This document shows, piece by piece, positions 1 through 64,000 of a stretch of DNA of 64,000 bases (positions within the stretch are counted from its first letter, which is position 1; every line of letters begins with the position of its first letter). The position numbers and the translations under genes are program-made. The notes beneath the pieces were generated by a model. That model was not told the DNA's origin. It ran no database searches and saw only the letters and a list, made by a program, of their open reading frames with translations. This DNA comes from an uncultured Clostridia bacterium (GTDB lineage: Bacteria > Bacillota > Clostridia > Christensenellales > UBA1242). The stretch is from contig CALWJY010000007.1 in assembly GCA_944381135.1 (NCBI GenBank), forward strand, positions 1-64,000. Direction: 5' to 3'.

Positions 1-1
1 T

Positions 2-187
2 GTTGATATGGAATATGTTTCAATGGAGACCTATTTGACCAATGGCACTGACAGAATTGAAACGGGTGGAGGTTTTACAATCTCAATTTACGGAAGTCTT
101 GGGGACGAATATGACCTTGTGTTTGAATTGACAAACAGCCTTGGGCAAACATTGACAAAAACCTTTCATGTCTTTGTGAAAATTTAA
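2..187 (+). CDS. C-terminal end of a probable surface/secreted protein (5' truncated)
   Basis: An open frame enters from the left edge and stops at TAA 185-187, giving 61 residues. The piece alternates hydrophobic and polar residues and contains Thr/Gly-rich strands (for example FTISIYGSLGDEYDLVFELT), which is the look of an Ig-like or other beta-sandwich module. It ends in FHVFVKI with no LPXTG motif and no transmembrane tail. Giant beta-rich surface proteins occur elsewhere in this window, so it is probably the end of another one. Function cannot be assigned from this fragment. A strong terminator follows at once. Confidence 0.6.
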   Translation, partial: VDMEYVSMETYLTNGTDRIETGGGFTISIYGSLGDEYDLVFELTNSLGQTLTKTFHVFVKI

Positions 188-194
188 AAAATTT

Positions 195-220
195 AGATGT
201 GATTTTTCACATCTTTTTTT
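195..220 (+). terminator. Intrinsic terminator after the truncated surface protein
   Basis: The 7-bp stem AGATGTG/CACATCT has a 6-nt loop and is followed by a run of seven T. It lies 8 bases after the stop codon of the preceding frame. Confidence 0.85.
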
Positions 221-274
221 GTTTTGGCTTTATCATTCTTTTGCCAAAAATCTTTTGTCAAAACCTTTAATTTC

Positions 275-303
275 TTGGTTTTGATGCATGGATATGATAT
301 AAT
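275..303 (+). promoter_or_regulatory. folD promoter, predicted leaderless
   Basis: TTGGTT (275-280), a 17-bp spacer, then an extended -10 TGaTATAAT with the hexamer at 298-303. The ATG of folD is at 310, exactly where transcription should start, and no Shine-Dalgarno sequence lies between. The mRNA is therefore predicted to be leaderless. Confidence 0.75.
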
Positions 304-309
304 TTTGAT

Positions 310-1164
310 ATGGAAATTTTAAACGGAAAAACATTTTCGGCAGAAATCAAAGCAAAGGTCAAAGAAGATGTGGAGGAATTTTGCAAAAATCACAAAACTC
401 CACTTCTTGCTTGTATCATTGTGGAGGGCAACAAGGCAAGCGAAATTTATGTGGCGTCAAAACAGCGTGCTTGTGAGGCGTGTGGACTACTTTCAAAGGT
501 TGTGAGGCTGCCAGAAGATGTCACGCAAAATCAACTTGAAAAAGTCATCTCAAATTTGAATGAGGATGAATCGGTTTCGGCAATATTGTTGCAGTTGCCG
601 CTTCCAAAACAACTTGACAGCAATCGCGCAATCAATGCAATCAGTCCAGAAAAAGATGTGGACTGTTTGACAAATCAAAATCTTGGGAAGTTGTTTGCTG
701 GAAACTCCAATTTTGCACCTTGCACAGCAACAGGAATCATCAAACTTTTGGAAAGATATGGCATTCAAATTGAGGGCAAAAATGCTGTTGTGATTGGCAG
801 AAGTTTGCTTGTTGGCAGAAGTGTGGCATCACTTTTGGAGCATAAAAATGCCACTGTCACCATTTGTCACAGCAAGACGAAAAACATGGAAGAAATCATA
901 AAACAAGCGGACATTCTGGTGGTTGCAGTTGGAAAAGCACACATGATTGGCGCCGATTTTGTCAAAGAGGGCGCTGTTGTTGTGGATGTTGGAATAAACC
1001 GAATTGACGAAAAACTTTTGGGTGATGTCGATTTTGAAAATGTCAAAGAAAAATGTTCCTACATCACACCCGTGCCGGGCGGAGTTGGACCTCTCACAGT
1101 TGCGTGTCTTATGGAAAACACTTTGACTCTTGCAAAATTGCAAGCAAGCAAAAATTTGAAATGA
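310..1164 (+). CDS. folD: FolD: methylenetetrahydrofolate dehydrogenase / methenyltetrahydrofolate cyclohydrolase
   Basis: A bifunctional cytosolic enzyme that interconverts 5,10-methylene-THF, 5,10-methenyl-THF and 10-formyl-THF. At 284 residues it has the usual family length. Visible signatures are the YxxxK active-site motif (Y47, K51), the folate-site stretch DVDCLT, the Rossmann segment GRSLLVGRS and the C-terminal PVPGGVGPLT motif. Start: the ATG at 310 coincides with the predicted transcription start and has no ribosome-binding site, so translation is probably leaderless. It heads a one-carbon block with folA, glyA and thyA; its product methylene-THF is the methyl donor for ThyA. The identity is clear from the motifs. 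Confidence 0.97.
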   Translation: MEILNGKTFSAEIKAKVKEDVEEFCKNHKTPLLACIIVEGNKASEIYVASKQRACEACGLLSKVVRLPEDVTQNQLEKVISNLNEDESVSAILLQLPLPKQLDSNRAINAISPEKDVDCLTNQNLGKLFAGNSNFAPCTATGIIKLLERYGIQIEGKNAVVIGRSLLVGRSVASLLEHKNATVTICHSKTKNMEEIIKQADILVVAVGKAHMIGADFVKEGAVVVDVGINRIDEKLLGDVDFENVKEKCSYITPVPGGVGPLTVACLMENTLTLAKLQASKNLK

Positions 1165-1233
1165 TGTGAAAACAAAACCTGCGTTCAAAAAGTGGTTTTA
1201 ATATTACGAATAAAGAATAAAAATGGAGGAAAG

Positions 1234-1731
1234 ATGAATCTTATTGTTGCAGTCACAAAAAACTATGCAATTGGAAAAGACAACAAACTGCTTTTTCATT
1301 TGCCGTTAGATTTGAAATTTTTTAAAGAAAAAACAACAGGAAAAGTGGTGATTATGGGTGAGAGGACCTATCTTTCACTGCCAAAACGTCCTCTTCCAAA
1401 CCGCACAACCATTGTTCTGAGTGACAACATGGCATTTGAGGCGCCGGGAGCAAAAGTTGTTCACACGCTGCAAGATCTCTTTGCCGAAATCAAAAATCAC
1501 AAAAGTGAAGATGTTTTTGTGTGCGGAGGTGCAAGCATATACAATCTTCTTATGGACTTTTGCGATGTGGCATATGTGACTGTTGTGAATGAAATTGTGC
1601 CAGCAGACACCTACATAAACAATGTTGAAGAGCACGGTTTCAAACTTGAAAGTTCAAGCGAAGAAATGCAAGAAAATGGACACACTTTCAGTTTCAAAAC
1701 TTATATCAACAAAAGCCCAAAAAAGTTTTAG
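1234..1731 (+). CDS. folA: FolA: dihydrofolate reductase
   Basis: Reduces dihydrofolate to tetrahydrofolate with NADPH, recycling the DHF made by ThyA. At 165 residues it has the normal length for the chromosomal enzyme. It opens with MNLIVAVTKNYAIGKDNKLL; the catalytic acid is D26 in HLPLDLKFF, and MGERTYLSLP and VFVCGGASIYN form the cofactor site. The start chosen is the ATG at 1234 because an aGGAGGa ribosome site sits just upstream; a longer in-frame opening from 1192 has none. It lies 69 bases after folD on the same strand, so it is likely co-transcribed with it. Confidence 0.97.
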   Translation: MNLIVAVTKNYAIGKDNKLLFHLPLDLKFFKEKTTGKVVIMGERTYLSLPKRPLPNRTTIVLSDNMAFEAPGAKVVHTLQDLFAEIKNHKSEDVFVCGGASIYNLLMDFCDVAYVTVVNEIVPADTYINNVEEHGFKLESSSEEMQENGHTFSFKTYINKSPKKF

Positions 1732-1824
1732 AATTTGCAAAAAGAAAAATATGTGCAATTTTTCAGCGGAAATTTTTAAGGTTTTAAAAAGTGAAAAAGA
1801 TTTAAAAAAACTTTTAAAAGAAGT

Positions 1825-1854
1825 TTGCAAACTTTAGGATGCGCGTGCTACAAT
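1825..1854 (+). promoter_or_regulatory. Probable glyA promoter
   Basis: TTGCAA (1825-1830), an 18-bp spacer, then TACAAT (1849-1854) preceded by TG (extended -10). It lies about 34 bases before the glyA start. Confidence 0.6.
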
Positions 1855-1887
1855 TCATGCGAGAGAAAATCAAAAGGAGGAAACAAA

Positions 1888-3117
1888 ATGAATCTTAACA
1901 AATTGAAAGTGGTGGACAAAGAAGTTTATGATGCAATCAAGAAAGAGGAAAAGCGTCAAAAACAGCACATCGAACTTATTGCCAGCGAAAACCTCACAAG
2001 TGAGGCGGTGCGCGAGGCGGTTTCAAGCGTGTTGACAAACAAATATGCGGAAGGATATCCAGGAAAGAGATATTATTGCGGTTGCGAAAATGTGGACGTG
2101 ATTGAAAGTTTGGCAATTGAGCGCGCAAAAAAACTTTTCCATGCAGAACATGCAAATGTGCAGCCACACTCTGGTGCAAACGCCAACTTTGCGGTTTATA
2201 TGGCACTTTGCAAGCCGGGTGACACAATTTTGGGAATGTCACTTCCGGCAGGCGGACACTTGACGCATGGCACAAAAGTGAATGCTTCGGGCAAGGTTTT
2301 CAACGCGGTGTCTTATGGGCTGAACACAGAAACCGAACTTATTGACTATGACGAAGTGGAGCGTTTGGCAAAAGAACATCATCCAAAAGTGATTGTTGCG
2401 GGTGCAAGCGCATATCCTCGGAAAATTGATTTCAAGCGCTTCCGCGAAATTGCCGACAGCGTGGGGGCATATCTCATGGTGGATATGGCTCACATTGCAG
2501 GGCTTGTGGCAGCAGGGCTTCATCCAAACCCATGTGAAGTGGCAGATGTTGTGACAACCACAACGCACAAGACCTTGCGCGGGCCAAGAGGAGGGCTTAT
2601 TCTTTGTAAGGCAGAACTTGGAAAGAAAATTGACAGTGCGGTTTTTCCGGGCACACAAGGCGGACCACTTGAACACATCATTGCAGGAAAAGCGGTTTGC
2701 TTAAAAGAGGCGCTTCAACCAGAATTTAAGGAATATCAAAAACAAGTTGTCAAAAATTGCAGTGTTTTGGCAAAAGAACTTCAAAAACTTGGTTTCAGAC
2801 TTGTTTCCGGAGGCACAGACAATCACCTTGTGCTTGTCGATTTGACACCTTTTGGTGTGACAGGCAAAGAGGCATCCGACCTTTTGCATGAGGCAAACAT
2901 CACAACAAACAAAAACTCCATACCAAATGAAAAATTAAGTCCAACCGTGACAAGCGGGCTTCGTCTTGGAACTCCAGCCGTCACAACACTTGGAATGAAA
3001 GAAGAAGAAATGAAAATCATTGCAAGAATGATTCATCGTATCGTCACCGAAAAAGATAAGGCGGTGAAAGAGGTCAGAGCGCAAGTGATTGAACTTATGA
3101 AAAAGTTTGTCAAATGA
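1888..3117 (+). CDS. glyA: GlyA: serine hydroxymethyltransferase
   Basis: A PLP enzyme converting serine plus THF to glycine plus 5,10-methylene-THF, the main source of one-carbon units for folD and thyA. At 409 residues it is full length. Diagnostic stretches are [10 protein letters not shown], the glycine-rich [19 protein letters not shown] region (here [10 protein letters not shown]), [13 protein letters not shown], and [14 protein letters not shown], in which K228 is the PLP-binding lysine. The ATG at 1888 follows a perfect AAAGGAGG site; the frame continues 21 codons upstream without ribosome-site support. It is separated from folA by 156 bases that include its own promoter. A weak hairpin with a T run follows. 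Confidence 0.97.
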
Positions 3118-3122
3118 AATTG

Positions 3123-3140
3123 GCGTCAGTGACGTTTTTT
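3123..3140 (+). terminator. Short palindrome with T run after glyA
   Basis: CGTC-AGT-GACG hairpin (4-bp stem, triloop) followed by six T, starting 6 bases after the glyA stop. The same GCGTC-ANT-GACGC palindrome recurs at 3186, 3459, 9503 and 46648, so this terminator may be a co-opted piece of the repeat family. Confidence 0.55.
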
Positions 3141-3173
3141 ATGAGGAGTGGTCATTAATAAAAACAAATTTTG

Positions 3174-3525
3174 AGATTCTTCGACAGCGTCAGTGACGCT
3201 TTCTGTTTATGATCATTTTAATCTATATTCTGTCACCCTGAGCGTAGTCGAAGGGTCACAAGCAAATAAAAAGAGATTCTTCGACACGACTTTTGAAAGA
3301 GTGAGTTTTTTTAACAAACCAATTTCAAAAGTCGGCTCAGAATGACTGAAAAGGATGAGATTCTTCGACACAGCCTGTCGGCTGGCTCAGAATGACGGGT
3401 GATAGATTATTTATTGTTAAAAGAAAAGACTATTTAAGAATTTAGAATAGTATAAAAAGCGTCATTGACGCCTCAGAATGACGAGATGAAATTAAAAAGT
3501 GGCAATGCCAACCTTAGAATGACAA
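3174..3525 (+). repeat. Cluster of REP-like palindromic repeats (block 1)
   Basis: A non-coding stretch made of tandem units of the form GAGATTCTTCGAC - variable hairpin - GGCTCAGAATGAC, with one unit in reverse orientation (CCCTGAGCGTAGTCGAAGGG at 3237-3256). The inner hairpins differ between units but each is self-complementary: AGCGTC-AGT-GACGCT, a 12-bp CGACTTTTGAAA/TTTCAAAAGTCG stem, and CAGCC-TGTC-GGCTG. The last part (about 3356-3487) is closely similar to 9384-9541. Motifs of the TTCTTCGAC...CTCAGAATGAC kind are common dispersed intergenic repeats in many bacteria; transposition in trans is an inference. No gene is supported here. Confidence 0.85.
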
Positions 3526-3614
3526 GAAAGGAGACAATGTTTCAACAATTTTAGAACCATAAAAAATAAACAAATCAAAACACAAAAAATTAACAAAAAA
3601 TTTTGTTTGGGCGG

Positions 3615-3644
3615 TTGACAAAACAAAAGCGTGTGTGATATGCT
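3615..3644 (+). promoter_or_regulatory. Promoter for the 3680 gene
   Basis: TTGACA (3615-3620), an 18-bp spacer and TGaTATGCT (hexamer 3639-3644, extended -10). It lies just after the repeat block and about 36 bases before the chosen start. Confidence 0.65.
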
Positions 3645-3679
3645 GATGCTTAGAGAATGTTATGACAAATGGAGGGGAT

Positions 3680-4219
3680 ATGCCAGAACTTCTTAAAGCA
3701 GACATCATCATTGCCAAGACATGCATAGACAAATTTAATTCATTGAAAGAAACATATGGACAGCAAAAGACAGATGAACAGCTCATCGACATGATTTCCA
3801 TTTCAAAACAAGATTTGTTTGGCACAGAATGGATTTGCAGAAGAGCAGGGTTTGTGATTGACCCTAATGTGAATTATTTTTCTTATTTGAATTATTTTAA
3901 AGATGTGTTCAAGTTGAAGCCAGAAAACAAATTTCGTCTTGTTACCGAGGGGTTGAAAGACGAAAAAGGGCAAATCAACTTGAGCGCATTTTTTGTTGGA
4001 ATGTTTGTGCCACACTATTATTCTTCCGTCACATTCAACGCGTTTGAGTTTGAGGAAAGGGATGCCTATCGCACCAATGGACCATGGGCGAGATATTCTT
4101 GGGAAAGATATTCCACTTCAAACTTTCACATACCGGGTGAAAGAACGAACAATGCCTATTCAAATCCAAGAGAGGATGCGGGCGTCAAAATTCATCCATC
4201 ACTTTTCCAAAAAAACTGA
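3680..4219 (+). CDS. Hypothetical protein, 179 residues
   Basis: I do not recognise the family. The N-terminal half is predicted helical, with charged stretches such as FNSLKETYGQQKTDEQLIDM; the C-terminal half is rich in aromatic residues (Tyr, Phe, Trp) and ends in a polar, Asn/Pro-rich tail. There is no signal peptide and no transmembrane segment, so it should be cytosolic. Start: the ATG at 3680 is 4 bases after GGAGG; an in-frame ATG at 3662 has no ribosome site. It is followed 54 bases later by the HD-domain gene and then thyA, so a role in nucleotide metabolism is possible by context only. The promoter just upstream suggests it starts a transcript that runs into thyA. Confidence 0.75.
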   Translation: MPELLKADIIIAKTCIDKFNSLKETYGQQKTDEQLIDMISISKQDLFGTEWICRRAGFVIDPNVNYFSYLNYFKDVFKLKPENKFRLVTEGLKDEKGQINLSAFFVGMFVPHYYSSVTFNAFEFEERDAYRTNGPWARYSWERYSTSNFHIPGERTNNAYSNPREDAGVKIHPSLFQKN

Positions 4220-4273
4220 AAAAATTTGAAATTTTGGGTGAGTGGAGACAAAAAATAAAAAAAGGAAAAACAA

Positions 4274-4945
4274 ATGGACGAGAAATTTGAAAACATATGC
4301 AAATTCTATTCCACCATCCACAAACTTAAAACGCTTTTGAGAACGGGTTGGTTGGAATGGAATGTGAATGCAGACCGCTTTGAAAGCGTGGCGGAACACA
4401 TCTATGGCACGCAGATGTTGGCGTTTGCGGTGAACAGCGAATTTAACCTTGGGCTTGACATTGAAAAGGTGGTTTTCATGCTTGCTTTTCATGAAATTGG
4501 AGAAGCAATCATTGGTGATGTCACGCCTGTGGATGGTGTTCCGAGAGAGGTTAAGCACGAGGTTGAAAGGCGGGCAGTGCAAAAAGTTTTGGAGACTCTT
4601 GAAAGCGGTGCCGAAATTTTAAAATTGTTTGACGAATTTGAAGCAAATCAAACCAAGGAGGCAATTTTTGCCGAAATCATCGATCACTTTGAAGCCAATT
4701 TTCAGATGAAATATTATGAAGAAAGTGGTTGCACAGACATAAACAAGGCGGGCATTGAGGCAAAAGAACTGATGAAGCAAAAGGAATTTAAGGACGAAAA
4801 AAGTCTTGCAAACCTCTGGATTAAAAAATATGTTAAGCGAGAGTTGTCTGAAGAGTCAAAAGACAAGGCTTTTACGGAACTTGCAGAGTTCATTTGCACA
4901 AACTCCATTTTCAAGAACGAGACCAACATCGAAGACCTTGAATAA
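4274..4945 (+). CDS. HD-domain phosphohydrolase, YfbR/HDDC2-like (5'-deoxynucleotidase type)
   Basis: 223 residues, cytosolic, helical. The metal site of the HD superfamily is visible: H42 in SVAEHIYGTQ, then H73-E74 in AFHEIGEAIIGD, with D82 after it. In the YfbR/HDDC2 group this fold dephosphorylates deoxynucleoside monophosphates. The usual His-Asp doublet is His-Glu here; Glu can still bind metal, and I believe HE versions exist in Bacillota, but this is from memory. The position directly upstream of thyA fits control of dUMP/dCMP pools, which is an inference. The ATG at 4274 follows an AAAGGAAA ribosome site. Sure of the superfamily, less sure of the substrate. Confidence 0.82.
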   Translation: MDEKFENICKFYSTIHKLKTLLRTGWLEWNVNADRFESVAEHIYGTQMLAFAVNSEFNLGLDIEKVVFMLAFHEIGEAIIGDVTPVDGVPREVKHEVERRAVQKVLETLESGAEILKLFDEFEANQTKEAIFAEIIDHFEANFQMKYYEESGCTDINKAGIEAKELMKQKEFKDEKSLANLWIKKYVKRELSEESKDKAFTELAEFICTNSIFKNETNIEDLE

Positions 4946-5105
4946 AGAGTTATGCGGTTTGAGTCGAAAAACTTGGTTCTTGACAACAAGGCTGAGGTGT
5001 GATATATTTAAATCAACAAACAAAAAACAAAGCAACAAACGGGGCATTGAAACGAAAAATTTTAAACGCTTCAACAAAAAATTTCACATAAGAGAAGGAG
5101 GAAAA

Positions 5106-6326
5106 ATGAGCAGAGCAGATTGGATTTATCTTAAAACCACAAACAAAATTTTGAAAATGGGGTCTTGGGACACAAAAGAGGTGGTCAGACCAATTTGGGA
5201 GGACGGCACAAAGGCGCACACAGCAAAAGTTTTTGCTGTCAACAATGTTTATGACCTTGCAAAAGAATTTCCGATTGTCACACTGAGATTCACAAATTGG
5301 AAAGCGGCAATTGATGAGATTTTGTGGATTTGGCAACTTAAAAGCAACAATGTCAACGACCTCAACAGTCACATTTGGGATCAGTGGGCAGACAAAACCG
5401 GAAGCATTGGCAAAGCATATGGCTGGCAGGTGGCACAAAAATCCATCTATAAAGACGGCGAGTTTGACCAAATTGACCGTGTGATTTGGTATCTTCAAAA
5501 CCAACCTGCTTTCAGAAGCATGGTGACCGAACTTTTTGTGCATAAAGATTTGCACGAAATGGGACTCTATCCTTGTGTGCACGGCATGCAATTTGACGTC
5601 ACTGACGGAAAACTGAACTTGTTTTTGAATCAACGCTCCAACGACACTTTGGCAGCGGGCAGTTGGAACGTGGTGCAATATGCGGCACTTGTCTACATGC
5701 TTGCTCAGGTGTGTGATTTGAAGCCGGGCGTGCTTTCGCATATGATTGTCAACAGTCACATCTATGACCGCCACGTGCCTTTCATTGTGGATATCACACT
5801 TTCGCGTGCAAAGTTGATTGAAGAAAGGTTGCAGAATTTTGATTTAAGCGTTGCAAAAAGCAAACTTTCAGAAGAGGACTTTGAGGCTTTCAAAGAATTT
5901 GTTGAAAAGGTTAAGGCGAACAAGGCGGATTTTGCAAATCTTCTTGACGAGGCAAGAGAAATGGAAGTCAAAGTTGGAAGATATGACTTGCCAAAGGATG
6001 ACACAAATCATCTTGATTTCAGCAAGAATCTAATTGACTTTGAAGCATATTGCAAGCGCGTGACGGCAACAGAGGCTTTCAAAAAGGCTGGCATGATTGT
6101 GGAGGAAATGTTCAATCGTCCAGATTTTGACGAGGTTTTGGGCTTTGCTTCTCCAAAACTTGTGCTTGACCCAAAAGTGAAAAACTTTTATGATTTCAAA
6201 TCACCAAAAATGAAAGATTCGAATGGCAAAATTGTGGATAACCCAGAAAGCAGTTTCCAAGTGAAAGACTACACCTATCAAAAGGATGGTGTCAAACTTC
6301 AAGCAAGAGTGCCTGTTGCAAAATAA
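5106..6326 (+). CDS. thyA: ThyA: thymidylate synthase with a large C-terminal insertion
   Basis: Methylates dUMP to dTMP using 5,10-methylene-THF, releasing DHF for FolA. It belongs to the Clostridium-type ThyA group (WEDGTKAHTAKVF near residue 31 in place of the RTGTG motif). Catalytic C157 is in LYPCVHGMQF, the dUMP-binding QRSND is at 176-180, and HIYDRH is at 218-223. At 406 residues it is far longer than the usual 260-290: about 110 mostly helical, charged residues (roughly 236-347) are inserted before the conserved end, PKLVLDP...NFYDF...RVPVAK. The conserved tail is kept, so the enzyme is probably active. The ATG at 5106 follows AAGGAGG; upstream frame extension has no support. It ends at a terminator. 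Confidence 0.95.
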   Translation: MSRADWIYLKTTNKILKMGSWDTKEVVRPIWEDGTKAHTAKVFAVNNVYDLAKEFPIVTLRFTNWKAAIDEILWIWQLKSNNVNDLNSHIWDQWADKTGSIGKAYGWQVAQKSIYKDGEFDQIDRVIWYLQNQPAFRSMVTELFVHKDLHEMGLYPCVHGMQFDVTDGKLNLFLNQRSNDTLAAGSWNVVQYAALVYMLAQVCDLKPGVLSHMIVNSHIYDRHVPFIVDITLSRAKLIEERLQNFDLSVAKSKLSEEDFEAFKEFVEKVKANKADFANLLDEAREMEVKVGRYDLPKDDTNHLDFSKNLIDFEAYCKRVTATEAFKKAGMIVEEMFNRPDFDEVLGFASPKLVLDPKVKNFYDFKSPKMKDSNGKIVDNPESSFQVKDYTYQKDGVKLQARVPVAK

Positions 6327-6398
6327 GAAAAAGCGCAAGGGGAAAATGGCGAAAATTCACTTTGTTCAGATTTTATTTTAACACATAAGATTTCATTT

Positions 6399-6423
6399 AA
6401 ACGCAGTTAAAACTGCGTTTTTT
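6399..6423 (+). terminator. Intrinsic terminator after thyA
   Basis: Perfect stem AAACGCAGTT/AACTGCGTTT with a short AA loop, running into six T. It closes the folate/thymidylate block. Confidence 0.85.
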
Positions 6424-6529
6424 ATTGCTGAAAACTTTTTCCAATCAGTTTGTTTTGCTTATGAGCCAACTGTGATTTAGATTTATGGAATGAATTTTGA
6501 AAGTTTTTTTGAGGAAAACTGCGCAATGG

Positions 6530-6559
6530 TTAGGTAAAAAGAAATTTTTGTGATAAAAT
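6530..6559 (+). promoter_or_regulatory. Possible promoter of the 6602 lipoprotein gene
   Basis: TGaTAAAAT extended -10 (hexamer 6554-6559) with a weak TTAGGT at 6530-6535 and an 18-bp spacer. Confidence 0.5.
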
Positions 6560-6601
6560 ATTTTTAAATATGATTGCAACTTCAAAACTCAAGGAGGAAA
6601 A

Positions 6602-8464
6602 ATGAAAAAACTTTTTGTCGGCATTTTTGTTTGTTGCTTGATGTTGTTTTCGGGTGTTGCACTCAGCGCATGCGGAAGTTCGGACAGAGAAATTTACATA
6701 AATTTTGAAGATATTGGGGCAAGAGCCGTTGTTTCTGTTGCAGGCAATCCTGTTGAAACCAACGAAGACGGAGCGTATGTTGTTGCAGACCAATCAAATG
6801 TTCGTGTTGAGATTTATTCCACCATGTTTGGTGTTGACTTTTCAAATGTTGGTGTCACAATCAATGGCGAAAGAAACGATTTTTTTGCCGATGAAGAATA
6901 TGAGGCGCTTGCGGGTGATGATGAAAAGTTTGTGGGATATTTCCTTTTGCCAAGGCTTTCTGAAAATGTCGAGATAAACATTTTTGGCATTGACGCCATG
7001 ACTTCAACTTTCACTTTTGAAGTGCCACAAGAGATGTCGGAAGACATCATTGAAAAACTTCAAAATGTCGATGTCAATTTGTCCGTCACCGAAGGGGAAT
7101 ATGTCAATCTTTACACATTTCTCACAGGAAGCGAAGTAAAAACCTATACGCGTTTTCTTGACAACGAGGTTGGCACAATCAACACACATAACACTCTTAG
7201 AGTGCGTTTTGATGTTGAAGATATGTTCAACACAAGCCAAAGTTTTTTTAAAATAAGATTTGAAGATGGCACAGAAAGAGACATGCATTCTTTTGAAGAA
7301 TTGAATGGAGAAACCTATGTAAATTTTGGTGACCTTGGCTATGATGACTCTTATACAATTCTTTTGAATTTTGATGCGCTGGAATATATGTCATATTCCA
7401 TCACACCTCCTGAAGAAAATTTGACCTTCACGATTTCTTTGGAAAGCGCTTTAGACTTTCAAAATGGTGGAACAATTGTTGTTGACAAGACTTTGCAAGA
7501 GGTTGCAAATTATGACGCAATGATGGTTTCTGCAAACGACCTTCAACTTGAAAAAATTGAAGACACAACAAGTCAGGCAAAATTTGCAGTTCCTGCAGGC
7601 AATTCCCCAAGCACAACGGGCGGTGAGGGCACTTTTGTTGTGACTGTTCAAGGCATAACATACAACCAACCAACGCACACCGTTGGGGTGTATTCTGAAG
7701 CGCAAAACTATGAAAATTTTGCAACAATGAAAATTGGAGATGTTTTGTCAAACGAAGAAGATGTGCAGTGGCTTGGAATGACGGATGACGGTGTTGCTTT
7801 GACGCTGGATGGGCGCACAGTTGGTGTGGATTGGTCATATCAAACCTTTGCAGATGGCTATAAGACCCCATTTGACCTGTATGACTATGATGTTCTTGTT
7901 GGGTCTCTTGTCACATTCAATCTTGAAGAGGTTTTAAGTGAAGCAACAGCAAACTTCACCACCATGGAAGATGTGACAACCGAAGTGGAGGACGGCTTCA
8001 CACTTTCTGCCAAGTTTAATGATGAAACAGGTTGTTTTGACAGTTTCAGATTGACTTTTGCTTGCACGCGGAATGTCATTGTAAACTTCAGAAATTTTGT
8101 TTTTGTGGACAAAACTGTGAATGTTGGATTCAACTTTGAAGATGAACGACTTGTCAGTGCGGTGGAATATCAAATTGTTTCAGATGGCAGCACTTTGGAT
8201 GATTCAAGCTGGAGAGCGCTTGCTTTAAACATTTTGGAAGAAGAAACTGTGCAATATGGGAATATAATCGCGTTTAGATTTTCAAGCTCAAGAGGAAATG
8301 CTTTCATGCCAGAAGAATTTGCAATTGAAAACGAAGACCTTGTTTCTTCATATGGATTTTCCACTTCTTCAGACAGCGCCACCGAGAGACTGATTTTGAC
8401 TTACACAATTTCAGACTATCTGTGGTTGACGGACAGCATGGATTTTGTGCTTATCAAAGTGTAG
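6602..8464 (+). CDS. Large lipoprotein of unknown function (620 residues)
   Basis: A type II signal peptide is clear: MKK, a hydrophobic core, and the lipobox LSAC near residue 23, followed by GSSD. The mature protein should be lipid-anchored on the outer face of the membrane. It is acidic, rich in Asp/Glu/Phe/Thr and in alternating beta-strand patterns, with no motif I recognise; several segments (for example around residues 240-285 and 480-560) read like Ig-type strands. Start: the ATG at 6602 follows AAGGAGGAAAA. Long acidic lipoproteins recur in this window (10883, 32590, 51042), suggesting an elaborate cell surface. Function unknown. Confidence 0.85.
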   Translation: MKKLFVGIFVCCLMLFSGVALSACGSSDREIYINFEDIGARAVVSVAGNPVETNEDGAYVVADQSNVRVEIYSTMFGVDFSNVGVTINGERNDFFADEEYEALAGDDEKFVGYFLLPRLSENVEINIFGIDAMTSTFTFEVPQEMSEDIIEKLQNVDVNLSVTEGEYVNLYTFLTGSEVKTYTRFLDNEVGTINTHNTLRVRFDVEDMFNTSQSFFKIRFEDGTERDMHSFEELNGETYVNFGDLGYDDSYTILLNFDALEYMSYSITPPEENLTFTISLESALDFQNGGTIVVDKTLQEVANYDAMMVSANDLQLEKIEDTTSQAKFAVPAGNSPSTTGGEGTFVVTVQGITYNQPTHTVGVYSEAQNYENFATMKIGDVLSNEEDVQWLGMTDDGVALTLDGRTVGVDWSYQTFADGYKTPFDLYDYDVLVGSLVTFNLEEVLSEATANFTTMEDVTTEVEDGFTLSAKFNDETGCFDSFRLTFACTRNVIVNFRNFVFVDKTVNVGFNFEDERLVSAVEYQIVSDGSTLDDSSWRALALNILEEETVQYGNIIAFRFSSSRGNAFMPEEFAIENEDLVSSYGFSTSSDSATERLILTYTISDYLWLTDSMDFVLIKV

Positions 8465-8503
8465 ATTTAAAAAGAGATCAAGCAGAAAATTGTTTTGCGC
8501 GTC

Positions 8504-8857
8504 ATGATGAATGCCAAAGGTTTTTGGAAGAAGAGCGTCAAAGAACAGCCAACTCGTGCAGAACGTAAAGTGTTAAAAGAACAGGGCGTCAACATGAAAG
8601 ATTGGAAAGCGGTGATTGCTGCAACAGCGGAACTTAGAGAGAAAAACAAACCTGCACCTGTTCCACCAAAACCAACACAGGAAGACCTGCTGACACAAAT
8701 TTTGGAAGAATTGAAGAAGCAAAACGCTGATGAAGTGAAACCTGTTGAAGTCCAAGAGGTTAAGGAAGAGGCAAATGCACTTGAAGAAGCAGTTTCTGAA
8801 GAGGAAACAGAAACAAAGGTGAAAAGAACAACATCAAGAAAAACAAAAAAGGCATAG
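8504..8857 (+). CDS. Small charged protein, low-complexity tail (about 117 residues)
   Basis: A frame open from 8471 to 8857 with candidate starts at TTG 8495, ATG 8504 and ATG 8507; none has a good ribosome site, so the start is uncertain. The N-terminal part is basic (NAKGFWKKSVKEQPTRAERK), the middle is Pro-rich (PAPVPPKPTQ), followed by an acidic coiled-coil-like segment with many Glu and Val, and the end is Lys/Arg/Thr-rich (KRTTSRKTKKA). No known domain. It begins 39 bases after the lipoprotein gene and is followed by a strong terminator, so it is probably the last gene of that transcript. Confidence 0.6.
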   Translation: MMNAKGFWKKSVKEQPTRAERKVLKEQGVNMKDWKAVIAATAELREKNKPAPVPPKPTQEDLLTQILEELKKQNADEVKPVEVQEVKEEANALEEAVSEEETETKVKRTTSRKTKKA

Positions 8858-8920
8858 GCTGTTGTCAGAAGTTGAAACAAAATGGACGATTTGCCCAATG
8901 ATGTAAATTCACAAAATCAA

Positions 8921-8952
8921 AAACTCCGTCTTAATTGAGATGGAGTTTTTTT
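8921..8952 (+). terminator. Intrinsic terminator
   Basis: AACTCC(g)TCT / AGA(t)GGAGTT stem with a TAATTG loop and a run of seven T. It ends the 6602-8857 transcript. Confidence 0.85.
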
Positions 8953-9067
8953 GTTATGTTTTTTGCGAAAAAGAAGAAATCAACAACAGTTTGACGATGT
9001 TTTAAGGATAAGGCTTTTCAGGTTTGAAAATGGTGTTTTAGGAGACAAAATTTTTCAAGTTTGAAAA

Positions 9068-9094
9068 TAAAAAATGCCAAAGCGTTCTGCTTTG
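9068..9094 (-). terminator. Terminator of the tRNA-Ala transcript
   Basis: On the minus strand CAAAGC-agaac-GCTTTG is followed by GCATTTTTTATTTT. It lies 29 bases past the 3' end of the tRNA. A second short hairpin, GCACA/TGTGC, lies between. Confidence 0.75.
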
Positions 9095-9122
9095 ACACAA
9101 AATTTGCACATATTGTGCTTTT

Positions 9123-9199
9123 TGGTGGAGATAAAGAGATTCGAACTCTTGACCCCTTGCTTGCAAGGCAAGTGCTCTAGCCAGCTGAGCTATACCCCC
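9123..9199 (-). tRNA. tRNA-Ala (anticodon TGC), CCA encoded
   Basis: The minus strand reads as a complete cloverleaf: acceptor GGGGGTA pairs with TATCTCC (two G-T pairs), D-arm TAGCTCAGCTGGCTAGAGC, anticodon arm CTTGC-CTTGCAA-GCAAG with TGC in the loop, T-arm with GTTCGAATC, discriminator A and an encoded CCA. It is a single gene with its own promoter and terminator, not part of an rRNA operon in this window. Confidence 0.96.
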
Positions 9200-9212
9200 A
9201 CATTGCTATTGC

Positions 9213-9241
9213 ATTTTAACATAAATAAATTTGATTGTCAA
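9213..9241 (-). promoter_or_regulatory. tRNA-Ala promoter
   Basis: On the minus strand: TTGACA (9236-9241), a 17-bp spacer and TAAAAT (9213-9218), 13 bases before the tRNA 5' end. A near-consensus housekeeping promoter. Confidence 0.85.
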
Positions 9242-9319
9242 GAATTTTTTGAAATTTCCTGAAAAACTTAAAAATTTTTCGCAAATAGCAAAATATGCTT
9301 TGCGGTTTTCAAAAATCGG

Positions 9320-9640
9320 TTGGTTCAGAATGATAAGGAGAAGAAAAGCAGAAGGAGTCATGGATCAGAATGACAATAGGGAGATGAGATTCTTCGACTC
9401 GACATCTGACGATGTCGGCTCAGAATGACAGGTGATAGGTTATATTTATCGTCAAAAGAGAAGACTATTTAAGAATTTAGAATAATTTAGAATAGTATAA
9501 AAAGCGTCATTGACGCCGTCACGGACGCCTCAGAATGACGAAAAAATATATCTTATAGCACGACAAAAAGGTTGCCGAATGTTATTTTGACCGAAGAGGA
9601 AGAATCTCGGCAAGCGCATTGATGTGAAATTGTTATATGA
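9320..9640 (+). repeat. Cluster of REP-like palindromic repeats (block 2)
   Basis: A second array of the same family as 3174-3525. The segment 9384-9541 matches 3356-3487 almost throughout (GATGAGATTCTTCGAC, then GACTATTTAAGAATTTAG, then GCGTCATTGACGCC, then CTCAGAATGACG). It differs in the inner hairpin (CGACATC-TGAC-GATGTCG), in a short duplication around AATTTAGAATA, and in an extra GTCACGGACGCC. A decayed unit in the opposite orientation lies at about 9577-9608 (TTATTTTGACCGAAGAGGAA, then GAATCTC). No gene is supported between the tRNA promoter and the PH-domain gene. Confidence 0.85.
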
Positions 9641-9732
9641 TATTCAAAAAAACTCATTGTCACTCGGAATGGTGCGTTTAACATGTTGATATAATATAGG
9701 TTGAAAAGTCAAATTAATCAAAACAAAAAGAA

Positions 9733-9765
9733 ACAAAAAAGACGCAACGGAAGAAATTGCGTCTT
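9733..9765 (-). terminator. Terminator of the PH-domain gene
   Basis: The 9-bp stem AAGACGCAA/TTGCGTCTT has a 9-nt loop and is followed on the minus strand by a T run. It lies 44 bases beyond the stop codon of the minus-strand gene. Confidence 0.85.
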
Positions 9766-9808
9766 GGTTGAAATTTTTGTGCTTGTTTTGGCAGAATTTG
9801 AAATAAAA

Positions 9809-10189
9809 TCAAATATTGAGTTCGGAAAGTTGAACATTGTGAAGCTTGCGTTGTTCTTCCACCATTGTCGAAATCATGTCTCTGACTTGATATGGATTTT
9901 TAACATTTCTCAAAAGCATGGTTGGCCTTGTTTCGTCATTGCTCTTGATGATGATGACTCCAGTGTTGACAATTTTGCCAATCAATGATTGTCTGAGCGA
10001 AATGTCGATGATGCGATATAAGTTCACTTCCTCAATTGCAGAAAAAAGCAAACCAATGTCTGTGATGAGTTTCACCCAAGCACCTTCTTTTTTCACAAGA
10101 CGATATCTCGTGAAAGAAAGTGGCATGCCCAACCATCTCTTTCTGTCTTTCCAAATGATTTCAGTTCCTTCACCATATTTACTGCTCAT
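9809..10189 (-). CDS. Bacterial PH-domain protein (YdbT/bPH2-like)
   Basis: 126 residues with the strand-rich pattern of bacterial PH domains: RYRLVKKEGAWVKLITDIGL, then SAIEEVNLYRIIDISLRQSL, then a strand with VNTGVIIIKSND and the closing helix NPYQVRDMISTMVEEQRKL. There is no transmembrane segment, unlike many YdbS/YdbT proteins, so it should be cytosolic or peripheral. Family members are membrane- or phospholipid-linked, but their molecular role is largely unknown. The start at 10189 has AAGGAG 8 bases upstream on the minus strand, and a plausible TTTACT-17-TAAAAT promoter lies at 10223-10251. It stands alone with its own terminator. Confidence 0.8.
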   Translation of the reverse strand: MSSKYGEGTEIIWKDRKRWLGMPLSFTRYRLVKKEGAWVKLITDIGLLFSAIEEVNLYRIIDISLRQSLIGKIVNTGVIIIKSNDETRPTMLLRNVKNPYQVRDMISTMVEEQRKLHNVQLSELNI

Positions 10190-10352
10190 ATTGATTCTCC
10201 TTGATTAAATAAACTTAAATATATTTTACAATAAAAAAGACAAAAAGTAAACAATTTATTTGAAATTTTCATATTTAAGTTCAAAATTTTTGTGCGTGAT
10301 TGAGATTTTCTGAATATTTTTGATAAAAAAATCAAGATTGACCTAAATTGAC

Positions 10353-10377
10353 AACAAAAAATCCCTCTCGGGATTTC
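10353..10377 (-). terminator. Terminator of the Cys-rich peptide gene
   Basis: On the minus strand AAATCCC-GAGA-GGGATTT continues into a T run. It lies 23 bases past the stop of the 10400-10618 gene. Confidence 0.85.
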
Positions 10378-10399
10378 TTGCACCATGGCTTTGTTTTTC

Positions 10400-10618
10400 T
10401 TATTTGCAAGAGTTGCAACCGCAGTTGGAGAGCAGAATCAAGAACAAAAGGGTGTCGCAGTCAATGCAAATTTGACCGCCCTTGTTTCCGCCAAAACCAA
10501 AACCACAGCCACAGTTTTGTAAGAGCAAAAGTAAGAAGATGAGAGAGCAGCAATCAAAACCATTGCCACAGCAATCTCTGCCTACATCGCCACAATTTGA
10601 GCCTCCGAAAAAGTTCAT
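10400..10618 (-). CDS. Small cysteine- and glycine-rich hydrophobic peptide (72 residues)
   Basis: A short gene supported by a perfect AGGAGG six bases before its ATG and by its own terminator. The product has 12 cysteines in 72 residues. Its two halves look like a tandem duplication: CCSLIFLLLLLQNCGCGFGF (23-42) and CDTLLFLILLSNCGCNSCK (54-72). Each half is a hydrophobic run followed by NCGC. There is no standard signal peptide. Similar tiny Gly/Cys/Leu-rich proteins occur in spore-forming Bacillota, sometimes linked to spore or coat layers, but I cannot place this one. It could be a membrane or coat peptide, or a metal-binding or disulfide-linked structural peptide. Confidence 0.75.
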   Translation of the reverse strand: MNFFGGSNCGDVGRDCCGNGFDCCSLIFLLLLLQNCGCGFGFGGNKGGQICIDCDTLLFLILLSNCGCNSCK

Positions 10619-10882
10619 TTGTGCCTCCTAAAAAATTTTTCTTATGTACGACTTTTCGCGTGTTTAAACATCGTCTTTGAACTCGTCTTTTTGTCAACAA
10701 CAAACACCTTGGCAATCAGACAGGCACAAAGAGTGTTTTCTCTACACATTAACAATGTATTTAAAAGTTTCAAAAAATGTGCAAGCGATTTTATGCATAG
10801 TTTCACACAATTTGGAGAAAATAATAAATGTCAAAGGCGGATTGAAAGAAGTGAAAAATAAATTTTGACAAGGAGGAAAAGA

Positions 10883-11425
10883 ATGAAAAAATTTTTGACA
10901 AGATTGGCAAGTTTGTCGCTTGTGGCTGCAACTCTTGCTTTGGCAGGGTGTGGAACAAACAATTTCATCACAACAAACAAAATTGCAACCATAGGCGAGG
11001 GCGAAGGAGCGGTGCAATTTGAAAACACGGGGTCTTTTGCTTTGAGGTATGACGGTGGCAATTCCTATCACGCCATTGGAGAAGCAAATGTCATGAATCA
11101 GCAACAAGCAGACGCATTTTGGCAAGGTGTTGCACAGGCTGGAGACAATTTTGTGGTTTTGACAATTCAGTTTGATGCTGGCTCTGAATTGGTGTTTGGC
11201 TTTGTTGACGATGATGCAAATTTTGACGAACCAGACGGAACGGATGTCAAATCTTATGAAAACACCACAGAAAAGGACGACACACTTGATTTGATTTTGA
11301 GGGTGCAAGAAGAGGGCTCAAAAGACTTCAGAGTTGTCAGAACAAAGCAGGGTGAGGAGGCGACAACCTACACTGTCGATTTCACAGATTTGCAACTTCA
11401 AACAGCAAATGACACTCAAGCCTAA
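10883..11425 (+). CDS. Small lipoprotein, unknown function (180 residues)
   Basis: A type II signal peptide with lipobox LAGC near residue 23 (core LASLSLVAATLALAGC). The mature part is acidic, has a Gly/Ala-rich middle and no recognised motif. Start: the ATG at 10883 is preceded by AAGGAGGAAAAG; six upstream in-frame codons lack support. It is flanked by the Cys-rich gene on the opposite strand and closed by a terminator, so it is probably transcribed alone. The 240 bases between it and the Cys-rich gene hold no gene and no promoter that I can call with confidence. Confidence 0.82.
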   Translation: MKKFLTRLASLSLVAATLALAGCGTNNFITTNKIATIGEGEGAVQFENTGSFALRYDGGNSYHAIGEANVMNQQQADAFWQGVAQAGDNFVVLTIQFDAGSELVFGFVDDDANFDEPDGTDVKSYENTTEKDDTLDLILRVQEEGSKDFRVVRTKQGEEATTYTVDFTDLQLQTANDTQA

Positions 11426-11450
11426 GCGAAGAATGTCAAATTGAAAAACG

Positions 11451-11484
11451 AAAAAAACATATCAGACGCTTGATATGTTTTTTT
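11451..11484 (+). terminator. Intrinsic terminator after the 10883 lipoprotein gene
   Basis: AAACATATCA/TTGATATGTTT stem (one mismatch near the tip), small loop, followed by a T run. The remaining 200 bases up to the convergent dehydrogenase gene are AT-rich with no further feature. Confidence 0.85.
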
Positions 11485-11686
11485 GCATCTTATTTTTCCA
11501 TCTTTTTTGTTTCTTTATTTCCAATTTCTAATTCATTTTTGTCATTTTAATTTATTTTGATTGTTTTTTCGACAAAAATTGCTTTATTTTAAGCAAAAGT
11601 AAAAAAATTGAATGTTTTGTTTTTTTGTTTTGAATTTTATTTCAAAGCCTAAAATGCATTTTTAATGTTGTTGACAAGACTTAAAA

Positions 11687-12478
11687 TTATTTGTTTTTAT
11701 ATTTTTTCTTAAATTTTTGTTGATGTTCCCAAATGGACATCACCCATTTGTGTGGAAAAATTTTAACCATGAATGTTTGTGCTTTAGAAACGAAACCATA
11801 TAAAATCACCTCTTTGCGTTTCATTGCACCTTTCATGGCGCGTTTGATGAGTTTTTGTGGGTCATACATTGCAACATATTTTGTGATGACTTTCTGTTTT
11901 GCGTCTGTGTCAAGTGCACGGTTGAAAAAAGGTGTTTTTGTCCAATATGGGCAAAGGCAAGTGACGCTGATTTTGCGTGATTTCAACTCTCTGTTGAGGG
12001 CACGAGAATAGGAAAGCACATATGCTTTGCTTGCGCCATAAACGGCAATGTATGGAATTGGTTGGAATGCTGCAATCGAACCAAACTGCACAATCCTTCC
12101 ACCTTCTTTCATGAAAGGCAGGCACAAAAGCGTCATGTGGGTGAGCGCTTTGCAGTTTAAGTCCACCATGCCAAGTTGTGCAGAAACGGAAATTTCGTCA
12201 TATCTTCCAAACTTTCCATAGCCACTTGCATTGACAAGCCATTCCACTTGCGCCTCTTCTTTTTTGAGTGCGTTTTCAAGTGTTTGAAAACTCTCATCCT
12301 TTGTCAAATCCAAATCAAAAAACTTGAAAGGTGTTTTCAGTTCTGTTTTCATATTTTCTACATCAGGCGTGCCAAGAGCAACGCCCCAAATTTCGTCCAA
12401 ACCCAACTTGTCAATTTCAAAACAAAACCTTTGCCCCATTCCAGATGAAGCGCCCGTGATTAAGGCGATTTTTTTCAT
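11687..12478 (-). CDS. Short-chain dehydrogenase/reductase (SDR family)
   Basis: 263 residues, classical SDR. The NAD(P)-binding motif TGASSGMG is at 8-15, NASG at about 83-86, and the catalytic triad is visible as S134, Y147 and K151 (YGASK). The C-terminal extension after about residue 230 is basic and hydrophobic and might touch the membrane, as in DltE/YqjQ-type SDRs. The substrate is unknown. Start: on the minus strand AGGAGGG lies 6 bases before the ATG at 12478. It is divergent from the SPFH gene at 12635 and shares a 156-bp intergenic region with it. Family certain, function not. Confidence 0.92.
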   Translation of the reverse strand: MKKIALITGASSGMGQRFCFEIDKLGLDEIWGVALGTPDVENMKTELKTPFKFFDLDLTKDESFQTLENALKKEEAQVEWLVNASGYGKFGRYDEISVSAQLGMVDLNCKALTHMTLLCLPFMKEGGRIVQFGSIAAFQPIPYIAVYGASKAYVLSYSRALNRELKSRKISVTCLCPYWTKTPFFNRALDTDAKQKVITKYVAMYDPQKLIKRAMKGAMKRKEVILYGFVSKAQTFMVKIFPHKWVMSIWEHQQKFKKKYKNK

Positions 12479-12565
12479 TTTTCCCTCCTAATGATGATTT
12501 CATTTCAATTTTATCACTTTTTTCTTAAAAATTGCAAAGATTTGAGCGAAAATTTCATGTTTCTT

Positions 12566-12594
12566 TTGACTTTTGACCTGTGTTTTGATAAAAT
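12566..12594 (+). promoter_or_regulatory. Promoter of the ESCRT-like cluster
   Basis: TTGACT (12566-12571), 17-bp spacer, TAAAAT (12589-12594), about 40 bases before the first gene. No comparable promoter is evident in the short gaps of the next five genes, so it probably serves them all. Confidence 0.7.
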
Positions 12595-12634
12595 TTATTC
12601 AAGGAAAAGTGTTTTTTCTTTTCTTGGGAGACTT

Positions 12635-13468
12635 ATGGAACAAAACATAATCAAATTCACGGGAAGCAACGATAAGTTGTTCACAAGAGTTGTTGTGGAC
12701 AAACTGACACCAAAACTGACACTGATTGTGCCAGAAACACACAACGCCATTTTGATTAAAGATGGTCAGATGCTTCAAACGCTTTCTTCGGGCAGATTTT
12801 TGCTTGCCGATTTTTTCGATTTGAAAACCGACCTTGAAAGTGCAATTGAAATTTTGTTTATGTCCAAGACGGCAAAGTTGAAACTGCTTTGGGGCACACC
12901 TTCAAAACTTTTGATGTTTGATGAAAACTTGCAGGAGGACTATCATGCAGGTTTCAGCGGAGATTTTGAAGTGCAAATTGGGGACCCGCGAAAGTGCTAT
13001 CTCTATCTTGTCGGCGCGTCACAAGATTTGACGGCTGACGCATTGCAAGAAAGGCTTTTGTCCAATGTGGTTTCAGTCATGGAGACGGTTGTGGTGGAAT
13101 ATTTGCGCGAAAACAAAGTGCCTTTCAATCAAATTGCTGTTCATAAAAAAGAAATCTCACAAAAAGTTTTAAGTGCGCTGAGCCACAAACTTTTAAGTGA
13201 ATATGGAATTGCGGTTTTTTCTTTTAATATTGCAAACATTATCATTGACCCGGAAGATCACAAACGCCTGAGTGCGCTCGGCAAAAAAGGTTCTGAAAAC
13301 CAAGAAATCAAAACCACTTGCAGAAGATGCGGGGCAACTTTGAAAGAGGGTGTCAAGTTTTGTTCTGAATGTGGTGCGCCGGTGGATGCGGGAAAGATTT
13401 GTACAAACTGTTCTTCAGAGAACGATGCCAACGCGAAATTCTGTTCGACTTGCGGACAAAAACTTTGA
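12635..13468 (+). CDS. SPFH (band 7)-like protein with two C-terminal zinc ribbons
   Basis: 277 residues. The first about 210 resemble the bacterial SPFH / virion-core-like family (B. subtilis YdjI type): strand LIVPETHNAILIKDGQML at 30-47, a turn SSGRFLLADF, beta-rich FSGDFEVQIGDP, then a long helix and HKLLSEYGIAVFSFNIANI. The end carries two zinc ribbons: C229/C232/C243/C246 and C256/C259/C270/C273. There is no transmembrane segment. SPFH proteins scaffold membrane microdomains; in B. subtilis the relative YdjI is encoded with PspA, an ESCRT-III superfamily member. Here it heads a cluster with two Snf7-like proteins and a Vps4-like ATPase, so membrane recruitment of that machine is a reasonable inference. 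The start at 12635 follows GGGAG. Confidence 0.82.
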   Translation: MEQNIIKFTGSNDKLFTRVVVDKLTPKLTLIVPETHNAILIKDGQMLQTLSSGRFLLADFFDLKTDLESAIEILFMSKTAKLKLLWGTPSKLLMFDENLQEDYHAGFSGDFEVQIGDPRKCYLYLVGASQDLTADALQERLLSNVVSVMETVVVEYLRENKVPFNQIAVHKKEISQKVLSALSHKLLSEYGIAVFSFNIANIIIDPEDHKRLSALGKKGSENQEIKTTCRRCGATLKEGVKFCSECGAPVDAGKICTNCSSENDANAKFCSTCGQKL

Positions 13469-13527
13469 AGAGAAGATGAGAAAGAAAAGACAAGGAATGA
13501 AAAAGAAGTGAGAAAAGGAGAAGAAAT

Positions 13528-13938
13528 ATGATTGCACTGTACATCATCATTTTGCTTGTGGTTGTTGGACTTGCAATTTTCTATGTCTGCAGAGAATACA
13601 TCAAAAAACCAGCAGAAGAGAAAAATGGTGGTTCTAAAGGAATTTTGAAAAACAAAAAACAAATTGAAAACATGGTGGCAAATGTGGAAAGCATAATTGT
13701 TTATGCCAACGGAAACGATGCATTGTGCCGAAGACTTGTGGAAGTGAAAGACAACATCAGATTTTTCAATCCAACAACAAACGAAAAAGTCCTTTTGACT
13801 GACACCAAAATTGCAAATCGACTTGATGACCTCAAACTTGCCGTGGCAAAGGACAACACTCAAGAGACCTGTTTCAGACTTTTGGAAGAGGTGGAAGCAT
13901 ACATAGTTCAACGAAAAAAGGATGAAATCAACGAATGA
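13528..13938 (+). CDS. Membrane-anchored protein of the ESCRT-like cluster
   Basis: 136 residues with one N-terminal transmembrane helix (about residues 2-21, MIALYIIILLVVVGLAIFYV), a basic linker, then a cytosolic helical domain of about 100 residues. There is no cleavage site, so it should be an N-out, C-in anchor. No family recognised. The ribosome site AAAGGAGAAG precedes the ATG at 13528, and its stop overlaps the next start by four bases (ATGA), so the two are translationally coupled. It may tether the downstream filament proteins to the membrane, which is an inference from context. Confidence 0.8.
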   Translation: MIALYIIILLVVVGLAIFYVCREYIKKPAEEKNGGSKGILKNKKQIENMVANVESIIVYANGNDALCRRLVEVKDNIRFFNPTTNEKVLLTDTKIANRLDDLKLAVAKDNTQETCFRLLEEVEAYIVQRKKDEINE

Positions 13939-14294
13939 AAAGGTCACATCTGCCATCAGCATCACTTTCTGCAAACGATGTCGAGAGAGTGCAAAAAGAA
14001 TTGACGCTTGGTTTTTTGAATTTAAGTGAGGGGTTTTTCTCTCAAGCGCAAATGAATTTTGAAATTGTCCTCCAAATTGACAAAGCGTGTGCGGATGCAC
14101 ATTGGGGACTTATGCTTGCAAAGTTTCAAATCAAAAACGAGGACGAACTTTCCACAAACCCTGTGCAATTTAAAGAAGTGACGGATTCTTTGGAGTGCAA
14201 AAATGCATTGGAACTTGCTGATGAAAATTTGAAAAACATCTATTTTAGTCTGCTTGAAAACATCAACAAAATCAATGAGGGCGAGAATTATTAA
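13935..14294 (+). CDS. Small TPR-like helical protein
   Basis: 119 residues. The middle reads as a TPR-type helix pair: GFLNLSEGFFSQAQMNFEIVLQ with a following DAHWGLMLAKF segment, the standard spacing of G/A/F positions. The rest is helical and acidic. No signal peptide or membrane segment. It overlaps the preceding gene by four bases. TPR units bind protein partners, so an adaptor role inside this cluster is plausible, but no partner can be read from the sequence. Confidence 0.78.
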   Translation: MKRSHLPSASLSANDVERVQKELTLGFLNLSEGFFSQAQMNFEIVLQIDKACADAHWGLMLAKFQIKNEDELSTNPVQFKEVTDSLECKNALELADENLKNIYFSLLENINKINEGENY

Positions 14295-14359
14295 GTTGTT
14301 GTGAAAAATGCAAAAATCGGTCAAAAACGAAGAAAAGAAAAATCGAAAAAGGAGAAGAT

Positions 14360-14971
14360 ATGTGGCCATTTAGACGAAACAAATTTAAAAACCTAAACCG
14401 CGAGGATCTTGTCAATTCCATTTGCGAGTTGGAGCGTCAGGAGCGCACAGTGGAAGCGGAGGTTTTGCAAAAAATCAAAGAGATTGACGCACTTATGGAA
14501 AAAGGAAAACACGAAAAAAGCAAAGATTTGCAGTTGTTTTACGCCAAGAAAATCACACATCTAAACGAGGAAAAGCAAACTTGCATTGAAAGAGGAATGT
14601 ATCTTCTCTACAACATAAGGCTGATGAACAAACTTAAAGAGGCTTATGACAGCAACACATTCTTTAAGACGCAAACAAAAGTTCCGCTTTCAGAACTTCT
14701 TGCAGACCAAAAGCGCTTGGCAAAATTTTTGAATAAGGCGCTTGTCACAAGAGTTGCAAGTGAAGATGTCTTGACAAACGCTGACGAACTTTTCAATGAG
14801 GTGCAATCGGCATATGAGTTAAATCAGCCAATCTATGGCATAAACAAATCTGAGGACGAAATCTTGAGCATGTTTGAGCGTGAAAATGGGCTTGCAGAAC
14901 AGAATGAACTTCTGGAAGAAAAACAAAATGAAACACCAATCAAAAAGAAAAAAATGAAAATGGAGGAATGA
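14360..14971 (+). CDS. Snf7/ESCRT-III-like coiled-coil protein 1 (CHMP4/6-like)
   Basis: 203 residues, almost all helical. It starts with a hydrophobic-basic tip (MWPFRRNKFK), then a long helical hairpin: helix 1 about 14-45 (LVNSICELERQERTVEAEVL), helix 2 about 52-95 (basic KKITHLNEEKQTCIERGMYL), then shorter helices, and an acidic segment SEDEILSMFERENG at about 165-178, placed like the alpha5/MIM region of CHMP4/CHMP6. The tail is Lys-rich. The pattern of basic hairpin followed by acidic regulatory helices is that of eukaryotic and archaeal ESCRT-III subunits. This is my recognition from layout, not an alignment score. The next gene, four bases away, is a second such protein. Alternative: an unrelated coiled coil. 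Ribosome site AAAGGAGAAG. Confidence 0.72.
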   Translation: MWPFRRNKFKNLNREDLVNSICELERQERTVEAEVLQKIKEIDALMEKGKHEKSKDLQLFYAKKITHLNEEKQTCIERGMYLLYNIRLMNKLKEAYDSNTFFKTQTKVPLSELLADQKRLAKFLNKALVTRVASEDVLTNADELFNEVQSAYELNQPIYGINKSEDEILSMFERENGLAEQNELLEEKQNETPIKKKKMKMEE

Positions 14972-14975
14972 AAAA

Positions 14976-15587
14976 ATGGGACTTTTCAAATCAAAACAAC
15001 AAAAAGAAATTGAGAAAAAGATGTTGATTAAGAGGACAATCAACACCATGAACAAACAAATCAACAAATTGGAAGAGCAGAAAAAGGTTTTCATTGAGGC
15101 TGCAAAACGCGCAAAGATGAAAGATTTGGACGCACAGTTCAAACTTGCACTTTCGGGTTATAAAATGACCGTTCAGCAACAAAAGCGTGCACAAGAAATG
15201 CTTTTGAACTTTGAAATCACGGCACAAATGAAAGATGTCACCATGATGACAAGCGAATTTTTACGTGGAATGAGCGACATTTCAAAGGAAATGACAAAAC
15301 TTGCAGATGCCAAAGAGTTTGCAAAAATTCAGGCTCAGTTTGAAGAGGCAATGGCCGCCGTTGAAACTCAAACAGACCAGATGGACAACTTCATGGAAAT
15401 GAGCCAAGAAACATTCTATAACCAAGGTCTTGACAAGAGCGGAAAACAGATGAGTGATGAAGAATTTGAAAAATTCATCATGGAACAAGCAAGCCAAGAC
15501 GAACTTTCATCCGAAAACATTGACAAAGAAATGGAAGAAGTCAGAAAGAAAATTGAAAGCGAAGTTTCAGAGGATAAAAATTCTTAA
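14976..15587 (+). CDS. Snf7/ESCRT-III-like protein 2 (CHMP2-like)
   Basis: 203 residues, the closest ESCRT-III look-alike here. Basic N-terminus MGLFKSKQQKEIEKK, helical hairpin INTMNKQINKLEEQKKVFIE (about 22-41) then basic AAKRAKMKDLDAQFKLA, a Gln/Arg-rich second helix, a Met-rich stretch MMTSEFLRGMSDISKEMTKL at about 88-107, and FAKIQAQFEEAMAAVETQTD (about 114-133) matching the position and style of the CHMP2 alpha4 segment. The acidic tail ends in an amphipathic helix IDKEMEEVRKKIESE, placed where CHMP2 carries its MIT-binding motif. It lacks the PspA N-terminal signature. ESCRT-III proteins polymerise on membranes and are pulled apart by Vps4; a Vps4-like gene follows 34 bases later. Ribosome site GGAGG lies in the preceding gene's end. 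Confidence 0.8.
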   Translation: MGLFKSKQQKEIEKKMLIKRTINTMNKQINKLEEQKKVFIEAAKRAKMKDLDAQFKLALSGYKMTVQQQKRAQEMLLNFEITAQMKDVTMMTSEFLRGMSDISKEMTKLADAKEFAKIQAQFEEAMAAVETQTDQMDNFMEMSQETFYNQGLDKSGKQMSDEEFEKFIMEQASQDELSSENIDKEMEEVRKKIESEVSEDKNS

Positions 15588-15621
15588 GCTTTTGACATTT
15601 TCTTGACTTTGAGGAGCAAAA

Positions 15622-16770
15622 ATGAAAGAAACCAACATCAATGTCTTGAACGACACTTTTGAACTTTATATGAAAAAAGGCAAGGAGGCACGCGCAAAAG
15701 GGAACATTACGCTTGCCAAAAGGAATTTTTTGCTTGCAAGCGAAATCTTGATGCAAATGGCAAAGCAAAGCCAAGGGCAACTGAAACAGGTGCGCATGGA
15801 AAGGGCGCGTTCGATTGTTGAGATTGCTGAAAATTTGGGGAAGAAAGCGCAAAAGGTTGAAAAGAAAACGGATGATATATCTGGCGAAGAAGATGACGAC
15901 ATCAAGAAATGGCAAACGGCAGAAATTCCAAATGTCACTTTTGACGATGTTGCAGGGCTTGACGATGTCAAGAAAGCCATCACAATCAAGATGATAAATC
16001 CGGTGAAATATCCAGAAAAATATAAGATGTATGGCAAAAAGACGGGCGGCGGAGTGCTTTTGTATGGACCTCCGGGCACAGGCAAAACCATGATTGCCAA
16101 AGCGATTGCAAATGAAGTGAAGGCGAAGTTCTATGCCGTGAAAGGCTCGGACATTGTTAGCAAATGGGTTGGTGACAGTGAGAAAAACATCAATTCACTT
16201 TTTGAAGAGGCAAACAAGCAAGACAGGGCAATCATCTTCATTGACGAAATGGACAGTTTGATTGGAAAACGCGGGCTTGACACGCACAACGACAAACGCG
16301 TCAACGAATTTTTGCAACAGATTGATGGTTTTGCGGGAAGAAATCCAAATTTGCTTCTTTTGGGTGCAACAAACAGACCGTGGGACATCGACAGTGCCGC
16401 CATGCGCTCGGGCAGATTTTCGCAAAAAATATATCTTCCACTTCCAGACGCACCAGCGCGCAAGTTTATGGTTGAGAAAAATATGAGGGGTGTGCCGGTT
16501 GCAAAAGATTTTGATGTGGACAGAATTGTCGAGCAGACTGAGGGATATAGCGGTGCAGACATTGAAGAACTTTGCGACCGCGCAAAAGACGAGCCACTTT
16601 TGCAGGCAATTGCCACAGACAGTGTGGTGCTTGTCACAAATGAAGATTTTGACCGTGTGCTTGAAACGATGCCACCAAGTGTGACGGAAAAAGAGATGAA
16701 GAAATTTGAAGAATATAACAACGAAATCAACAGTTACATACAAAAAAGGAACAAAAAGAAAACCAATTAA
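15622..16770 (+). CDS. Vps4-like AAA ATPase with N-terminal MIT-like domain
   Basis: 382 residues, one AAA module of the classic FtsH/katanin/Vps4 clade. Walker A GPPGTGKT 149-156, pore loop KWVG 181-184 inside SKWVGDSEKN, Walker B IIFIDEMDSL 204-213, sensor 1 in GATNRP 248-253, second region of homology with R262 and R265, sensor 2 GYSGADIEELCD 308-319. Residues about 8-75 form a helical bundle with the MIT pattern (KEARAKGNITLAKRNFLLAS, then RARSIVEIAENLGKK), followed by an acidic linker. In eukaryotes and Asgard archaea this architecture binds ESCRT-III tails and disassembles the filament. It lacks the FtsH protease and transmembrane parts. Start at 15622 after GAGGAG. The AAA call is certain; the MIT call is by eye. 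Confidence 0.88.
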   Translation: MKETNINVLNDTFELYMKKGKEARAKGNITLAKRNFLLASEILMQMAKQSQGQLKQVRMERARSIVEIAENLGKKAQKVEKKTDDISGEEDDDIKKWQTAEIPNVTFDDVAGLDDVKKAITIKMINPVKYPEKYKMYGKKTGGGVLLYGPPGTGKTMIAKAIANEVKAKFYAVKGSDIVSKWVGDSEKNINSLFEEANKQDRAIIFIDEMDSLIGKRGLDTHNDKRVNEFLQQIDGFAGRNPNLLLLGATNRPWDIDSAAMRSGRFSQKIYLPLPDAPARKFMVEKNMRGVPVAKDFDVDRIVEQTEGYSGADIEELCDRAKDEPLLQAIATDSVVLVTNEDFDRVLETMPPSVTEKEMKKFEEYNNEINSYIQKRNKKKTN

Positions 16771-16913
16771 AAAGCAAAAACCAAATGAAAACAAATGAAA
16801 AGTGAAAGAACAAAAATGAAAAGCAAGCATTATAAAAAGCAATAACTTTTCATTCAATCTTTAAGGTGTTTTTCGAAAATTGAAATTGTTGGGGCTTTGG
16901 AAACAGGAAAAAT

Positions 16914-19900
16914 ATGAGAGAGCGTGTTTGCAAAAATTGTGGAGGAAGAGAATATAAAGTTGTTGGGCAGAACATGGTCAAATGCATGTTTTGCGGGACT
17001 TTATATGTTGATGAATACGCCTCAAAAGAAGAAGATGTTTTGATTGTTGGTGCAAACGAGATTGTTCGTGAAATGCGTTTTGATGATGCGGTGAAAGAGT
17101 TTGACAAAATTTTGGAACTTTATCCGCGCTCTTTTTCGGCATATTTTGGCAAATGCCTTGCGAAAAACAAAATCATCCTTTTTCCAAACAGCAGAGGCGT
17201 GGTGAAGCGTCCAAGATTTTGCGAAAAAGTTGTTTCCATTTCTGAAGATGAAGATTTCAAACAGGCGCTTAAACTTGCACCTGCAGAGACTGCAAAAACC
17301 TATTCTGACATTGCCAAAAGAATTGACCGCATTAAGAGGCAATATGACGAGCACACTTCAAAAGGCGAATATGATGTCATCATGTGTGCGGTAAATTTTG
17401 ACGATTGTGCCGAAGTTGCCACAAAGGTTTGTGACACGCTTGTGCAGAAAGGCAAGAAAGTCTATTTTTTGCAGAATTTGCCTCAAAATGAAAGAGAAGA
17501 AGATACATTTCGTGCGCTTGAGACAAGCAAAGCATTTTTGTTTTTTGCGACAACAAAAACCGGCTATGCAAACTTTAAACATCTCTATGACAGATATTTC
17601 TTTCTGACACTTTTGCGCAAAAAAGCACGAAGCAGTTTCATTGTTGCACTTGATAAGAAAAAAGTTTCAAAGGACGAACTTCCGCGAGCGTTTTCATTTT
17701 GCAAAAGCGAAATCGATTTAAATTCAATTTCTTTTTTGCAAGATGTTGAAGTGATGATTGAAAACGAACTTGCAAAAACAGTGGATGAGATTGCCAAAAT
17801 TGAGACAGTCAAAATTCAAAAGGTTGAACCGCAAAAGAAAGAATATCTCGACATTGAAACTGTGACACCTGTCGAACTTGGACACTATCAAGTTGAAAAC
17901 CTCAACGCTGGCGACCAAACCAAAATCAAATGGATTTTTCTCAGTTTGAAAAATGGCGACTTTCAAACTGCGCTTGAACTTACTGAGGAAGAACTCAAAA
18001 AAGACCCATACAACAGCAGTCTGTTGCTTGCAAGACTTATGGCGCAGCGACAAATCAGGACGCCGGAAGATTTTTATGCCAACATTTCAAATTTCAGCAA
18101 CAAAGAGCAGATTGATGAAATCTTAAGATATGCCAACCGCGACTTTGCCACCGAATTTATTGACAATTGGGAAAACCTCATCATCAAATTGAATGAAGAG
18201 GAATATTATGAAACCTATCTTCTCTATTTGGCTGGATATAAGACGCCAAATCGTGAAAACTTCATCAAGCACGCCGAGATGATGGCGGTGGACACTCAAA
18301 ATCAAGATTTGATTGAAAAGGTTTTGAAGTGTTTTGACAAAAATGATGTGGACAAGTTTGTTGAGTTCTATTTTATGCTTGCACAAAAAAGTGACAACGC
18401 GCAATATTTTTCCAAAATTTTGGAGATTGACCCGGGTCATGCGCAAAGTAACATTGCGTTTCTTTTAAGCCACTTCAAAACAACTGAAGACAAACTTTCT
18501 TATCAAAACCGCGAAGAAATTGAAAATGTTTTCAAATATCTTGACGAAAATGCCCGCACGCAATTTGTGTGTGCAGTTGTTGACCTCATTTTGCCGGTTG
18601 CCTTTTTTGACCTTGAAAAAGCGCAAAACCAATTGGATTTCTATTTGTCATATGTCACATCGGACGAAAACCTTGCAAAACTTACAGAAAAAATTGCTCG
18701 CAGTTTTCAGGAGATGAAGTTTTTTCAAGTTGCAGAAAAATATTCCACAATTGCAATTTCAAAAACGAAGACTTCCGCGCTCTATTGGCTTTTGATTCAA
18801 ATTAAGGCGCATTGCAGAAATGAAAACGACCTTGTGACCTCTGATGTTAAAATTATGCAAATGCCAGAGTGGGAGACACTTTTGGAAATTTCTGATGACA
18901 AGCAGGATGAGGAATATGCCAAAATTGTCAGCAAAAGCAATTTGTTTCAGGGCGAAAGGCGACCTTTTGAGCCAGACCGCCTTGACAAAGTGCATTTGAA
19001 GGAGAAATTGGAAGAATTCATTTCGCGAAACGAGAAATTGCTTTTGTCCGTTGAAAAAGAAGAAAGCGCAAATTCCATAAGAGGCGTTGGATATTTCAAA
19101 GCACAACTTGAACCTTTCAAAACCTATGTGAAAGATGTTGAAATTGTCACAGAGTTTGAAAGGTATGTTGAAATTTGCGACAAAATTGAAAATAGACTTC
19201 AAGCATTGGATTTGACACTTGACTCTTCCGTCAGTGCCATAAAGATTGCAGAAAAAAATCAAAACATCTCTCAAAGGGTTGAGGTCAAGGAGAAGAAAAC
19301 TCTTTCACCAGAAGAAAAACTGAAAAGAAGGAAATTTCTCTATCGTTTTGTTTGCATCTTTTTGGAATATTTCCCGGTTGCATTCACAACGCTTTTGTTG
19401 ATTGTTTCCCTTTGTGCGCCAAAAGAAGTGTATTTATATTTCAGTCAAGAGTTTTTGATTGTCTCACTTGTATATTCCATTGTGGTGGTGATGGCAAACT
19501 TCTTGCTTTATGTCATAAGAAAAAAGGTTTCATCTGTCAGGTGGAAAAGGGTCTATTGCTCTTTGATGGGCTTGGGCGTTGTCAACCTTTTGTTGTTTTG
19601 TCTGAGTTTCTATCTCATCCCTCAGACACTTTCCATCACCAGCGCGCGCGAACTTCAAGTTTTGATGTCAAACGCAAAATATGCCAACATCGCACTTGCT
19701 GAAGACATAGATTTTGAGGGCGAGGAGTGGAGACCTCATGATTTTTATGGCGAATTTGACGGCGCTGGGCACACAATCAGCAACATAAATTTCTCAAACG
19801 GTGGACTTGTGGACATAAACGATGGCACAATTTCAAATGTGCAAATTGTTGTGACTGAAAGCAACACATCTTTGTCAACTTTTGGCGGAATTGCGCAAAT

Positions 19901-20681
19901 CAACCATGGAAGCATTCAAAATTGCTCCGTCATCGGAAACATCACGGTGACATCAACAGGCGACACTGTGTTTGGAGTCATTGTTGGAAGAAATGTTGGT
20001 GGCACAATTTCGGGTTGTCAAAGCGAACTTACAATTGTGATTGATGCAGAAAATTCCAATGTTTCTGTTGGAGGAATTGCTGGGCGCGCAAGTGGTTCGG
20101 ATGTGCAAATCAGTCAAAATTTCAGTGCATCAAACATCTCCATCAATTCAAATGAGTGTGCAAGCCTGACTGTTGGAGGAGTGGTTGGATATGTCGGCAA
20201 TTTGGGTGGTGAATCTCAAATCTCTCAAAATGTTTTTTCGGGGAATTTGACTCTTTCTGGCAGTGCGCAAACGGCGAATGTTGGCGGACTTGTTGGAGAG
20301 GGGAGAAAGCCTGTTTCTGACAGTTTTTCGCAAGGCACAATTTCCGCAAGTGGTTTGACAGCAAGCGGATATGTTGGCGGACTTTATGGAAGATTCATCA
20401 ATCCAGAATTTGAGCCAATCACACACTGCTATGCCACTGTGCAAATTGACTTTTCTTCACTTGCAAGAGGAACGCTTGTTGGCGGACTTGGCGGAAGAAT
20501 TGACCATTGTTTTTCGACAATCAGTGGTGATGTTGCGAATGTGTTGCAATATGGAGGATTTAATTCAAGCACTTGCGACACCTTGACTTCGGGTTTCTAT
20601 GACAGAAAGTATGGATTTGACACATCAATTTGGGTCATCACTGACTTTGCATATCCTCAACTTGCGTGGCAGGTTGAATGA
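16914..20681 (+). CDS. Zinc ribbon / TIR-like / TPR / transmembrane / beta-helix fusion (1255 residues)
   Basis: Order of parts: zinc ribbon (C6, C9, C24, C27); a TPR-like unit at about 50-90; a TIR-like fold at about 150-290 (EYDVIMCAVN, GKKVYFLQNL, RALETSKAFLFFA, LLRKKARSSFIVALD); helical repeats to about 800; three or four membrane helices at about 806-905; then about 350 residues of Gly/Ser/Asn repeats (GGIAQINHGSIQNCSVIG, VGGIAGRASG, VGGVVGYVGN, VGGLVGEG) typical of GLUG-type beta-helices. The C-terminal part should be outside the cell, the rest inside. Zinc-ribbon/TPR/TIR proteins are common in Bacillota; here the catalytic-Glu region reads HLYDRYFFL, so NADase activity is doubtful. It sits 143 bases after the Vps4-like gene with no terminator between. 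Start at 16914 with a weak AGGAAA site. Confidence 0.8.
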   Translation: MRERVCKNCGGREYKVVGQNMVKCMFCGTLYVDEYASKEEDVLIVGANEIVREMRFDDAVKEFDKILELYPRSFSAYFGKCLAKNKIILFPNSRGVVKRPRFCEKVVSISEDEDFKQALKLAPAETAKTYSDIAKRIDRIKRQYDEHTSKGEYDVIMCAVNFDDCAEVATKVCDTLVQKGKKVYFLQNLPQNEREEDTFRALETSKAFLFFATTKTGYANFKHLYDRYFFLTLLRKKARSSFIVALDKKKVSKDELPRAFSFCKSEIDLNSISFLQDVEVMIENELAKTVDEIAKIETVKIQKVEPQKKEYLDIETVTPVELGHYQVENLNAGDQTKIKWIFLSLKNGDFQTALELTEEELKKDPYNSSLLLARLMAQRQIRTPEDFYANISNFSNKEQIDEILRYANRDFATEFIDNWENLIIKLNEEEYYETYLLYLAGYKTPNRENFIKHAEMMAVDTQNQDLIEKVLKCFDKNDVDKFVEFYFMLAQKSDNAQYFSKILEIDPGHAQSNIAFLLSHFKTTEDKLSYQNREEIENVFKYLDENARTQFVCAVVDLILPVAFFDLEKAQNQLDFYLSYVTSDENLAKLTEKIARSFQEMKFFQVAEKYSTIAISKTKTSALYWLLIQIKAHCRNENDLVTSDVKIMQMPEWETLLEISDDKQDEEYAKIVSKSNLFQGERRPFEPDRLDKVHLKEKLEEFISRNEKLLLSVEKEESANSIRGVGYFKAQLEPFKTYVKDVEIVTEFERYVEICDKIENRLQALDLTLDSSVSAIKIAEKNQNISQRVEVKEKKTLSPEEKLKRRKFLYRFVCIFLEYFPVAFTTLLLIVSLCAPKEVYLYFSQEFLIVSLVYSIVVVMANFLLYVIRKKVSSVRWKRVYCSLMGLGVVNLLLFCLSFYLIPQTLSITSARELQVLMSNAKYANIALAEDIDFEGEEWRPHDFYGEFDGAGHTISNINFSNGGLVDINDGTISNVQIVVTESNTSLSTFGGIAQINHGSIQNCSVIGNITVTSTGDTVFGVIVGRNVGGTISGCQSELTIVIDAENSNVSVGGIAGRASGSDVQISQNFSASNISINSNECASLTVGGVVGYVGNLGGESQISQNVFSGNLTLSGSAQTANVGGLVGEGRKPVSDSFSQGTISASGLTASGYVGGLYGRFINPEFEPITHCYATVQIDFSSLARGTLVGGLGGRIDHCFSTISGDVANVLQYGGFNSSTCDTLTSGFYDRKYGFDTSIWVITDFAYPQLAWQVE

Positions 20682-20695
20682 AAAATGAGGTTTCA

Positions 20696-20748
20696 AAAAT
20701 CGTTTCATAGGCATAAAGAAAAATTATGTATTGAGGCGATTTTTTTAT
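20696..20748 (+). terminator. Possible terminator after the ESCRT-like cluster
   Basis: AAAAATCG and CGATTTTTTT form an 8-bp stem ending in T, but the loop is long (about 35 bases). The remaining bases to 20880 are AT-rich with nothing else seen. Confidence 0.5.
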
Positions 20749-20880
20749 GAGTTTTTTCAAAATTGCGCGTTTTTCAAAATTTTTAAACTGTGGTTTGTAG
20801 GCTTTTTGAAACTTGTATTGAATGTTTTTGCATTTGAAAATTAAAACATCAAAAAATTGGATAAAAATGTTGAAAATTTG

Positions 20881-20909
20881 TTGCATAAAAAATTTTTGTG
20901 ATGTATAAT
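20881..20909 (+). promoter_or_regulatory. Promoter of the ABC exporter operon
   Basis: TTGCAT (20881-20886), 17-bp spacer, TATAAT (20904-20909), about 45 bases before the first ABC gene. The leader contains a small GTTG/CAAC hairpin followed by T-rich DNA. Confidence 0.75.
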
Positions 20910-20953
20910 ATGGTTTGTTGACTAAGCAACTTTTTATTTTTTGGAGATTAAAC

Positions 20954-22690
20954 ATGTTTAAACTTTTGCGAAACCTTAAATGGATTGACTATCTTTTCAT
21001 TGTTGTTGTGGTTGGGCTGATTGTGCTTCAAGTTTGGCTTGATTTGACACTTCCAGAATACACCGAAAACATTTTGGCAGAATTTGAAGCCATAAATGCG
21101 GGAGTGGGTGCAAACATTGGCAACATCTTGAAAAATGGTGGATTTATGCTTGCATGTGCACTTGGAAGTTTGGCAAGTGCAATTTCTGTTGGATTTTTTA
21201 CAGCCAACATTTCTTCACGTCTTGCGTTCAACATTCGTGCAAAGGTGTATGACAAAGTGCAAAATTTCTCACTTTCAGAAATCAACAGATTTTCCACAGC
21301 AAGTCTCATCACAAGGACAACAAACGATGTCACACAAGTGCAGATGTTTCTTGCCATGGGAATGCAGGCAATCATCAAAGCGCCAATTCTGGCTGTTTGG
21401 GCAGTGATAAAGATTTTGGACAGAGGTTGGCAATGGTCTGTTGCAACAGCGGTTGCAATTGGGTTTCTTATGATCATGATGTTGATTGTTGTTTTGATTG
21501 CTGTGCCAAAGTTTAAGAAAATTCAAACAATGACGGATGACATCAATGGCTTGACCAGAGAAAATTTGACGGGGATTCGTGTTGTTCGCGCGTCAAATGC
21601 TGAGAAATTTCAAAACGAAAAATTTGAAAAGGCAAACGACAAACTGACAAAAACAAACTTGTTTGTCGGCAAAGTTATGGCAATCATGAGTCCTGGCATG
21701 AGTTTGATGATGAGTGGGCTTTCGCTGGCAATCTATTGGATTGGTGCATACATTGTTGAGGATCCATCGGGGCTTGACAACATGGCAACATTCATGTCTT
21801 ATGCAATGCAAGTTGTCATGGCATTTATGCTTTTGATCATCATTTTCATATTGCTTCCAAGGGCACTCGTGTCCTCAAAACGTCTCAACGAAGTTTTGGA
21901 CACAAAAAATCCCATTGTCAGCGGGAACTTCAAAGGTTCGCCTTATGAAAGTGGATCAGTTGTGTTTGAAAATGTATCGTTTAAATATCCTGATGCAGAT
22001 GAATATGTTCTTAAAGATATAAGTTTCACGGCAAAAGAGGGAGAAACGGTTGCCTTTATTGGTTCGACAGGAAGCGGAAAAAGCACTCTCATCAACCTTA
22101 TTCCAAGACTTTATGACGCCACAGAAGGTCGCGTGCTGATTGATGGAGTGGATGTGAAAGAATATGACATTGAAACGCTGAACAAAAAAATTGGCTATGT
22201 GCCACAACGCGGAGTTCTTTTCAAAGGAACAGTGAAATCGAATGTCGATTTTGGTGACAACAACGCGGATGACGAGATAGTGAAAAAGTCCATAAGTGTT
22301 GCACAGGCCTCCAACTTTGTTTCCAAAATGGGAAATGGTGTGGACAGTCCAATTTCTCAGGGCGGAACAAATGTTTCGGGCGGACAAAAACAAAGGCTTT
22401 CAATTGCGCGTGCAATTGCAAGAAATCCTGAAATTTTCATTTTTGATGACAGTTTCTCGGCTTTGGACTATAAGACCGACAGAAAGTTGCGTTCGGCACT
22501 TAAAAAACACACCGAAAAAGTGACAAAATTCATTGTTGCACAAAGAATTGGAACAATCAAAGATGCAGACAAAATCATTGTGCTTGACAGTGGTAACATG
22601 GTTGGCATGGGCACACATGAAGAACTTTTGAAAACTTGCCCTGTATATCAAGAAATTGCACTCTCACAACTAAGCAAGGAGGAATTGTAA
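20954..22690 (+). CDS. ABC exporter subunit A, permease-ATPase half-transporter with degenerate site
   Basis: 578 residues: six membrane helices in about residues 1-320, then a nucleotide-binding domain with Walker A GSTGSGKS (about 370-377), signature VSGGQKQ (about 474) and Walker B IFIFDDS (about 495-500). The residue after the Walker B Asp is Asp499 where active subunits have the catalytic Glu; this is typical of the degenerate half of heterodimeric exporters such as BmrC/LmrC/TmrA. Its partner follows at 22692, one base after the stop. Substrate unknown; multidrug or lipid export is usual for this type. Start at 20954 after GGAGATT; a 13-codon upstream extension is unsupported. Confidence 0.93.
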   Translation: MFKLLRNLKWIDYLFIVVVVGLIVLQVWLDLTLPEYTENILAEFEAINAGVGANIGNILKNGGFMLACALGSLASAISVGFFTANISSRLAFNIRAKVYDKVQNFSLSEINRFSTASLITRTTNDVTQVQMFLAMGMQAIIKAPILAVWAVIKILDRGWQWSVATAVAIGFLMIMMLIVVLIAVPKFKKIQTMTDDINGLTRENLTGIRVVRASNAEKFQNEKFEKANDKLTKTNLFVGKVMAIMSPGMSLMMSGLSLAIYWIGAYIVEDPSGLDNMATFMSYAMQVVMAFMLLIIIFILLPRALVSSKRLNEVLDTKNPIVSGNFKGSPYESGSVVFENVSFKYPDADEYVLKDISFTAKEGETVAFIGSTGSGKSTLINLIPRLYDATEGRVLIDGVDVKEYDIETLNKKIGYVPQRGVLFKGTVKSNVDFGDNNADDEIVKKSISVAQASNFVSKMGNGVDSPISQGGTNVSGGQKQRLSIARAIARNPEIFIFDDSFSALDYKTDRKLRSALKKHTEKVTKFIVAQRIGTIKDADKIIVLDSGNMVGMGTHEELLKTCPVYQEIALSQLSKEEL

Positions 22691-22691
22691 T

Positions 22692-24506
22692 ATGCCACAC
22701 ATGAAATCAAATGTGGTTGCAGTGGGTTCAAATGCAACCGCAAAAGCAGAAAAAGGCTCATTCAAAAAGTCTATGAGCAAACTTTTCAGATATTGTAAAA
22801 AATATTGGGGATGGATGGTTGGCGCAATTGTGCTTGGCGCAATTGGAACAGTCTTTCAAATCATCGGGCCAAACAAAATTCAAGACATCACAATGTTGAT
22901 TTATGAAGGTGTTTATGGTGGCGGAGCAATGGATATTGAAGCCATCACATCAATTGCAATTTTTCTGGTGATAATCTATGTTGTGGGTGCGATTCTGTCA
23001 TATGCACAGCAATATATCACAAACTCGGTGACGCAACGAACGGTGAAAAGTTTTCGACGAGACATCTCGAAGAAAATCAACAACCTTCCACTCAACTATT
23101 TTGACACGCATATGTATGGCGACATCCTAAGTCGCGTCACAAACGATGTTGACACAATTGGTCAAAGCCTCAACGAAAGCATTGGCGGGCTGATTTCAAA
23201 TGTCATTTTGTTTATTGGCGTTTTGATTATGATGTTTGTCACCGATTGGATTATGGCTTTCACTGTGATTGCTGCAACTCTGATTGGGTTTGCTTTCTCG
23301 CTTTTGTTCTTGACAAGGGCTCAAAAATATTTCGACCAAAATCAAAAAAATCTTGGTGAAATGAATTCTCACATTGAAGAGGTCTATTCTGGACACAATG
23401 TCGTTCAACTTTTCAACGCAAAAGAAAACACCATAAAAGATTTTGCAAAAGTCAACAAAAAACTTCTGAACAGCGGTTGGAAATCGCAGTTCATTTCGGG
23501 TGTGATGATGCCTGTGATGAGCTTTGTTGGAAATTTTGGATATGTTGCCGTCTGCATTGTGGGTGCAGTGCTTGCCAGCAAATTTGGTGCGGAATATTAT
23601 GGAATCATCACTGCCTTCATGATTTATGTCCGTCTGTTCTCGAATCCTCTTTCTCAGATTGCGCAGGCAATGTCGCGTTTGCAATCAACATCGGCGGCAA
23701 GTGGCAGAGTGTTTGAATTTTTGGAAGCGGAAGAACTTGCTGACGAATCTGACAAAACACTTGTGCTTGAAAATGTGAAAGGTGATGTTGAATTTGACCA
23801 TGTTGTTTTTGGATATAATCCAAACAAAATCATCATCAAAGATTTTTCTGCAAAAGTGAAAGCAGGCGAGAAAGTGGCAATTGTTGGACCAACAGGTGCT
23901 GGGAAAACCACACTTGTCAATTTGCTTATGAGATTTTATGAGGTCAATTCGGGGGACATCAAAATTGACGGCGTTTCCACAAAAGACATCAAACGCGAAA
24001 ATGTCCATCAACTTTTTGGAATGGTTTTGCAAGACACTTGGCTGTTTGAGGGCACAATTAAGGAGAATTTGAGATATAACAATCCGGACATCACGGACGA
24101 GCAAATTGTGGACGCTTGCAAGAAGGTGGGCATAGACCACTTCATCCAAACGCTTTCAGATGGCTATGACACTGTCATCACCGATTCTGTCAACTTGTCA
24201 GCAGGACAAAAACAACTTCTGACAATTGCAAGAACGATGATTGCCAACCGCCCAATGATGATTTTGGACGAAGCAACAAGTTCGGTGGACACCAGAACGG
24301 AGGTTTTGTTGCAACAGGCAATGGATAAGGCAATGGAGGGAAGAACATCATTCATCATTGCACACCGTCTGTCAACCATCAAAAATGCAGACATGATTTT
24401 GGTGCTTAAAGACGGCGACATTGTCGAAAAAGGCAATCATGAAGAGTTGCTTGCAAAAGGCGGATTCTATGCCGACTTATACAACAGCCAATTTGAAGAA
24501 GAGTGA
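22692..24506 (+). CDS. ABC exporter subunit B, permease-ATPase half-transporter with intact site
   Basis: 604 residues: a charged N-terminal stretch of about 30, six membrane helices, then a nucleotide-binding domain with Walker A GPTGAGKT (399-406), signature LSAGQKQ (from 502) and Walker B MMILDEA with the catalytic Glu at 527, followed by the H-loop AHRLSTI. The intact catalytic Glu complements the Asp-substituted site of subunit A, so the pair should form an asymmetric heterodimeric exporter in the cytoplasmic membrane. Start at 22692, seven bases after AGGAGG inside the end of subunit A; the two genes are coupled. Confidence 0.94.
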   Translation: MPHMKSNVVAVGSNATAKAEKGSFKKSMSKLFRYCKKYWGWMVGAIVLGAIGTVFQIIGPNKIQDITMLIYEGVYGGGAMDIEAITSIAIFLVIIYVVGAILSYAQQYITNSVTQRTVKSFRRDISKKINNLPLNYFDTHMYGDILSRVTNDVDTIGQSLNESIGGLISNVILFIGVLIMMFVTDWIMAFTVIAATLIGFAFSLLFLTRAQKYFDQNQKNLGEMNSHIEEVYSGHNVVQLFNAKENTIKDFAKVNKKLLNSGWKSQFISGVMMPVMSFVGNFGYVAVCIVGAVLASKFGAEYYGIITAFMIYVRLFSNPLSQIAQAMSRLQSTSAASGRVFEFLEAEELADESDKTLVLENVKGDVEFDHVVFGYNPNKIIIKDFSAKVKAGEKVAIVGPTGAGKTTLVNLLMRFYEVNSGDIKIDGVSTKDIKRENVHQLFGMVLQDTWLFEGTIKENLRYNNPDITDEQIVDACKKVGIDHFIQTLSDGYDTVITDSVNLSAGQKQLLTIARTMIANRPMMILDEATSSVDTRTEVLLQQAMDKAMEGRTSFIIAHRLSTIKNADMILVLKDGDIVEKGNHEELLAKGGFYADLYNSQFEEE

Positions 24507-24633
24507 AATTTTTGATGCATTTTAGATGAAACAATTTAAAACTGCCAAAAATTGTTAAAAACAATGTTGAGTTTTTAAATTTGTTTGCAAATGTCAATTC
24601 TCGAACTTATGCAAACATTTTCTCAATTTTTGT

Positions 24634-24660
24634 TTGCAAAAACAAACTTTATGGTATAAT
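24634..24660 (+). promoter_or_regulatory. Promoter of the 24700 gene
   Basis: TGgTATAAT extended -10 (hexamer 24655-24660) with TTGCAA at 24634-24639 (15-bp spacer; TTTGCA gives 16). Upstream, three copies of GTTTGCAAA/TGCAAAC-like sequence (about 24579, 24610, 24632) could be an operator, but this is weak. Confidence 0.6.
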
Positions 24661-24699
24661 AAGAAAGAAATTTCTCAAAATAGCCTTGAGAGGTGAAAC

Positions 24700-25332
24700 A
24701 TGAAATTTCTTTTCTTTTTTGTGGGAGTTCCAATGATGATTATGTCTTTTTTTGAAGTGGTGGACGTTTTGCCTTATGTGCAAAGTTTTGATTTGATTGT
24801 CAACGGACATCAAATTGAGCTCTCGGAACAGCAACAAACCACATTGCAAGAGGGTGTGCAAGAACTCTTTGAAAATTCGCTCACAATGCCGGCTTTTGCT
24901 GTGACATTTGACGAAATCTTTAAAGAGGAAATTCAAGACGGAACTTTCGTTTTGATGAAATTTGACCGCGTGTTTAAAGTCAACGAACTTCCTTTTGATG
25001 AATTGGTTTTCAAAGTTCAGCCAGATTTTCAGGGATTTAATCTATATCGCGGCATGCGCGGAATTTTTCAAGGACGATGCATCTACATTGATTTAAATGG
25101 AAAAGACATGCAGGCGCTTGCAGATTGTGTGAAAGCGCTTATTCCTGTGAATGAAGGTGTGGAGCAAGGCGTAAACAACATTGACAATGGCATTGAAAAC
25201 GACATTGAAAAAGGCGAAACGCAACACGATGACGACATCACAAATGATGAAAATGTGACAGATGACAAACTTAATGAAGAGCAAAATGTTGTTTTTAATA
25301 ATCCAGAAAACACTGAAAATTTGCCGAAATAA
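24700..25332 (+). CDS. Hypothetical protein with N-terminal membrane segment and acidic tail (210 residues)
   Basis: The N-terminus is hydrophobic (MKFLFFFVGVPMMIMSFFEV) and may be a signal or anchor; no lipobox. The middle (about 30-150) is a mixed domain with FEVVDVLPYVQSFDL and FDLIVNGHQIEL that I do not recognise. The last 60 residues are strongly acidic and Asn-rich (NNIDNGIENDIEKGETQHDD). Start at 24700 with GAGAGGTG upstream. It sits between the ABC exporter and pflB but has its own promoter and terminator. Function unknown. Confidence 0.75.
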   Translation: MKFLFFFVGVPMMIMSFFEVVDVLPYVQSFDLIVNGHQIELSEQQQTTLQEGVQELFENSLTMPAFAVTFDEIFKEEIQDGTFVLMKFDRVFKVNELPFDELVFKVQPDFQGFNLYRGMRGIFQGRCIYIDLNGKDMQALADCVKALIPVNEGVEQGVNNIDNGIENDIEKGETQHDDDITNDENVTDDKLNEEQNVVFNNPENTENLPK

Positions 25333-25417
25333 AGCAAGTTGCCGCTTTCTTAATTAAAGTCAAATTAAAAAATAGTTATGTTAAAATAGCAAACTTAATT
25401 CAAAATCACATGAAAAA

Positions 25418-25455
25418 AGGCACAAAAATCGACAAAAAATTTGTGCCTATTTTTA
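25418..25455 (+). terminator. Intrinsic terminator before pflB
   Basis: AGGCACAAA/TTTGTGCCT stem followed by ATTTTTATTT. It ends the 24700 transcript and directly abuts the pflB promoter. Confidence 0.85.
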
Positions 25456-25456
25456 T

Positions 25457-25485
25457 TTGACAATTGCATCCAATTTTAATACAAT
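25457..25485 (+). promoter_or_regulatory. pflB promoter
   Basis: TTGACA (25457-25462), 17-bp spacer, TACAAT (25480-25485). Near consensus, fitting a highly expressed fermentation gene. No Rex-type palindrome is evident over it. Confidence 0.8.
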
Positions 25486-25498
25486 ATATGTTATGAAA

Positions 25499-25542
25499 GG
25501 CGAGTGAAACACCATATGTTGATTTTTTATGGTGCTTCAGCC
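25499..25542 (+). promoter_or_regulatory. 5'-terminal stem-loop in the pflB leader
   Basis: An extended, interrupted hairpin: GGC/GCC, TGAA/TTCA and CACCATA/TATGGTG pair in order around an 11-nt T-rich loop. It begins about 7 bases after the predicted transcription start. It has no T tail, so it is not a terminator, and it lacks the conserved blocks of the ZTP (pfl) riboswitch. It may stabilise the mRNA or be regulatory. Confidence 0.5.
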
Positions 25543-25588
25543 ACAAGATATGCAAAAATCACAAAAAACATAAGAAAAGGAGAAACAA

Positions 25589-27841
25589 ATGGACAAAACT
25601 GAAACAAAAACAATTGAGTTTGATGCATGGAAAGGTTTTAAGGGCGAAAAATGGAAAGGTGGCGTGGATGTTTCTGACTTCATTTTGAACAACTATAAGG
25701 AATATCGTGGAGATGATTCTTTCCTTGCAGGGATTTCGCCAAAAACAAAAAAGGTTTGGGAAAAGTGTGAGAAACTGCTTGTCAAAGAGCGCAAAACAGG
25801 GCTTTTGGACGTAGAAACAAAGGCAATTTCTGGCATAAATTCTTTCAAACCGGGATACATTGACAAGAAAAATGAAGTGGTTGTTGGACTTCAAACTGAC
25901 GCTCCACTGAAAAGGATTGTCAACTTGTATGGCGGAACTCGTATGGCTGAAAAGGCTCTTGAGGCATACAATCGAAAACTTGATCCAACCATCGAAAAGC
26001 ACTTCATTGAGTTCAGAAAAACTCACAATGACGGCGTTTTTGATGCCTACACTCCAGAAATTCGAAAGGCAAGGTCGGCAGGACTCATCACGGGGCTTCC
26101 CGACGCCTATGGCAGAGGAAGAATCATTGGTGACTATCGCCGTGTTGCACTCTATGGAATTGATTTTCTGATTGAGCAAAAGCAGAAAGACAAACTTGGC
26201 ATTGATGTTTCATCTGAAGAAAACATCCGTCTCAGAGAAGAAGTTGCAGAGCAAATTAAAGCGCTTGAGGAATTGAAGAAAATGGCAAAGGGTTATGGCT
26301 TTGACATTTCAAAACCAGCAACCAACGCCAAAGAGGCTTTCCAATGGCTTTATTTTGCATATCTTGCAAGTGTCAAAGAAAACAATGGTGCGGCAATGAG
26401 TTTGGGCAGAACGTCCACATTCCTTGACATTTTCATCGAGCGCGACATGAAAAATGGACTTTTGACAGAAGAGGGGGCGCAAGAACTTGTTGACCAATTC
26501 ATCATCAAACTCAGACTTGTGCGCCACTTGAGAACACCGGAATATGACGAAATCTATGCAGGCGATCCAACTTGGGTGACAGAAAGTGTTGCAGGAATGG
26601 CTGACGATGAGAAAAGTTTGGTGACAAAAAATTCGTTCAGATATTTGCATTCACTCATCAACCTCAACCCATCTCCAGAGCCAAACCTCACTGTGCTTTG
26701 GTCAGAAAAACTGCCAGCAAATTTCAAGAAATTCTGTGCAAAAATTTCCATTTTGACAGATGCAATTCAATATGAAGGCGATGATGTTATGCGTCCAATC
26801 TATGGAAACGACTATGCCATTGCTTGTTGTGTTTCCGCAATGAAAGTTGGCAAACAAATGCAGTTCTTTGGAGCGCGTTGCAATTTGGCAAAAGCACTTC
26901 TCTATTCGTTGAATGGCGGATATGATGAAAAGAGTGGAAAACTTGTGGTTGAAGGACTTTCTAAAAACACAGAAAAAGTGCTTTCCTTTGACAAAGTTTG
27001 GAAAAATTATCAAAAAACCATGGACAAAGTGGCAAAAACATATGTTGACGCCATGAACATCATCCACTTCATGCATGATAAATATGCCTATGAACGCGAG
27101 CAAATGGCACTTCATGACACCCATGTTGAGCGCCTTATGGCATTTGGTGCGGCAGGATTTTCTGTTGTTGTGGACTCACTTTCTGCAATCAAATTTGCTA
27201 AAGTTAAACCAATCAGAAATGATGACGGGTTGATTGTTGACTTTGAAGCTGAGGGCGATTTTCCAAAATATGGCAACGATGATGACGAAGTTGACAAAAT
27301 TGGTGTGGAACTTGTGGAATATTTCTTTGGATGCCTGAAGAAACATAAGTTGTATAGAAACGCAAAACACACGCTTTCTCTTCTCACCATCACCTCCAAT
27401 GTTATGTATGGAAAGAAAACAGGTGCAACTCCAGACGGAAGAAAGGCTGGCGAGCCTTTTGCTCCGGGCGCAAACCCAATGCACAACCGCGATTGCAGTG
27501 GTGCGCTTGCTTCGCTCAACTCTGTGGCGAAAATTCCATATTGCGACTGCTGTCAAGACGGAATTTCCAACACATTCTCAATCGTTCCGGACGCACTCGG
27601 ACATGACGAAAAGAGCAGAATCAACAACCTTGTCAACATTTTGGACGGATATTTTGTGCAAAAAGCACAACATCTCAATGTCAATGTGCTGAACCGTGAA
27701 CTTTTGATTGACGCCATGAACAATCCTTGGAAATATCCAAACCTCACAATTCGCGTTTCTGGATATGCTGTCAACTTCAACAGACTTTCAAAGGCTCATC
27801 AACAAGAAGTCATTTCCAGAACTTTCCATGAGTCAAGATGA
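25589..27841 (+). CDS. pflB: PflB: pyruvate formate-lyase (glycyl radical enzyme)
   Basis: Cleaves pyruvate plus CoA to acetyl-CoA and formate in anaerobic fermentation. At 750 residues it is full length. The catalytic cysteine pair is C413-C414 in [10 protein letters not shown]; the radical glycine is G725 in the C-terminal motif [26 protein letters not shown] is also typical of true PFL rather than glycerol or choline lyases. Start at 25589 after AAAGGAGAAA. The activase gene pflA follows with an internal hairpin between them. Formate from PflB can feed the folate one-carbon pool, although no formate-THF ligase is seen in this window. Confidence 0.97.
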
Positions 27842-27910
27842 CATTTCTCTTTTTGCTGAAAAAGTTAAAAAGTGAGACAGGAAGTTTTAAATTTTAAAGT
27901 TAAAAAAATT

Positions 27911-27935
27911 GAGGCTGAAAATCAGCCTCTTTTAA
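27911..27935 (+). terminator. Hairpin between pflB and pflA (partial terminator)
   Basis: Stem GAGGCTGA/TCAGCCTC with a tight loop and TTTT after it, ending just before the pflA ribosome site AAAAGGAAA. It probably lets only part of transcription through, keeping the activase low relative to PflB. Confidence 0.7.
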
Positions 27936-27946
27936 AAAGGAAACAG

Positions 27947-28648
27947 ATGATTAAGGGGAATATTGCAAGTTTTGAAAGCATGGGGCTTGTGGATGGACCT
28001 GGTGTGCGCTTTGTTGTGTTTTTGCAAGGCTGTCCTCTTCGTTGTGCATATTGCCACAACCCTGAAATGTGGGATGCAAGTGTAAAGAAAAAACTTATGA
28101 CACCGCAAGAACTTGTGGACAAGATTAAGAAATACAAAGTCTATTTCAAAGATGAGGGCGGAATGACAATTTCTGGAGGCGAGCCACTTGCTCAGGCTGA
28201 TTTTGTGACCGAAGTTTTCAAACTTTGCAAAGAAAATGGCATTCACACCGCACTTGACACTTCAGGTTTCGGCTATGCAAGTGACGAACTTTTGGACAAC
28301 ACAGATCTTGTGATTTTGGACGTTAAAGAACTTGATGAGAGAAAATATGAAAAGCTTGTCGGGCAAAAAATGGATATGTTCAAAAAATTTTTGGCAAAAT
28401 GTCAAGAAAAAGACAAAAAAATGTGGCTTAGGCAAGTGATTGTGCCGGGATATAACGACACAAAAGAAAGTGTTTTGAAATTGAAGAGGTTTGCAGAAAA
28501 CTTGCACAACATTGAAAAGATTGAACTCTTGCCATATCACGACATGGCTCTCAAAAAATATAAAGAACTTGGCATAAAATATCGTCTTGATGGTGTGCCG
28601 GCAATGGACAAAGCAAAATGCAAGGAATTGGAAAAACTGCTCAAATAA
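27947..28648 (+). CDS. pflA: PflA: pyruvate formate-lyase activating enzyme (radical SAM)
   Basis: 233 residues. Uses SAM and a 4Fe-4S cluster to make the glycyl radical on PflB. The radical-SAM cysteines are C29, C33 and C36 in GCPLRCAYCHNPE; MTISGGEPLAQ is the SAM-binding GGE motif; VDGPGVR precedes the cluster as usual. It lacks the ferredoxin insert of activases for other glycyl radical enzymes, which fits PflA. Start at 27947, after AAGGAAA; the frame opens 25 codons earlier through the hairpin without support. It ends 10 bases before a terminator hairpin. Confidence 0.96.
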   Translation: MIKGNIASFESMGLVDGPGVRFVVFLQGCPLRCAYCHNPEMWDASVKKKLMTPQELVDKIKKYKVYFKDEGGMTISGGEPLAQADFVTEVFKLCKENGIHTALDTSGFGYASDELLDNTDLVILDVKELDERKYEKLVGQKMDMFKKFLAKCQEKDKKMWLRQVIVPGYNDTKESVLKLKRFAENLHNIEKIELLPYHDMALKKYKELGIKYRLDGVPAMDKAKCKELEKLLK

Positions 28649-28657
28649 ATTAAACAA

Positions 28658-28694
28658 AACAAAACGGCTGATGTAAATCTGAAGCTGTTTTGTT
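28658..28694 (+). terminator. Terminator after pflA
   Basis: ACAAAACGGCT pairs with AGCTGTTTTGT (one G-U) around a 13-nt loop; the 3' arm itself is T-rich. The following 137 bases up to the CvpA-like gene show no clear promoter. Confidence 0.65.
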
Positions 28695-28831
28695 AACAAC
28701 GCATTAAAACGCTGTTGATTGACAATAGCAAAAATTAAAATTCAATGAAAATACATTGAAAACGCTCAAAAAACATGATTTTGGGGCATTTTTTTGTTTT
28801 GATTTTTGAGAGAAGTGGCAAAAATTTTGGC

Positions 28832-29497
28832 ATGGACTATATTTTGCTTGTCATAGCGTTGTTTTATTTTTTTCGAGGCTTTTTCAAAGGCTTTGTCTCA
28901 ATGCTTTTTTCTTTGCTTGGAACGATTTTTGTCATTGTTCTTTCTTGGACACTTTGTGATGTTTTGATGCCAACCATTCAAAATTGGATTGGAGAGGATG
29001 TTCAGAATTTTGTGTCAAATGCTTTAAATTCTGCAATTCCGGGCGAGTTTGAAAATTGGTCGAAGTTAAGTGAAACAATCACACAATCAAGATTTGGAAT
29101 TGTCCTAAGTTTTTTGATTGAAAAACTTGTCGGAGACATTTCGTTTGAGGGGACATTGACAGCCGGACAAATTCTTGGAGCATCTTTAAGCAATGTGCTT
29201 TTGAAAGTCATCACCTTTGTCTTGTTGTTTCTGATTTTGTTTTTGATTTTAAAAATTTTAAGACTTGTTTTAAACTCCATAATCAAAAGTTTTGGGCTGA
29301 CCTTTGTCAACAGGTTTTTTGGAGGCGTGATTGGGCTTGCCAAAGGTCTTGTTGTTTTTGGTGTTTTGTTTTTTGTTCTGACGACTTTTGCAAGCCTATT
29401 TCTGAATGAGAGTCTTATGAATTTTGTTGAGGGTGGAGTCGTGTCAAACTTTCTTTATGAAAACATCATTCTTAAATTTGTTGAAATGCTATATTGA
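28832..29497 (+). CDS. CvpA-family membrane protein
   Basis: 221 residues with several transmembrane helices: about 3-35, 100-115 and 128-195, with the GFVNRFFGGVIGLAKGLVVF-like motif (here FVNRFFGGVIGLAKGLVVFG) typical of the CvpA/colicin V production family. Start: the ATG at 28832 gives MDYILLVIALFYFFRGFFKG, the normal start for the family; the open frame from 28775 adds 19 unsupported residues. No ribosome site is visible at either. CvpA proteins are cytoplasmic-membrane proteins with roles in envelope function; the exact activity is unsettled. Confidence 0.82.
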   Translation: MDYILLVIALFYFFRGFFKGFVSMLFSLLGTIFVIVLSWTLCDVLMPTIQNWIGEDVQNFVSNALNSAIPGEFENWSKLSETITQSRFGIVLSFLIEKLVGDISFEGTLTAGQILGASLSNVLLKVITFVLLFLILFLILKILRLVLNSIIKSFGLTFVNRFFGGVIGLAKGLVVFGVLFFVLTTFASLFLNESLMNFVEGGVVSNFLYENIILKFVEMLY

Positions 29498-29780
29498 TTT
29501 TTGTTAAATAAAACGATTAAAGAAGATTAAAAATAATAAAAAATCAAAATTAATACAATAAAACAATAAAATTATTAAAAAATATTGTTAATATATTTTA
29601 ATTGTTTTTCGAAAAAAATAAAAGAAAAATTATTTGCTCCATATTTTCGAACAAATAATTGCACTATCATAATATTTATATTAATTTAAATAAAAAAATA
29701 TTAAAAAATCAAAAAAACGAATAAAATCAATTTAAAAATTGATTTTTAATAAAAATAATATATTTTTTTAAGATTATTTT
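29498..29780. other. AT-rich convergent intergenic region with hairpins
   Basis: 283 bases between the CvpA-like gene and the convergent divIC-like gene. It holds a 9-bp hairpin AATTATTTG/CAAATAATT (29628-29660) and a likely bidirectional terminator AAAATCAATT-TAAA-AATTGATTTT (29723-29747). Nothing coding is supported. Confidence 0.7.
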
Positions 29781-30050
29781 TTAAAAAATAATGTTGGACT
29801 CAAACATGGAGATGGTCAGAAGATAGTTTTCTTGCCAAGTTTCAGTTGAGGTGTTGTCGTTTTCATCCTCTTGAGGTGCTTGTGGAAGTTGAGAATTTTT
29901 GTCATTTAGGTCGTCAATTTTGTGTTGTAAGTTGACAATCACACCAATTTGGATAAGAATTGCAACAAACAAAACCACCACAAGCACTATGCAAGTGATT
30001 TGAAAAACGCTGAATTTAGGTTTCTTTTTGGCCTCTTTGTTTTCTTCCAT
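29781..30050 (-). CDS. DivIC/FtsB-like septum protein
   Basis: 89 residues: a basic cytosolic N-terminus (EENKEAKKKPKF), one transmembrane helix (about 17-40, ITCIVLVVVLFVAILIQIGV), a short coiled coil (NLQHKIDDLNDKNSQL) and an acidic tail. The topology matches DivIC/FtsB/FtsL, single-pass division proteins. The sequence alone would not settle it, but the position after yabP and yabQ is the classical yabP-yabQ-divIC order of spore formers. The start at 30050 has GGAAGGAAAA upstream on the minus strand and lies inside the end of yabQ (35-base overlap). The coiled coil is shorter than in B. subtilis DivIC. Confidence 0.65.
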   Translation of the reverse strand: MEENKEAKKKPKFSVFQITCIVLVVVLFVAILIQIGVIVNLQHKIDDLNDKNSQLPQAPQEDENDNTSTETWQENYLLTISMFESNIIF

Positions 30051-30381
30051 GCTTTTCCTTCCTTTGTTTAAGTTTATTGTAGCAGTTTTGAACTAAATTT
30101 GCAAGGAAATTGTTTGAAAGAAATCTTTGAATGAAAAAAGAGAGTGTAAAAGCAAACACCGTGAAAACACGAAAATCACCATAGTTGGTTTTCAAATTGA
30201 CAATGAAAAAGACAAAAAATGTCAAAAAAGATGCAAAAAACAGCAAAATTTCACCTAAAATTTTGTTATTTTTCAAAAAGTAAAGAAAAATTGCTTTAAA
30301 ATCAAAAAGAAAGCCACACAGAAAACCGCTCAGTGAAAGCCAAAGAAAAATTGATGGTTGGGCAAGTGCTTCATACAACAT
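30016..30381 (-). CDS. yabQ: YabQ-like spore cortex membrane protein
   Basis: 121 residues, three or four transmembrane helices (about 10-33, 43-62, 71-90), the motif LSLSGFLCGFLFDF near the start, and a basic Lys/Arg/Gln tail. In B. subtilis YabQ is a forespore-membrane protein needed for spore cortex formation. The family is poorly conserved; the call rests on the membrane pattern and on its place directly after yabP (start two bases past the yabP stop) and before the divIC-like gene. It suggests sporulation capacity or descent from a spore former. Confidence 0.75.
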   Translation of the reverse strand: MLYEALAQPSIFLWLSLSGFLCGFLFDFKAIFLYFLKNNKILGEILLFFASFLTFFVFFIVNLKTNYGDFRVFTVFAFTLSFFIQRFLSNNFLANLVQNCYNKLKQRKEKHGRKQRGQKET

Positions 30382-30383
30382 CT

Positions 30384-30632
30384 CTATTTAAACAGCCTTT
30401 TAAGGAAGGGTGTTTTTTCGGTTTTTTGCATATATTTGATGGCAACAATGTTTCCTGAAAAATTGACTTGCTTGTTTTCAAGGTCAAGTTTGACAACTTC
30501 GATGTTGCTTCCAGAAATCACCACATTTGTGTCTCCAATTTCCACCACGGCTTGATTGCTTGTTGAAGAAACCACTTTTGTTGCTCCGACAAGAGTCAAA
30601 TTTTTTCTGTCTTCAATGCAGATGCTTTCCAT
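30384..30632 (-). CDS. yabP: YabP: sporulation protein
   Basis: 82 residues, a single YabP/YqfC domain: IEDRKNLTLVGATKVVSSTS, then VVEIGDTNVVISGSNIEVVK and LDLENKQVNFSGNIVAIKY, the expected series of strands. In B. subtilis yabP is expressed in the mother cell under SigE and is required for normal cortex assembly. Start at 30632 with AAGGAG upstream on the minus strand. Followed by yabQ and the divIC-like gene; divergent from the pseudouridine synthase gene, sharing 52 bases of intergenic DNA. Confidence 0.88.
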   Translation of the reverse strand: MESICIEDRKNLTLVGATKVVSSTSNQAVVEIGDTNVVISGSNIEVVKLDLENKQVNFSGNIVAIKYMQKTEKTPFLKRLFK

Positions 30633-30649
30633 AAAAACTCCTTTTTTGC

Positions 30650-30678
30650 TTGTCTTTTTTTTAAGTTAATTGTAGAAT
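30650..30678 (+). promoter_or_regulatory. Leaderless promoter of the pseudouridine synthase gene
   Basis: TTGTCT (30650-30655), 17-bp spacer, TAGAAT (30673-30678). The ATG at 30685 lies seven bases past the -10, at the predicted start of transcription. Confidence 0.65.
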
Positions 30679-30684
30679 ATGTAT

Positions 30685-31515
30685 ATGATTAAAAAAGAAG
30701 CAATAGTCGAAAAACAGAAAAAATTAATTTCGTTCGTGCAGGATTTTGGTTTTTCATACTCCGATGTCAACAAAATGTTGAGAAACAAAGATGTGCGCGT
30801 GAACGGAAAGGTTGAAAGGCAAAATGTTGTGCTGAACATGGGTGACAATGTCACATTTTTTTATTCGCCGGACATGTTGGAGAAAAAATTTGAAGTTGTC
30901 TTTGAAAGTGAAGATGCGTTAATTGTTTATAAGTCTGCAGGAATTGAGACGGCAGGTGAAAATGGCTTAGAAAAAGTTTTAAACGCAATTGCGGTGCATA
31001 GGCTTGACAGAAACACTGAAGGGCTTATGGTGTTTGCAAAAAATGAAAAGACAACAAAAATTCTTGAAAATGCGTTTAAAAACCACAAAATTCACAAATT
31101 TTATGTGACTGAAGTTGTCGGAAAGTTTCAGACAGACAAAACATATGATGCAAATCTTTTGAAATATTCAGAGAAAGCCGAAGTAAAAATTTTTCAAAAT
31201 CAAGTGAAAGGAAGTGTTCCAATTTCCACCAAGATTAAAACCGTCAAAGCGGGCGAAGAGAGTTCTGTTTTGGAAGTGGAATTGTTGACAGGCAAGACAC
31301 ATCAAATTCGTGCTCATTTGGCGTTCTTGGGACATGCCATTGTGGGTGACGGGAAATATGGGAAAAATGAAAACAACAAAAAATTTCAACAAAATCGTCA
31401 AAAATTGGCTTGTTTTATGCTTAAATTTGACTTTTTGGGCATTGAAAGTCTTGATTTTTCAACTTTTAAGAAATTTCCAAAGTGGTTGAATAAAAAATTG
31501 ATTGAAAAGTTTTGA
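30685..31515 (+). CDS. RluA-family 23S rRNA pseudouridine synthase (RluD/RluC type)
   Basis: 276 residues. An N-terminal S4 RNA-binding domain (about 14-60, SDVNKMLRNKDVRVNGKVER) is followed by the catalytic domain with the family motif HRLDRNTEGLMVFAKN, which contains the catalytic Asp, and the closing motif LLTGKTHQIRAHLAFLGHAI with GDGKYG. It isomerises uridine in rRNA. Two candidate starts, ATG 30679 and ATG 30685, have no ribosome site; I chose 30685 because it coincides with the predicted transcription start. The same leaderless geometry occurs at folD, 43569 and 48455. Confidence 0.93.
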   Translation: MIKKEAIVEKQKKLISFVQDFGFSYSDVNKMLRNKDVRVNGKVERQNVVLNMGDNVTFFYSPDMLEKKFEVVFESEDALIVYKSAGIETAGENGLEKVLNAIAVHRLDRNTEGLMVFAKNEKTTKILENAFKNHKIHKFYVTEVVGKFQTDKTYDANLLKYSEKAEVKIFQNQVKGSVPISTKIKTVKAGEESSVLEVELLTGKTHQIRAHLAFLGHAIVGDGKYGKNENNKKFQQNRQKLACFMLKFDFLGIESLDFSTFKKFPKWLNKKLIEKF

Positions 31516-31561
31516 CCGAAAAACTTTGTTCTTTCGTTCTTAAAAAAAGATTAAAATACTG

Positions 31562-31702
31562 ATGAATTTTAATTTTTTAAAGTTTGGCGTCTTCCTTGGC
31601 GACATTTTAGGTTTGTTTGAGTTTGGCATGTTAGAACTTGCGAAGATTTCACAAAAATTGCTTTTTTCACATATCAAAGAACATGAAAGCCGAATTGATT
31701 AA
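31562..31702 (+). CDS. Possible 46-residue peptide overlapping the ferritin-like gene
   Basis: An open frame from ATG 31562 to TAA 31700-31702, hydrophobic in its first half (FGVFLGDILGLFEFGMLELA). No ribosome site; TAAAAT lies five bases upstream. It overlaps the next start by 20 bases, so it could couple translation, or be chance. Confidence 0.25.
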   Translation: MNFNFLKFGVFLGDILGLFEFGMLELAKISQKLLFSHIKEHESRID

Positions 31703-32150
31703 AGTCAACTCATATTATGAGGGAATGATTCAGAATTTATATGCGGGTTCAAAAGGTTGTTTTGTGGCGTTTATGCAATTTTTCTATCAATTCAACCAAA
31801 GCGTTTTGTTTGAAGAAAAATTTTCAAGTTGTTTTCAGCAGTTGTATGAAAATGAATTGAAAAATTGTCAAACTCTTTGCAATATGATTTTGAAAATGGG
31901 TGGAGATTGCAAATTTTATTCTTCGTCCAGAAAGTTTCTTTCCGGCTATAATGTGGATTACATCAAAAATTTTCAAAAAATTTTCCTCGCTGATATTGAA
32001 TTTTTGGAAATTAACATAATTGAAGTGCGCAATATGATTGAAAAAATTGAAGATGAGTTTTTGAAAATTGAATTGAGAAAAGTTTTAAGCAACAAGAAAC
32101 AATCTTTAAAAATTTTGAAAGAGGAATATTTTAAATTTGGCATGTTTTGA
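31683..32150 (+). CDS. Degenerate ferritin-like four-helix protein
   Basis: 156 residues in four long helices with the look of the Bacillota ferritin-like/rubrerythrin group: YAGSKGCFVAFMQFFYQFNQ, then LYENELKNCQTLCNMILKMGGD, then FLADIEFLEINIIEVRNMIE and VLSNKKQSLKILKEEY. In active relatives the second and fourth helices carry ExxH metal ligands. Here the second helix keeps E but has N for H, and the fourth reads SNKKQS with neither, so metal binding is probably lost. This comparison is from memory of the family, not an alignment. Start at 31683 without a ribosome site. Alternative: an unrelated helical bundle. Confidence 0.6.
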   Translation: MKAELIKVNSYYEGMIQNLYAGSKGCFVAFMQFFYQFNQSVLFEEKFSSCFQQLYENELKNCQTLCNMILKMGGDCKFYSSSRKFLSGYNVDYIKNFQKIFLADIEFLEINIIEVRNMIEKIEDEFLKIELRKVLSNKKQSLKILKEEYFKFGMF

Positions 32151-32507
32151 CGATGTAAAAAATTAAAAATATTAAAAATATCACAAAAATTGCTCAAAAA
32201 TTGCAAAAAAATCATTAAAAATGAATATTTTTTGAAAAAAATATATGTTTTCTATTTTTTTAAATGGTTTTAAACAAAATTATTAAAAAGTAAATTTTAA
32301 ATTTTTTATTTTGTTTTTTGTCCGAATTTAATATTCGATTTTATTCTGTTTCCGAGTCGTGCAAAAACTGATTTTGATTTTCAAAAAAAAACAAATTATT
32401 CAAATTTGATTTTATAATTGAGATTTGGCTGATTTTTTTATGGGCGATTTGCTCATTTATTTTTTATATATATTTATTATTTAAAAAAATTTTTCTTTAT
32501 TTTTTAT
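32151..32507. other. Very AT-rich non-coding stretch
   Basis: About 360 bases of A/T runs between the ferritin-like gene and the giant lipoprotein promoter. I see no gene, tRNA or clear terminator; one slightly less AT-rich patch (about 32320-32370) contains TCCGAATTTAATATTCGA, a near palindrome of unknown meaning. Confidence 0.6.
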
Positions 32508-32537
32508 TTGATAAATTTCGTTCAAAAGTGTTAAAAT
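32508..32537 (+). promoter_or_regulatory. Promoter of the giant lipoprotein gene
   Basis: TTGATA (32508-32513), 18-bp spacer, TAAAAT (32532-32537), about 53 bases before the ATG. Confidence 0.6.
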
Positions 32538-32589
32538 ATTTTTAAGTATTGCTGAAAGTGACAGAACTTCATCTTAAGAGAGGTTTCAA

Positions 32590-35500
32590 ATGAAGAAATT
32601 TAATGCTGTTTTGATGTCTGTTTTGACAATTGTCTTGACAAGTGTGCTGGCCGCATGCTCGTTTAAAAAAGTCGAGGCAAGTTTTTCTTTGGACGAACTT
32701 GCAATTTCCCAAACGGAAACAATCAATTTGGACGACTATCTTTCTGTTGCGGGAGTGGACCTTGAAGAAGTGGATTTTGGAGTTTCCAATTCCTCTGTCT
32801 TGCAGATTGAGGGGCACACGCTGTCAGCAAAAGCGATTGGAAAGGCGACGGTCTATGCTTCCTACAATCAAAATCAACTTGCAAGCATGAACATCGTTGT
32901 GAAGGATGTCTTCAGCACTCCAAGTGGGGTTTCGCTTTCAGAAGGTGGACTTCTGACATGGCAAGCGGTGTCTGGCGTTTATGGAGACCAAACCGTTGCC
33001 ACCAACCCTGCAGGATATCTGATTGAGGGTGAGTTTGTTCCTTATTATTCTGACGATGAAGTTGGTGAAACCACACCAATTTCTGTCACAACGCAGGAGT
33101 GCAGTTTGCAACTTGAAGAGGGAAGATATTCTCTTTCAATCACCGCTCTTGGAAATGGATATTTTGACGACAGTCAGCCTTCGCCGTTGCAAAACTTTTA
33201 TGTTGGTTTCATGGAGCAACTCACAGCCGATAGTTTCACTTGGAATGACGGAGTTTTGACTTGGGATGCAATTGCGGGCGCAACATACAGAGTTAGATTT
33301 GATGATGTTGTTTTGGAAGAGCAACAAACCACATCCAAAGATTTGACATCTCAATTTGAATCTGCCTCAGCGGGCGAACATTTTGTCTCTGTTGTTGTGT
33401 ATGATGCTGAGGGCGACAAGTTTGCAATGCAAAGCGAGGTTTTGACAATCACCAAACTTGACACTCCAACGGCAACATTTGCAAATGGTCAGATTGAAAT
33501 TTCTTCTGATGCGGATGTGGCTGAATATGCAATTTCTGCTACAAATTTGGGAGACGAGACTTTTGATTTGGAAGTTGTCAACAATGCAGAAACTTTGACA
33601 AACACACTTGACGGGTTGACCTCAGGAGTTTATTCTGTGAGTGTTGTTGCAAAAAACGAAAGTTCTGCCAACGGATTATTTTTCCATAGTGACTCCTTAA
33701 GTCTTGGGCAAGCCTACAAACTTGACGCGCCAATAATTTCTGGAACAGGCAACAATGAAGTTGATGGCACAATTTTGAGTGCATCAGTTTCAAGTCGGCA
33801 AGTGCCTGTTGGAACAAGTTTTGAGGTTTCAGGTGCAACGCTTGAAACTCCATCAGGACTTGAAGCAAATGGAACTCAAACAGATGTTGATTTTGTTTTG
33901 TCAACTGCTGGAACATTTGAATTAAGCGTGAGGCAAATTGCACTCGAGCAAACATATTTGGAGGACGGACAGACCATCAATGTGATAAATTCCGACTTTG
34001 GCGAAAGTGTGTCTGTCACAAAAGTTTCAGCCTTTTCAAGTGAGATTGTTCATCAATATGGCGACACCGCTTCAATCTTGTCGTTTGAAAATGTGGTTGG
34101 CGCAACAGAGTATGAACTTCAACGCTGGAACGGAGAAGAATTTGTTGCAGTGCCAACAGAAAATTATGATGTTGAGATTGATTCCACTGTTCAGATTGTT
34201 TTGACAGACAGAGTTGAAAACCTGTTTGCGCAAACGGACGGAGAATTTAGATTTGTTGTGATTGCAAAAACTGAAGATGACAATCTTGCAATCAATTCTT
34301 CAGAACAAAAGGTTTTGAGGGTTTTGACCGCTCCAACATCTGAGGGAAGCGGTAACACGACAAATCTTGAGTATACTTTTGGTGAAGTTGAAAACGCAAC
34401 TTCCTATCGTTTGGAAATCTACACACTCACAAAAGAGCAGTTTGATGAAGAAGAGTTTGACCCTTCCTCACTTGTGCCAGAAAGAGTGGATGAAGAAAGC
34501 AATTCTCACACCTTTGAAAGAGAGGGATATTATCTTGTCAGAGTTTTTGCAATTTCCGATAATGAAAACGAATTTGTTTCCGCAAAAGACTCCTATCTGG
34601 AAGAGAAATTTCGCATTCTGAAACAACTTGAATTGGGGGAAGTTCAATTTGGATATGACGAGGCGCGCGACACCGACAATTTGACAGAGACGACGGGATA
34701 TTTTGTTCAAATTTCAAGACCTGATGCGGATGTGACAGCATATCGCATTTCGGTTGGCGAAGACTTCATCACTCCTCAAGCCACCGAGCAAGACCAAAAC
34801 ATTTTTCTCTTGCCATCCAATTTTGCAAGTGGGCAAACCACTTTGACAATTGTTGGAACGGGTGAAGATGATGACATATATCTTTCCACAACGCCTTTTG
34901 AACTTAATGTTTCAAGGCTTGCCGATGTGGCGTTTGCCGATTTGGTTGTGGATGATTTTTGGCCAACATCAACCATAACACTGCCAACATCCTCAGGAGT
35001 TCGTGCGGTTGAAATCTATGATGAAGTTGGACAAACAAACCATTTGAATGACAATGGCGATGTTTCAGTTTCGGTTGCAGGAGAGGAATATTCTTCATTT
35101 TCAATGCGCTTCAGACGCTATGGCACAGCGCAAGACGATTTCACGAAATTTTTCCAAATTGACGGCGACACGGTTTATTTGAACAGCAACCAAACAACGA
35201 TTGCTTTCCAGCGCCTTGACAGACCAACGAACTTCCAATATTATGACGGCGATTTGACTTTCCAACACACAAATGTGACAGCAACAACAGATTCAACAGG
35301 TGCATATGTGCTTGAACTTGTTTGCACAACTCCAAATTCGTCACAGAACATAAGTGTCAGATTTTTCGCAAATGAAGCGGTTGCAATTCCTCAAGGTTTG
35401 GAAGAAATTTCGCTTGGACAAACATCAACATTTCTTTCAACAGAGGGAAATGCTGTGACAATTGATTTGCAACTTTTGCTTGAAACTATGCAAGAACAGC

Positions 35501-38500
35501 AATCGCTTGTGGACATAATAAGCCAGAGTGTCAGCATTCAATTCCGCATTTATGCACATCAATCGCGCATGCTGTTTGGTTCAAATCATGCAGAACTTTC
35601 TTCACCATATGGCACAACAAACACCATTGGAGACGATGAAACGCTTGAAACAATTTTGACAGTTGAAAAAATGAGCGGAACAAATCTTTCATTGCAGGTT
35701 TCTGGCTCGACCTACACACTTGTTTGGGATGAGGTTGAAGCAGAATCTTCTGTTGCAAGGGCAACAACCTATCAAATCTTCAATGCAAACAATCCAGAAG
35801 AGCCTGTTGGAGAAAGAGAGTATAACAACATCGGCTTCAATTTGACAAGCATAAGTTCGGGCGACACATATTTTGTTCGAGCAACAAACCCATATTATTT
35901 GGATTCTGTTGATTCCAATTTGGTTGTTGTCAATCGTCTTTCAGGAATTTCTCAAATCTCTCTGAATGATGGAAATATTGTTTTCAACATTCCATCTGCA
36001 GAAAGCAATGTCATTGAGCATGTCCAAATTGTTGTGGAAACAGACAGTTTGGAAAATTTGGTGCTTGAAAACACCACAGGGACATTTGAAATTCCTCGCA
36101 GTGGAACCTACACTTTCACTGTGATTGGAAGAACAATCACAAACTATGATTCAGAAAATGAAGAAGAAGTTGTTTCAATTGTGTATTATCTCAACAGCCC
36201 AAGCAACACTTTCACAGTCAGTGAGATGTCCACGCAGGCTCCATCAAACACAAGTTTGACAATTCAAAACAACACAATCTCTTGGGAAGTTTTTGCTGAA
36301 AATTTGGGCGCGTCCTTGAACAGTTTGGAATATGTTTTGATGTTTAGAGATGAAAGTGGACATGTTGGCACATACATAACAACCTCCAACAGTGTCAATT
36401 GGATGACAGACGAGACACTTCGTGCAACACTTGACATTTTGGATGAGGGCAACATAACGGTTGCACTCTATGCTCATTTAAGAAACTATGCCATCACACA
36501 AAACGGAACACTTTTCTATTTGGCGGAAACCACACTTTTGGATGATGCCACAGGGTTTAACTATTTCACCTACACAGACAGCGAGTCAATTCGAAAACTC
36601 ACAACACCAAATGTTGAAAGTGTGGAGTTGGAAAATTCAACAGCATATGAATACACCTTGACTCCAGACATTGTTGTGACTTTCAGTGGAAATTATGGCG
36701 TAAATGGTGAGTTTGCAATTTTCCGTGAGGGAACAGATGAACAACTTGAAGTTGAAGTGAACTATGACGGAGAACAAGAGGGGGTTTATACATATTCATT
36801 CACACTCACTTCAGCGCAATATGACAACTATTTCACTCAAGCAAATTCAACCTTGACATTCAGCATCTATGCACTAAGTTCAGGCGACAACTCAAATGCC
36901 TTTCCATCCACAAGTGAAACTTTGACTTTCGAGCGTGCAGACAATTTAAATTCGGTTTCTTTCTTGCCAACTTCAGAGGGAAGCAACTTCTCAAGCAAAG
37001 TTGTTGGCGTGGAATTTGATGATGCAAGACAACTTTTGGGTGGGGCAGGACTTATTGTGACAACAAAAGTTGGGGATGTGACCGATGAAATTTTCGTGCA
37101 TGTCGAATCGGTTGGTGAATTGAGTTTGACACATGACCTTTCGAATGTCATCGACACCAGCATGACACAAGGCGGTTCAGTCAGACTTTCAGCGTTTGTT
37201 TATGGCTATGCAGATGCTGAAAGTGAAACCTACATTTTGCCGTCTGTTGCTGCAATCTCAAGTGAAAACTACACAGTTTTAAGACAAGTCACAGAAGCCA
37301 ACATCACGACAAACACAACAGGCTTCACAATTGAAAATGTCAACAATGTGGACACAATTTATGTGGTTGAGGCATCAGTGAATCAAACGCCATACACCTA
37401 TCAAGTTTCAAGTGCAGACAACTTCACTTTCACAATTCCAAACGCTTGGAATGATGGGCAATATTCTTTCACAGTGACAGCAATTCAAAAAAATGACGCA
37501 AGTGAAAACTTCCTTGCCTCAGCAGAGAGTGCAGAAATTGGTCTTTCAGTCAACAGAATTGCATCCATTTCCGAAGTGACCTTGTCCAGAGGAAGTGACA
37601 TGATGCAAACATTGTCTTGGACACCTATTTCAGGTGCAACGGGATATATCATCAATGTGTATTCTCAAGATGGAGAAGAGTTGCTTCTTTCAAAATCGGA
37701 CATTGCAAGTTCTTACACTTTGGAAGAAATTTTTGGTGAAGACTATTCAGAGTTGAATGCCGTTTTGGACAATGACCTTCCTGTTCTCATTCAAATTGTC
37801 ACACTTGGAGGAGAGGGGCAACAAATTTCAAAGGCATATTCTTTCAATGCAACAATAAGAAGCAATGAAATCACCGCATCAGAAATTGGCGTGGATGAAT
37901 TTGGACTCATTTCAGTTGCAACACAAAGTGACAAAGAATATCTCTATCGACTTGTTTCAGGTGCAGGCGAGGTGCTTCGCGATTGGACAGTTTTTGACCA
38001 AATTGACACAACCACAATTGACACCGATTTGTCGTTTAATTTGGAAATCAAGGTTTTGGGATTTGGAACAAGTTCTGGTTCGTCAACAACATCGACAGGT
38101 TCAAACTTTGTTTTGGATTCGTCCACTTTCTCCACAGCAAATTCGCCAAGGACTTTCTATAAGGTTTATGATGTTGTGAGCGTTGGACGCGATCTGCAAT
38201 ATTCAGCATCAGACCTCACAATAGTTTTGGAAGATTCTGCAACTTCATTGATTTATGTTGGCTTAAATGAGGATGCACTTTTAAGTCATCAAGTTGCGTC
38301 GTTCAAACCGACATTCATTGAAGCACAGGGAAGCGAATTTATATATACTTTCAGTCTTGCTGAAATTGTTGATCTTTTGCGTGATGCAGGAGTGACAATT
38401 GAAAACAGCAACAGTGTGACGCTCTGTTTCTGGGCATACAAAACAACAGAAACTGAAAACATAACCTATTTAAGCTCGGGTTGCTATGACGGATTTTCTT

Positions 38501-41500
38501 TCAATTTTAATCAAGATGTTGGATTTGAGGAGTTTGTTAAACTTGGAGAATATGATGTGCTTGGTGCAGGCGGAACACCAACCGGAGAACAAATGACAGA
38601 TTATGTCAACACCTATGTCACATTTGCAAACGACCCTCAGGCAATTGGAATTTATGTCAACATCACAACTCAATATGAAGACGGAGAACCGTTTGAATAC
38701 ACAAGTTTTGTCAGCCGAGAAACTTTGATTTCTCACACAGATAAGTTTGATTCTGACCATTATGTCATCAACTTGTTGGATGTCTTTGACGAATCACAAG
38801 TCAGAGAACTTTCTGGAACATTCAATTTGAGGTTTGCAAAATTGTCGCTGGTTGACGGAGCACTTGCAATGTCCGATTGGTGCACATCCTATGACGATGG
38901 AAGATTGTTTACCATTCAAAGACTTCAGCCAACAAGTGCACTCAACATCAACTACGGAAATTTGAGTTGGGACTATGGCGGAGAAAACACAGAAGAATAT
39001 TATGTTTATTTCCAATCAAGTTTGGTGGATGACAGTTACACCTATTTTCAAACCACGCGAACAACATTTAATGCGTCGGAATTTTCAGGACCTGGCACTT
39101 CATATTACATTGCAGTGCAAGGAATAAGCAAAAATGCACTCATCTTGTCATCTCAAAAAGTTTTCCGTTTGGATGATATGGGACAACCATTGAGAGTGTA
39201 TAAAAATCAAATGAACTCTCCTTTGACATTGAAAGACGGAACTCTTGTCATCAATTGGACAGAAGGTGATTTCATGGAAGATTTCATGGATGACGCCACA
39301 AGTCCAAGCAGTGTGGTTGAAACTCTTCTAAACACAACTTACACAGCACCTTTCACTTTCAGTCTCACAAATTTGCTGAACGGAAACATCTATCTAAATT
39401 TGAAATTCACGCGAATCAATGAAGATTCTCTTGGAATGGCTCAAACTTTCAGAGTGAATGTTGCAACTTTGCTTGCAAGTTTGTCTGAATATATTGGAGA
39501 GGTGACTTTGGATGCAAGATTGGACGAACTTGCTGAAGCAACAGTCAATGTCCAAGGGCAGACAATGATTAACAACTTAAGAATTTTGGCAACAACAGGA
39601 AGTTTTGGTGTTGCAAACCACAACACAATTTTTGACAGTATTTTTGAAAGTTTGCAAGCGGGAAAATATCAACTTGAATATTGCTTAACGGAAAGCAGTC
39701 ACACTTTAAATTCGGTTTGGTATACATATGAAAACACTGAAGGTGTCAACGAAATTTATGTCAACACTCAGCCAAACCTCAATGTTGCCATTGTTTCTGA
39801 CAGAGACGTGAATGGTGGTGGAGGAACAAATGCCATCAATCACTTCAAGATGGTCATTTCAAAAAGCATAATTCAAACATCATCAACAACATCTGAAACC
39901 GCCTCAAACTATGTGATGAAAGTTGGAAATGACGCTTATGCCATTTCGCTTGACACACACAGCCTCAGCAAGATTGGCGCTGATGGAGGAAACACCGTTT
40001 CTGTTTATGAAAGTGACGCAAGCGGAAATGTTGTCTCTAGTGGAAATTATTTGATGTTCTATCTCAACCAAAACAACGGCAATTCTTTGCTTGGAGTCTA
40101 TGGAGAGGGCTTGGATGAATTGTCATCTCAAGAACTTCAGGTCTATGCGGTTGGAAATGACTATTCCATTTCCAGCAAGTCAGAACTTTTCCACATCACT
40201 TTCCTTGGTTTTGCAAACTTCTCAATCAATGATGGTGTGTTCGGTTGGACAACACAAAACAACTTGCCAACCTCTGTCGTTTTCAGACCGACAGACAACC
40301 TGACAGAAACAGAAGTGCTCATCAATCCGTCAGAAGAAGACCAAACAATGCAATTTGGACTTGAGGGGAGTTCTGCCGGGACATACAATTTGCAGTTTGT
40401 AGTGAAAGGTTCAGTCAGAGACAACATGATTTTGGTGGACAGCGAGATTTACACTACAGATGTCTATAAACTCAATTCACCGTCTTTAAGCAACACAAGA
40501 GGCAATTTGCAAATCACCGCACCAAGCGGAAATGTCAGCCAACTTCAAAACATCTATACAGACAATGGAAAATTTAACTATCAAATCACAAACAACAGCG
40601 CGGAAGGTTTGACATATTCAATCTATGACAGCACAAACACTTCAATTGCATATGAAGTTGGAACAACAGGACTGCCTAATTCCACTTCGACCGAAAATCC
40701 GGACTATTACAACTTGAAAGTTTCTGAAGAACTTGCCACAAGTTTCAGCGCAACAGCGCTTGGAACGACAGCACAACTGACAATTGAAGATATTGCTGGG
40801 GCTGGAAATTATTATCTCAAACAAATTCGATGTGTCATCAGTGGAACTGAAGAAGTTTCAGCTTTTGGCATAGGAATAAAGAGCGAAACTGCCACCATTT
40901 CTGCAAGCATGATGGATGCGGTTGGAAACATCCGAGTTGAAAACGGGCTTTTGACTTGGGACGCTGTGACCGGAAGGTCGGTGAATGAAACACTTACTGT
41001 TCCTGAAACAAGTCATGTGGTTTACAAATTGACAATTTCGAAATATGACGAAACCTATACAGAAACAGGAACAACTCAAACAATTGTTGGTGACAGCATA
41101 ATCAGATACACCGCGCTTACAACCTTTGACTTTGCAACCTTGCCAGAAGACGAACAAGTGGATGCAATTGCACCATACATTAAGGTGACTGTGCAAGCGT
41201 TGACACTTAATGTTGAGCAGTTCTACACCGGCACAAGAGTCAGCCTTGTTGAAGGTGGCTATGGCTATGGCAATTTGCAATATGCTGGCACAGAGAGATA
41301 CATCCTCATGGGCAATGGCGGAGAGATTGACGGCATTTCAAGGTTGAGCCCAATTGATGACGACAGTTTGCAGGTTGTGGATGGCAACTTGACTTGGAAA
41401 TACACTGTGCCAACCTATGTTGATTCCAGCAACTTCATGGAATATTATTCCTTTATTGTGACGGACAACGATGGCAAAGAAATTGGAGGAAACTTCACGT

Positions 41501-43407
41501 TCCAAGAAGGTGACGGCGCATTTGATGTGACTTTCACTGCAAATGACGGAGAAATGAAAACGGGCACATATCCTGTCAGTATCTATGTGAATCAAGGCAC
41601 AGGCAATCCAAATGTTGTCATCAAATCTTATGCAAGAAGCAAAGAAATCACAAAACTTGAAACCATAACATATGACGATTTTGTGATTGAGTCCGACATT
41701 CAATTTGAAACTCTTGTGGTTGAAGTTCCAAATCCAAATTATGAAGTTGTTGCAACAAGAGTTGACACAGAAGACACATTTGTGTTCACTTCCTCTCAAA
41801 ACAAACTCTTCATTTTCAGAACTGAACCAACTGAGGAAGTCATCTATCCAGAGGGATATTTGACAGATTATTTGGTGATTGCAGATTCTGACAATGTTCA
41901 ACTCAGATTCCAAGTGAGAGGTGAAGGAGTTCTCTACAGTGACATGAGCGAAGAGTTCAATCTTCACCGCACAAGTTGGGATGAGGGCAGTGCAATTTCT
42001 TGGGACGGCACTTCACAGCAGTTCTCTTGGGAGTTTGATTATTATTCTTTCAACGGACAGACATCCGCGCAAGTTGTGGGCGCTGATGGAGAACTTGGCG
42101 AAACGGTCACTCTTGACGCAAGTCAGATGTTCACAGTTTCCGAATGGGGTGAAGAAGTTTCAACAATCCTCTATGACGGAACAACCTATCAAGTTTCAAC
42201 CTCAAGCATTGTTAGTCCAACATTCATTGTCAGTGCAACATATGGCAATGGCGTGCAAAGAACCTACACCACAACAGAAAAAGTGTTCACTCCAACAATC
42301 ACCGGTGAGGTGTCAATCAGCGTAAGAATCAAAATCAACGACACCAACTTGCAATCAACAACACTTCAAAGCGAAACACACAATTTCAACTTGTTTGCAA
42401 GTGGCGACGGAACAAGTACAAATCCATATCGCATTGAAACCGAAGAACAGTTCAGAAACATTGCTCACAGAATGGTTAAGGACGAGATGTTGACAACATT
42501 CATCGGGACAAGTACCGGAACCGAGGGCAGTGAAGAGGAGCAATTCTACTTCGTTTTGGCAACAGATTTGAATTTGGAATTTGATGGGGTTCTGTTTACT
42601 GGAGAATTTGGTGGAGTTTTGGAAAGCGAAGAAGATGTTGTCCACACATTGACTTTCGTTTCGACAGATGTTGGGGCATTGACCTCAGCAATCACAATAA
42701 GCGAACAGGACACAAAAATTCCTCTTTCACAAAATGTTGGCTCGTTGACATATTCTCGCGGAACATCAATCTTTGAAAAATTGGCTTCCTCTGCTGAAAT
42801 CAGAAATTTGAACATCGATGCAACCTTTGGAACGACAAGCACAGAAATTGGCTTCCATTCACTTATGGCAGGTCTTGCAATCACAAACAGCGGAACAATT
42901 GAAAATGTCAATCTTGATGGTTTTGAAAGCAACTTCCTTGGCAATGTGGGCTCAACCAGAACTGCAATGGCATACAGCGGAATTGTTTCAACAAACTATG
43001 GTTTGATTTACAACTGTTCTGCTCAAACAGATATGACAATCAGTGATGGCTCGCTTATCCAATCAATTTTCGTCAGCGGAATTGTTTACACCAACTATGA
43101 CAGGGTTGAAAATTGTGTTTCAGGACTTACAGGTCAAGAAATCAGCATTCTTTGCCAACACAGAGCGGACGCCGTGCAAGTTGCCGGAATTGCCATCACA
43201 AACACATCTTCAGCAACAATTCAAAATTGCACAAACAACTTTGACATCTATGTTGAATGTGCACAATCTGACAATAGTGTGGTTTGCTATATGGCAGGAA
43301 TTGTGGCTTATGGCAAAGGCAGAGTCAATGGCACAAACAATGGCGCACTTGACACAAGAAACATCTCGGCAATCACCGGAGATGGAATCATTGCAACAAC
43401 AACCTGA
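32590..43407 (+). CDS. Giant repeat lipoprotein (3605 residues) with Ig/FN3-like array and GLUG-like end
   Basis: A signal peptide with lipobox LAAC at 20-23 makes it a lipid-anchored surface protein. Residues about 33-110 look like a BIG2 Ig domain (SLDELAISQTETINLDDYLS, then HTLSAKAIGKATVYASYN). Next comes a very long array of FN3-like units marked by LTW/LSW motifs: LTWQAVSG (about 118), LTWDAIAGATYRVRF (about 221), LSWTPISGATGYIINVY (about 1675), LTWDAVTG and others, with linkers of Asp/Glu/Thr/Ser. From about 3270 (GDGTSTNPYRIETEEQFRNI) a beta-helix/GLUG-like region runs to the end. It is a continuous frame of 10.8 kb. Probably an adhesin or surface scaffold. Start at 32590 after GAGAGGT. 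No LPXTG motif. Confidence 0.88.
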   Translation: MKKFNAVLMSVLTIVLTSVLAACSFKKVEASFSLDELAISQTETINLDDYLSVAGVDLEEVDFGVSNSSVLQIEGHTLSAKAIGKATVYASYNQNQLASMNIVVKDVFSTPSGVSLSEGGLLTWQAVSGVYGDQTVATNPAGYLIEGEFVPYYSDDEVGETTPISVTTQECSLQLEEGRYSLSITALGNGYFDDSQPSPLQNFYVGFMEQLTADSFTWNDGVLTWDAIAGATYRVRFDDVVLEEQQTTSKDLTSQFESASAGEHFVSVVVYDAEGDKFAMQSEVLTITKLDTPTATFANGQIEISSDADVAEYAISATNLGDETFDLEVVNNAETLTNTLDGLTSGVYSVSVVAKNESSANGLFFHSDSLSLGQAYKLDAPIISGTGNNEVDGTILSASVSSRQVPVGTSFEVSGATLETPSGLEANGTQTDVDFVLSTAGTFELSVRQIALEQTYLEDGQTINVINSDFGESVSVTKVSAFSSEIVHQYGDTASILSFENVVGATEYELQRWNGEEFVAVPTENYDVEIDSTVQIVLTDRVENLFAQTDGEFRFVVIAKTEDDNLAINSSEQKVLRVLTAPTSEGSGNTTNLEYTFGEVENATSYRLEIYTLTKEQFDEEEFDPSSLVPERVDEESNSHTFEREGYYLVRVFAISDNENEFVSAKDSYLEEKFRILKQLELGEVQFGYDEARDTDNLTETTGYFVQISRPDADVTAYRISVGEDFITPQATEQDQNIFLLPSNFASGQTTLTIVGTGEDDDIYLSTTPFELNVSRLADVAFADLVVDDFWPTSTITLPTSSGVRAVEIYDEVGQTNHLNDNGDVSVSVAGEEYSSFSMRFRRYGTAQDDFTKFFQIDGDTVYLNSNQTTIAFQRLDRPTNFQYYDGDLTFQHTNVTATTDSTGAYVLELVCTTPNSSQNISVRFFANEAVAIPQGLEEISLGQTSTFLSTEGNAVTIDLQLLLETMQEQQSLVDIISQSVSIQFRIYAHQSRMLFGSNHAELSSPYGTTNTIGDDETLETILTVEKMSGTNLSLQVSGSTYTLVWDEVEAESSVARATTYQIFNANNPEEPVGEREYNNIGFNLTSISSGDTYFVRATNPYYLDSVDSNLVVVNRLSGISQISLNDGNIVFNIPSAESNVIEHVQIVVETDSLENLVLENTTGTFEIPRSGTYTFTVIGRTITNYDSENEEEVVSIVYYLNSPSNTFTVSEMSTQAPSNTSLTIQNNTISWEVFAENLGASLNSLEYVLMFRDESGHVGTYITTSNSVNWMTDETLRATLDILDEGNITVALYAHLRNYAITQNGTLFYLAETTLLDDATGFNYFTYTDSESIRKLTTPNVESVELENSTAYEYTLTPDIVVTFSGNYGVNGEFAIFREGTDEQLEVEVNYDGEQEGVYTYSFTLTSAQYDNYFTQANSTLTFSIYALSSGDNSNAFPSTSETLTFERADNLNSVSFLPTSEGSNFSSKVVGVEFDDARQLLGGAGLIVTTKVGDVTDEIFVHVESVGELSLTHDLSNVIDTSMTQGGSVRLSAFVYGYADAESETYILPSVAAISSENYTVLRQVTEANITTNTTGFTIENVNNVDTIYVVEASVNQTPYTYQVSSADNFTFTIPNAWNDGQYSFTVTAIQKNDASENFLASAESAEIGLSVNRIASISEVTLSRGSDMMQTLSWTPISGATGYIINVYSQDGEELLLSKSDIASSYTLEEIFGEDYSELNAVLDNDLPVLIQIVTLGGEGQQISKAYSFNATIRSNEITASEIGVDEFGLISVATQSDKEYLYRLVSGAGEVLRDWTVFDQIDTTTIDTDLSFNLEIKVLGFGTSSGSSTTSTGSNFVLDSSTFSTANSPRTFYKVYDVVSVGRDLQYSASDLTIVLEDSATSLIYVGLNEDALLSHQVASFKPTFIEAQGSEFIYTFSLAEIVDLLRDAGVTIENSNSVTLCFWAYKTTETENITYLSSGCYDGFSFNFNQDVGFEEFVKLGEYDVLGAGGTPTGEQMTDYVNTYVTFANDPQAIGIYVNITTQYEDGEPFEYTSFVSRETLISHTDKFDSDHYVINLLDVFDESQVRELSGTFNLRFAKLSLVDGALAMSDWCTSYDDGRLFTIQRLQPTSALNINYGNLSWDYGGENTEEYYVYFQSSLVDDSYTYFQTTRTTFNASEFSGPGTSYYIAVQGISKNALILSSQKVFRLDDMGQPLRVYKNQMNSPLTLKDGTLVINWTEGDFMEDFMDDATSPSSVVETLLNTTYTAPFTFSLTNLLNGNIYLNLKFTRINEDSLGMAQTFRVNVATLLASLSEYIGEVTLDARLDELAEATVNVQGQTMINNLRILATTGSFGVANHNTIFDSIFESLQAGKYQLEYCLTESSHTLNSVWYTYENTEGVNEIYVNTQPNLNVAIVSDRDVNGGGGTNAINHFKMVISKSIIQTSSTTSETASNYVMKVGNDAYAISLDTHSLSKIGADGGNTVSVYESDASGNVVSSGNYLMFYLNQNNGNSLLGVYGEGLDELSSQELQVYAVGNDYSISSKSELFHITFLGFANFSINDGVFGWTTQNNLPTSVVFRPTDNLTETEVLINPSEEDQTMQFGLEGSSAGTYNLQFVVKGSVRDNMILVDSEIYTTDVYKLNSPSLSNTRGNLQITAPSGNVSQLQNIYTDNGKFNYQITNNSAEGLTYSIYDSTNTSIAYEVGTTGLPNSTSTENPDYYNLKVSEELATSFSATALGTTAQLTIEDIAGAGNYYLKQIRCVISGTEEVSAFGIGIKSETATISASMMDAVGNIRVENGLLTWDAVTGRSVNETLTVPETSHVVYKLTISKYDETYTETGTTQTIVGDSIIRYTALTTFDFATLPEDEQVDAIAPYIKVTVQALTLNVEQFYTGTRVSLVEGGYGYGNLQYAGTERYILMGNGGEIDGISRLSPIDDDSLQVVDGNLTWKYTVPTYVDSSNFMEYYSFIVTDNDGKEIGGNFTFQEGDGAFDVTFTANDGEMKTGTYPVSIYVNQGTGNPNVVIKSYARSKEITKLETITYDDFVIESDIQFETLVVEVPNPNYEVVATRVDTEDTFVFTSSQNKLFIFRTEPTEEVIYPEGYLTDYLVIADSDNVQLRFQVRGEGVLYSDMSEEFNLHRTSWDEGSAISWDGTSQQFSWEFDYYSFNGQTSAQVVGADGELGETVTLDASQMFTVSEWGEEVSTILYDGTTYQVSTSSIVSPTFIVSATYGNGVQRTYTTTEKVFTPTITGEVSISVRIKINDTNLQSTTLQSETHNFNLFASGDGTSTNPYRIETEEQFRNIAHRMVKDEMLTTFIGTSTGTEGSEEEQFYFVLATDLNLEFDGVLFTGEFGGVLESEEDVVHTLTFVSTDVGALTSAITISEQDTKIPLSQNVGSLTYSRGTSIFEKLASSAEIRNLNIDATFGTTSTEIGFHSLMAGLAITNSGTIENVNLDGFESNFLGNVGSTRTAMAYSGIVSTNYGLIYNCSAQTDMTISDGSLIQSIFVSGIVYTNYDRVENCVSGLTGQEISILCQHRADAVQVAGIAITNTSSATIQNCTNNFDIYVECAQSDNSVVCYMAGIVAYGKGRVNGTNNGALDTRNISAITGDGIIATTT

Positions 43408-43440
43408 AATCTGCAAGGAAAATTCAAATTTGACTTCTTC

Positions 43441-43473
43441 TTTAGGTTTTAAGAAATTTAAAGGAAACCTAAA
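43441..43473 (+). terminator. Possible terminator after the giant lipoprotein gene
   Basis: TTTAGGTTT/AAACCTAAA, a 9-bp stem with a 15-nt loop; the following AATTCTTCTT is only moderately T-rich. Confidence 0.5.
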
Positions 43474-43531
43474 AATTCTTCTTGTGCCAATTGTGCAACA
43501 GAGTTTTTGAAAGAAGTGTTCTTCAAGGTTG

Positions 43532-43562
43532 TTGAATATTCAAAATTTAAAGAGAGTATAAA
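43532..43562 (+). promoter_or_regulatory. Possible leaderless promoter of the 43569 gene
   Basis: TATAAA (43557-43562) seven bases before ATG 43569, the same spacing as at folD, 30685 and 48455. TTGAAT (43532-43537) gives a 19-bp spacer, which is long. Confidence 0.45.
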
Positions 43563-43568
43563 TAGATT

Positions 43569-44555
43569 ATGAAAAAATCTGTCTATGCTCTTTTTTTGTT
43601 GATTTTAGGAATTTTTTTGGGAGTTGGAGGCTTGACATTACCACAAGTGCAAAAACTTCAAAAAACTTCTTTACAAGAAAATATTTTGCAAACACAACTG
43701 ATGGCAACAGAAGATTGCAAATTGGAAAAGACGGAGCAAAACTCGCAAACGGATGCACAAAAGGAAGAGGTTTCAAAGCCGGAAAACCTCTATGAAGAAA
43801 ACGCTTTCAGAATTTTGAGGCAAGCAAATTCTTCTGGACAGATTGAACTTTCATACATTTTTCCTGTTAATTCCACACTTTTGGCAGAACAAGGTTTTTC
43901 AGAAGAGGAAATCAAAACTTTCAGATTCTATCTTTCCGTCTATGTCAACGCGCTGGCGCAACAAAACCGCCAAAATGCCACTGAGGGTGTCACAGTTGGG
44001 AATTGTGCCTACTACACAGATGTTGACGGTATTGGTTTTTCCATTGTTTTTGAAAGTTTGGACGCTCAAAGGAAGTTTTTTGGTGTTGAAGATGACGGCT
44101 CTTCAGGTGGCACCGAAAACAAAACAAGTGGTTTTTTCATAAAAACGGTTTGTCTTGAAACCACTTTTCCTGTTTCGTCTGTTCAATCGGCAGAAAATTT
44201 GAAACAGGTGTGCAAAATGGCACTTTCGTCTTGGGCAAATGATAAAAATCTTGAAAATGTGGAACAACTTTCGGCGGTCTACGACAACTCACTTTTCATC
44301 TATGATTTTGCAACCACCTCTGACGATTTGAGATCGGAATTCATGTATGATGACGACAATTTTCATCATAATGTCTTTTTCAAAACGCTTTCCGACATTG
44401 AAAATGACAACACAATAAGTTTCTATGTTTCCTATGCAAACACACCGGTGTGGTATTTGTCTGCAATCTTGCTTGTGATTGTTGGCATGGGGCTTGCATA
44501 TGTTGTTCTCAAAAGGAAAAAGAGAGTTGCAGAAACCAAGAAATCAGAAAATTGA
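43569..44555 (+). CDS. Membrane-anchored surface protein with C-terminal transmembrane helix (328 residues)
   Basis: An N-terminal signal sequence (MKKSVYALFLLILGIFLGVG), an acidic, Gln-rich linker, a mixed extracellular domain (about 70-290) with SGQIELSYIFPVN, and a C-terminal transmembrane helix (about 296-316, VWYLSAILLVIVGMGLAYVV) followed by KRKKR. The layout is that of a type I membrane protein with a short basic cytosolic tail; there is no LPXTG. It follows the giant lipoprotein by 161 bases and may work with it at the surface, by context only. No ribosome site before the ATG; it is predicted leaderless. Family unknown. Confidence 0.78.
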   Translation: MKKSVYALFLLILGIFLGVGGLTLPQVQKLQKTSLQENILQTQLMATEDCKLEKTEQNSQTDAQKEEVSKPENLYEENAFRILRQANSSGQIELSYIFPVNSTLLAEQGFSEEEIKTFRFYLSVYVNALAQQNRQNATEGVTVGNCAYYTDVDGIGFSIVFESLDAQRKFFGVEDDGSSGGTENKTSGFFIKTVCLETTFPVSSVQSAENLKQVCKMALSSWANDKNLENVEQLSAVYDNSLFIYDFATTSDDLRSEFMYDDDNFHHNVFFKTLSDIENDNTISFYVSYANTPVWYLSAILLVIVGMGLAYVVLKRKKRVAETKKSEN

Positions 44556-44717
44556 AATTTGAGAAAATGTTTGAGAATTGAAAACGGAAAAACATTTAAA
44601 ATTGAGACATAGGAAATGAGTGGCAAGAAAAGAGCGCTGAGAAATGAAAATCAAAAATGTTGGAAAATGCTTAAATTATTCAAAAAATCATGAATAAATG
44701 TTGCAAAACTTCAAAAC

Positions 44718-44742
44718 GGGGCTCCCAAGCCCTTGTTTTTTT
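44718..44742 (+). terminator. Terminator before typA
   Basis: GGGCT-CCCA-AGCCC hairpin followed by TTG and a run of eight T. Its T run overlaps the -35 element of the next promoter. The 160 bases before it, after the 43569 gene, are AT-rich with no gene. Confidence 0.8.
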
Positions 44743-44761
44743 TATGAAAAGGTGATATAAT
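44733..44761 (+). promoter_or_regulatory. typA promoter, -35 inside a terminator tail
   Basis: TTGTTT (44733-44738), 17-bp spacer, TGaTATAAT (hexamer 44756-44761, extended -10). Confidence 0.7.
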
Positions 44762-44811
44762 AAATAAGTTTTAAAGAAAGAGATGGAAAATTTGAATTAT
44801 GAAGGTGAACT

Positions 44812-46647
44812 ATGGAAGAAAACAAGAACATCAGAAATGTGGCAATCATTGCACACGTTGACCACGGCAAGACATCGCTTGTCAATGAAATGTTGAAACA
44901 AGGAAATGTTTTCAGAGACAATCAGGTTGTGGAAGACAGAGTCATGGACAGCAACGCACTTGAAAGAGAGAGGGGAATCACAATTTTGTCGAAAAACACC
45001 TCTTGCTTTTATGACGGCGTGAAAATCAATGTTGTGGACACACCGGGTCACGCAGATTTTGGCGGTGAAGTTGAAAGAGTTTTGAAAATGGTGGATGGCG
45101 TGCTTTTGGTTGTGGACGCCTTTGAAGGACCTATGCCTCAAACGCGTTTTGTGCTTGAAAAGGCTTTGGCGCTGAAACTTAAGGTTGTGGTTGTCATCAA
45201 CAAAATTGACCGCCCAGACGCCCGCGTGAGAGAGGTTGTGGACGAGGTTTTGGAACTGTTTTTGGAACTTGACGCAGATGAAGAGCAACTCAACTCTCCA
45301 TTTGTTTTTGCATCCGCAAGACAAGGAATTGCCTCCACAGACATGAACGAGCAGGGCACAGATTTGAAACCGCTTTTCGAGACAATCATCAAACACATTC
45401 CAGCACCTATCGGCGACGAAAATGCACCTCTCAAGATGTTGATTTCTTCAGCAGAACACAATGATTATGTTGGAAAACTTGCTGTCGGCAAAATTGATTG
45501 TGGAAAAATCAGAGTTGGGCAAAATGTTGTTGTTTGCAACTTCCATGACGAGACAAAGAAAGTGCGCTCAAAAATCGTCAGCCTTTATGTCTATGAAGGC
45601 TTGAAAAGAGTGCCGGTTGAAAGTGCGTCTTTTGGTGAAATTGTTTGTGTTGCAGGGCTTGAGGATGTGACAATTGGAGACACAATTTGTGACGAGGCAA
45701 AAGTTGAACCAATCGAATTTGTCAAGATTGCCGAGCCAAGTGTGGAGATGACTTTCATGGTGAACGACAGTCCATTTGCTGGCAAAGAGGGCAAATTTGT
45801 GACATCCAGACATTTGCGTGACAGACTCTATAAAGAGGCGGTCAAAGACCTTTCACTCCGCGTTGAAGATGGCGACACTGCGGACAAATTCAAAGTGCGC
45901 GGAAGAGGCGAAATGCATCTTTCCATTTTGATTGAGAACATGAGAAGAGACGGCTATGAATTTCAGGTCAGCCAGCCAAAAGTTTTGATCAAAGAAATTG
46001 ACGGCGTGAAATGCGAGCCAATTGACAGGCTTTTCTTGGATGTTCCAGAAGATTGCGTGGGTGCGGTTATGAACAAAATGGGTGTGCGTAAAGGCGAACT
46101 TCAAGGCATGACACCGCATGGCAATCGCATGAAAATGGAATTTCTCATTCCATCGCGTGGACTTTTTGGCTTTAAGTCCGAATTTTTGACAGACACACGC
46201 GGAGAGGGCATCATCAATTCAATTTTCTATGACTATGAACCATATAAAGGCGAAATCAATCGAAGAGACTATGGCGCACTGATTGCACACGAAACAGGAA
46301 AGGCAATTGTGTATGGACTTTTCAACGCGCAAGAGCGTGGCGAACTTTTCATCGGTCCAGGCGTGGATGTCTATGGCGGAATGGTTGTGGGCGCAAACCC
46401 AAAAGGTGGAGACATTGTTGTGAATGTTTGCAAATCAAAACACCTTTCAAACATGCGTGCTTCGGGCAGTGATGACGCACTCAGATTGTCTCCTCCAAGA
46501 CAGATGAGTCTTGAAGACTGCATCGAGTTTTTGGGCGATGATGAATATTTGGAAGTGACACCAAAATCCATCCGTATAAGAAAAATCATTCTCGACCACA
46601 ACATGCGACTCCGCGAGCGTGGCAAAATGCTCCGCGGTGAAATTTAG
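44812..46647 (+). CDS. typA: TypA/BipA: ribosome-associated GTPase
   Basis: 611 residues, full length. Translational GTPase of the EF-G/LepA group: G1 AHVDHGKTS, the switch region RERGITILSKNT, G3 DTPGHADFGGEVER, G4 NKIDRPDAR, then EF-Tu-like domain II, and the BipA-specific C-terminal domain with GLFGFKSEFLTDTRGEG and PRQMSLEDCIEFL. It acts on the 50S ribosome in assembly and stress response. Start at 44812 with GAAGGTGA upstream and about 44 bases of leader. A palindrome of the dispersed repeat type starts directly at its stop codon. Confidence 0.97.
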   Translation: MEENKNIRNVAIIAHVDHGKTSLVNEMLKQGNVFRDNQVVEDRVMDSNALERERGITILSKNTSCFYDGVKINVVDTPGHADFGGEVERVLKMVDGVLLVVDAFEGPMPQTRFVLEKALALKLKVVVVINKIDRPDARVREVVDEVLELFLELDADEEQLNSPFVFASARQGIASTDMNEQGTDLKPLFETIIKHIPAPIGDENAPLKMLISSAEHNDYVGKLAVGKIDCGKIRVGQNVVVCNFHDETKKVRSKIVSLYVYEGLKRVPVESASFGEIVCVAGLEDVTIGDTICDEAKVEPIEFVKIAEPSVEMTFMVNDSPFAGKEGKFVTSRHLRDRLYKEAVKDLSLRVEDGDTADKFKVRGRGEMHLSILIENMRRDGYEFQVSQPKVLIKEIDGVKCEPIDRLFLDVPEDCVGAVMNKMGVRKGELQGMTPHGNRMKMEFLIPSRGLFGFKSEFLTDTRGEGIINSIFYDYEPYKGEINRRDYGALIAHETGKAIVYGLFNAQERGELFIGPGVDVYGGMVVGANPKGGDIVVNVCKSKHLSNMRASGSDDALRLSPPRQMSLEDCIEFLGDDEYLEVTPKSIRIRKIILDHNMRLRERGKMLRGEI

Positions 46648-46660
46648 GCGTCATTGACGC
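46648..46660 (+). repeat. Solitary repeat palindrome after typA
   Basis: GCGTC-ATT-GACGC, identical to the palindromes in the two REP-like blocks (3459, 9503), starts at the base after the typA stop. A weak T run (TTGTTTTTTCC) lies about 30 bases on, so terminator function is uncertain. Confidence 0.6.
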
Positions 46661-46810
46661 GTTATGTGGTGGCGATACCGTTGTTTTTTCCTAATAAATG
46701 GCAAATGATTTTGATTGTGCTCACACTTTAATTTGCTTTTCAAAGAACCTTTTTATTTTTCATCTTTTACATATTTTCGCTGAAGTTTAAAGCAATTTTC
46801 TTTCATAGTA

Positions 46811-46840
46811 TTGACTTTATAACGTTTTATCTGTTAAAAT
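46811..46840 (+). promoter_or_regulatory. Promoter of the 46893 gene
   Basis: TTGACT (46811-46816), 18-bp spacer, TAAAAT (46835-46840). Confidence 0.65.
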
Positions 46841-46892
46841 GTTTCTAACTTAATGATAGAGAAAGCCACATGCAATATAAAAGGAGGAAAAG

Positions 46893-48248
46893 ATGAAAAA
46901 AGGGCAGCTTGTGAACATGGAATGGGAAGATCCGATTGCAAGAGCGTACAGGCGAGAAGAGGGAAACCAGTTTATGCGTTCTTATGCGAGAATGCTAACT
47001 GAAGATAAAAACAAAATTAAGGGGAAATCGTCACTTCAACTTGCAGAAGATATTGAAAATTTTTTCAAAACAGAAGTTCGGTTTCGTTGGGGGCATGTTA
47101 ATTCTAAGGATTATGGCTATTTCATTAACCCATCGATTTCATGGATGGGGCTAACCCAAAGAGATTTTGATTGTTGGGGTTGCTTTGTTTCTTCAAATGA
47201 GTGGACAAAACGTTTCGGCGGAGAAATTGATCTCGAGTTTCTTTTTTATGACAAAGTGGAAAAGTTGGCATCTCAAGTTTTTGAAGTAATGTCTGACACG
47301 CAAAAATTTGAAGTGTTGGAAACTTTGTTTAAGAAAACCGATTTAAAACCATATTTGGAGCCATTTTCATATTTTTTTGTATGCTTGAAAGCAGTTAAAC
47401 AAACTTCACCACAGGTGGCAGAAGAATTTTTGTGTAAAATTTTTGATGAATTCATTGAAAGCCGAGATTGGTGTGAAAATCTTTCACAAGAAGAGAAAGA
47501 AGAAGTTGACAAGAGTTTACGAAATTTAATTTTTGTTGTTTTAAGTCCAAAAGAGACGGCGCACTTTTTTCACGGAATGCTTGAAAGGAATATGGATGCT
47601 CCATGCAAACAAGAAATGGTTATGAAAAATTTTAAAAGTGCGCTCTCCCTCATGCATCGTATTGATGACAAAAATTCTTATGCTGCAATATTTGATTGGA
47701 GAAGTTTAAGTCTCATTGATAATGGTTATACTCCAAAATTTGATATGCAAAGAAATTTAAATATCCTTGAACATAAAAAATACAACCGAACACTTTTTGA
47801 GTTTTTCAAGTATGACAATTCACAGCAAATGCTGGCAAAAATCAGTCCAATTTTGGCAGAAACTTTTGCTTCTCCTTATGCTATTTCAAAAAGAGATGGC
47901 AGAGAAATTGCTTCTTTTTTCAAAAATGTTGCGATGTCATTGATTGATGTTGGTCCAACGAATCGCAGTGAAAATGATTTTTTTGATTGCTCAGAATATA
48001 CAATCGATTTGTTTAAGTTTTTGATGGATGAGGGCAGAGTTGACGCATTGGATGCCATTTGCTCAATTGAAAATGTTGAAGAAATTTTCCCATTGTTTAA
48101 ATTGAAAGGCTTTATTTTTCAAGATTATATTGAAAACAGAGAGAAACAACAAATTGAACAGTTAAAGATGGTTGAAACAAAGAAAACATCAAACAAATCT
48201 ACGTCCAACAAAAATTTAAAACCAAATCAAGAAGGACGCAAATTATGA
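46893..48248 (+). CDS. Hypothetical protein, 451 residues
   Basis: Not recognised. Largely helical, soluble, rich in Phe, Lys and Glu, with Trp-containing patches near residues 64-105 (RWGHVNSKDYGYFINP, then WMGLTQRDFDCWGCF). Helical repeats from about 120 (DKVEKLASQVFEVMSDTQKF) recall HEAT-like or other alpha solenoids but without a clear register. A basic Ser/Thr/Asn/Lys tail begins at about 425 (KKTSNKSTSNKNLKPNQ). No signal peptide. Strong ribosome site AAAGGAGG before the ATG at 46893, its own promoter and its own terminator, so a single-gene unit. Its codon choice seems more A/T-ending than in typA or dnaB next to it, which could mean a recent arrival. Confidence 0.8.
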   Translation: MKKGQLVNMEWEDPIARAYRREEGNQFMRSYARMLTEDKNKIKGKSSLQLAEDIENFFKTEVRFRWGHVNSKDYGYFINPSISWMGLTQRDFDCWGCFVSSNEWTKRFGGEIDLEFLFYDKVEKLASQVFEVMSDTQKFEVLETLFKKTDLKPYLEPFSYFFVCLKAVKQTSPQVAEEFLCKIFDEFIESRDWCENLSQEEKEEVDKSLRNLIFVVLSPKETAHFFHGMLERNMDAPCKQEMVMKNFKSALSLMHRIDDKNSYAAIFDWRSLSLIDNGYTPKFDMQRNLNILEHKKYNRTLFEFFKYDNSQQMLAKISPILAETFASPYAISKRDGREIASFFKNVAMSLIDVGPTNRSENDFFDCSEYTIDLFKFLMDEGRVDALDAICSIENVEEIFPLFKLKGFIFQDYIENREKQQIEQLKMVETKKTSNKSTSNKNLKPNQEGRKL

Positions 48249-48273
48249 AAGTCACGGGCAGTGACTTTTTTTG
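48248..48273 (+). terminator. Intrinsic terminator after the 46893 gene
   Basis: AAAGTCAC-GGGCA-GTGACTTT with a following T run; it starts at the stop codon. Confidence 0.85.
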
Positions 48274-48419
48274 TTGTCTCAATATGTTGGCAATGTGATT
48301 TTGTTTTGTGATTACTGATTTTGAGAAAGAAAACTTTTTCTTTAAGTAAAAGCGAATTAAATTTTCTTTATAAAATGCCGACAAAAACCGAGATTGTGAG
48401 CGCTTTAAGTCAAAATCAC

Positions 48420-48448
48420 TTGAAAAATGGACGCGGGTGTGATATACT
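48420..48448 (+). promoter_or_regulatory. Leaderless promoter of the 48455 gene
   Basis: TTGAAA (48420-48425), 17-bp spacer, TGaTATACT (hexamer 48443-48448, extended -10). The ATG at 48455 is seven bases past the -10, so the transcript should begin at the start codon. Confidence 0.75.
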
Positions 48449-48454
48449 TTTCAC

Positions 48455-48706
48455 ATGAAAAGCACTGAAAAGCAAGAATTGAAAAGAAAAATCAGGCGCG
48501 TTGGACTTTTTTTGTTGATTGTGTTCATCCCAGCGCTTGCTGTTGCCATTGCGCTCTATTTTGCAATGGTTCCTCAGTGGCTTAACATTTTGGTTTTGGT
48601 TGTCATGCTTTTCATCCTATATTTCCTCTATGCTTTTGTTTGTGACAAACTTGACAAGAAAAAAGAGGAACGTTTGAAAAACAAAAAAGACCCATTCTCA
48701 GAATGA
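48455..48706 (+). CDS. Small two-helix membrane protein (83 residues)
   Basis: A basic N-terminus (MKSTEKQELKRKIRR), two transmembrane helices (about 16-37 LFLLIVFIPALAVAIALYFA and 42-63 NILVLVVMLFILYFLYAFVC) and a highly charged Lys/Glu tail. Both ends should face the cytosol. No family recognised. No ribosome site; predicted leaderless. It is 127 bases upstream of dnaB, and the gap shows no strong promoter or terminator, so the two may be co-transcribed. Confidence 0.7.
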   Translation: MKSTEKQELKRKIRRVGLFLLIVFIPALAVAIALYFAMVPQWLNILVLVVMLFILYFLYAFVCDKLDKKKEERLKNKKDPFSE

Positions 48707-48833
48707 TTTAAATTTTATTGGACAAGTCAGAAAAAGTTTGACAAAATGGCAACAAATTGCAAACTGAAAAACGAATTCTGAAAAGGCTACTTGATGGTTG
48801 CGCATTGCAACTGTTTGAAAGTTGGAGGTTTCT

Positions 48834-50201
48834 ATGGCTGAATATAAGGTTCTACCAAACAGTTTGGAGGCTGAGCAGGCACTGCTTGGTTGCATTTTGC
48901 TTGACAATGAAACTCAAATGGAAATTCTTTCCAAAATTGAAGTGAATGATTTTTATTCCGAAGCGCACAAAAACATCTATGATTGCATGTTGAAAATCTA
49001 TATGAAAAGTGTGCCTGTGGACTTTGTGACAACAATCAACCAATTGGAAGTTGAAAAGAAGTTGGAGTCCGTTGGCGGAATTGACTACATCACATATCTG
49101 ACCAATGTTGTGCCATCGGCAGCAAATTTTCAGCACTATCTCAACATCGTCAAAGACACCGCAGTTCGCAGACATTTGATTTTGGAATCGCAAAACATCA
49201 TCAACAACGCATTTGAAAGTCAAGATGCAAACAGTGCCATGCAGTTTGCCGAGAAAAAAATCTTTGACCTTTCGCAAAAAGACACTGCTTCAGACTTGGA
49301 ACTTGTCGGGAAGCCAGGCGGAACACTGACCAACGTTTTGAATCAAATTTCCGAACTTGCCGAAAACAAAGGAAAACTTCGCGGAATCCCAACGGGATAT
49401 AAAGAATTTGACGCCATCACAAGCGGGCTTCAAAACAGCGACCTCATTTTGCTTGCGGCGCGTCCGGGTGTTGGAAAAACATCTTTTGCCATGAATTTGG
49501 CAGTTAATGCAGCAATCAATCAAGGCAAAAAAGTGGCAATTTTCTCTTTGGAAATGTCAAGAGAACAACTTATGCAAAGGGCGCTTGCCTCACTTGCAAA
49601 AGTCAACTTGTCACACGTTTTGCGTGGAACAATGGATTCTGACGAATGGAAAAGAATTTGGACAGCTGAGAAAAAACTTGCACAAAGTTCAATTTTTGTT
49701 GACTCATCTTCGCTTGTCACTCCGTTTGACATCCTTTCAAAATGTCAAAAGTTGAAATTGACAGAAGGGCTTGACATGATTGTGATTGACTATCTTCAAC
49801 TTATGACAATGGGCAGAAGTTCCAGAGAGTCCAGAACGCAAGAAGTCAGCGACTTGACAAGAACGCTGAAGATTGCAGCCAAAGAACTCAATGTGCCAAT
49901 TCTTCTTTTGTCGCAACTTTCGCGTGCAGTGGAAGTGCGTGAAGACCACAGACCTGTGCTTTCCGACCTTCGTGAATCGGGGGCAATCGAGCAGGACGCC
50001 GATATTGTTTTGTTCATATACAACCCAGAGAAATATAACGATGTGACAGTTTCCGAAGAGGACGCGGGCACGGTTTATCTTCTCATTTCCAAACACAGAA
50101 ATGGAAGCACGGGCGAAGTGAAACTCAGATGGGTTGGAGAATACACAACATTCCTAAATCACGACGAAAAAGTGCAGTTTGAACAAGCAAAAGACGAATG
50201 A
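48834..50201 (+). CDS. dnaB: DnaB: replicative DNA helicase
   Basis: 455 residues. Hexameric 5'-3' helicase at the replication fork. N-terminal domain starts YKVLPNSLEAEQALLGCILL, the usual DnaB opening; RecA-like domain with Walker A ARPGVGKTS (about 205-213), ATPase motifs VAIFSLEMSREQLMQR and MIVIDYLQLM, then SDLRESGAIEQDADIV and the C-terminal SKHRNGSTGEVKLRW. No intein. Start at the ATG 48834, seven bases after GGAGG; a TTG further upstream in frame overlaps that ribosome site and is unlikely. Unlike in many Bacillota it is not next to rplI or purA here. Confidence 0.97.
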   Translation: MAEYKVLPNSLEAEQALLGCILLDNETQMEILSKIEVNDFYSEAHKNIYDCMLKIYMKSVPVDFVTTINQLEVEKKLESVGGIDYITYLTNVVPSAANFQHYLNIVKDTAVRRHLILESQNIINNAFESQDANSAMQFAEKKIFDLSQKDTASDLELVGKPGGTLTNVLNQISELAENKGKLRGIPTGYKEFDAITSGLQNSDLILLAARPGVGKTSFAMNLAVNAAINQGKKVAIFSLEMSREQLMQRALASLAKVNLSHVLRGTMDSDEWKRIWTAEKKLAQSSIFVDSSSLVTPFDILSKCQKLKLTEGLDMIVIDYLQLMTMGRSSRESRTQEVSDLTRTLKIAAKELNVPILLLSQLSRAVEVREDHRPVLSDLRESGAIEQDADIVLFIYNPEKYNDVTVSEEDAGTVYLLISKHRNGSTGEVKLRWVGEYTTFLNHDEKVQFEQAKDE

Positions 50202-50217
50202 AAGAAAGGAGGGTTAA

Positions 50218-51045
50218 ATGAAGAAAAGGTGGTTTATTTTTGTCATCATTCTGGTGATTATTGCCGTCATTTTGACAATTGTGTTCATCAATCTTTTCCG
50301 AGAAAAAGACACCACAGCGCTTGCTGAAAATGTCAACGATGTCACACAAAATGGCTATTTAAGCGAAGAAAACGAAGCAAATCAGGCAATTGATGCCTAT
50401 CTTGCCCAAGTGTCTGGGCTTGGAAGTTTGGAGGCGGATCGCACAACAATTGAAAACTATGCTGATGCCTATGCTGCTTTTGAAGTGATTGGAGATTTCT
50501 TCAGCAGACAAATTGTATTCACTGAAAACACAAGTGTCTATCGTGAAAACAGAGGCAGAATCAGAAATGCGTTCCAGCGCGCCCAAAATGCTGTGGACGA
50601 CTTTGCAGAATATCTCTCTCAAAACATGGATGTGGTTGGCAGTGATGAAGATTGGATGACAATCACATGGGCAAACTGCAAAGGATATATGCAAGACATC
50701 ATTTCAAACACAACAGATGCTGTCACAAGGCTTGCGCTTGTCTATCAAGATTGCGTGACCTCAAAAGTCATGAATAATGCCATGTCCGACATCATTTTTG
50801 CAGAGATTGAAAAATGGACATCGCAATTGATTTCGGAAGAGACGGTTTCGACTGCAGGGCTTGGACAGCAACTTTTGACATTTGTCAATGCCTATCTCAC
50901 AATAGACGGCGAGAATGTGATTTTGCAGTTCCAATATGACAACAACATCAAGAGCCAAGCAGAAAACATCAATGAACTTGGAGAAGAGTCAACTTTCTAT
51001 TCTCAATTTGTGGCAGGTTTGATTGAAGTGACGGAGGGCGTATGA
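50218..51045 (+). CDS. Membrane-anchored extracytoplasmic helical protein (275 residues)
   Basis: MKKRW then one transmembrane helix (about 5-26, FIFVIILVIIAVILTIVFIN), a short linker and about 240 residues of predicted helices with many Asn, Asp and Gln, lying outside the membrane. No motif recognised. AAAGGAGGG ribosome site. Its stop overlaps the next start by four bases (ATGA), so it is coupled to the lipoprotein that follows; the two probably work together at the cell surface. It begins 16 bases after dnaB and is likely read from the same transcript. Confidence 0.78.
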   Translation: MKKRWFIFVIILVIIAVILTIVFINLFREKDTTALAENVNDVTQNGYLSEENEANQAIDAYLAQVSGLGSLEADRTTIENYADAYAAFEVIGDFFSRQIVFTENTSVYRENRGRIRNAFQRAQNAVDDFAEYLSQNMDVVGSDEDWMTITWANCKGYMQDIISNTTDAVTRLALVYQDCVTSKVMNNAMSDIIFAEIEKWTSQLISEETVSTAGLGQQLLTFVNAYLTIDGENVILQFQYDNNIKSQAENINELGEESTFYSQFVAGLIEVTEGV

Positions 51046-52124
51046 AAACAAAAAAAGTTTTGTGCAGTTTGGCAATATGTTGCCTTTCAGTTTTTGGAGT
51101 TTTGGGGCTGAGCGGATGTGGAAATGTTTCCATTCAAAGCTTAAGTGAGACTTTTCAAGAACTTGACGCGGTTTATCAGCAATATTCCAACATCTTCACG
51201 GAGGGAGAATTGGAGGGGCTTGAGACGAAGTATGTCATCAGCACCTATAGTGACGCCGTTGATGAGGAAATTGCTTCAAACACAGAGGGCTATGTCGAAC
51301 TTTTGGACTTATATAACGCCACTCTTGTGATTGCCAATGATTATACCGACAGCAACAGAGACTATGTCTTAAGCCGAGAGGAAGATGCTTTAAGTTCGGA
51401 TTCTCGCAGAGCAATCAACAACTTGAATGAAAGTTTGAATGATTATATTGACTCCATTCATGATTTTGTATTGGCAAGAACCACTTTGATTGAGCATTTT
51501 GACAGATTTGCTGGGCAAATTCCTGAAAGTGATGAATCAAGTTTGCTTAGATTTAAAAAGGTTTATGGACGCATGGTTGCAAATGCGGTGACAGTTTCCA
51601 CAGATGTGGCAACACTTGTTGAAACAACCGATATTTTGGAACTTCTCAGAAAGACAGAACCAACGCCAGCGGACACAGAAACAGTGAAAGAATATATCCG
51701 CGCAAAATTGCTTCCAATTTTCAGCGAATTTCGAATTTCTCAGATTGAAAACAACATGAATTGGAGTGCGCAAAGAGAGGGTGATTGCAAAGCAAGAATC
51801 ACGGCGCTTATGGAAAGCATGAATGAAGCATTTGAAAATTTTAAGTCAAATTTTGTGACAAGAGACGCAAACATTCAGCGCGAATCTGAACAAATCAACC
51901 TATTGTTTGATTTGGCAGAAGAGTTTTTCAAAGAAGCGGATCAATTTTACATCGCTCTTGAAAGATTGGACTTGCCAACACTTGCAATCAGTTATGACAA
52001 CGAGTTGTCAACTTATCTTTCAGAAAATGAATTGGCGGAAGTATATTTGACAAAATTGGAACAGTTCGCAAACATCTCGCTTCCAAGTTTTATGGATGAA
52101 GTTTGCGAAATAATTTATCCATAA
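51042..52124 (+). CDS. Helical lipoprotein (360 residues)
   Basis: A type II signal peptide with lipobox LSGC near residue 26 (CLSVFGVLGLSGCGNVS). The mature protein is acidic and almost entirely helical, with coiled-coil-like stretches such as ALSSDSRRAINNLNESLNDY and FFKEADQFYIALERL. No family recognised. Translationally coupled to the preceding membrane-anchored helical protein, which has a similar composition, so they may form a surface complex. No terminator is obvious before gltX. Confidence 0.8.
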   Translation: MKTKKVLCSLAICCLSVFGVLGLSGCGNVSIQSLSETFQELDAVYQQYSNIFTEGELEGLETKYVISTYSDAVDEEIASNTEGYVELLDLYNATLVIANDYTDSNRDYVLSREEDALSSDSRRAINNLNESLNDYIDSIHDFVLARTTLIEHFDRFAGQIPESDESSLLRFKKVYGRMVANAVTVSTDVATLVETTDILELLRKTEPTPADTETVKEYIRAKLLPIFSEFRISQIENNMNWSAQREGDCKARITALMESMNEAFENFKSNFVTRDANIQRESEQINLLFDLAEEFFKEADQFYIALERLDLPTLAISYDNELSTYLSENELAEVYLTKLEQFANISLPSFMDEVCEIIYP

Positions 52125-52253
52125 AAAAAAATTACTTGTAGGACAGCCAAAATTTAATATAAAATATAAAAAATTATCAAAAAATCAACAACAAAATGTA
52201 AAAATTTTGTTATTAGTAAAAATTTTTGCTTTATGTGGATGAAAGGAGAAGAA

Positions 52254-53906
52254 ATGAAACTTAAAAAGAAACAGGAAGAATTGTTAAAATTGTCAGAATT
52301 GTTGTTTCCAAACAATAAATTGACAGTGGAAGAAATTGAGAAGAAATATCCAAAAAGAGATTTGCCTGTTGGTGCACAGGTGACGCGTTTTGCGCCAAGT
52401 CCAACAGGATTTATGCATCTTGGCAACTTTTTCCAAGCGTTCATTTCGTCCACAATTGCAAGAATTTCCAATGGTGTTTTCTTCCTCAGAAACGAAGATA
52501 CGGACAAAAAAAGAGAAATTTCTGGCGCAAGTGACTATGTCTTGAAAGTTTTGTTTGACTATGGCATAAAACCTATGGAATATGAACAAAAAGGCGGAGT
52601 GACTGTTGGCGAATATGGTCCATATTTTCAAAGCGAAAGAATTGAAATCTATAAGGCATACGCAAAAAAACTTGTGTGCGAGGGCAAGGCTTTTCCATGT
52701 TTTTGCGACAAAACCGAGGGAATTGAAGAAATTAAAGAGCAAAGAGAGAAGAAATATGCAATTGGAGTTGTCATAGAGGAAAAAGACCCTTGCAGAAATT
52801 TGACGCTTGAACAAATCGAAGAGAAAATCAAAGCGGGGAAAGGTTTTGCAATTCGCCTTAAATCAAGTGGAAGTGCAACCAACCGCGTTGAGTTTTTTGA
52901 CATTCTCAAAGGAAAAATCAGCATGGAGGAGAACTCAAAAGATGTGGTGCTTCTTAAAAACGATGGGCTTCCAACCTATCATTTTGCGCACGCAATTGAT
53001 GACACTTTGATGGGTACAACTGTGGTTGTGCGTGGGGAAGAATGGTTGCCTTCAACACCTGTGCACGTCGAGATTTTCAATGCTCTTGGCTTCAAACCTG
53101 TCACATATCTCCACAATCCATTGATTTGCATAAAGGAGGGAGACAAAAAACGCAAGGTTTCAAAGCGAAAGGACAAAGAATTTGCCATGAGTTTCTATGC
53201 TCAGCAAGGTTATCCAACCGAGGCAGTTTGCGAATATGTCATGAATTTGATTAATTCTGGTTTTGAGATGTGGCGCAAGAAAAACCCAAATTTGCCATAT
53301 ACGGAATATAAATTCGAACCACTCAACATCACAGCCTCTTCACCTGTGCTTGACATGGACAAACTGAACGACATTTCAAAAGATGTCATCTCAAAATATA
53401 CGGCATCTCAGTGCTATGAAGAACTTTTGGCTTGGGCGAGAGAATATTCGCTTGAGAATGTTGACTATTTGATTAAAGACAAGGAATATGTGACAAAAGT
53501 TTTGAACATAGACCGTGAAAAACCAAAACCAAGAAAAGACATCTACAAATGGAGTATGTTTTTTGAATTGTTTGATTATATGTTCAGCACACCAACCAAA
53601 CTTGAAATTGAAGAAGAACGCAAGAAAGATTTCGAGCATGTGTTGAGAGAATATAAGAAGTGGTTGAATTTAAGTTCAAAAGAAGTTTGGTTTGACAACA
53701 TAAAGAAAATGGCAGAGAAACTTGGCTATGCAACCGACAACAAAGAATTTAAAGCGAACCCTGAAAAATTTAAAGGGAACGTTGCCACTGTTTGTGAATA
53801 TATCAGAATTGCAATCACGGGTCACAAAAATTCGCCAGATCTCTATGAAATCATGACATTGCTTGGAGAAAAACAAGTGCTTGAAAGAATGGCAGAATTC
53901 GCATAA
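52254..53906 (+). CDS. gltX: GltX: glutamyl-tRNA synthetase (class I)
   Basis: 550 residues. Charges tRNA-Glu, or tRNA-Gln as well if the indirect pathway is used; that cannot be told here. Class I signatures: the HIGH-region RFAPSPTGFMHLGN, a glutamate-specific FLRNEDTD, the catalytic-core GEYGPYFQSERI, and the KMSKS-type loop KRKVSKRKD. It has about 45 extra residues before the HIGH motif, longer than usual for GltX, which normally begins within ten residues of it. Start at 52254 with AAAGGAGAAG; the frame opens 7 codons earlier. Confidence 0.93.
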   Translation: MKLKKKQEELLKLSELLFPNNKLTVEEIEKKYPKRDLPVGAQVTRFAPSPTGFMHLGNFFQAFISSTIARISNGVFFLRNEDTDKKREISGASDYVLKVLFDYGIKPMEYEQKGGVTVGEYGPYFQSERIEIYKAYAKKLVCEGKAFPCFCDKTEGIEEIKEQREKKYAIGVVIEEKDPCRNLTLEQIEEKIKAGKGFAIRLKSSGSATNRVEFFDILKGKISMEENSKDVVLLKNDGLPTYHFAHAIDDTLMGTTVVVRGEEWLPSTPVHVEIFNALGFKPVTYLHNPLICIKEGDKKRKVSKRKDKEFAMSFYAQQGYPTEAVCEYVMNLINSGFEMWRKKNPNLPYTEYKFEPLNITASSPVLDMDKLNDISKDVISKYTASQCYEELLAWAREYSLENVDYLIKDKEYVTKVLNIDREKPKPRKDIYKWSMFFELFDYMFSTPTKLEIEEERKKDFEHVLREYKKWLNLSSKEVWFDNIKKMAEKLGYATDNKEFKANPEKFKGNVATVCEYIRIAITGHKNSPDLYEIMTLLGEKQVLERMAEFA

Positions 53907-54255
53907 AAAAATAAATTTGCAAAAAAAACAATAATAATTAAAAAAAACAAGATAAAATTAAGAAAACACAATAAAAAATTAAAAAATTGCAAAATTTAGT
54001 TATTTTTAAAGTTTTAAATGTTTTTTAAAAATTTTTGTCATGTTTATTTAAAACAAATTTAAATTAAATTTATAAAAGCGTTTTCTTTGCATTTTATCGC
54101 GAAGAAAAACGAGTAAAAAATTAATTATTGAAATTATAAAAAACGAAATAAAATTCAATTTTTAAATAATTTTTGATAATTTTTAATAAAATTTTAAATT
54201 TTTAATTAAAATTCATTAATTTTTTAATTTAATTTCATTATTTTGGAGAATTAAA
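53907..54255. other. Extremely AT-rich gap between gltX and trpS
   Basis: About 350 bases consisting almost only of A and T runs. I looked for a T-box leader (the AGGGTGGAACCGCG-type antiterminator) ahead of trpS and found none; no clear terminator or promoter stands out. It could be a curved or nucleoid-binding segment. Confidence 0.6.
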
Positions 54256-55314
54256 ATGAAAAAAGTGATTTTAACAGGAGATCGTCCAACTGGAAATCTT
54301 CACATTGGACACTATGTGGGTTCTCTTGCAAACAGATTGAAATTGCAAGAAAAAGGAGACTATGACAAATTTTATATCATGATTGCGGACACACAAGCGC
54401 TCACGGACAATGTGAACAATGTGGATAAAGTCAAAAACAACATCATTCAGGTTGCAATTGACTATCTTTCTGCTGGAATTGACCCAGAAAAAGTCAATAT
54501 TTTCATTCAATCGCAAGTGCCAGAACTTGCTGAGATGACAATGTATTTCATGAATTTGGTGACTGTTTCGAGGCTAAATCGAAATCCAACTGTCAAGGAC
54601 GAAATCAAACAGCGAGGGTTTAACGCTTCCATTCCTGTTGGGTTTATGTGCTATCCAATCAGTCAAGCATCTGACATTTTGGCTTTCAATTCCACAGTTG
54701 TTCCTGTTGGTGAGGACCAACTTCCAATGCTTGAACAAACTCGAGAAATTGTCCGCAGTTTTCAGAACACATATGGCGGGAATGTTTTTGCGATGCCAGA
54801 ACCGCTTTTGCCAGAAAATGATGTGTGCAGACGCTTGCCGGGGACAGACGGAAACTTAAAAATGAGCAAATCCGCTGGAAACTGCATCTATCTTAAGGAT
54901 GAGGCGGATGTTGTGAAACAAAAAATCATGAATGCCTACACAGACCCAAACCACATCAAAATCAGTGACCCTGGTCGTGTGGAAGGAAATGTTGTGTTTG
55001 CATATTTGGATGCGCTTTGCACGGATGAAGATTTCAAGAAGTTTTTGCCAGAATATCAAAACCTTGACGAACTTAAAGCGCACTATCGACAAGGTGGGCT
55101 TGGTGATGTGAAAATTAAGTTGTTTTTGAACAATGTCATGCAACAACTTCTCGAACCAATCAGAAACAGACGCAAAGAACTTGAAAAAGATGTTGACAAG
55201 ATTTATGAAATGCTTTTCAAAAATGGTGAAAAAGCAAGAGAAGTTGCAGGAGAGACCTTGAGAAGAATGAAAAATGCTATGGGAATTGATTATTCAAAAT
55301 TTTTGACAAAGTGA
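54256..55314 (+). CDS. trpS: TrpS: tryptophanyl-tRNA synthetase
   Basis: 352 residues, class I. HIGH-type motif GDRPTGNLHIGHYVGSL at about 7-23 and KMSKS-type motif GNLKMSKSAGN (about 200-210), with the TrpS-specific stretch FMCYPISQASDILAFNS and VGEDQLPMLEQTRE. Length is normal for the longer clostridial type. Start at 54256 with TTGGAGAAT upstream. It ends at a strong terminator. No tRNA-directed T-box leader is visible, unlike many Bacillota trpS genes. Confidence 0.97.
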   Translation: MKKVILTGDRPTGNLHIGHYVGSLANRLKLQEKGDYDKFYIMIADTQALTDNVNNVDKVKNNIIQVAIDYLSAGIDPEKVNIFIQSQVPELAEMTMYFMNLVTVSRLNRNPTVKDEIKQRGFNASIPVGFMCYPISQASDILAFNSTVVPVGEDQLPMLEQTREIVRSFQNTYGGNVFAMPEPLLPENDVCRRLPGTDGNLKMSKSAGNCIYLKDEADVVKQKIMNAYTDPNHIKISDPGRVEGNVVFAYLDALCTDEDFKKFLPEYQNLDELKAHYRQGGLGDVKIKLFLNNVMQQLLEPIRNRRKELEKDVDKIYEMLFKNGEKAREVAGETLRRMKNAMGIDYSKFLTK

Positions 55315-55407
55315 AAATTTCTGTGAATGTTCGGTTTTGATAAATCGTCAAGCCGAATGAAAAACATCAAAAAATGAAGCAAAAAACCATAAAAATGCTA
55401 AAAATTT

Positions 55408-55442
55408 CGCAAAAAATTGACTTTTTTGCGATTTTTTATTTT
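55408..55442 (+). terminator. Intrinsic terminator after trpS
   Basis: Perfect 9-bp stem CGCAAAAAA/TTTTTTGCG with a five-base loop, then ATTTTTTATTTTA. A weaker hairpin TTCGG...CCGAA lies at about 55331-55355. Confidence 0.8.
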
Positions 55443-55813
55443 ATTTTCGTTTTTTTGCTTTAAATTTTTACGACATATAATCAAGTTTTTTGAAGTTGCG
55501 GTTTTTGAGATTTAAAACAAAACAAATTGGAAATAAAAATGCAGATTTGAGCAGTCTTGTCTTGTTTGAAGAATGACTCGGCTTAATTAAAAAAACAGAA
55601 AACTTAGATTTTATCGTTTTTTTGCTGTTTTTATTGATTTTTTGTCATTTTTTGCTCTTTTTTTGCATTTTTCAAAAATTTAATTAAAAACGCATTAAAA
55701 CCATAAATGTTTTAAAGTTTAACTAACATGCAAGTTTGTAATTGTCTTTAAATTCTCATGTTTGAAAAATATATAATATATAAAATCTTGGATAGAATAA
55801 TTATATAATTCAT
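55443..55813. other. AT-rich non-coding gap
   Basis: About 370 bases, mostly A/T runs with several T-rich stretches. No gene, RNA or repeat family is recognised; a minus-strand open frame at 55719-55910 is compositionally random and overlaps the next promoter. Confidence 0.6.
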
Positions 55814-55843
55814 TTGCTTTTGAGGGTGAAAAAGTGATACAAT
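55814..55843 (+). promoter_or_regulatory. Promoter of the giant surface protein gene
   Basis: TTGCTT (55814-55819), 18-bp spacer, TGaTACAAT (hexamer 55838-55843, extended -10), about 50 bases before the ATG. Confidence 0.65.
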
Positions 55844-55894
55844 TTAAACATAGATTGGGCAAGATTTTACAAGCGAAAAAATTGGAGTGAGAAT

Positions 55895-58800
55895 ATGAAG
55901 AAAAAACCAATATTCTTTTTGTTTGTTTTGATGTTTGGATTGTGTGGAGTTTTCATGAATTTCAATTCCACATCTTCTTTGGTGCAAGCATCAAGCATTG
56001 ATGCAAGTGTTTGGGATGGACAAACGGATGGTCGACTTTATTTGGACAATGATGGCAGCGCGTTGGATGTCAGCCAGCTTGATTGGTTTGCCAACGGCAG
56101 TTCATATTACATTCGAAGTGCAAAAGGTTTGGCACATTTTGCAAATTTGGTTAATGGTTCTGGCGGAGCGTCTCAAGATTTTGCTGGGTGCTCAATTTAT
56201 TTGGAAACAAATATTGATTGGTCGGGAAGAACATGGATTCCAATTGGAAACACCACTTCTTTCAGCGGAATATTCAATGGGCAGGGTCATTATGTATACA
56301 ACCTTAACATGACAAACTCTGACACTTCGGTTGGTTTTTTCAACAATTTGCCCTCATATGCAACAGTGGAAAATCTTCATTTGCGCAACATCTCAGTTTC
56401 GGCAACAAGTGCTGTTTCGAATGTCGGAGGAATTGCAGGCACAAGTGCCGGTGTGATTTCCTATAGTTCTGTGACAGGAGCAATCAACCGCACATATTCA
56501 TCTGATGCAAACATAGGCGGGATTGTTGGAAGCACAACAGGAGGAGTGGTTCAAAACACATATTCCGAAGTGAACTTTTCTCTGGCTGGAAGTGCCAATC
56601 TTATGGTTGGTGGAATTATTGGACAAGCAAATGCAACTTCTTCAACAACTCTTGAAAACTCATATTTTTCAGGGAACATGACAGGTCGTGCAAACAATGT
56701 CTATGCTGGTGGGCTTGTTGGTGCAGTTTATGGAGGAAGTTCGCTTAACATTCAAAATTCTTATAACGCAGGAAGCATTTCCTTGTCAAGCATTTCTGGA
56801 GTTGGATATGTTGGCGGAATTGTGGGATATGTTCATCACAACAATGTGGGCTCAACAACGGGTAGAAGTGAAGTGAACTTAAGTTTTGTTTTCAATATGG
56901 GCGAAATTTCAAACATATCTTCAACAACAGCTTATGTTTCAACTCTGATTGGTTATGTGAATGGAGATGCTGTTTTGAACAATGTTTTCGATGTCTTGAC
57001 CGCTTCAGAAACAAGTTTGCCTTTGTTTACTGCAGGGCAATATGTAACCGGTGGGCAAAGTTATGCTGGAGAAATTGACTGCTCAAACACCTATTATGAC
57101 TCTTCAAGAATTGCAACTGCAGTGCCTTCAGTGGCAGACTCGCAAGATTGGACAGTTGGCAACCTTGCAGTTTTGGCAAAAACTTATGAGTTCTATCAAA
57201 ACACATCCTATTTTTCTGAGGGTTGGGATTTTGATGCGGTTTGGAGCATAAGTACTGGGGTCAATGATGGCTTCCCATACATTGAAATTTCGGCAAATGG
57301 CAATAATGATGACGACACAACCAATTCATCACTTTGGCAAGGTGAAGGAACTCAGGAAAGTCCATACATAATTAAAACGGCAGGCGATTTGGTGACTGTT
57401 TCAAGTTTCTTTAGTGGCTCAAGTGGAACAGCAGTTGAAGGAATTTCTTATCATTTTTCTCTTCAAGCAGACATCGACCTTGCTGGAAGAACATGGCAAC
57501 CAATTGGGCTTGGGGTTGTTTTTAGAGGTGTTTTTGATGGAAACAACCATACAATCAGTGGGTTGACATGTTCTTTGCAAGAGCCATTTTCATATGCGGG
57601 ACTTTTTGCACGAACAGATGGGGCGGTGATTAAGAATTTAATTCTTGAAGATTTCCGTTTTGTTGGCAATGCCACAAGCAATATGGGTGCACTGATTGCG
57701 TATGCAAATGACACATATGTCATCAATGTTGCTGATTTTTCTGGTAGTGGTGTTGACACAATTGGCGCTGGAAATGTGAACATATTTTATGGACAAAACA
57801 ATGCTGATGGCTCAATTAATGAAAACACCATAACAAGCGGTGCGAGAGTTTCCAACAGTGGATATGATGTGACTATTTTTGGGAATGATGGCTATTTTTA
57901 TGATGCAAACAGAGAAATCTATGGAGGAAGATATCATCTTTTGCTCACCTCACAAATGCGAGTTGTCACACAAACAATTGACGCCACTTATGGAAAAAAT
58001 CTTCCAACTGCAATTGAAAACATGGGTTCGGAAGATGTGGTTTTGAAGAGAGGAAGCAGGCTGGAAGGCTTTGTCTATTCCAACACACAAAACCATTTGC
58101 TTCAAGCAACGTTCAATCCATATAATGCTGTCATGGGATTGGAAGCAATTTGGGAAGACAATGCTGCTGGTGCAAGTTTCAGAATTTATTTTAACAAATA
58201 TGAAGTTTTAAACTTCAATACACAAGCCGACGAAGATGCGCCATATGTTGGCACTGTTGCATATTATTTTGATGGCAGAACATATCAACCAGTTCAAAAT
58301 GCAGATGGAACACTTGCAACATATCAACTTGACGATGATGGCAGTTTATATATTGAAATTGAAACCGTATATTCTGCATACCTTTCAGAATATGAATATG
58401 TTTTTGAGGACTTTTATTATCCTGTTTCCGACGGCTATATTTCGCTTAGAGGAGATGATTTTTCTGTTTCAGCAGACGGACACCGCACCATTGATTCTGA
58501 CGGAAGAATCAATGAAGAGACTCCATATCAAGCTTTTGAAGTTTCTAACAGTGGATTGATTGATGACAATTTTTCAACAGATGATTTCACTGTAACTTGG
58601 GTTGGAAATTCAAGTTCTGACTATGACATCACAATTAATTTCCAAAAGAACGACGAAAAGTTTGAAATTGCAGATGCTGTCAAAACTGTTGCTTTGGTGC
58701 TAAGTGAAGACGGAACAAAAACTTATCCTCCGGCTGTGTGGAATGGTGACAGTGTCACAATGAGTTATGACACAACCTACAGCGATTCATTGTTGTCATT

Positions 58801-61800
58801 CGCGACTGTTGGGATTTCTTTGAACTATGGTTTTACATATAATGTGGATTCCATGATTTTGGAACCAGAATTAATTCGTGACACAAACTTTGGAACGCTT
58901 ACAAGAAGCATAGGAAATGGAATTTTAAGGTTGTTTACATCAAAAAATTTGAATGAATTGTCAACCTTGACAGACGCTGAACTTGCAAGATTGACACAAT
59001 TCTATAACCTTATTGGTGACTACACCATCACAATAGAATTAGAAAGAGAACTATACACCGACTCTCTTGAAGTTGGAGAGAACATCACCTTTGGGCTTTC
59101 TCCAGCACAAACAATCAGTGTCACACAAGACGATGATGGCAACTTTTCGTCCACAGCCTACATTTTAACGGGTGACAGAGGATATGTTGACATTGTTGAA
59201 CTTTTTGAAGAAGTGGATTGGAGCGCGTTGGCAAACGAAGAAAGCATATATATGGGTTTTGACCTTTATAATGAAAGTGTAATTTTTTCTTCAGGAATTT
59301 ATGATGTGCAACAACTTCTTTTCACACAGACACAGCAAGTTGTGTTTAGGTATAATAATGGTTCTGGATTTGACTATTATATGATTGACCTTTCAACAGA
59401 CAGTTTGGATGACGGCTCTGAGACTGCATTTGAAGTTGTTACCCTCTACAGCATTTCTGAAACTCAAATTGTAAATGAAGAAATTGTTTCATATCGCAGA
59501 GTTGCAGGCGAACCAGAGAATGATTCTGTTTCATACAGGTCTGGCAACAGTTTTGTGTTTATTGCTTCCACAGAAGACGACAGTTTGACGTTTTCTGATG
59601 CAACAGGTCTTTCTGGGTTTTATGATTCTCAAGACATTGAAGGTTCGTTGTTTGAAAACGGGACATCCAGTGTGCGAGCAAACAGTCTTAGAGATGTTGA
59701 AGGACCTGCATATACGAAATATTTGTTCACTTTCAATCAAATTGTCAAGGTTTCTGACAATAATGAGAAATTGACAGCAATCGCCGAATATGTGGATGCA
59801 GTTTTGGATTATAAGTTTGTCTATCGTGGATTGAACGGCGAAGAGGAGGCGCCAATCAACTTCAACGAAAATGCGCCAACCGTAACAGATAATTCAACAA
59901 AGAGAATAACTCCAAATGTGCCAGGAGAAATTCAAATTGAACTTCTCAACTCTTCGGCATATCGTTTCTTCATTGATTCGGCAGGAACTGACGGAATCAA
60001 TTTGTATTCTGGAACTGCTGATGAAATTTTCAATATTCAAGTTGAAGTTCAATACTCAAATTCATCATATAACGATCCAGAAGGGTATGAAAATGGTTTG
60101 AACGGAAACAACACCGCAAGCGGAATCTTCTCGGTGGATGGCTATTCAATGCTTGCTCAAGAAGATGGTTTAAGAATAAATTTGAACTATACAAATGATC
60201 TGCGACCCGCGCACTACACCATCACATTGATTTGCACGGATCAAACTTATCGAATCAATTATGGCACAAAATTCATCGAACTTGACGGAAGTTCGCTTTA
60301 TTCAAGCTCCACAAGATATCAAAACTTCAATTTCACAGATGAGGAAGGCGAAGACGCAAATCTTATGTCGTTGTCAGTTAATGATGAAGAATATCAAGGC
60401 ACATACAACAATTTTCAGGGTGGGAATGCAGTTGAAACTCAGTTTTCCAGTGCAAGTGACAGTTCGGGCACAGAAATTGCTTCGGCTTCATTTTTGGGTT
60501 CAAAAAGTGTGAGATACACTGACGAACTTGATGTTTCTGTGCAGGAGAAAAATGGGTATTCATTCTTTGGTTTCTATATTCGTGGGGTTGACTATCAAAT
60601 TCTTGTTCGTGGAACAGAAGATTATGTTTCAAATATGACCTTGGGAGAGCTTTACAACTATGGTATCTCTGGTGCAAGTGACCAAAGCAGACAACAAGCA
60701 AACCCATATTTTGCTGCAGAAGGAATTGAGTGGCAGTTGACAATTTTTGCGGTCTATACACGAAGCCAGTTCAACTTGCAATTTAATGGTTCTTACATCA
60801 TTGACAACATAAATGGAAGTGATGAAGAGTTTGTCAGCACCTATAATTCAACTTATCTCAACTTCATCATGTCCACTGATGGAGAATTAAACAATGTTCA
60901 AAACAATGCATATGTTTATGATTATTCTGTCAACGAAAATGCCTCAAATTTCAACATGGAACTTAGTGGAAGTTATGCTGACGGCTATTATTTTGTGGGT
61001 TACCGCATTGTTTCAAGTGAGTGGAATGGAGCAAATCCACCAGCAAATTCTGTCATTGAAGAGCAGTCCACTTCTGCACAGTTTGACACGATTGAAGTTG
61101 ACATGAGCAGTTGGCTTCAGTCTGACATGGCAAGTGGAAGAGTTGTTGGTGATGGCTCAAACGAAACTTATTACATTGTGCCAATCATCAGACAAAAAAC
61201 GATGACAATCACATTTCATTCCGGCACGGGAGGCGAAAACTATACTGACGGAAAAGATGGGCATGTTTTTGATGTTGCTGGATCAGAAACCACAACAAAC
61301 ACATACACATATTCAACCATGCTCTATTTTAATCGAGGAATTGAAAGTGGACAGACAAACACTTTGAATGTTGATGCCATTGTGCCAGAATTGCAAAGTG
61401 AAACAATCAGCAACTTGTTCGCTTCTCGAACGGGCTATCACAAAGCATCTGTGCAATATTGGAGGTGGCAAAACGAAAGTGGAAGTCAGTCAGGTTTGAT
61501 TGGTTTTGACACATTGGAACTGACAAATGCCAACATGTTTTCTGGAAGTGTCACAATTGCAGATGTGCATTTTTATGTTTATTGGGAAGCAAATTCATAC
61601 ACAATTGTTTATGTTTCCAACGACCCTAACGCTGTTGGAGTTGTGCCAGTGCAAAATGTGCTTTATGACCAACAATTTAATATTTCTTATAACAATTTTA
61701 CTTTAAGTGGACACAGTTTTGTGAATTGGAACACAACTGCAGACGGAATGGGAATTTCTTATGAAGAAGGCAGGCAAGTTTCCAACCTTTGTACAGGAGC

Positions 61801-64000
61801 AGAAGGAGATTCCACCATTTCTCTTTACGCGTTGTGGACAGAAAATGATTATGGCATTGTGATTGATGCAAATGGTGGATTGATTGACGAAATTCAAGAA
61901 CAAACAACAGAACAATTGACATATAATTCAACCTTTGAAAACCTTTTGGCGAAGTTGCAATCGCGCGTAACACGAAATGGGTTCACTTTGGAAGGCTTCT
62001 ATGCAGTCAGCGAAAATACAACTTTCAGAATTGAAGATGACACAATTTTCAACATCAATCTTTTCACATTTTCTTTGCCAGTTCAGCCAAACGAAGTTGC
62101 ACTGACAATCTATGCAAATTGGATTTTTGACGGAGAAATTTCTTTGGCAATTGTCAACAATTCTCCTCTTGCAAACTTAACATACACAGGGCTTGACCAA
62201 ACAGTAAATGTTGCACAATATTTCACTGACGGAAATTTTGTTGCTTCAGGGCTTTCAGTCACATCCTCAGGAACTTTGACATTTGTTGCAACAGAAGCGC
62301 AAAGTGTGGATGTTGATTTTGAGATTGCGCAAAATTCTGATGAAGTTGTTTTGACAGGTGAAGACTCTTTCAGTGTTCGTAATGCAGACACTCATTCAAT
62401 TCTTTTCACTTTGACAGTTGCTGATGGCGCAGGAGAAGAAGGGTTTGTGCTCAACTTGGGCACACTCTATCGTGTTTCATTCATTTTGTATGTCACAGTT
62501 GACAAAGCAGAACTTCAACTCACGCTTGATGAAAATGACTGGACAGCAATTCGCCTTGAAAACGCAAGAAAACTCATCCAACCTTTTGTGAATGACAGTC
62601 TTGATGAACAACTTGAAAGTGCAGATTCTCTTTCAGCGCTTGCAACAATTGCAAAAAGTATGGACACAACAGATCCGTTCCAAAGCAATGGTGAAGATGC
62701 AACAGATTTGGAAATTTATGAATTTTTGATGGTTAAATTCTATCTTCTCATGCACACCAACAATTCAGAAGAAAGTCTCACTTATAGAGGTTGGCAGTTT
62801 GCTGATTTCTTGGAATATCGTGCTGACAATGAATCAAATGTTGAATCAATTTTACAGAATGTCAACTTTTTCGCATTCTATGACCATCTTCAATCATCTT
62901 CAAGTGTTGATGTGGAAGAATATCGCACAATTTTCAGTGTTGTTGATGGAGTTAACAACGAGCATGACACCATTTCTCGCGTGGAAATTGTTTCATCTCT
63001 TGGATTGGCGATTAATGCAAGAAACACCTATCAATTGAGAATTTATTTGGCAAATTCCGGAAATGTTTTGAACAACTATAATGTTTTGACTGATGCAGAA
63101 AATCCATACATTGTGTTTGGCACTGCCTACATCATGCCGGAAATTTTGGTGCTTGACAATTTCAGCCATGCAAACATGGTATATTATTCATCAAGTTATT
63201 CTTCTCGCGAAGTGGAATGGATTGGAAATGAAAGTGGAGAGACGACAAGCATTTTGAATTTGGGTGATTTCTTCCAAGTTTCAACCATTGGAACAAATCC
63301 TCTTTATGTCAGGGCACAAATTCAAACATCAAATGGAGGTTCGGCAGAATATGACACACAATTTTCTTTCAACAATCAAGAAAACTTCCTCTATTTGACA
63401 AACACGGGTGTGAGAGCGCTTATAGGCGGATATTACATCGACTATTCTTCAAGTTTTAAACTTGTGCTTGATGAAGAATTTGTGTTTACAATCTTAAACA
63501 TTCAAGATGTTGCTTCAATCTCAATTTCTGCGAACTATTTCTCAATTGTAAACGGAACAGGATATTACAATTCTTTGTCTGAAAGTTTGGCTTCAGGGCT
63601 TCTCAGTGTTTCAGCTGTGTTCTATCAGTTGGAAGAACAAGGAGAAGTTCTCATCTCCGACATTGCAGAAATTCAGGACGTTGTTGAAAACTATGGCGGT
63701 GTTTTTGAATCTGACGGAACAATTGTATATCAAATCTACACAACAGACGCAAACACGGTCACACTTTTGATTAATAAAGTTGTCACAGGTTTGGAATTTG
63801 TTGCAAACGCAACTTCTGTGGACAGTCCAAGTTATGACGATGAAAACGGTTTTATTTCGCTCTATAAATGGGTGGAAGGTGAATTCAATGAATATGGCGT
63901 TGATGGCACAATGGTTTCAGGCGACACGCTTTCAATTTCGTTTGATTGGGGAAATGGTGTTGCACAAAACCCTGTTTCAGAAAACAGTTTTGCACTTTCA
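55895..64000 (+). CDS. Giant secreted surface protein, GLUG-like and InlB-B-like repeats (3' truncated)
   Basis: An uninterrupted frame of 2702 codons from ATG 55895 (ribosome site TTGGAG) to the window end. A signal peptide (MKKKPIFFLFVLMFGLCGVF, ending near QASS) with no lipobox. Residues about 70-450 are beta-helix/GLUG-like: FSGIFNGQGHYVYNLNM, then VGGIAGTSAG, IGGIVGSTTGG, VGGIIGQAN and YAGGLVGAVYGG. A second block starts near 485 (GTQESPYIIKTAGDLVTVSS). From about 690 follow many Ig-like or InlB-B (Listeria-Bacteroides) repeats, clearest at about 1910-1985: FNISYNNFTLSGHSFVNWNT ... SLYALWTEN. Probably a wall- or membrane-attached adhesin; the anchor must lie beyond the window. Confidence 0.9.
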   Translation, partial: MKKKPIFFLFVLMFGLCGVFMNFNSTSSLVQASSIDASVWDGQTDGRLYLDNDGSALDVSQLDWFANGSSYYIRSAKGLAHFANLVNGSGGASQDFAGCSIYLETNIDWSGRTWIPIGNTTSFSGIFNGQGHYVYNLNMTNSDTSVGFFNNLPSYATVENLHLRNISVSATSAVSNVGGIAGTSAGVISYSSVTGAINRTYSSDANIGGIVGSTTGGVVQNTYSEVNFSLAGSANLMVGGIIGQANATSSTTLENSYFSGNMTGRANNVYAGGLVGAVYGGSSLNIQNSYNAGSISLSSISGVGYVGGIVGYVHHNNVGSTTGRSEVNLSFVFNMGEISNISSTTAYVSTLIGYVNGDAVLNNVFDVLTASETSLPLFTAGQYVTGGQSYAGEIDCSNTYYDSSRIATAVPSVADSQDWTVGNLAVLAKTYEFYQNTSYFSEGWDFDAVWSISTGVNDGFPYIEISANGNNDDDTTNSSLWQGEGTQESPYIIKTAGDLVTVSSFFSGSSGTAVEGISYHFSLQADIDLAGRTWQPIGLGVVFRGVFDGNNHTISGLTCSLQEPFSYAGLFARTDGAVIKNLILEDFRFVGNATSNMGALIAYANDTYVINVADFSGSGVDTIGAGNVNIFYGQNNADGSINENTITSGARVSNSGYDVTIFGNDGYFYDANREIYGGRYHLLLTSQMRVVTQTIDATYGKNLPTAIENMGSEDVVLKRGSRLEGFVYSNTQNHLLQATFNPYNAVMGLEAIWEDNAAGASFRIYFNKYEVLNFNTQADEDAPYVGTVAYYFDGRTYQPVQNADGTLATYQLDDDGSLYIEIETVYSAYLSEYEYVFEDFYYPVSDGYISLRGDDFSVSADGHRTIDSDGRINEETPYQAFEVSNSGLIDDNFSTDDFTVTWVGNSSSDYDITINFQKNDEKFEIADAVKTVALVLSEDGTKTYPPAVWNGDSVTMSYDTTYSDSLLSFATVGISLNYGFTYNVDSMILEPELIRDTNFGTLTRSIGNGILRLFTSKNLNELSTLTDAELARLTQFYNLIGDYTITIELERELYTDSLEVGENITFGLSPAQTISVTQDDDGNFSSTAYILTGDRGYVDIVELFEEVDWSALANEESIYMGFDLYNESVIFSSGIYDVQQLLFTQTQQVVFRYNNGSGFDYYMIDLSTDSLDDGSETAFEVVTLYSISETQIVNEEIVSYRRVAGEPENDSVSYRSGNSFVFIASTEDDSLTFSDATGLSGFYDSQDIEGSLFENGTSSVRANSLRDVEGPAYTKYLFTFNQIVKVSDNNEKLTAIAEYVDAVLDYKFVYRGLNGEEEAPINFNENAPTVTDNSTKRITPNVPGEIQIELLNSSAYRFFIDSAGTDGINLYSGTADEIFNIQVEVQYSNSSYNDPEGYENGLNGNNTASGIFSVDGYSMLAQEDGLRINLNYTNDLRPAHYTITLICTDQTYRINYGTKFIELDGSSLYSSSTRYQNFNFTDEEGEDANLMSLSVNDEEYQGTYNNFQGGNAVETQFSSASDSSGTEIASASFLGSKSVRYTDELDVSVQEKNGYSFFGFYIRGVDYQILVRGTEDYVSNMTLGELYNYGISGASDQSRQQANPYFAAEGIEWQLTIFAVYTRSQFNLQFNGSYIIDNINGSDEEFVSTYNSTYLNFIMSTDGELNNVQNNAYVYDYSVNENASNFNMELSGSYADGYYFVGYRIVSSEWNGANPPANSVIEEQSTSAQFDTIEVDMSSWLQSDMASGRVVGDGSNETYYIVPIIRQKTMTITFHSGTGGENYTDGKDGHVFDVAGSETTTNTYTYSTMLYFNRGIESGQTNTLNVDAIVPELQSETISNLFASRTGYHKASVQYWRWQNESGSQSGLIGFDTLELTNANMFSGSVTIADVHFYVYWEANSYTIVYVSNDPNAVGVVPVQNVLYDQQFNISYNNFTLSGHSFVNWNTTADGMGISYEEGRQVSNLCTGAEGDSTISLYALWTENDYGIVIDANGGLIDEIQEQTTEQLTYNSTFENLLAKLQSRVTRNGFTLEGFYAVSENTTFRIEDDTIFNINLFTFSLPVQPNEVALTIYANWIFDGEISLAIVNNSPLANLTYTGLDQTVNVAQYFTDGNFVASGLSVTSSGTLTFVATEAQSVDVDFEIAQNSDEVVLTGEDSFSVRNADTHSILFTLTVADGAGEEGFVLNLGTLYRVSFILYVTVDKAELQLTLDENDWTAIRLENARKLIQPFVNDSLDEQLESADSLSALATIAKSMDTTDPFQSNGEDATDLEIYEFLMVKFYLLMHTNNSEESLTYRGWQFADFLEYRADNESNVESILQNVNFFAFYDHLQSSSSVDVEEYRTIFSVVDGVNNEHDTISRVEIVSSLGLAINARNTYQLRIYLANSGNVLNNYNVLTDAENPYIVFGTAYIMPEILVLDNFSHANMVYYSSSYSSREVEWIGNESGETTSILNLGDFFQVSTIGTNPLYVRAQIQTSNGGSAEYDTQFSFNNQENFLYLTNTGVRALIGGYYIDYSSSFKLVLDEEFVFTILNIQDVASISISANYFSIVNGTGYYNSLSESLASGLLSVSAVFYQLEEQGEVLISDIAEIQDVVENYGGVFESDGTIVYQIYTTDANTVTLLINKVVTGLEFVANATSVDSPSYDDENGFISLYKWVEGEFNEYGVDGTMVSGDTLSISFDWGNGVAQNPVSENSFALS

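Follow-up and report, generated by a model that had tools for sequence, protein, structure and literature searches.

Systems that pair ESCRT-III with Vps4 have been described as confined to archaea and eukaryotes (Makarova et al., 2024). Among archaeal loci, those of the Meth_adaptin type encode an SPFH protein with a zinc ribbon, according to PMC11188069. PMC11237479 notes Vps4-like ATPases that were transferred to bacteria, with a TPR/6TM gene taking the place of snf7 in those cases, and mentions homologues of PspA and Snf7 in bacteria that have a transmembrane segment and lie beside an AAA+ ATPase; the latter are a partial precedent for the cluster described here. No report of a bacterial operon with both ESCRT-III and a Vps4-like ATPase was found in the literature covered, which consisted mostly of titles and abstract openings of freely accessible papers.

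Layout and recurrence of the cluster

We analysed a 64,000-nucleotide stretch of DNA from an uncultured Clostridia bacterium (contig CALWJY010000007.1, positions 1 to 64,000; hereafter the window), for which an initial annotation had proposed an ESCRT-like gene cluster. An ORF check of the window returned seven ORFs on one strand within 12635-20681, all at the positions given earlier. The gaps between consecutive genes from A to G were 59, -4, 65, 4, 34 and 143 bases, in agreement with the six tightly spaced genes and a seventh 143 bases on that had been described. The features are as follows.

12635..13468, + strand: gene A, SPFH/Band_7 domain and C-terminal double zinc ribbon, without a transmembrane peak (Pfam, hydropathy)
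13528..13938, + strand: gene B, small protein with a single N-terminal transmembrane helix (hydropathy peak of 3.05 at residue 2)
13935..14294, + strand: gene C, 119 residues, weak repeated matches to proteins of the gene G family (phmmer cross-matches)
14360..14971, + strand: gene D, helical, probable second ESCRT-III-like subunit
14976..15587, + strand: gene E, ESCRT-III homologue by sequence, of the kind found in Thermococcales (27% identity to a Thermococcus protein, archaeal profile)
15510..15581, + strand: final helix of E, which bears a MIM1-like pattern and is proposed as the attachment point for the ATPase (AF2 helix 179-202, tail pattern count)
15622..16770, + strand: gene F, Vps4-like AAA ATPase (Pfam AAA, AAA_lid_3, Vps4_C)
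15643..15846, + strand: MIT-like N-terminal helical bundle of F (profile of F N-termini)
16054..16443, + strand: AAA module of F, with Walker A GPPGTGKT (149), pore loop SKWVGDSEK (180) and Walker B IIFIDE (204) (motifs, Pfam AAA)
16914..20681, + strand: gene G, with a zinc ribbon (identified by eye), a TIR-like domain and a middle region, then transmembrane helices and a C-terminal ectodomain (hydropathy, relatives)
17367..17783, + strand: TIR-like domain of G (alignment with 10 relatives)

Gene A, which starts at an ATG inside the ORF 12491-13468, matched Pfam Band_7_1 with 53.2 bits (cut-off 24) and Zn_Ribbon_1 with 52.5 bits, and the SPFH scaffold gene named in the initial annotation is thereby confirmed. 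A Pfam scan gave no family above cut-off for either gene B or gene C. Proteins D and E are 203 residues long each, and the proposed division of both into a basic first half and an acidic tail was seen in their isoelectric points, which were 9.2 (D) and 9.9 (E) for residues 1-110 and 4.7 (D) and 4.1 (E) for the remainder. Promoter and terminator scans gave about as many hits as expected by chance (16 where 14.6 were expected, and 8 where 7.8 were).

The neighbourhood of gene E was then compared across 51 fetched loci, 47 of which were counted, since the ORF picker had retained no E ORF at L092, L113, L116 and L129. An F-type ATPase lay downstream of E in all 47 counted loci, a count that stands for an F-type ATPase and cannot be read as proof of MIT because the profile of the F N-terminus grew to a full-length ATPase profile. 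An SPFH gene was found in 42/47 and gene D in 41/47, while gene B was upstream of E in 34 and a G-type gene downstream in 37 of these 47 loci, many of which are close relatives of one another. Lack of such co-occurrence had been named as grounds for abandoning the proposal; the order is kept, and its recurrence in the 47 counted loci indicates that the arrangement is not due to chance. E turned up in 44/396 genomes from the order and in 0/397 other genomes sampled from the phylum, and its presence within the genus was patchy (found in 24/60 other genomes, not found in 36/60). The carriers are Clostridia, many from animal gut samples.

Relation of the subunits and the ATPase to archaeal ESCRT-III and Vps4

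Protein E aligned to a Thermococcus protein with 27% identity over 190 residues (69.7 bits; hhalign P 3.7e-12), and this relative is encoded two genes past Vps4 on a plasmid of Thermococcus peptonophilus. When a profile of 119 archaeal relatives was searched against 1198 ORFs, the first 63 places were all taken by the E family (52 distinct sequences, some genomes having been entered twice); window E scored 57.1 bits (E-value 1.1e-16), and the best reversed decoy 10.2 bits. This search missed two distant E-family proteins (L040 and L044) and ran without a positive control, the Thermococcus protein being absent from the 1198 ORFs because the ORF picker had kept an antisense ORF there. In the reverse direction, an HMM of the E family matched all 119 archaeal proteins, with 71.4 to 41.4 bits. 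The archaeal relatives recovered belong mainly to the Euryarchaeota (Thermococcus, Palaeococcus), and several carry Pfam PF03357. Judged by sequence comparison, E is clearly a homologue of archaeal ESCRT-III.

Window E itself did not match Pfam Snf7 at an E-value of 1, and the family was matched by 2/15 E members (best E-value 0.00054). An E-domain protein fused to RuvB reached 24.5 bits (E-value 2.4e-5), below the cut-off of 27.3, and the Thermococcus protein also fell below it with 20.5 bits; the Pfam Snf7 gathering score is thus a diagnostic and not a defining feature of ESCRT-III. Neither D nor E matched a family above cut-off in Pfam, NCBIfam or PADLOC, and PDB sequence searches with E, as a single sequence or as a profile, gave nothing useful. 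Subthreshold Snf7 matches occurred in 19/101 genomes and in 6/14 controls, with none above cut-off, and are not specific alone. The best seven places went to three E genes (in G055, G046 and G024), and the gene before F in G079, which the E profile did not match; the remaining three lie elsewhere.

The AF2 model of E (pLDDT 72.5, pTM 0.51) contains helices at residues 7-48, 52-109, 112-150, 161-172 and 179-202, in the order of ESCRT-III (long alpha1, long alpha2/3, alpha4, alpha5 and a C-terminal helix). The predicted likeness is one of helix order only; the model did not give a plain coiled coil lacking the ESCRT-III hairpin, the outcome on which the initial annotation would have been given up. 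Foldseek returned CdvB for this model with a probability of 0.93, an E-value of 0.2 and TM scores of 0.32-0.36, and fold searches with the E and D models gave no match with an E-value of 0.001 or lower. In VIA-align, residues 70-166 of E were paired, out of register, with the N-terminal hairpins of Snf7, CHMP1B and Asgard ESCRT-IIIB, and seryl-tRNA synthetase coiled coils tied with the ESCRT-III rows; because of these two results, we take from the model no fold support beyond helix order. The C-terminal tails were compared to the MIM1 consensus. With patterns drafted after the tails had been inspected, a loose MIM1-like pattern was present in 62/70 distinct E tails and 12% of shuffled ones, and a strict pattern in 47/70 and 0.2%, respectively.

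For D, a Thermococcus protein (L134:3506-4111) ranked first of 260 (P 4.9e-5); the 'decoys' at places 2, 3 and 5 of this ranking are genes adjoining E in distant loci. By HMM the same match was weak (13.5 bits, E-value 0.0027), and the Thermococcus protein itself reached an E-value of only 0.64 against Snf7. We detected no relatedness between D and E (hhalign P 0.067), and D as a paralogue of E was rejected at the level of sequence. Vipp1 was among the best Foldseek rows for the D model, and the fold comparison does not settle D. Of the two Snf7-like subunits originally proposed, E therefore stands on homology, whereas D, with one weak Thermococcus match and no detectable relation to E, is a probable second ESCRT-III-like subunit.

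Gene F encodes one intact AAA module followed by Vps4_C, the layout of Vps4 (Pfam AAA 145 bits, AAA_lid_3 40 bits, Vps4_C 23.9 bits with a cut-off of 21.3). In a search with a profile of F N-termini, five Vps4-type N-termini ranked 2, 3, 4, 6 and 7 of 306; of the 300 decoys, the top one belongs to the family, and 5th place went to a true decoy. Neither the N-terminus of window F nor any of the four archaeal-type references tried matched Pfam MIT; the relative L030 matched it below cut-off (E-value 0.035), and two haloarchaeal N-termini gave weak TPR matches instead of MIT. The 'MIT' of F is a designation by sequence likeness to archaeal Vps4 N-termini. The claim of an exact MIT-Vps4 architecture thus holds for the single AAA module, Vps4_C and the archaeal-Vps4-like bundle, but not for a match to Pfam MIT. 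A resemblance to the Asgard and eukaryotic arrangement had also been suggested and was not borne out: the MIT of yeast Vps4 ranked 56 of 306 against the F profile, which is not a match, and the archaeal relatives of E are mainly euryarchaeal in a comparison set without Asgard sequences.

The transmembrane protein and alternative readings

Protein G shows transmembrane hydropathy peaks at residues 813, 847 and 884. Pfam TIR_2 was matched by its homologues L034, L042, L044 and L186 with 39.3 to 42.7 bits (cut-off 28), while window G did not match Pfam TIR at an E-value of 1. The initial description of G as a transmembrane TIR-like protein is upheld by these relatives and by the hydropathy, but the window copy has no TIR match of its own. 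A W-V-x-N-E motif is present in 8 of 10 aligned relatives, and a motif of this type in 23/68 G-family proteins longer than 600 residues (one of the 68, at 55895-64000 of the window, is probably a false member); L035 and L167 lack it, and the window copy has lost its conserved Glu. In other relatives, trypsin genes form part of the L040, L042 and L167 clusters, BspA-type LRR repeats occur in L042 and L186, and the ESCRT-III domain is fused to FtsK/SpoIIIE (L167, L168, L169 and L171) or to RuvB (L170). Such fusions would be surprising in a machine that acts purely on membranes. Together with the TIR domains, the proteases, the repeats and the patchy presence within the genus, they raise the possibility of an ESCRT-based conflict or surveillance system, for example against phages, in which the transmembrane TIR protein would act as a surface sensor of invaders, and the polymer with its ATPase as a scaffold for gathering effectors (TIR, trypsin, FtsK, RuvB). 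Against this, PADLOC gave AAA-domain matches to F only (best IetA, 137.7 bits) and none for the other six genes, an anti-phage ATPase model was matched by Thermococcus Vps4 as well (108 bits), and the window TIR lacks the Glu; we consider this reading rather unlikely. A related proposal, which we put forward tentatively and hold to be similarly improbable, is that these Clostridia combine a genuine ESCRT-III/Vps4 machine with a transmembrane receptor of Toll-like type, with zinc ribbon and TIR inside and LRR or other repeats outside, fused in relatives to FtsK or RuvB and placed beside trypsin-like proteases, such that surveillance would join membrane remodelling with immune-type signalling. 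The TIR, FtsK and RuvB links point to unfamiliar uses of an ESCRT polymer; to our knowledge none such is known from eukaryotes.

The AAA module of F could also suggest that E and D are coiled-coil adaptors delivering substrates to a Cdc48-like unfoldase, without a membrane polymer. In pairwise comparisons the AAA domain of F reached 182-189 bits with Cdc48 D2 and 196 with a Streptomyces AAA protein, but 143 with Thermococcus Vps4, and NCBIfam CDC48 gave 227 bits as against 217.6 for CdvC over residues 8-368, below the CdvC cut-off of 650. Thermococcus Vps4, however, has the same order of scores (206 and 198), and E is homologous to ESCRT-III. In an AAA tree with a thin reference set, F formed its own clade (99/97), and constrained unions of F with Cdc48 and with FtsH were rejected (p 0.007 each), whereas that with Vps4 was not (p 0.25); the placement among non-Vps4 ATPases that would have spoken against the initial annotation was not found, and the unfoldase reading is improbable. 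A divergent PspA/SPFH envelope-stress operon resembling ydjFGHI of B. subtilis, with the AAA ATPase unrelated, would accommodate the SPFH partner, the tandem helical proteins and the Vipp1 rows of the D model. It is very unlikely, given that PspA_IM30 was above cut-off in 0/101 genomes (11 weak matches) and in 9/14 controls, was not found at an E-value of 0.01 in G000 and was absent from the 25 of 29 families listed for E members, and that E matches archaeal ESCRT-III. A PspA identity for E was set aside, with no PspA_IM30 above cut-off in the 101 genomes. Least credible is a fission system for cell division or sporulation in the manner of archaeal Cdv: homology to archaeal ESCRT-III and the FtsK fusions would fit it, but an FtsZ/tubulin family protein is present in 97/101 genomes including that of the window, and E is missing from the searches of 36/60 other genomes of the genus. 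A role in division was set aside because FtsZ is present; the genome keeps FtsZ, and the cluster does not replace it.

Proposed function and comparison with known systems

The homology of E, the layout of F, the SPFH and zinc-ribbon protein and the conserved gene order, all read from sequence, make ESCRT-type membrane remodelling the best reading of the cluster. We consider it reasonably probable that this is a bacterial ESCRT-III/Vps4-type operon, in which a polymer of E, and probably D, is disassembled by F. Since an archaeal-type ESCRT-III adjoins a Vps4-like ATPase, reshaping or repair of membranes by such a machine is likely. The SPFH protein A would determine where on the inside of the membrane E, probably with D, binds and polymerises. 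The N-terminal bundle of F may then capture the MIM1-like C-terminal helix of E, which could be threaded through the pore of F so that the polymer is pulled apart. Protein G might use its cytoplasmic TIR-like and zinc-ribbon part to relay a signal from the surface or envelope and start assembly. When the envelope is stressed, the likely outcome would be repair, fission or sealing of the membrane.

Among the closest described systems are the ESCRT loci of Thermococcales (Vps4, ESCRT-III, kinase and phosphatase), which by gene content we place in the 'Main' clade of PMC11188069. A homologue of E, the layout of F and a weak match to D are common to both; unlike those loci, the window cluster lacks a kinase or phosphatase gene, has SPFH with zinc ribbons, a small transmembrane protein and a TIR-like transmembrane protein, and lies in a bacterial host. 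Meth_adaptin loci, as described in the same paper, share the zinc-ribbon SPFH protein encoded with Vps4, whereas a Pfam scan of the window genes gave no adaptin-appendage or GOLD match. Bacterial PspA and Vipp1 with SPFH share the ESCRT-III superfamily and the SPFH partner, but E falls by homology on the archaeal ESCRT-III side, occurs with a Vps4-like ATPase and has no PspA_IM30 match above cut-off. The transferred bacterial Vps4-like ATPases of PMC11237479 differ in that the window has an ESCRT-III gene directly upstream of the ATPase. A plasmid cluster of Chlorohelix (L137, Chloroflexota) has genes for 210 and 194 residues followed by a Vps4-like ATPase and a kinase; the two small products gave weak matches to D and E (4th and 6th of 260), and the ATPase of this cluster falls together with archaeal Vps4 (100/99), unlike F with its own clade.

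Genes A to G of the window offer a compact bacterial system for asking how SPFH, two subunits and one ATPase work jointly, and whether archaea and bacteria have exchanged ESCRT-III and Vps4. With an archaeal kind of ESCRT-III beside a Vps4-like ATPase, in an order kept across many Clostridia, the cluster is a counter-example to the confinement of such systems to archaea and eukaryotes.

Cluster layout and flanking genes

Seven genes (A to G) lie on one strand (plus) of the window at positions 12635-20681, with intergenic gaps of 59, -4, 65, 4, 34 and 143 bases:

Gene A, first of the cluster: SPFH protein with a double zinc ribbon
Gene B, second: small protein with a single N-terminal TM helix
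Gene C, third: 119 aa protein
Gene D, fourth: helical protein of 203 aa
Gene E, fifth: helical protein of 203 aa
Gene F, sixth: AAA ATPase
Gene G, seventh: 1255 aa protein with a TIR-like region and, seen by eye, a zinc ribbon; hydropathy gives TM peaks at residues 813, 847 and 884, past which lies a C-terminal part

The source genome assembly comprises 1.19 Mb in 16 contigs. Near relatives of E, where named among the best 120 of 535, were Clostridia MAGs, one of them Candidatus Caccovivens. A bPH_2 (bacterial PH domain) protein is encoded upstream of the cluster (9809-10189, minus strand), and small ORFs resembling it by eye were also found upstream in several loci of the genus. An ABC exporter gene pair follows immediately downstream (20915-24506), and ORFs of similar size were seen after G in several same-genus loci. 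The window also contains two giant ORFs, 32590-43407 (3605 aa) and 55895-64000 (>2700 aa, continuing beyond the window end); a Pfam scan of the initial 1470 aa of the former gave no match at E 0.001.

Relation of E and D to archaeal ESCRT-III

A plasmid search with F identified a Vps4 locus of Thermococcus peptonophilus (L134). Two genes past the ATPase, this locus encodes a protein of 188 aa (L134:7885-8451). This archaeal protein scored 20.5 bits against Pfam Snf7; its alignment with window E spans 190 residues with 27% identity and scores 69.7 bits, and a 15-row E alignment matched it with an hhalign P of 3.7e-12. When 260 proteins were ranked for E using hhalign, it came first (P 7.7e-14), followed by a protein at 0.0047. 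Among the best 120 of its 139 relatives, all those with an organism name are archaea (Thermococcus, Palaeococcus, one Thermoplasmata and one Nitrosocaldaceae), and several are annotated PF03357.

A profile built from these 120 relatives, less one short sequence (119), was run on 1198 ORFs, taken from the window and the fetched loci; L134:7885-8451 itself was absent from this set. The top 63 ORFs (52 distinct sequences) were all of the E family, with E <1e-6, and window E scored 57.1 bits. The first ORF outside the family was a Thermococcus gene (E 0.0037), the top reversed decoy scored 10.2 bits, and two distant E-family proteins (L040 and L044) were missed. In the reverse search, the E-family HMM matched 119 of 119 archaeal proteins at 71.4 to 41.4 bits. 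Judged by sequence, E is an ESCRT-III homologue.

In many E-family proteins the final helix carries I-D-x-E-[LM]-x-x-[LV]-[KR]-[KR]. With patterns composed after the tails were inspected, a loose MIM1-like form occurred in 62 of 70 distinct E tails (12% of shuffled tails) and a strict form in 47 of 70 (0.2% of shuffled tails). Since the patterns are post hoc, we offer as a proposal that F may grip E through this helix.

A relation between D and E was not detectable (hhalign P 0.067). The closest outside match of D was another gene of the Thermococcus Vps4 locus, L134:3506-4111 (HMM, 13.5 bits, E 0.0027; hhalign P 3.9e-5), which also came first in a ranking of 260 proteins. Ranks 2 to 7 were occupied by genes adjoining E or in other Vps4 loci (L173, L133, Chlorohelix, L043 and two from Halomicrobium), L173 and L133 scoring identically and probably representing the same genome. 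We read D as a probable second ESCRT-III-like subunit.

Architecture and affinity of the ATPase

In F the Walker A and Walker B motifs lie at residues 149 and 204, with the pore loop SKWVGDSEK between them at 180, and the protein carries AAA_lid_3 and a Vps4_C tail above the Pfam cut-off. NCBIfam models for CdvC (217.6 bits, residues 8-368) and CDC48 (227.4 bits) matched far under cut-off; the Thermococcus Vps4 scored similarly (197.7 and 206.4). An F N-terminus profile placed five Vps4-type N-termini (three haloarchaeal, Thermococcus and Chlorohelix) at ranks 2, 3, 4, 6 and 7 of 306 (P 8e-7 to 0.0012); a true decoy took rank 5, and the yeast Vps4 N-terminus rank 56. Pfam MIT did not match window F and reached E 0.035, under cut-off, in a relative (L030); archaeal-type Vps4 references also gave no Pfam MIT match, two haloarchaeal ones weakly matching TPR. 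Residues 1-88 gave two weak PDB matches, 9s82 JUBO2 (E 0.31) and 2mpk chitin synthase 1 (E 0.99), the latter of which we take to be a MIT domain. Because of this ranking, the Pfam MIT results and the weak PDB matches, we call the N-terminal bundle MIT-like.

The AAA tree had 39 rows (two of a 41-row version were omitted as long or gappy), and its references included Vps4, Cdc48 and FtsH but no CdvC, Asgard Vps4, katanin or spastin. F formed a single clade (99/97), which shares one side of a 98/93 branch with Vps4 and two actinobacterial AAA proteins; Cdc48 and FtsH lie on the other side. Constraining F with Vps4 was not rejected (p 0.25); grouping it with Cdc48 or FtsH was (p 0.007 each). Counter to the tree, however, pairwise AAA-domain scores of F were higher with Cdc48 D2, FtsH and a Streptomyces AAA than with archaeal Vps4.

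Some F homologues are 672-713 aa long (L032, L042, L121-L125). In that of L042 the N-terminal bundle is separated from the Vps4-like AAA by an additional SpoVK/CbbX-type AAA, an insert that also aligns in L032; the L033 and L034 ORFs retain just this insert part.

Distribution, partners and comparison with known systems

The E alignment, used to scan named genomes, yielded 51 loci, titled Clostridia, Clostridiales, Eubacteriales, Christensenella(ceae), Bacillota or Firmicutes, with a single one titled just 'uncultured bacterium'. In the 47 loci where ORF selection retained E, an F-type ATPase was always downstream (47/47); SPFH lay upstream in 42, D was present in 41, a G-type gene in 37 and B in 34. 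Four of the five SPFH-less loci have <2.3 kb of contig upstream, and at L123 SPFH was not found in 9 kb upstream. E was present in 28 of 101 whole genomes including the window's own (among them 24 of 60 other genomes of the genus), in 44 of 396 genomes (22 of 142 genera) across the order, and in 1 of 398 across a phylum sample, namely the window's own. In certain genomes a single locus contains two or three E-type genes.

TIR_2 was above cut-off in four G homologues (L034, L042, L044, L186). A W-V-x-N-E type motif, whose Glu is presumably the catalytic Glu of TIR NADases, occurred in 8 of 10 aligned G relatives and 23 of 68 G-family proteins, and was absent from the window copy, L035 and L167. 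Two homologues, L042:2011-6447 and L186:2789-8512, have BspA-type leucine-rich repeats, combining them with TIR and hydrophobic segments in a single protein; the combination is Toll-like, with the order inverted. Trypsin-type genes adjoin the ATPase in L040 (7304-8137) and L042 (6499-7272), both with a zinc ribbon at the start by eye, and SPFH in L167 (9638-10816). Four proteins (L167:11506-13419, L168:5359-7278, L169:9769-11670 and L171:7719-9254) join an ESCRT-III domain to a DNA translocase of the FtsK/SpoIIIE type. In a fifth, L170:4966-6633, the fusion partner is a RuvB-type ATPase (RuvB_N, lid and RuvB_C matches); this protein scored 24.5 bits (E 2.4e-5) against Pfam Snf7. A second bacterial cluster, on a Chlorohelix plasmid (L137:1-2455), comprises genes for 210 aa and 194 aa proteins, a Vps4-like ATPase and a kinase; its ATPase groups with archaeal Vps4 in the AAA tree.

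The homology of E, the architecture of F and the gene order are established from sequence. The best supported reading of the gene set is an ESCRT-III polymer that would be positioned by the SPFH protein A and remodelled by the Vps4-like ATPase F, with the TIR/TM protein G probably acting as a switch; the polymer, membrane and signalling parts are what we infer. Its chief rival is a conflict system in which the same ESCRT-III polymer would serve as scaffold.

Makarova et al. (PMC11188069) restrict ESCRT systems to archaea and eukaryotes. Liu et al. (PMC8281802) assign PspA and Vipp1 to the ESCRT-III superfamily, leaving open the ATPase that serves them. PMC11237479, on PSP, describes Vps4-like transfers into bacteria in which snf7 is displaced, whereas in the window E lies directly upstream of F; it also describes bacterial homologues of PspA and Snf7 that bear a TM segment and adjoin AAA+ ATPases, a partial precedent for this cluster. 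Archaeal Meth_adaptin loci, as described by Makarova et al., include SPFH with a zinc ribbon, resembling gene A with its double zinc ribbon. Thermococcales are nearest to the window cluster among the sequences compared. The cluster appears to be a new variant, in bacteria, of ESCRT-III/Vps4 systems, with unusual partners; support for this view is good for E and the gene order, fair for F and weak for D.
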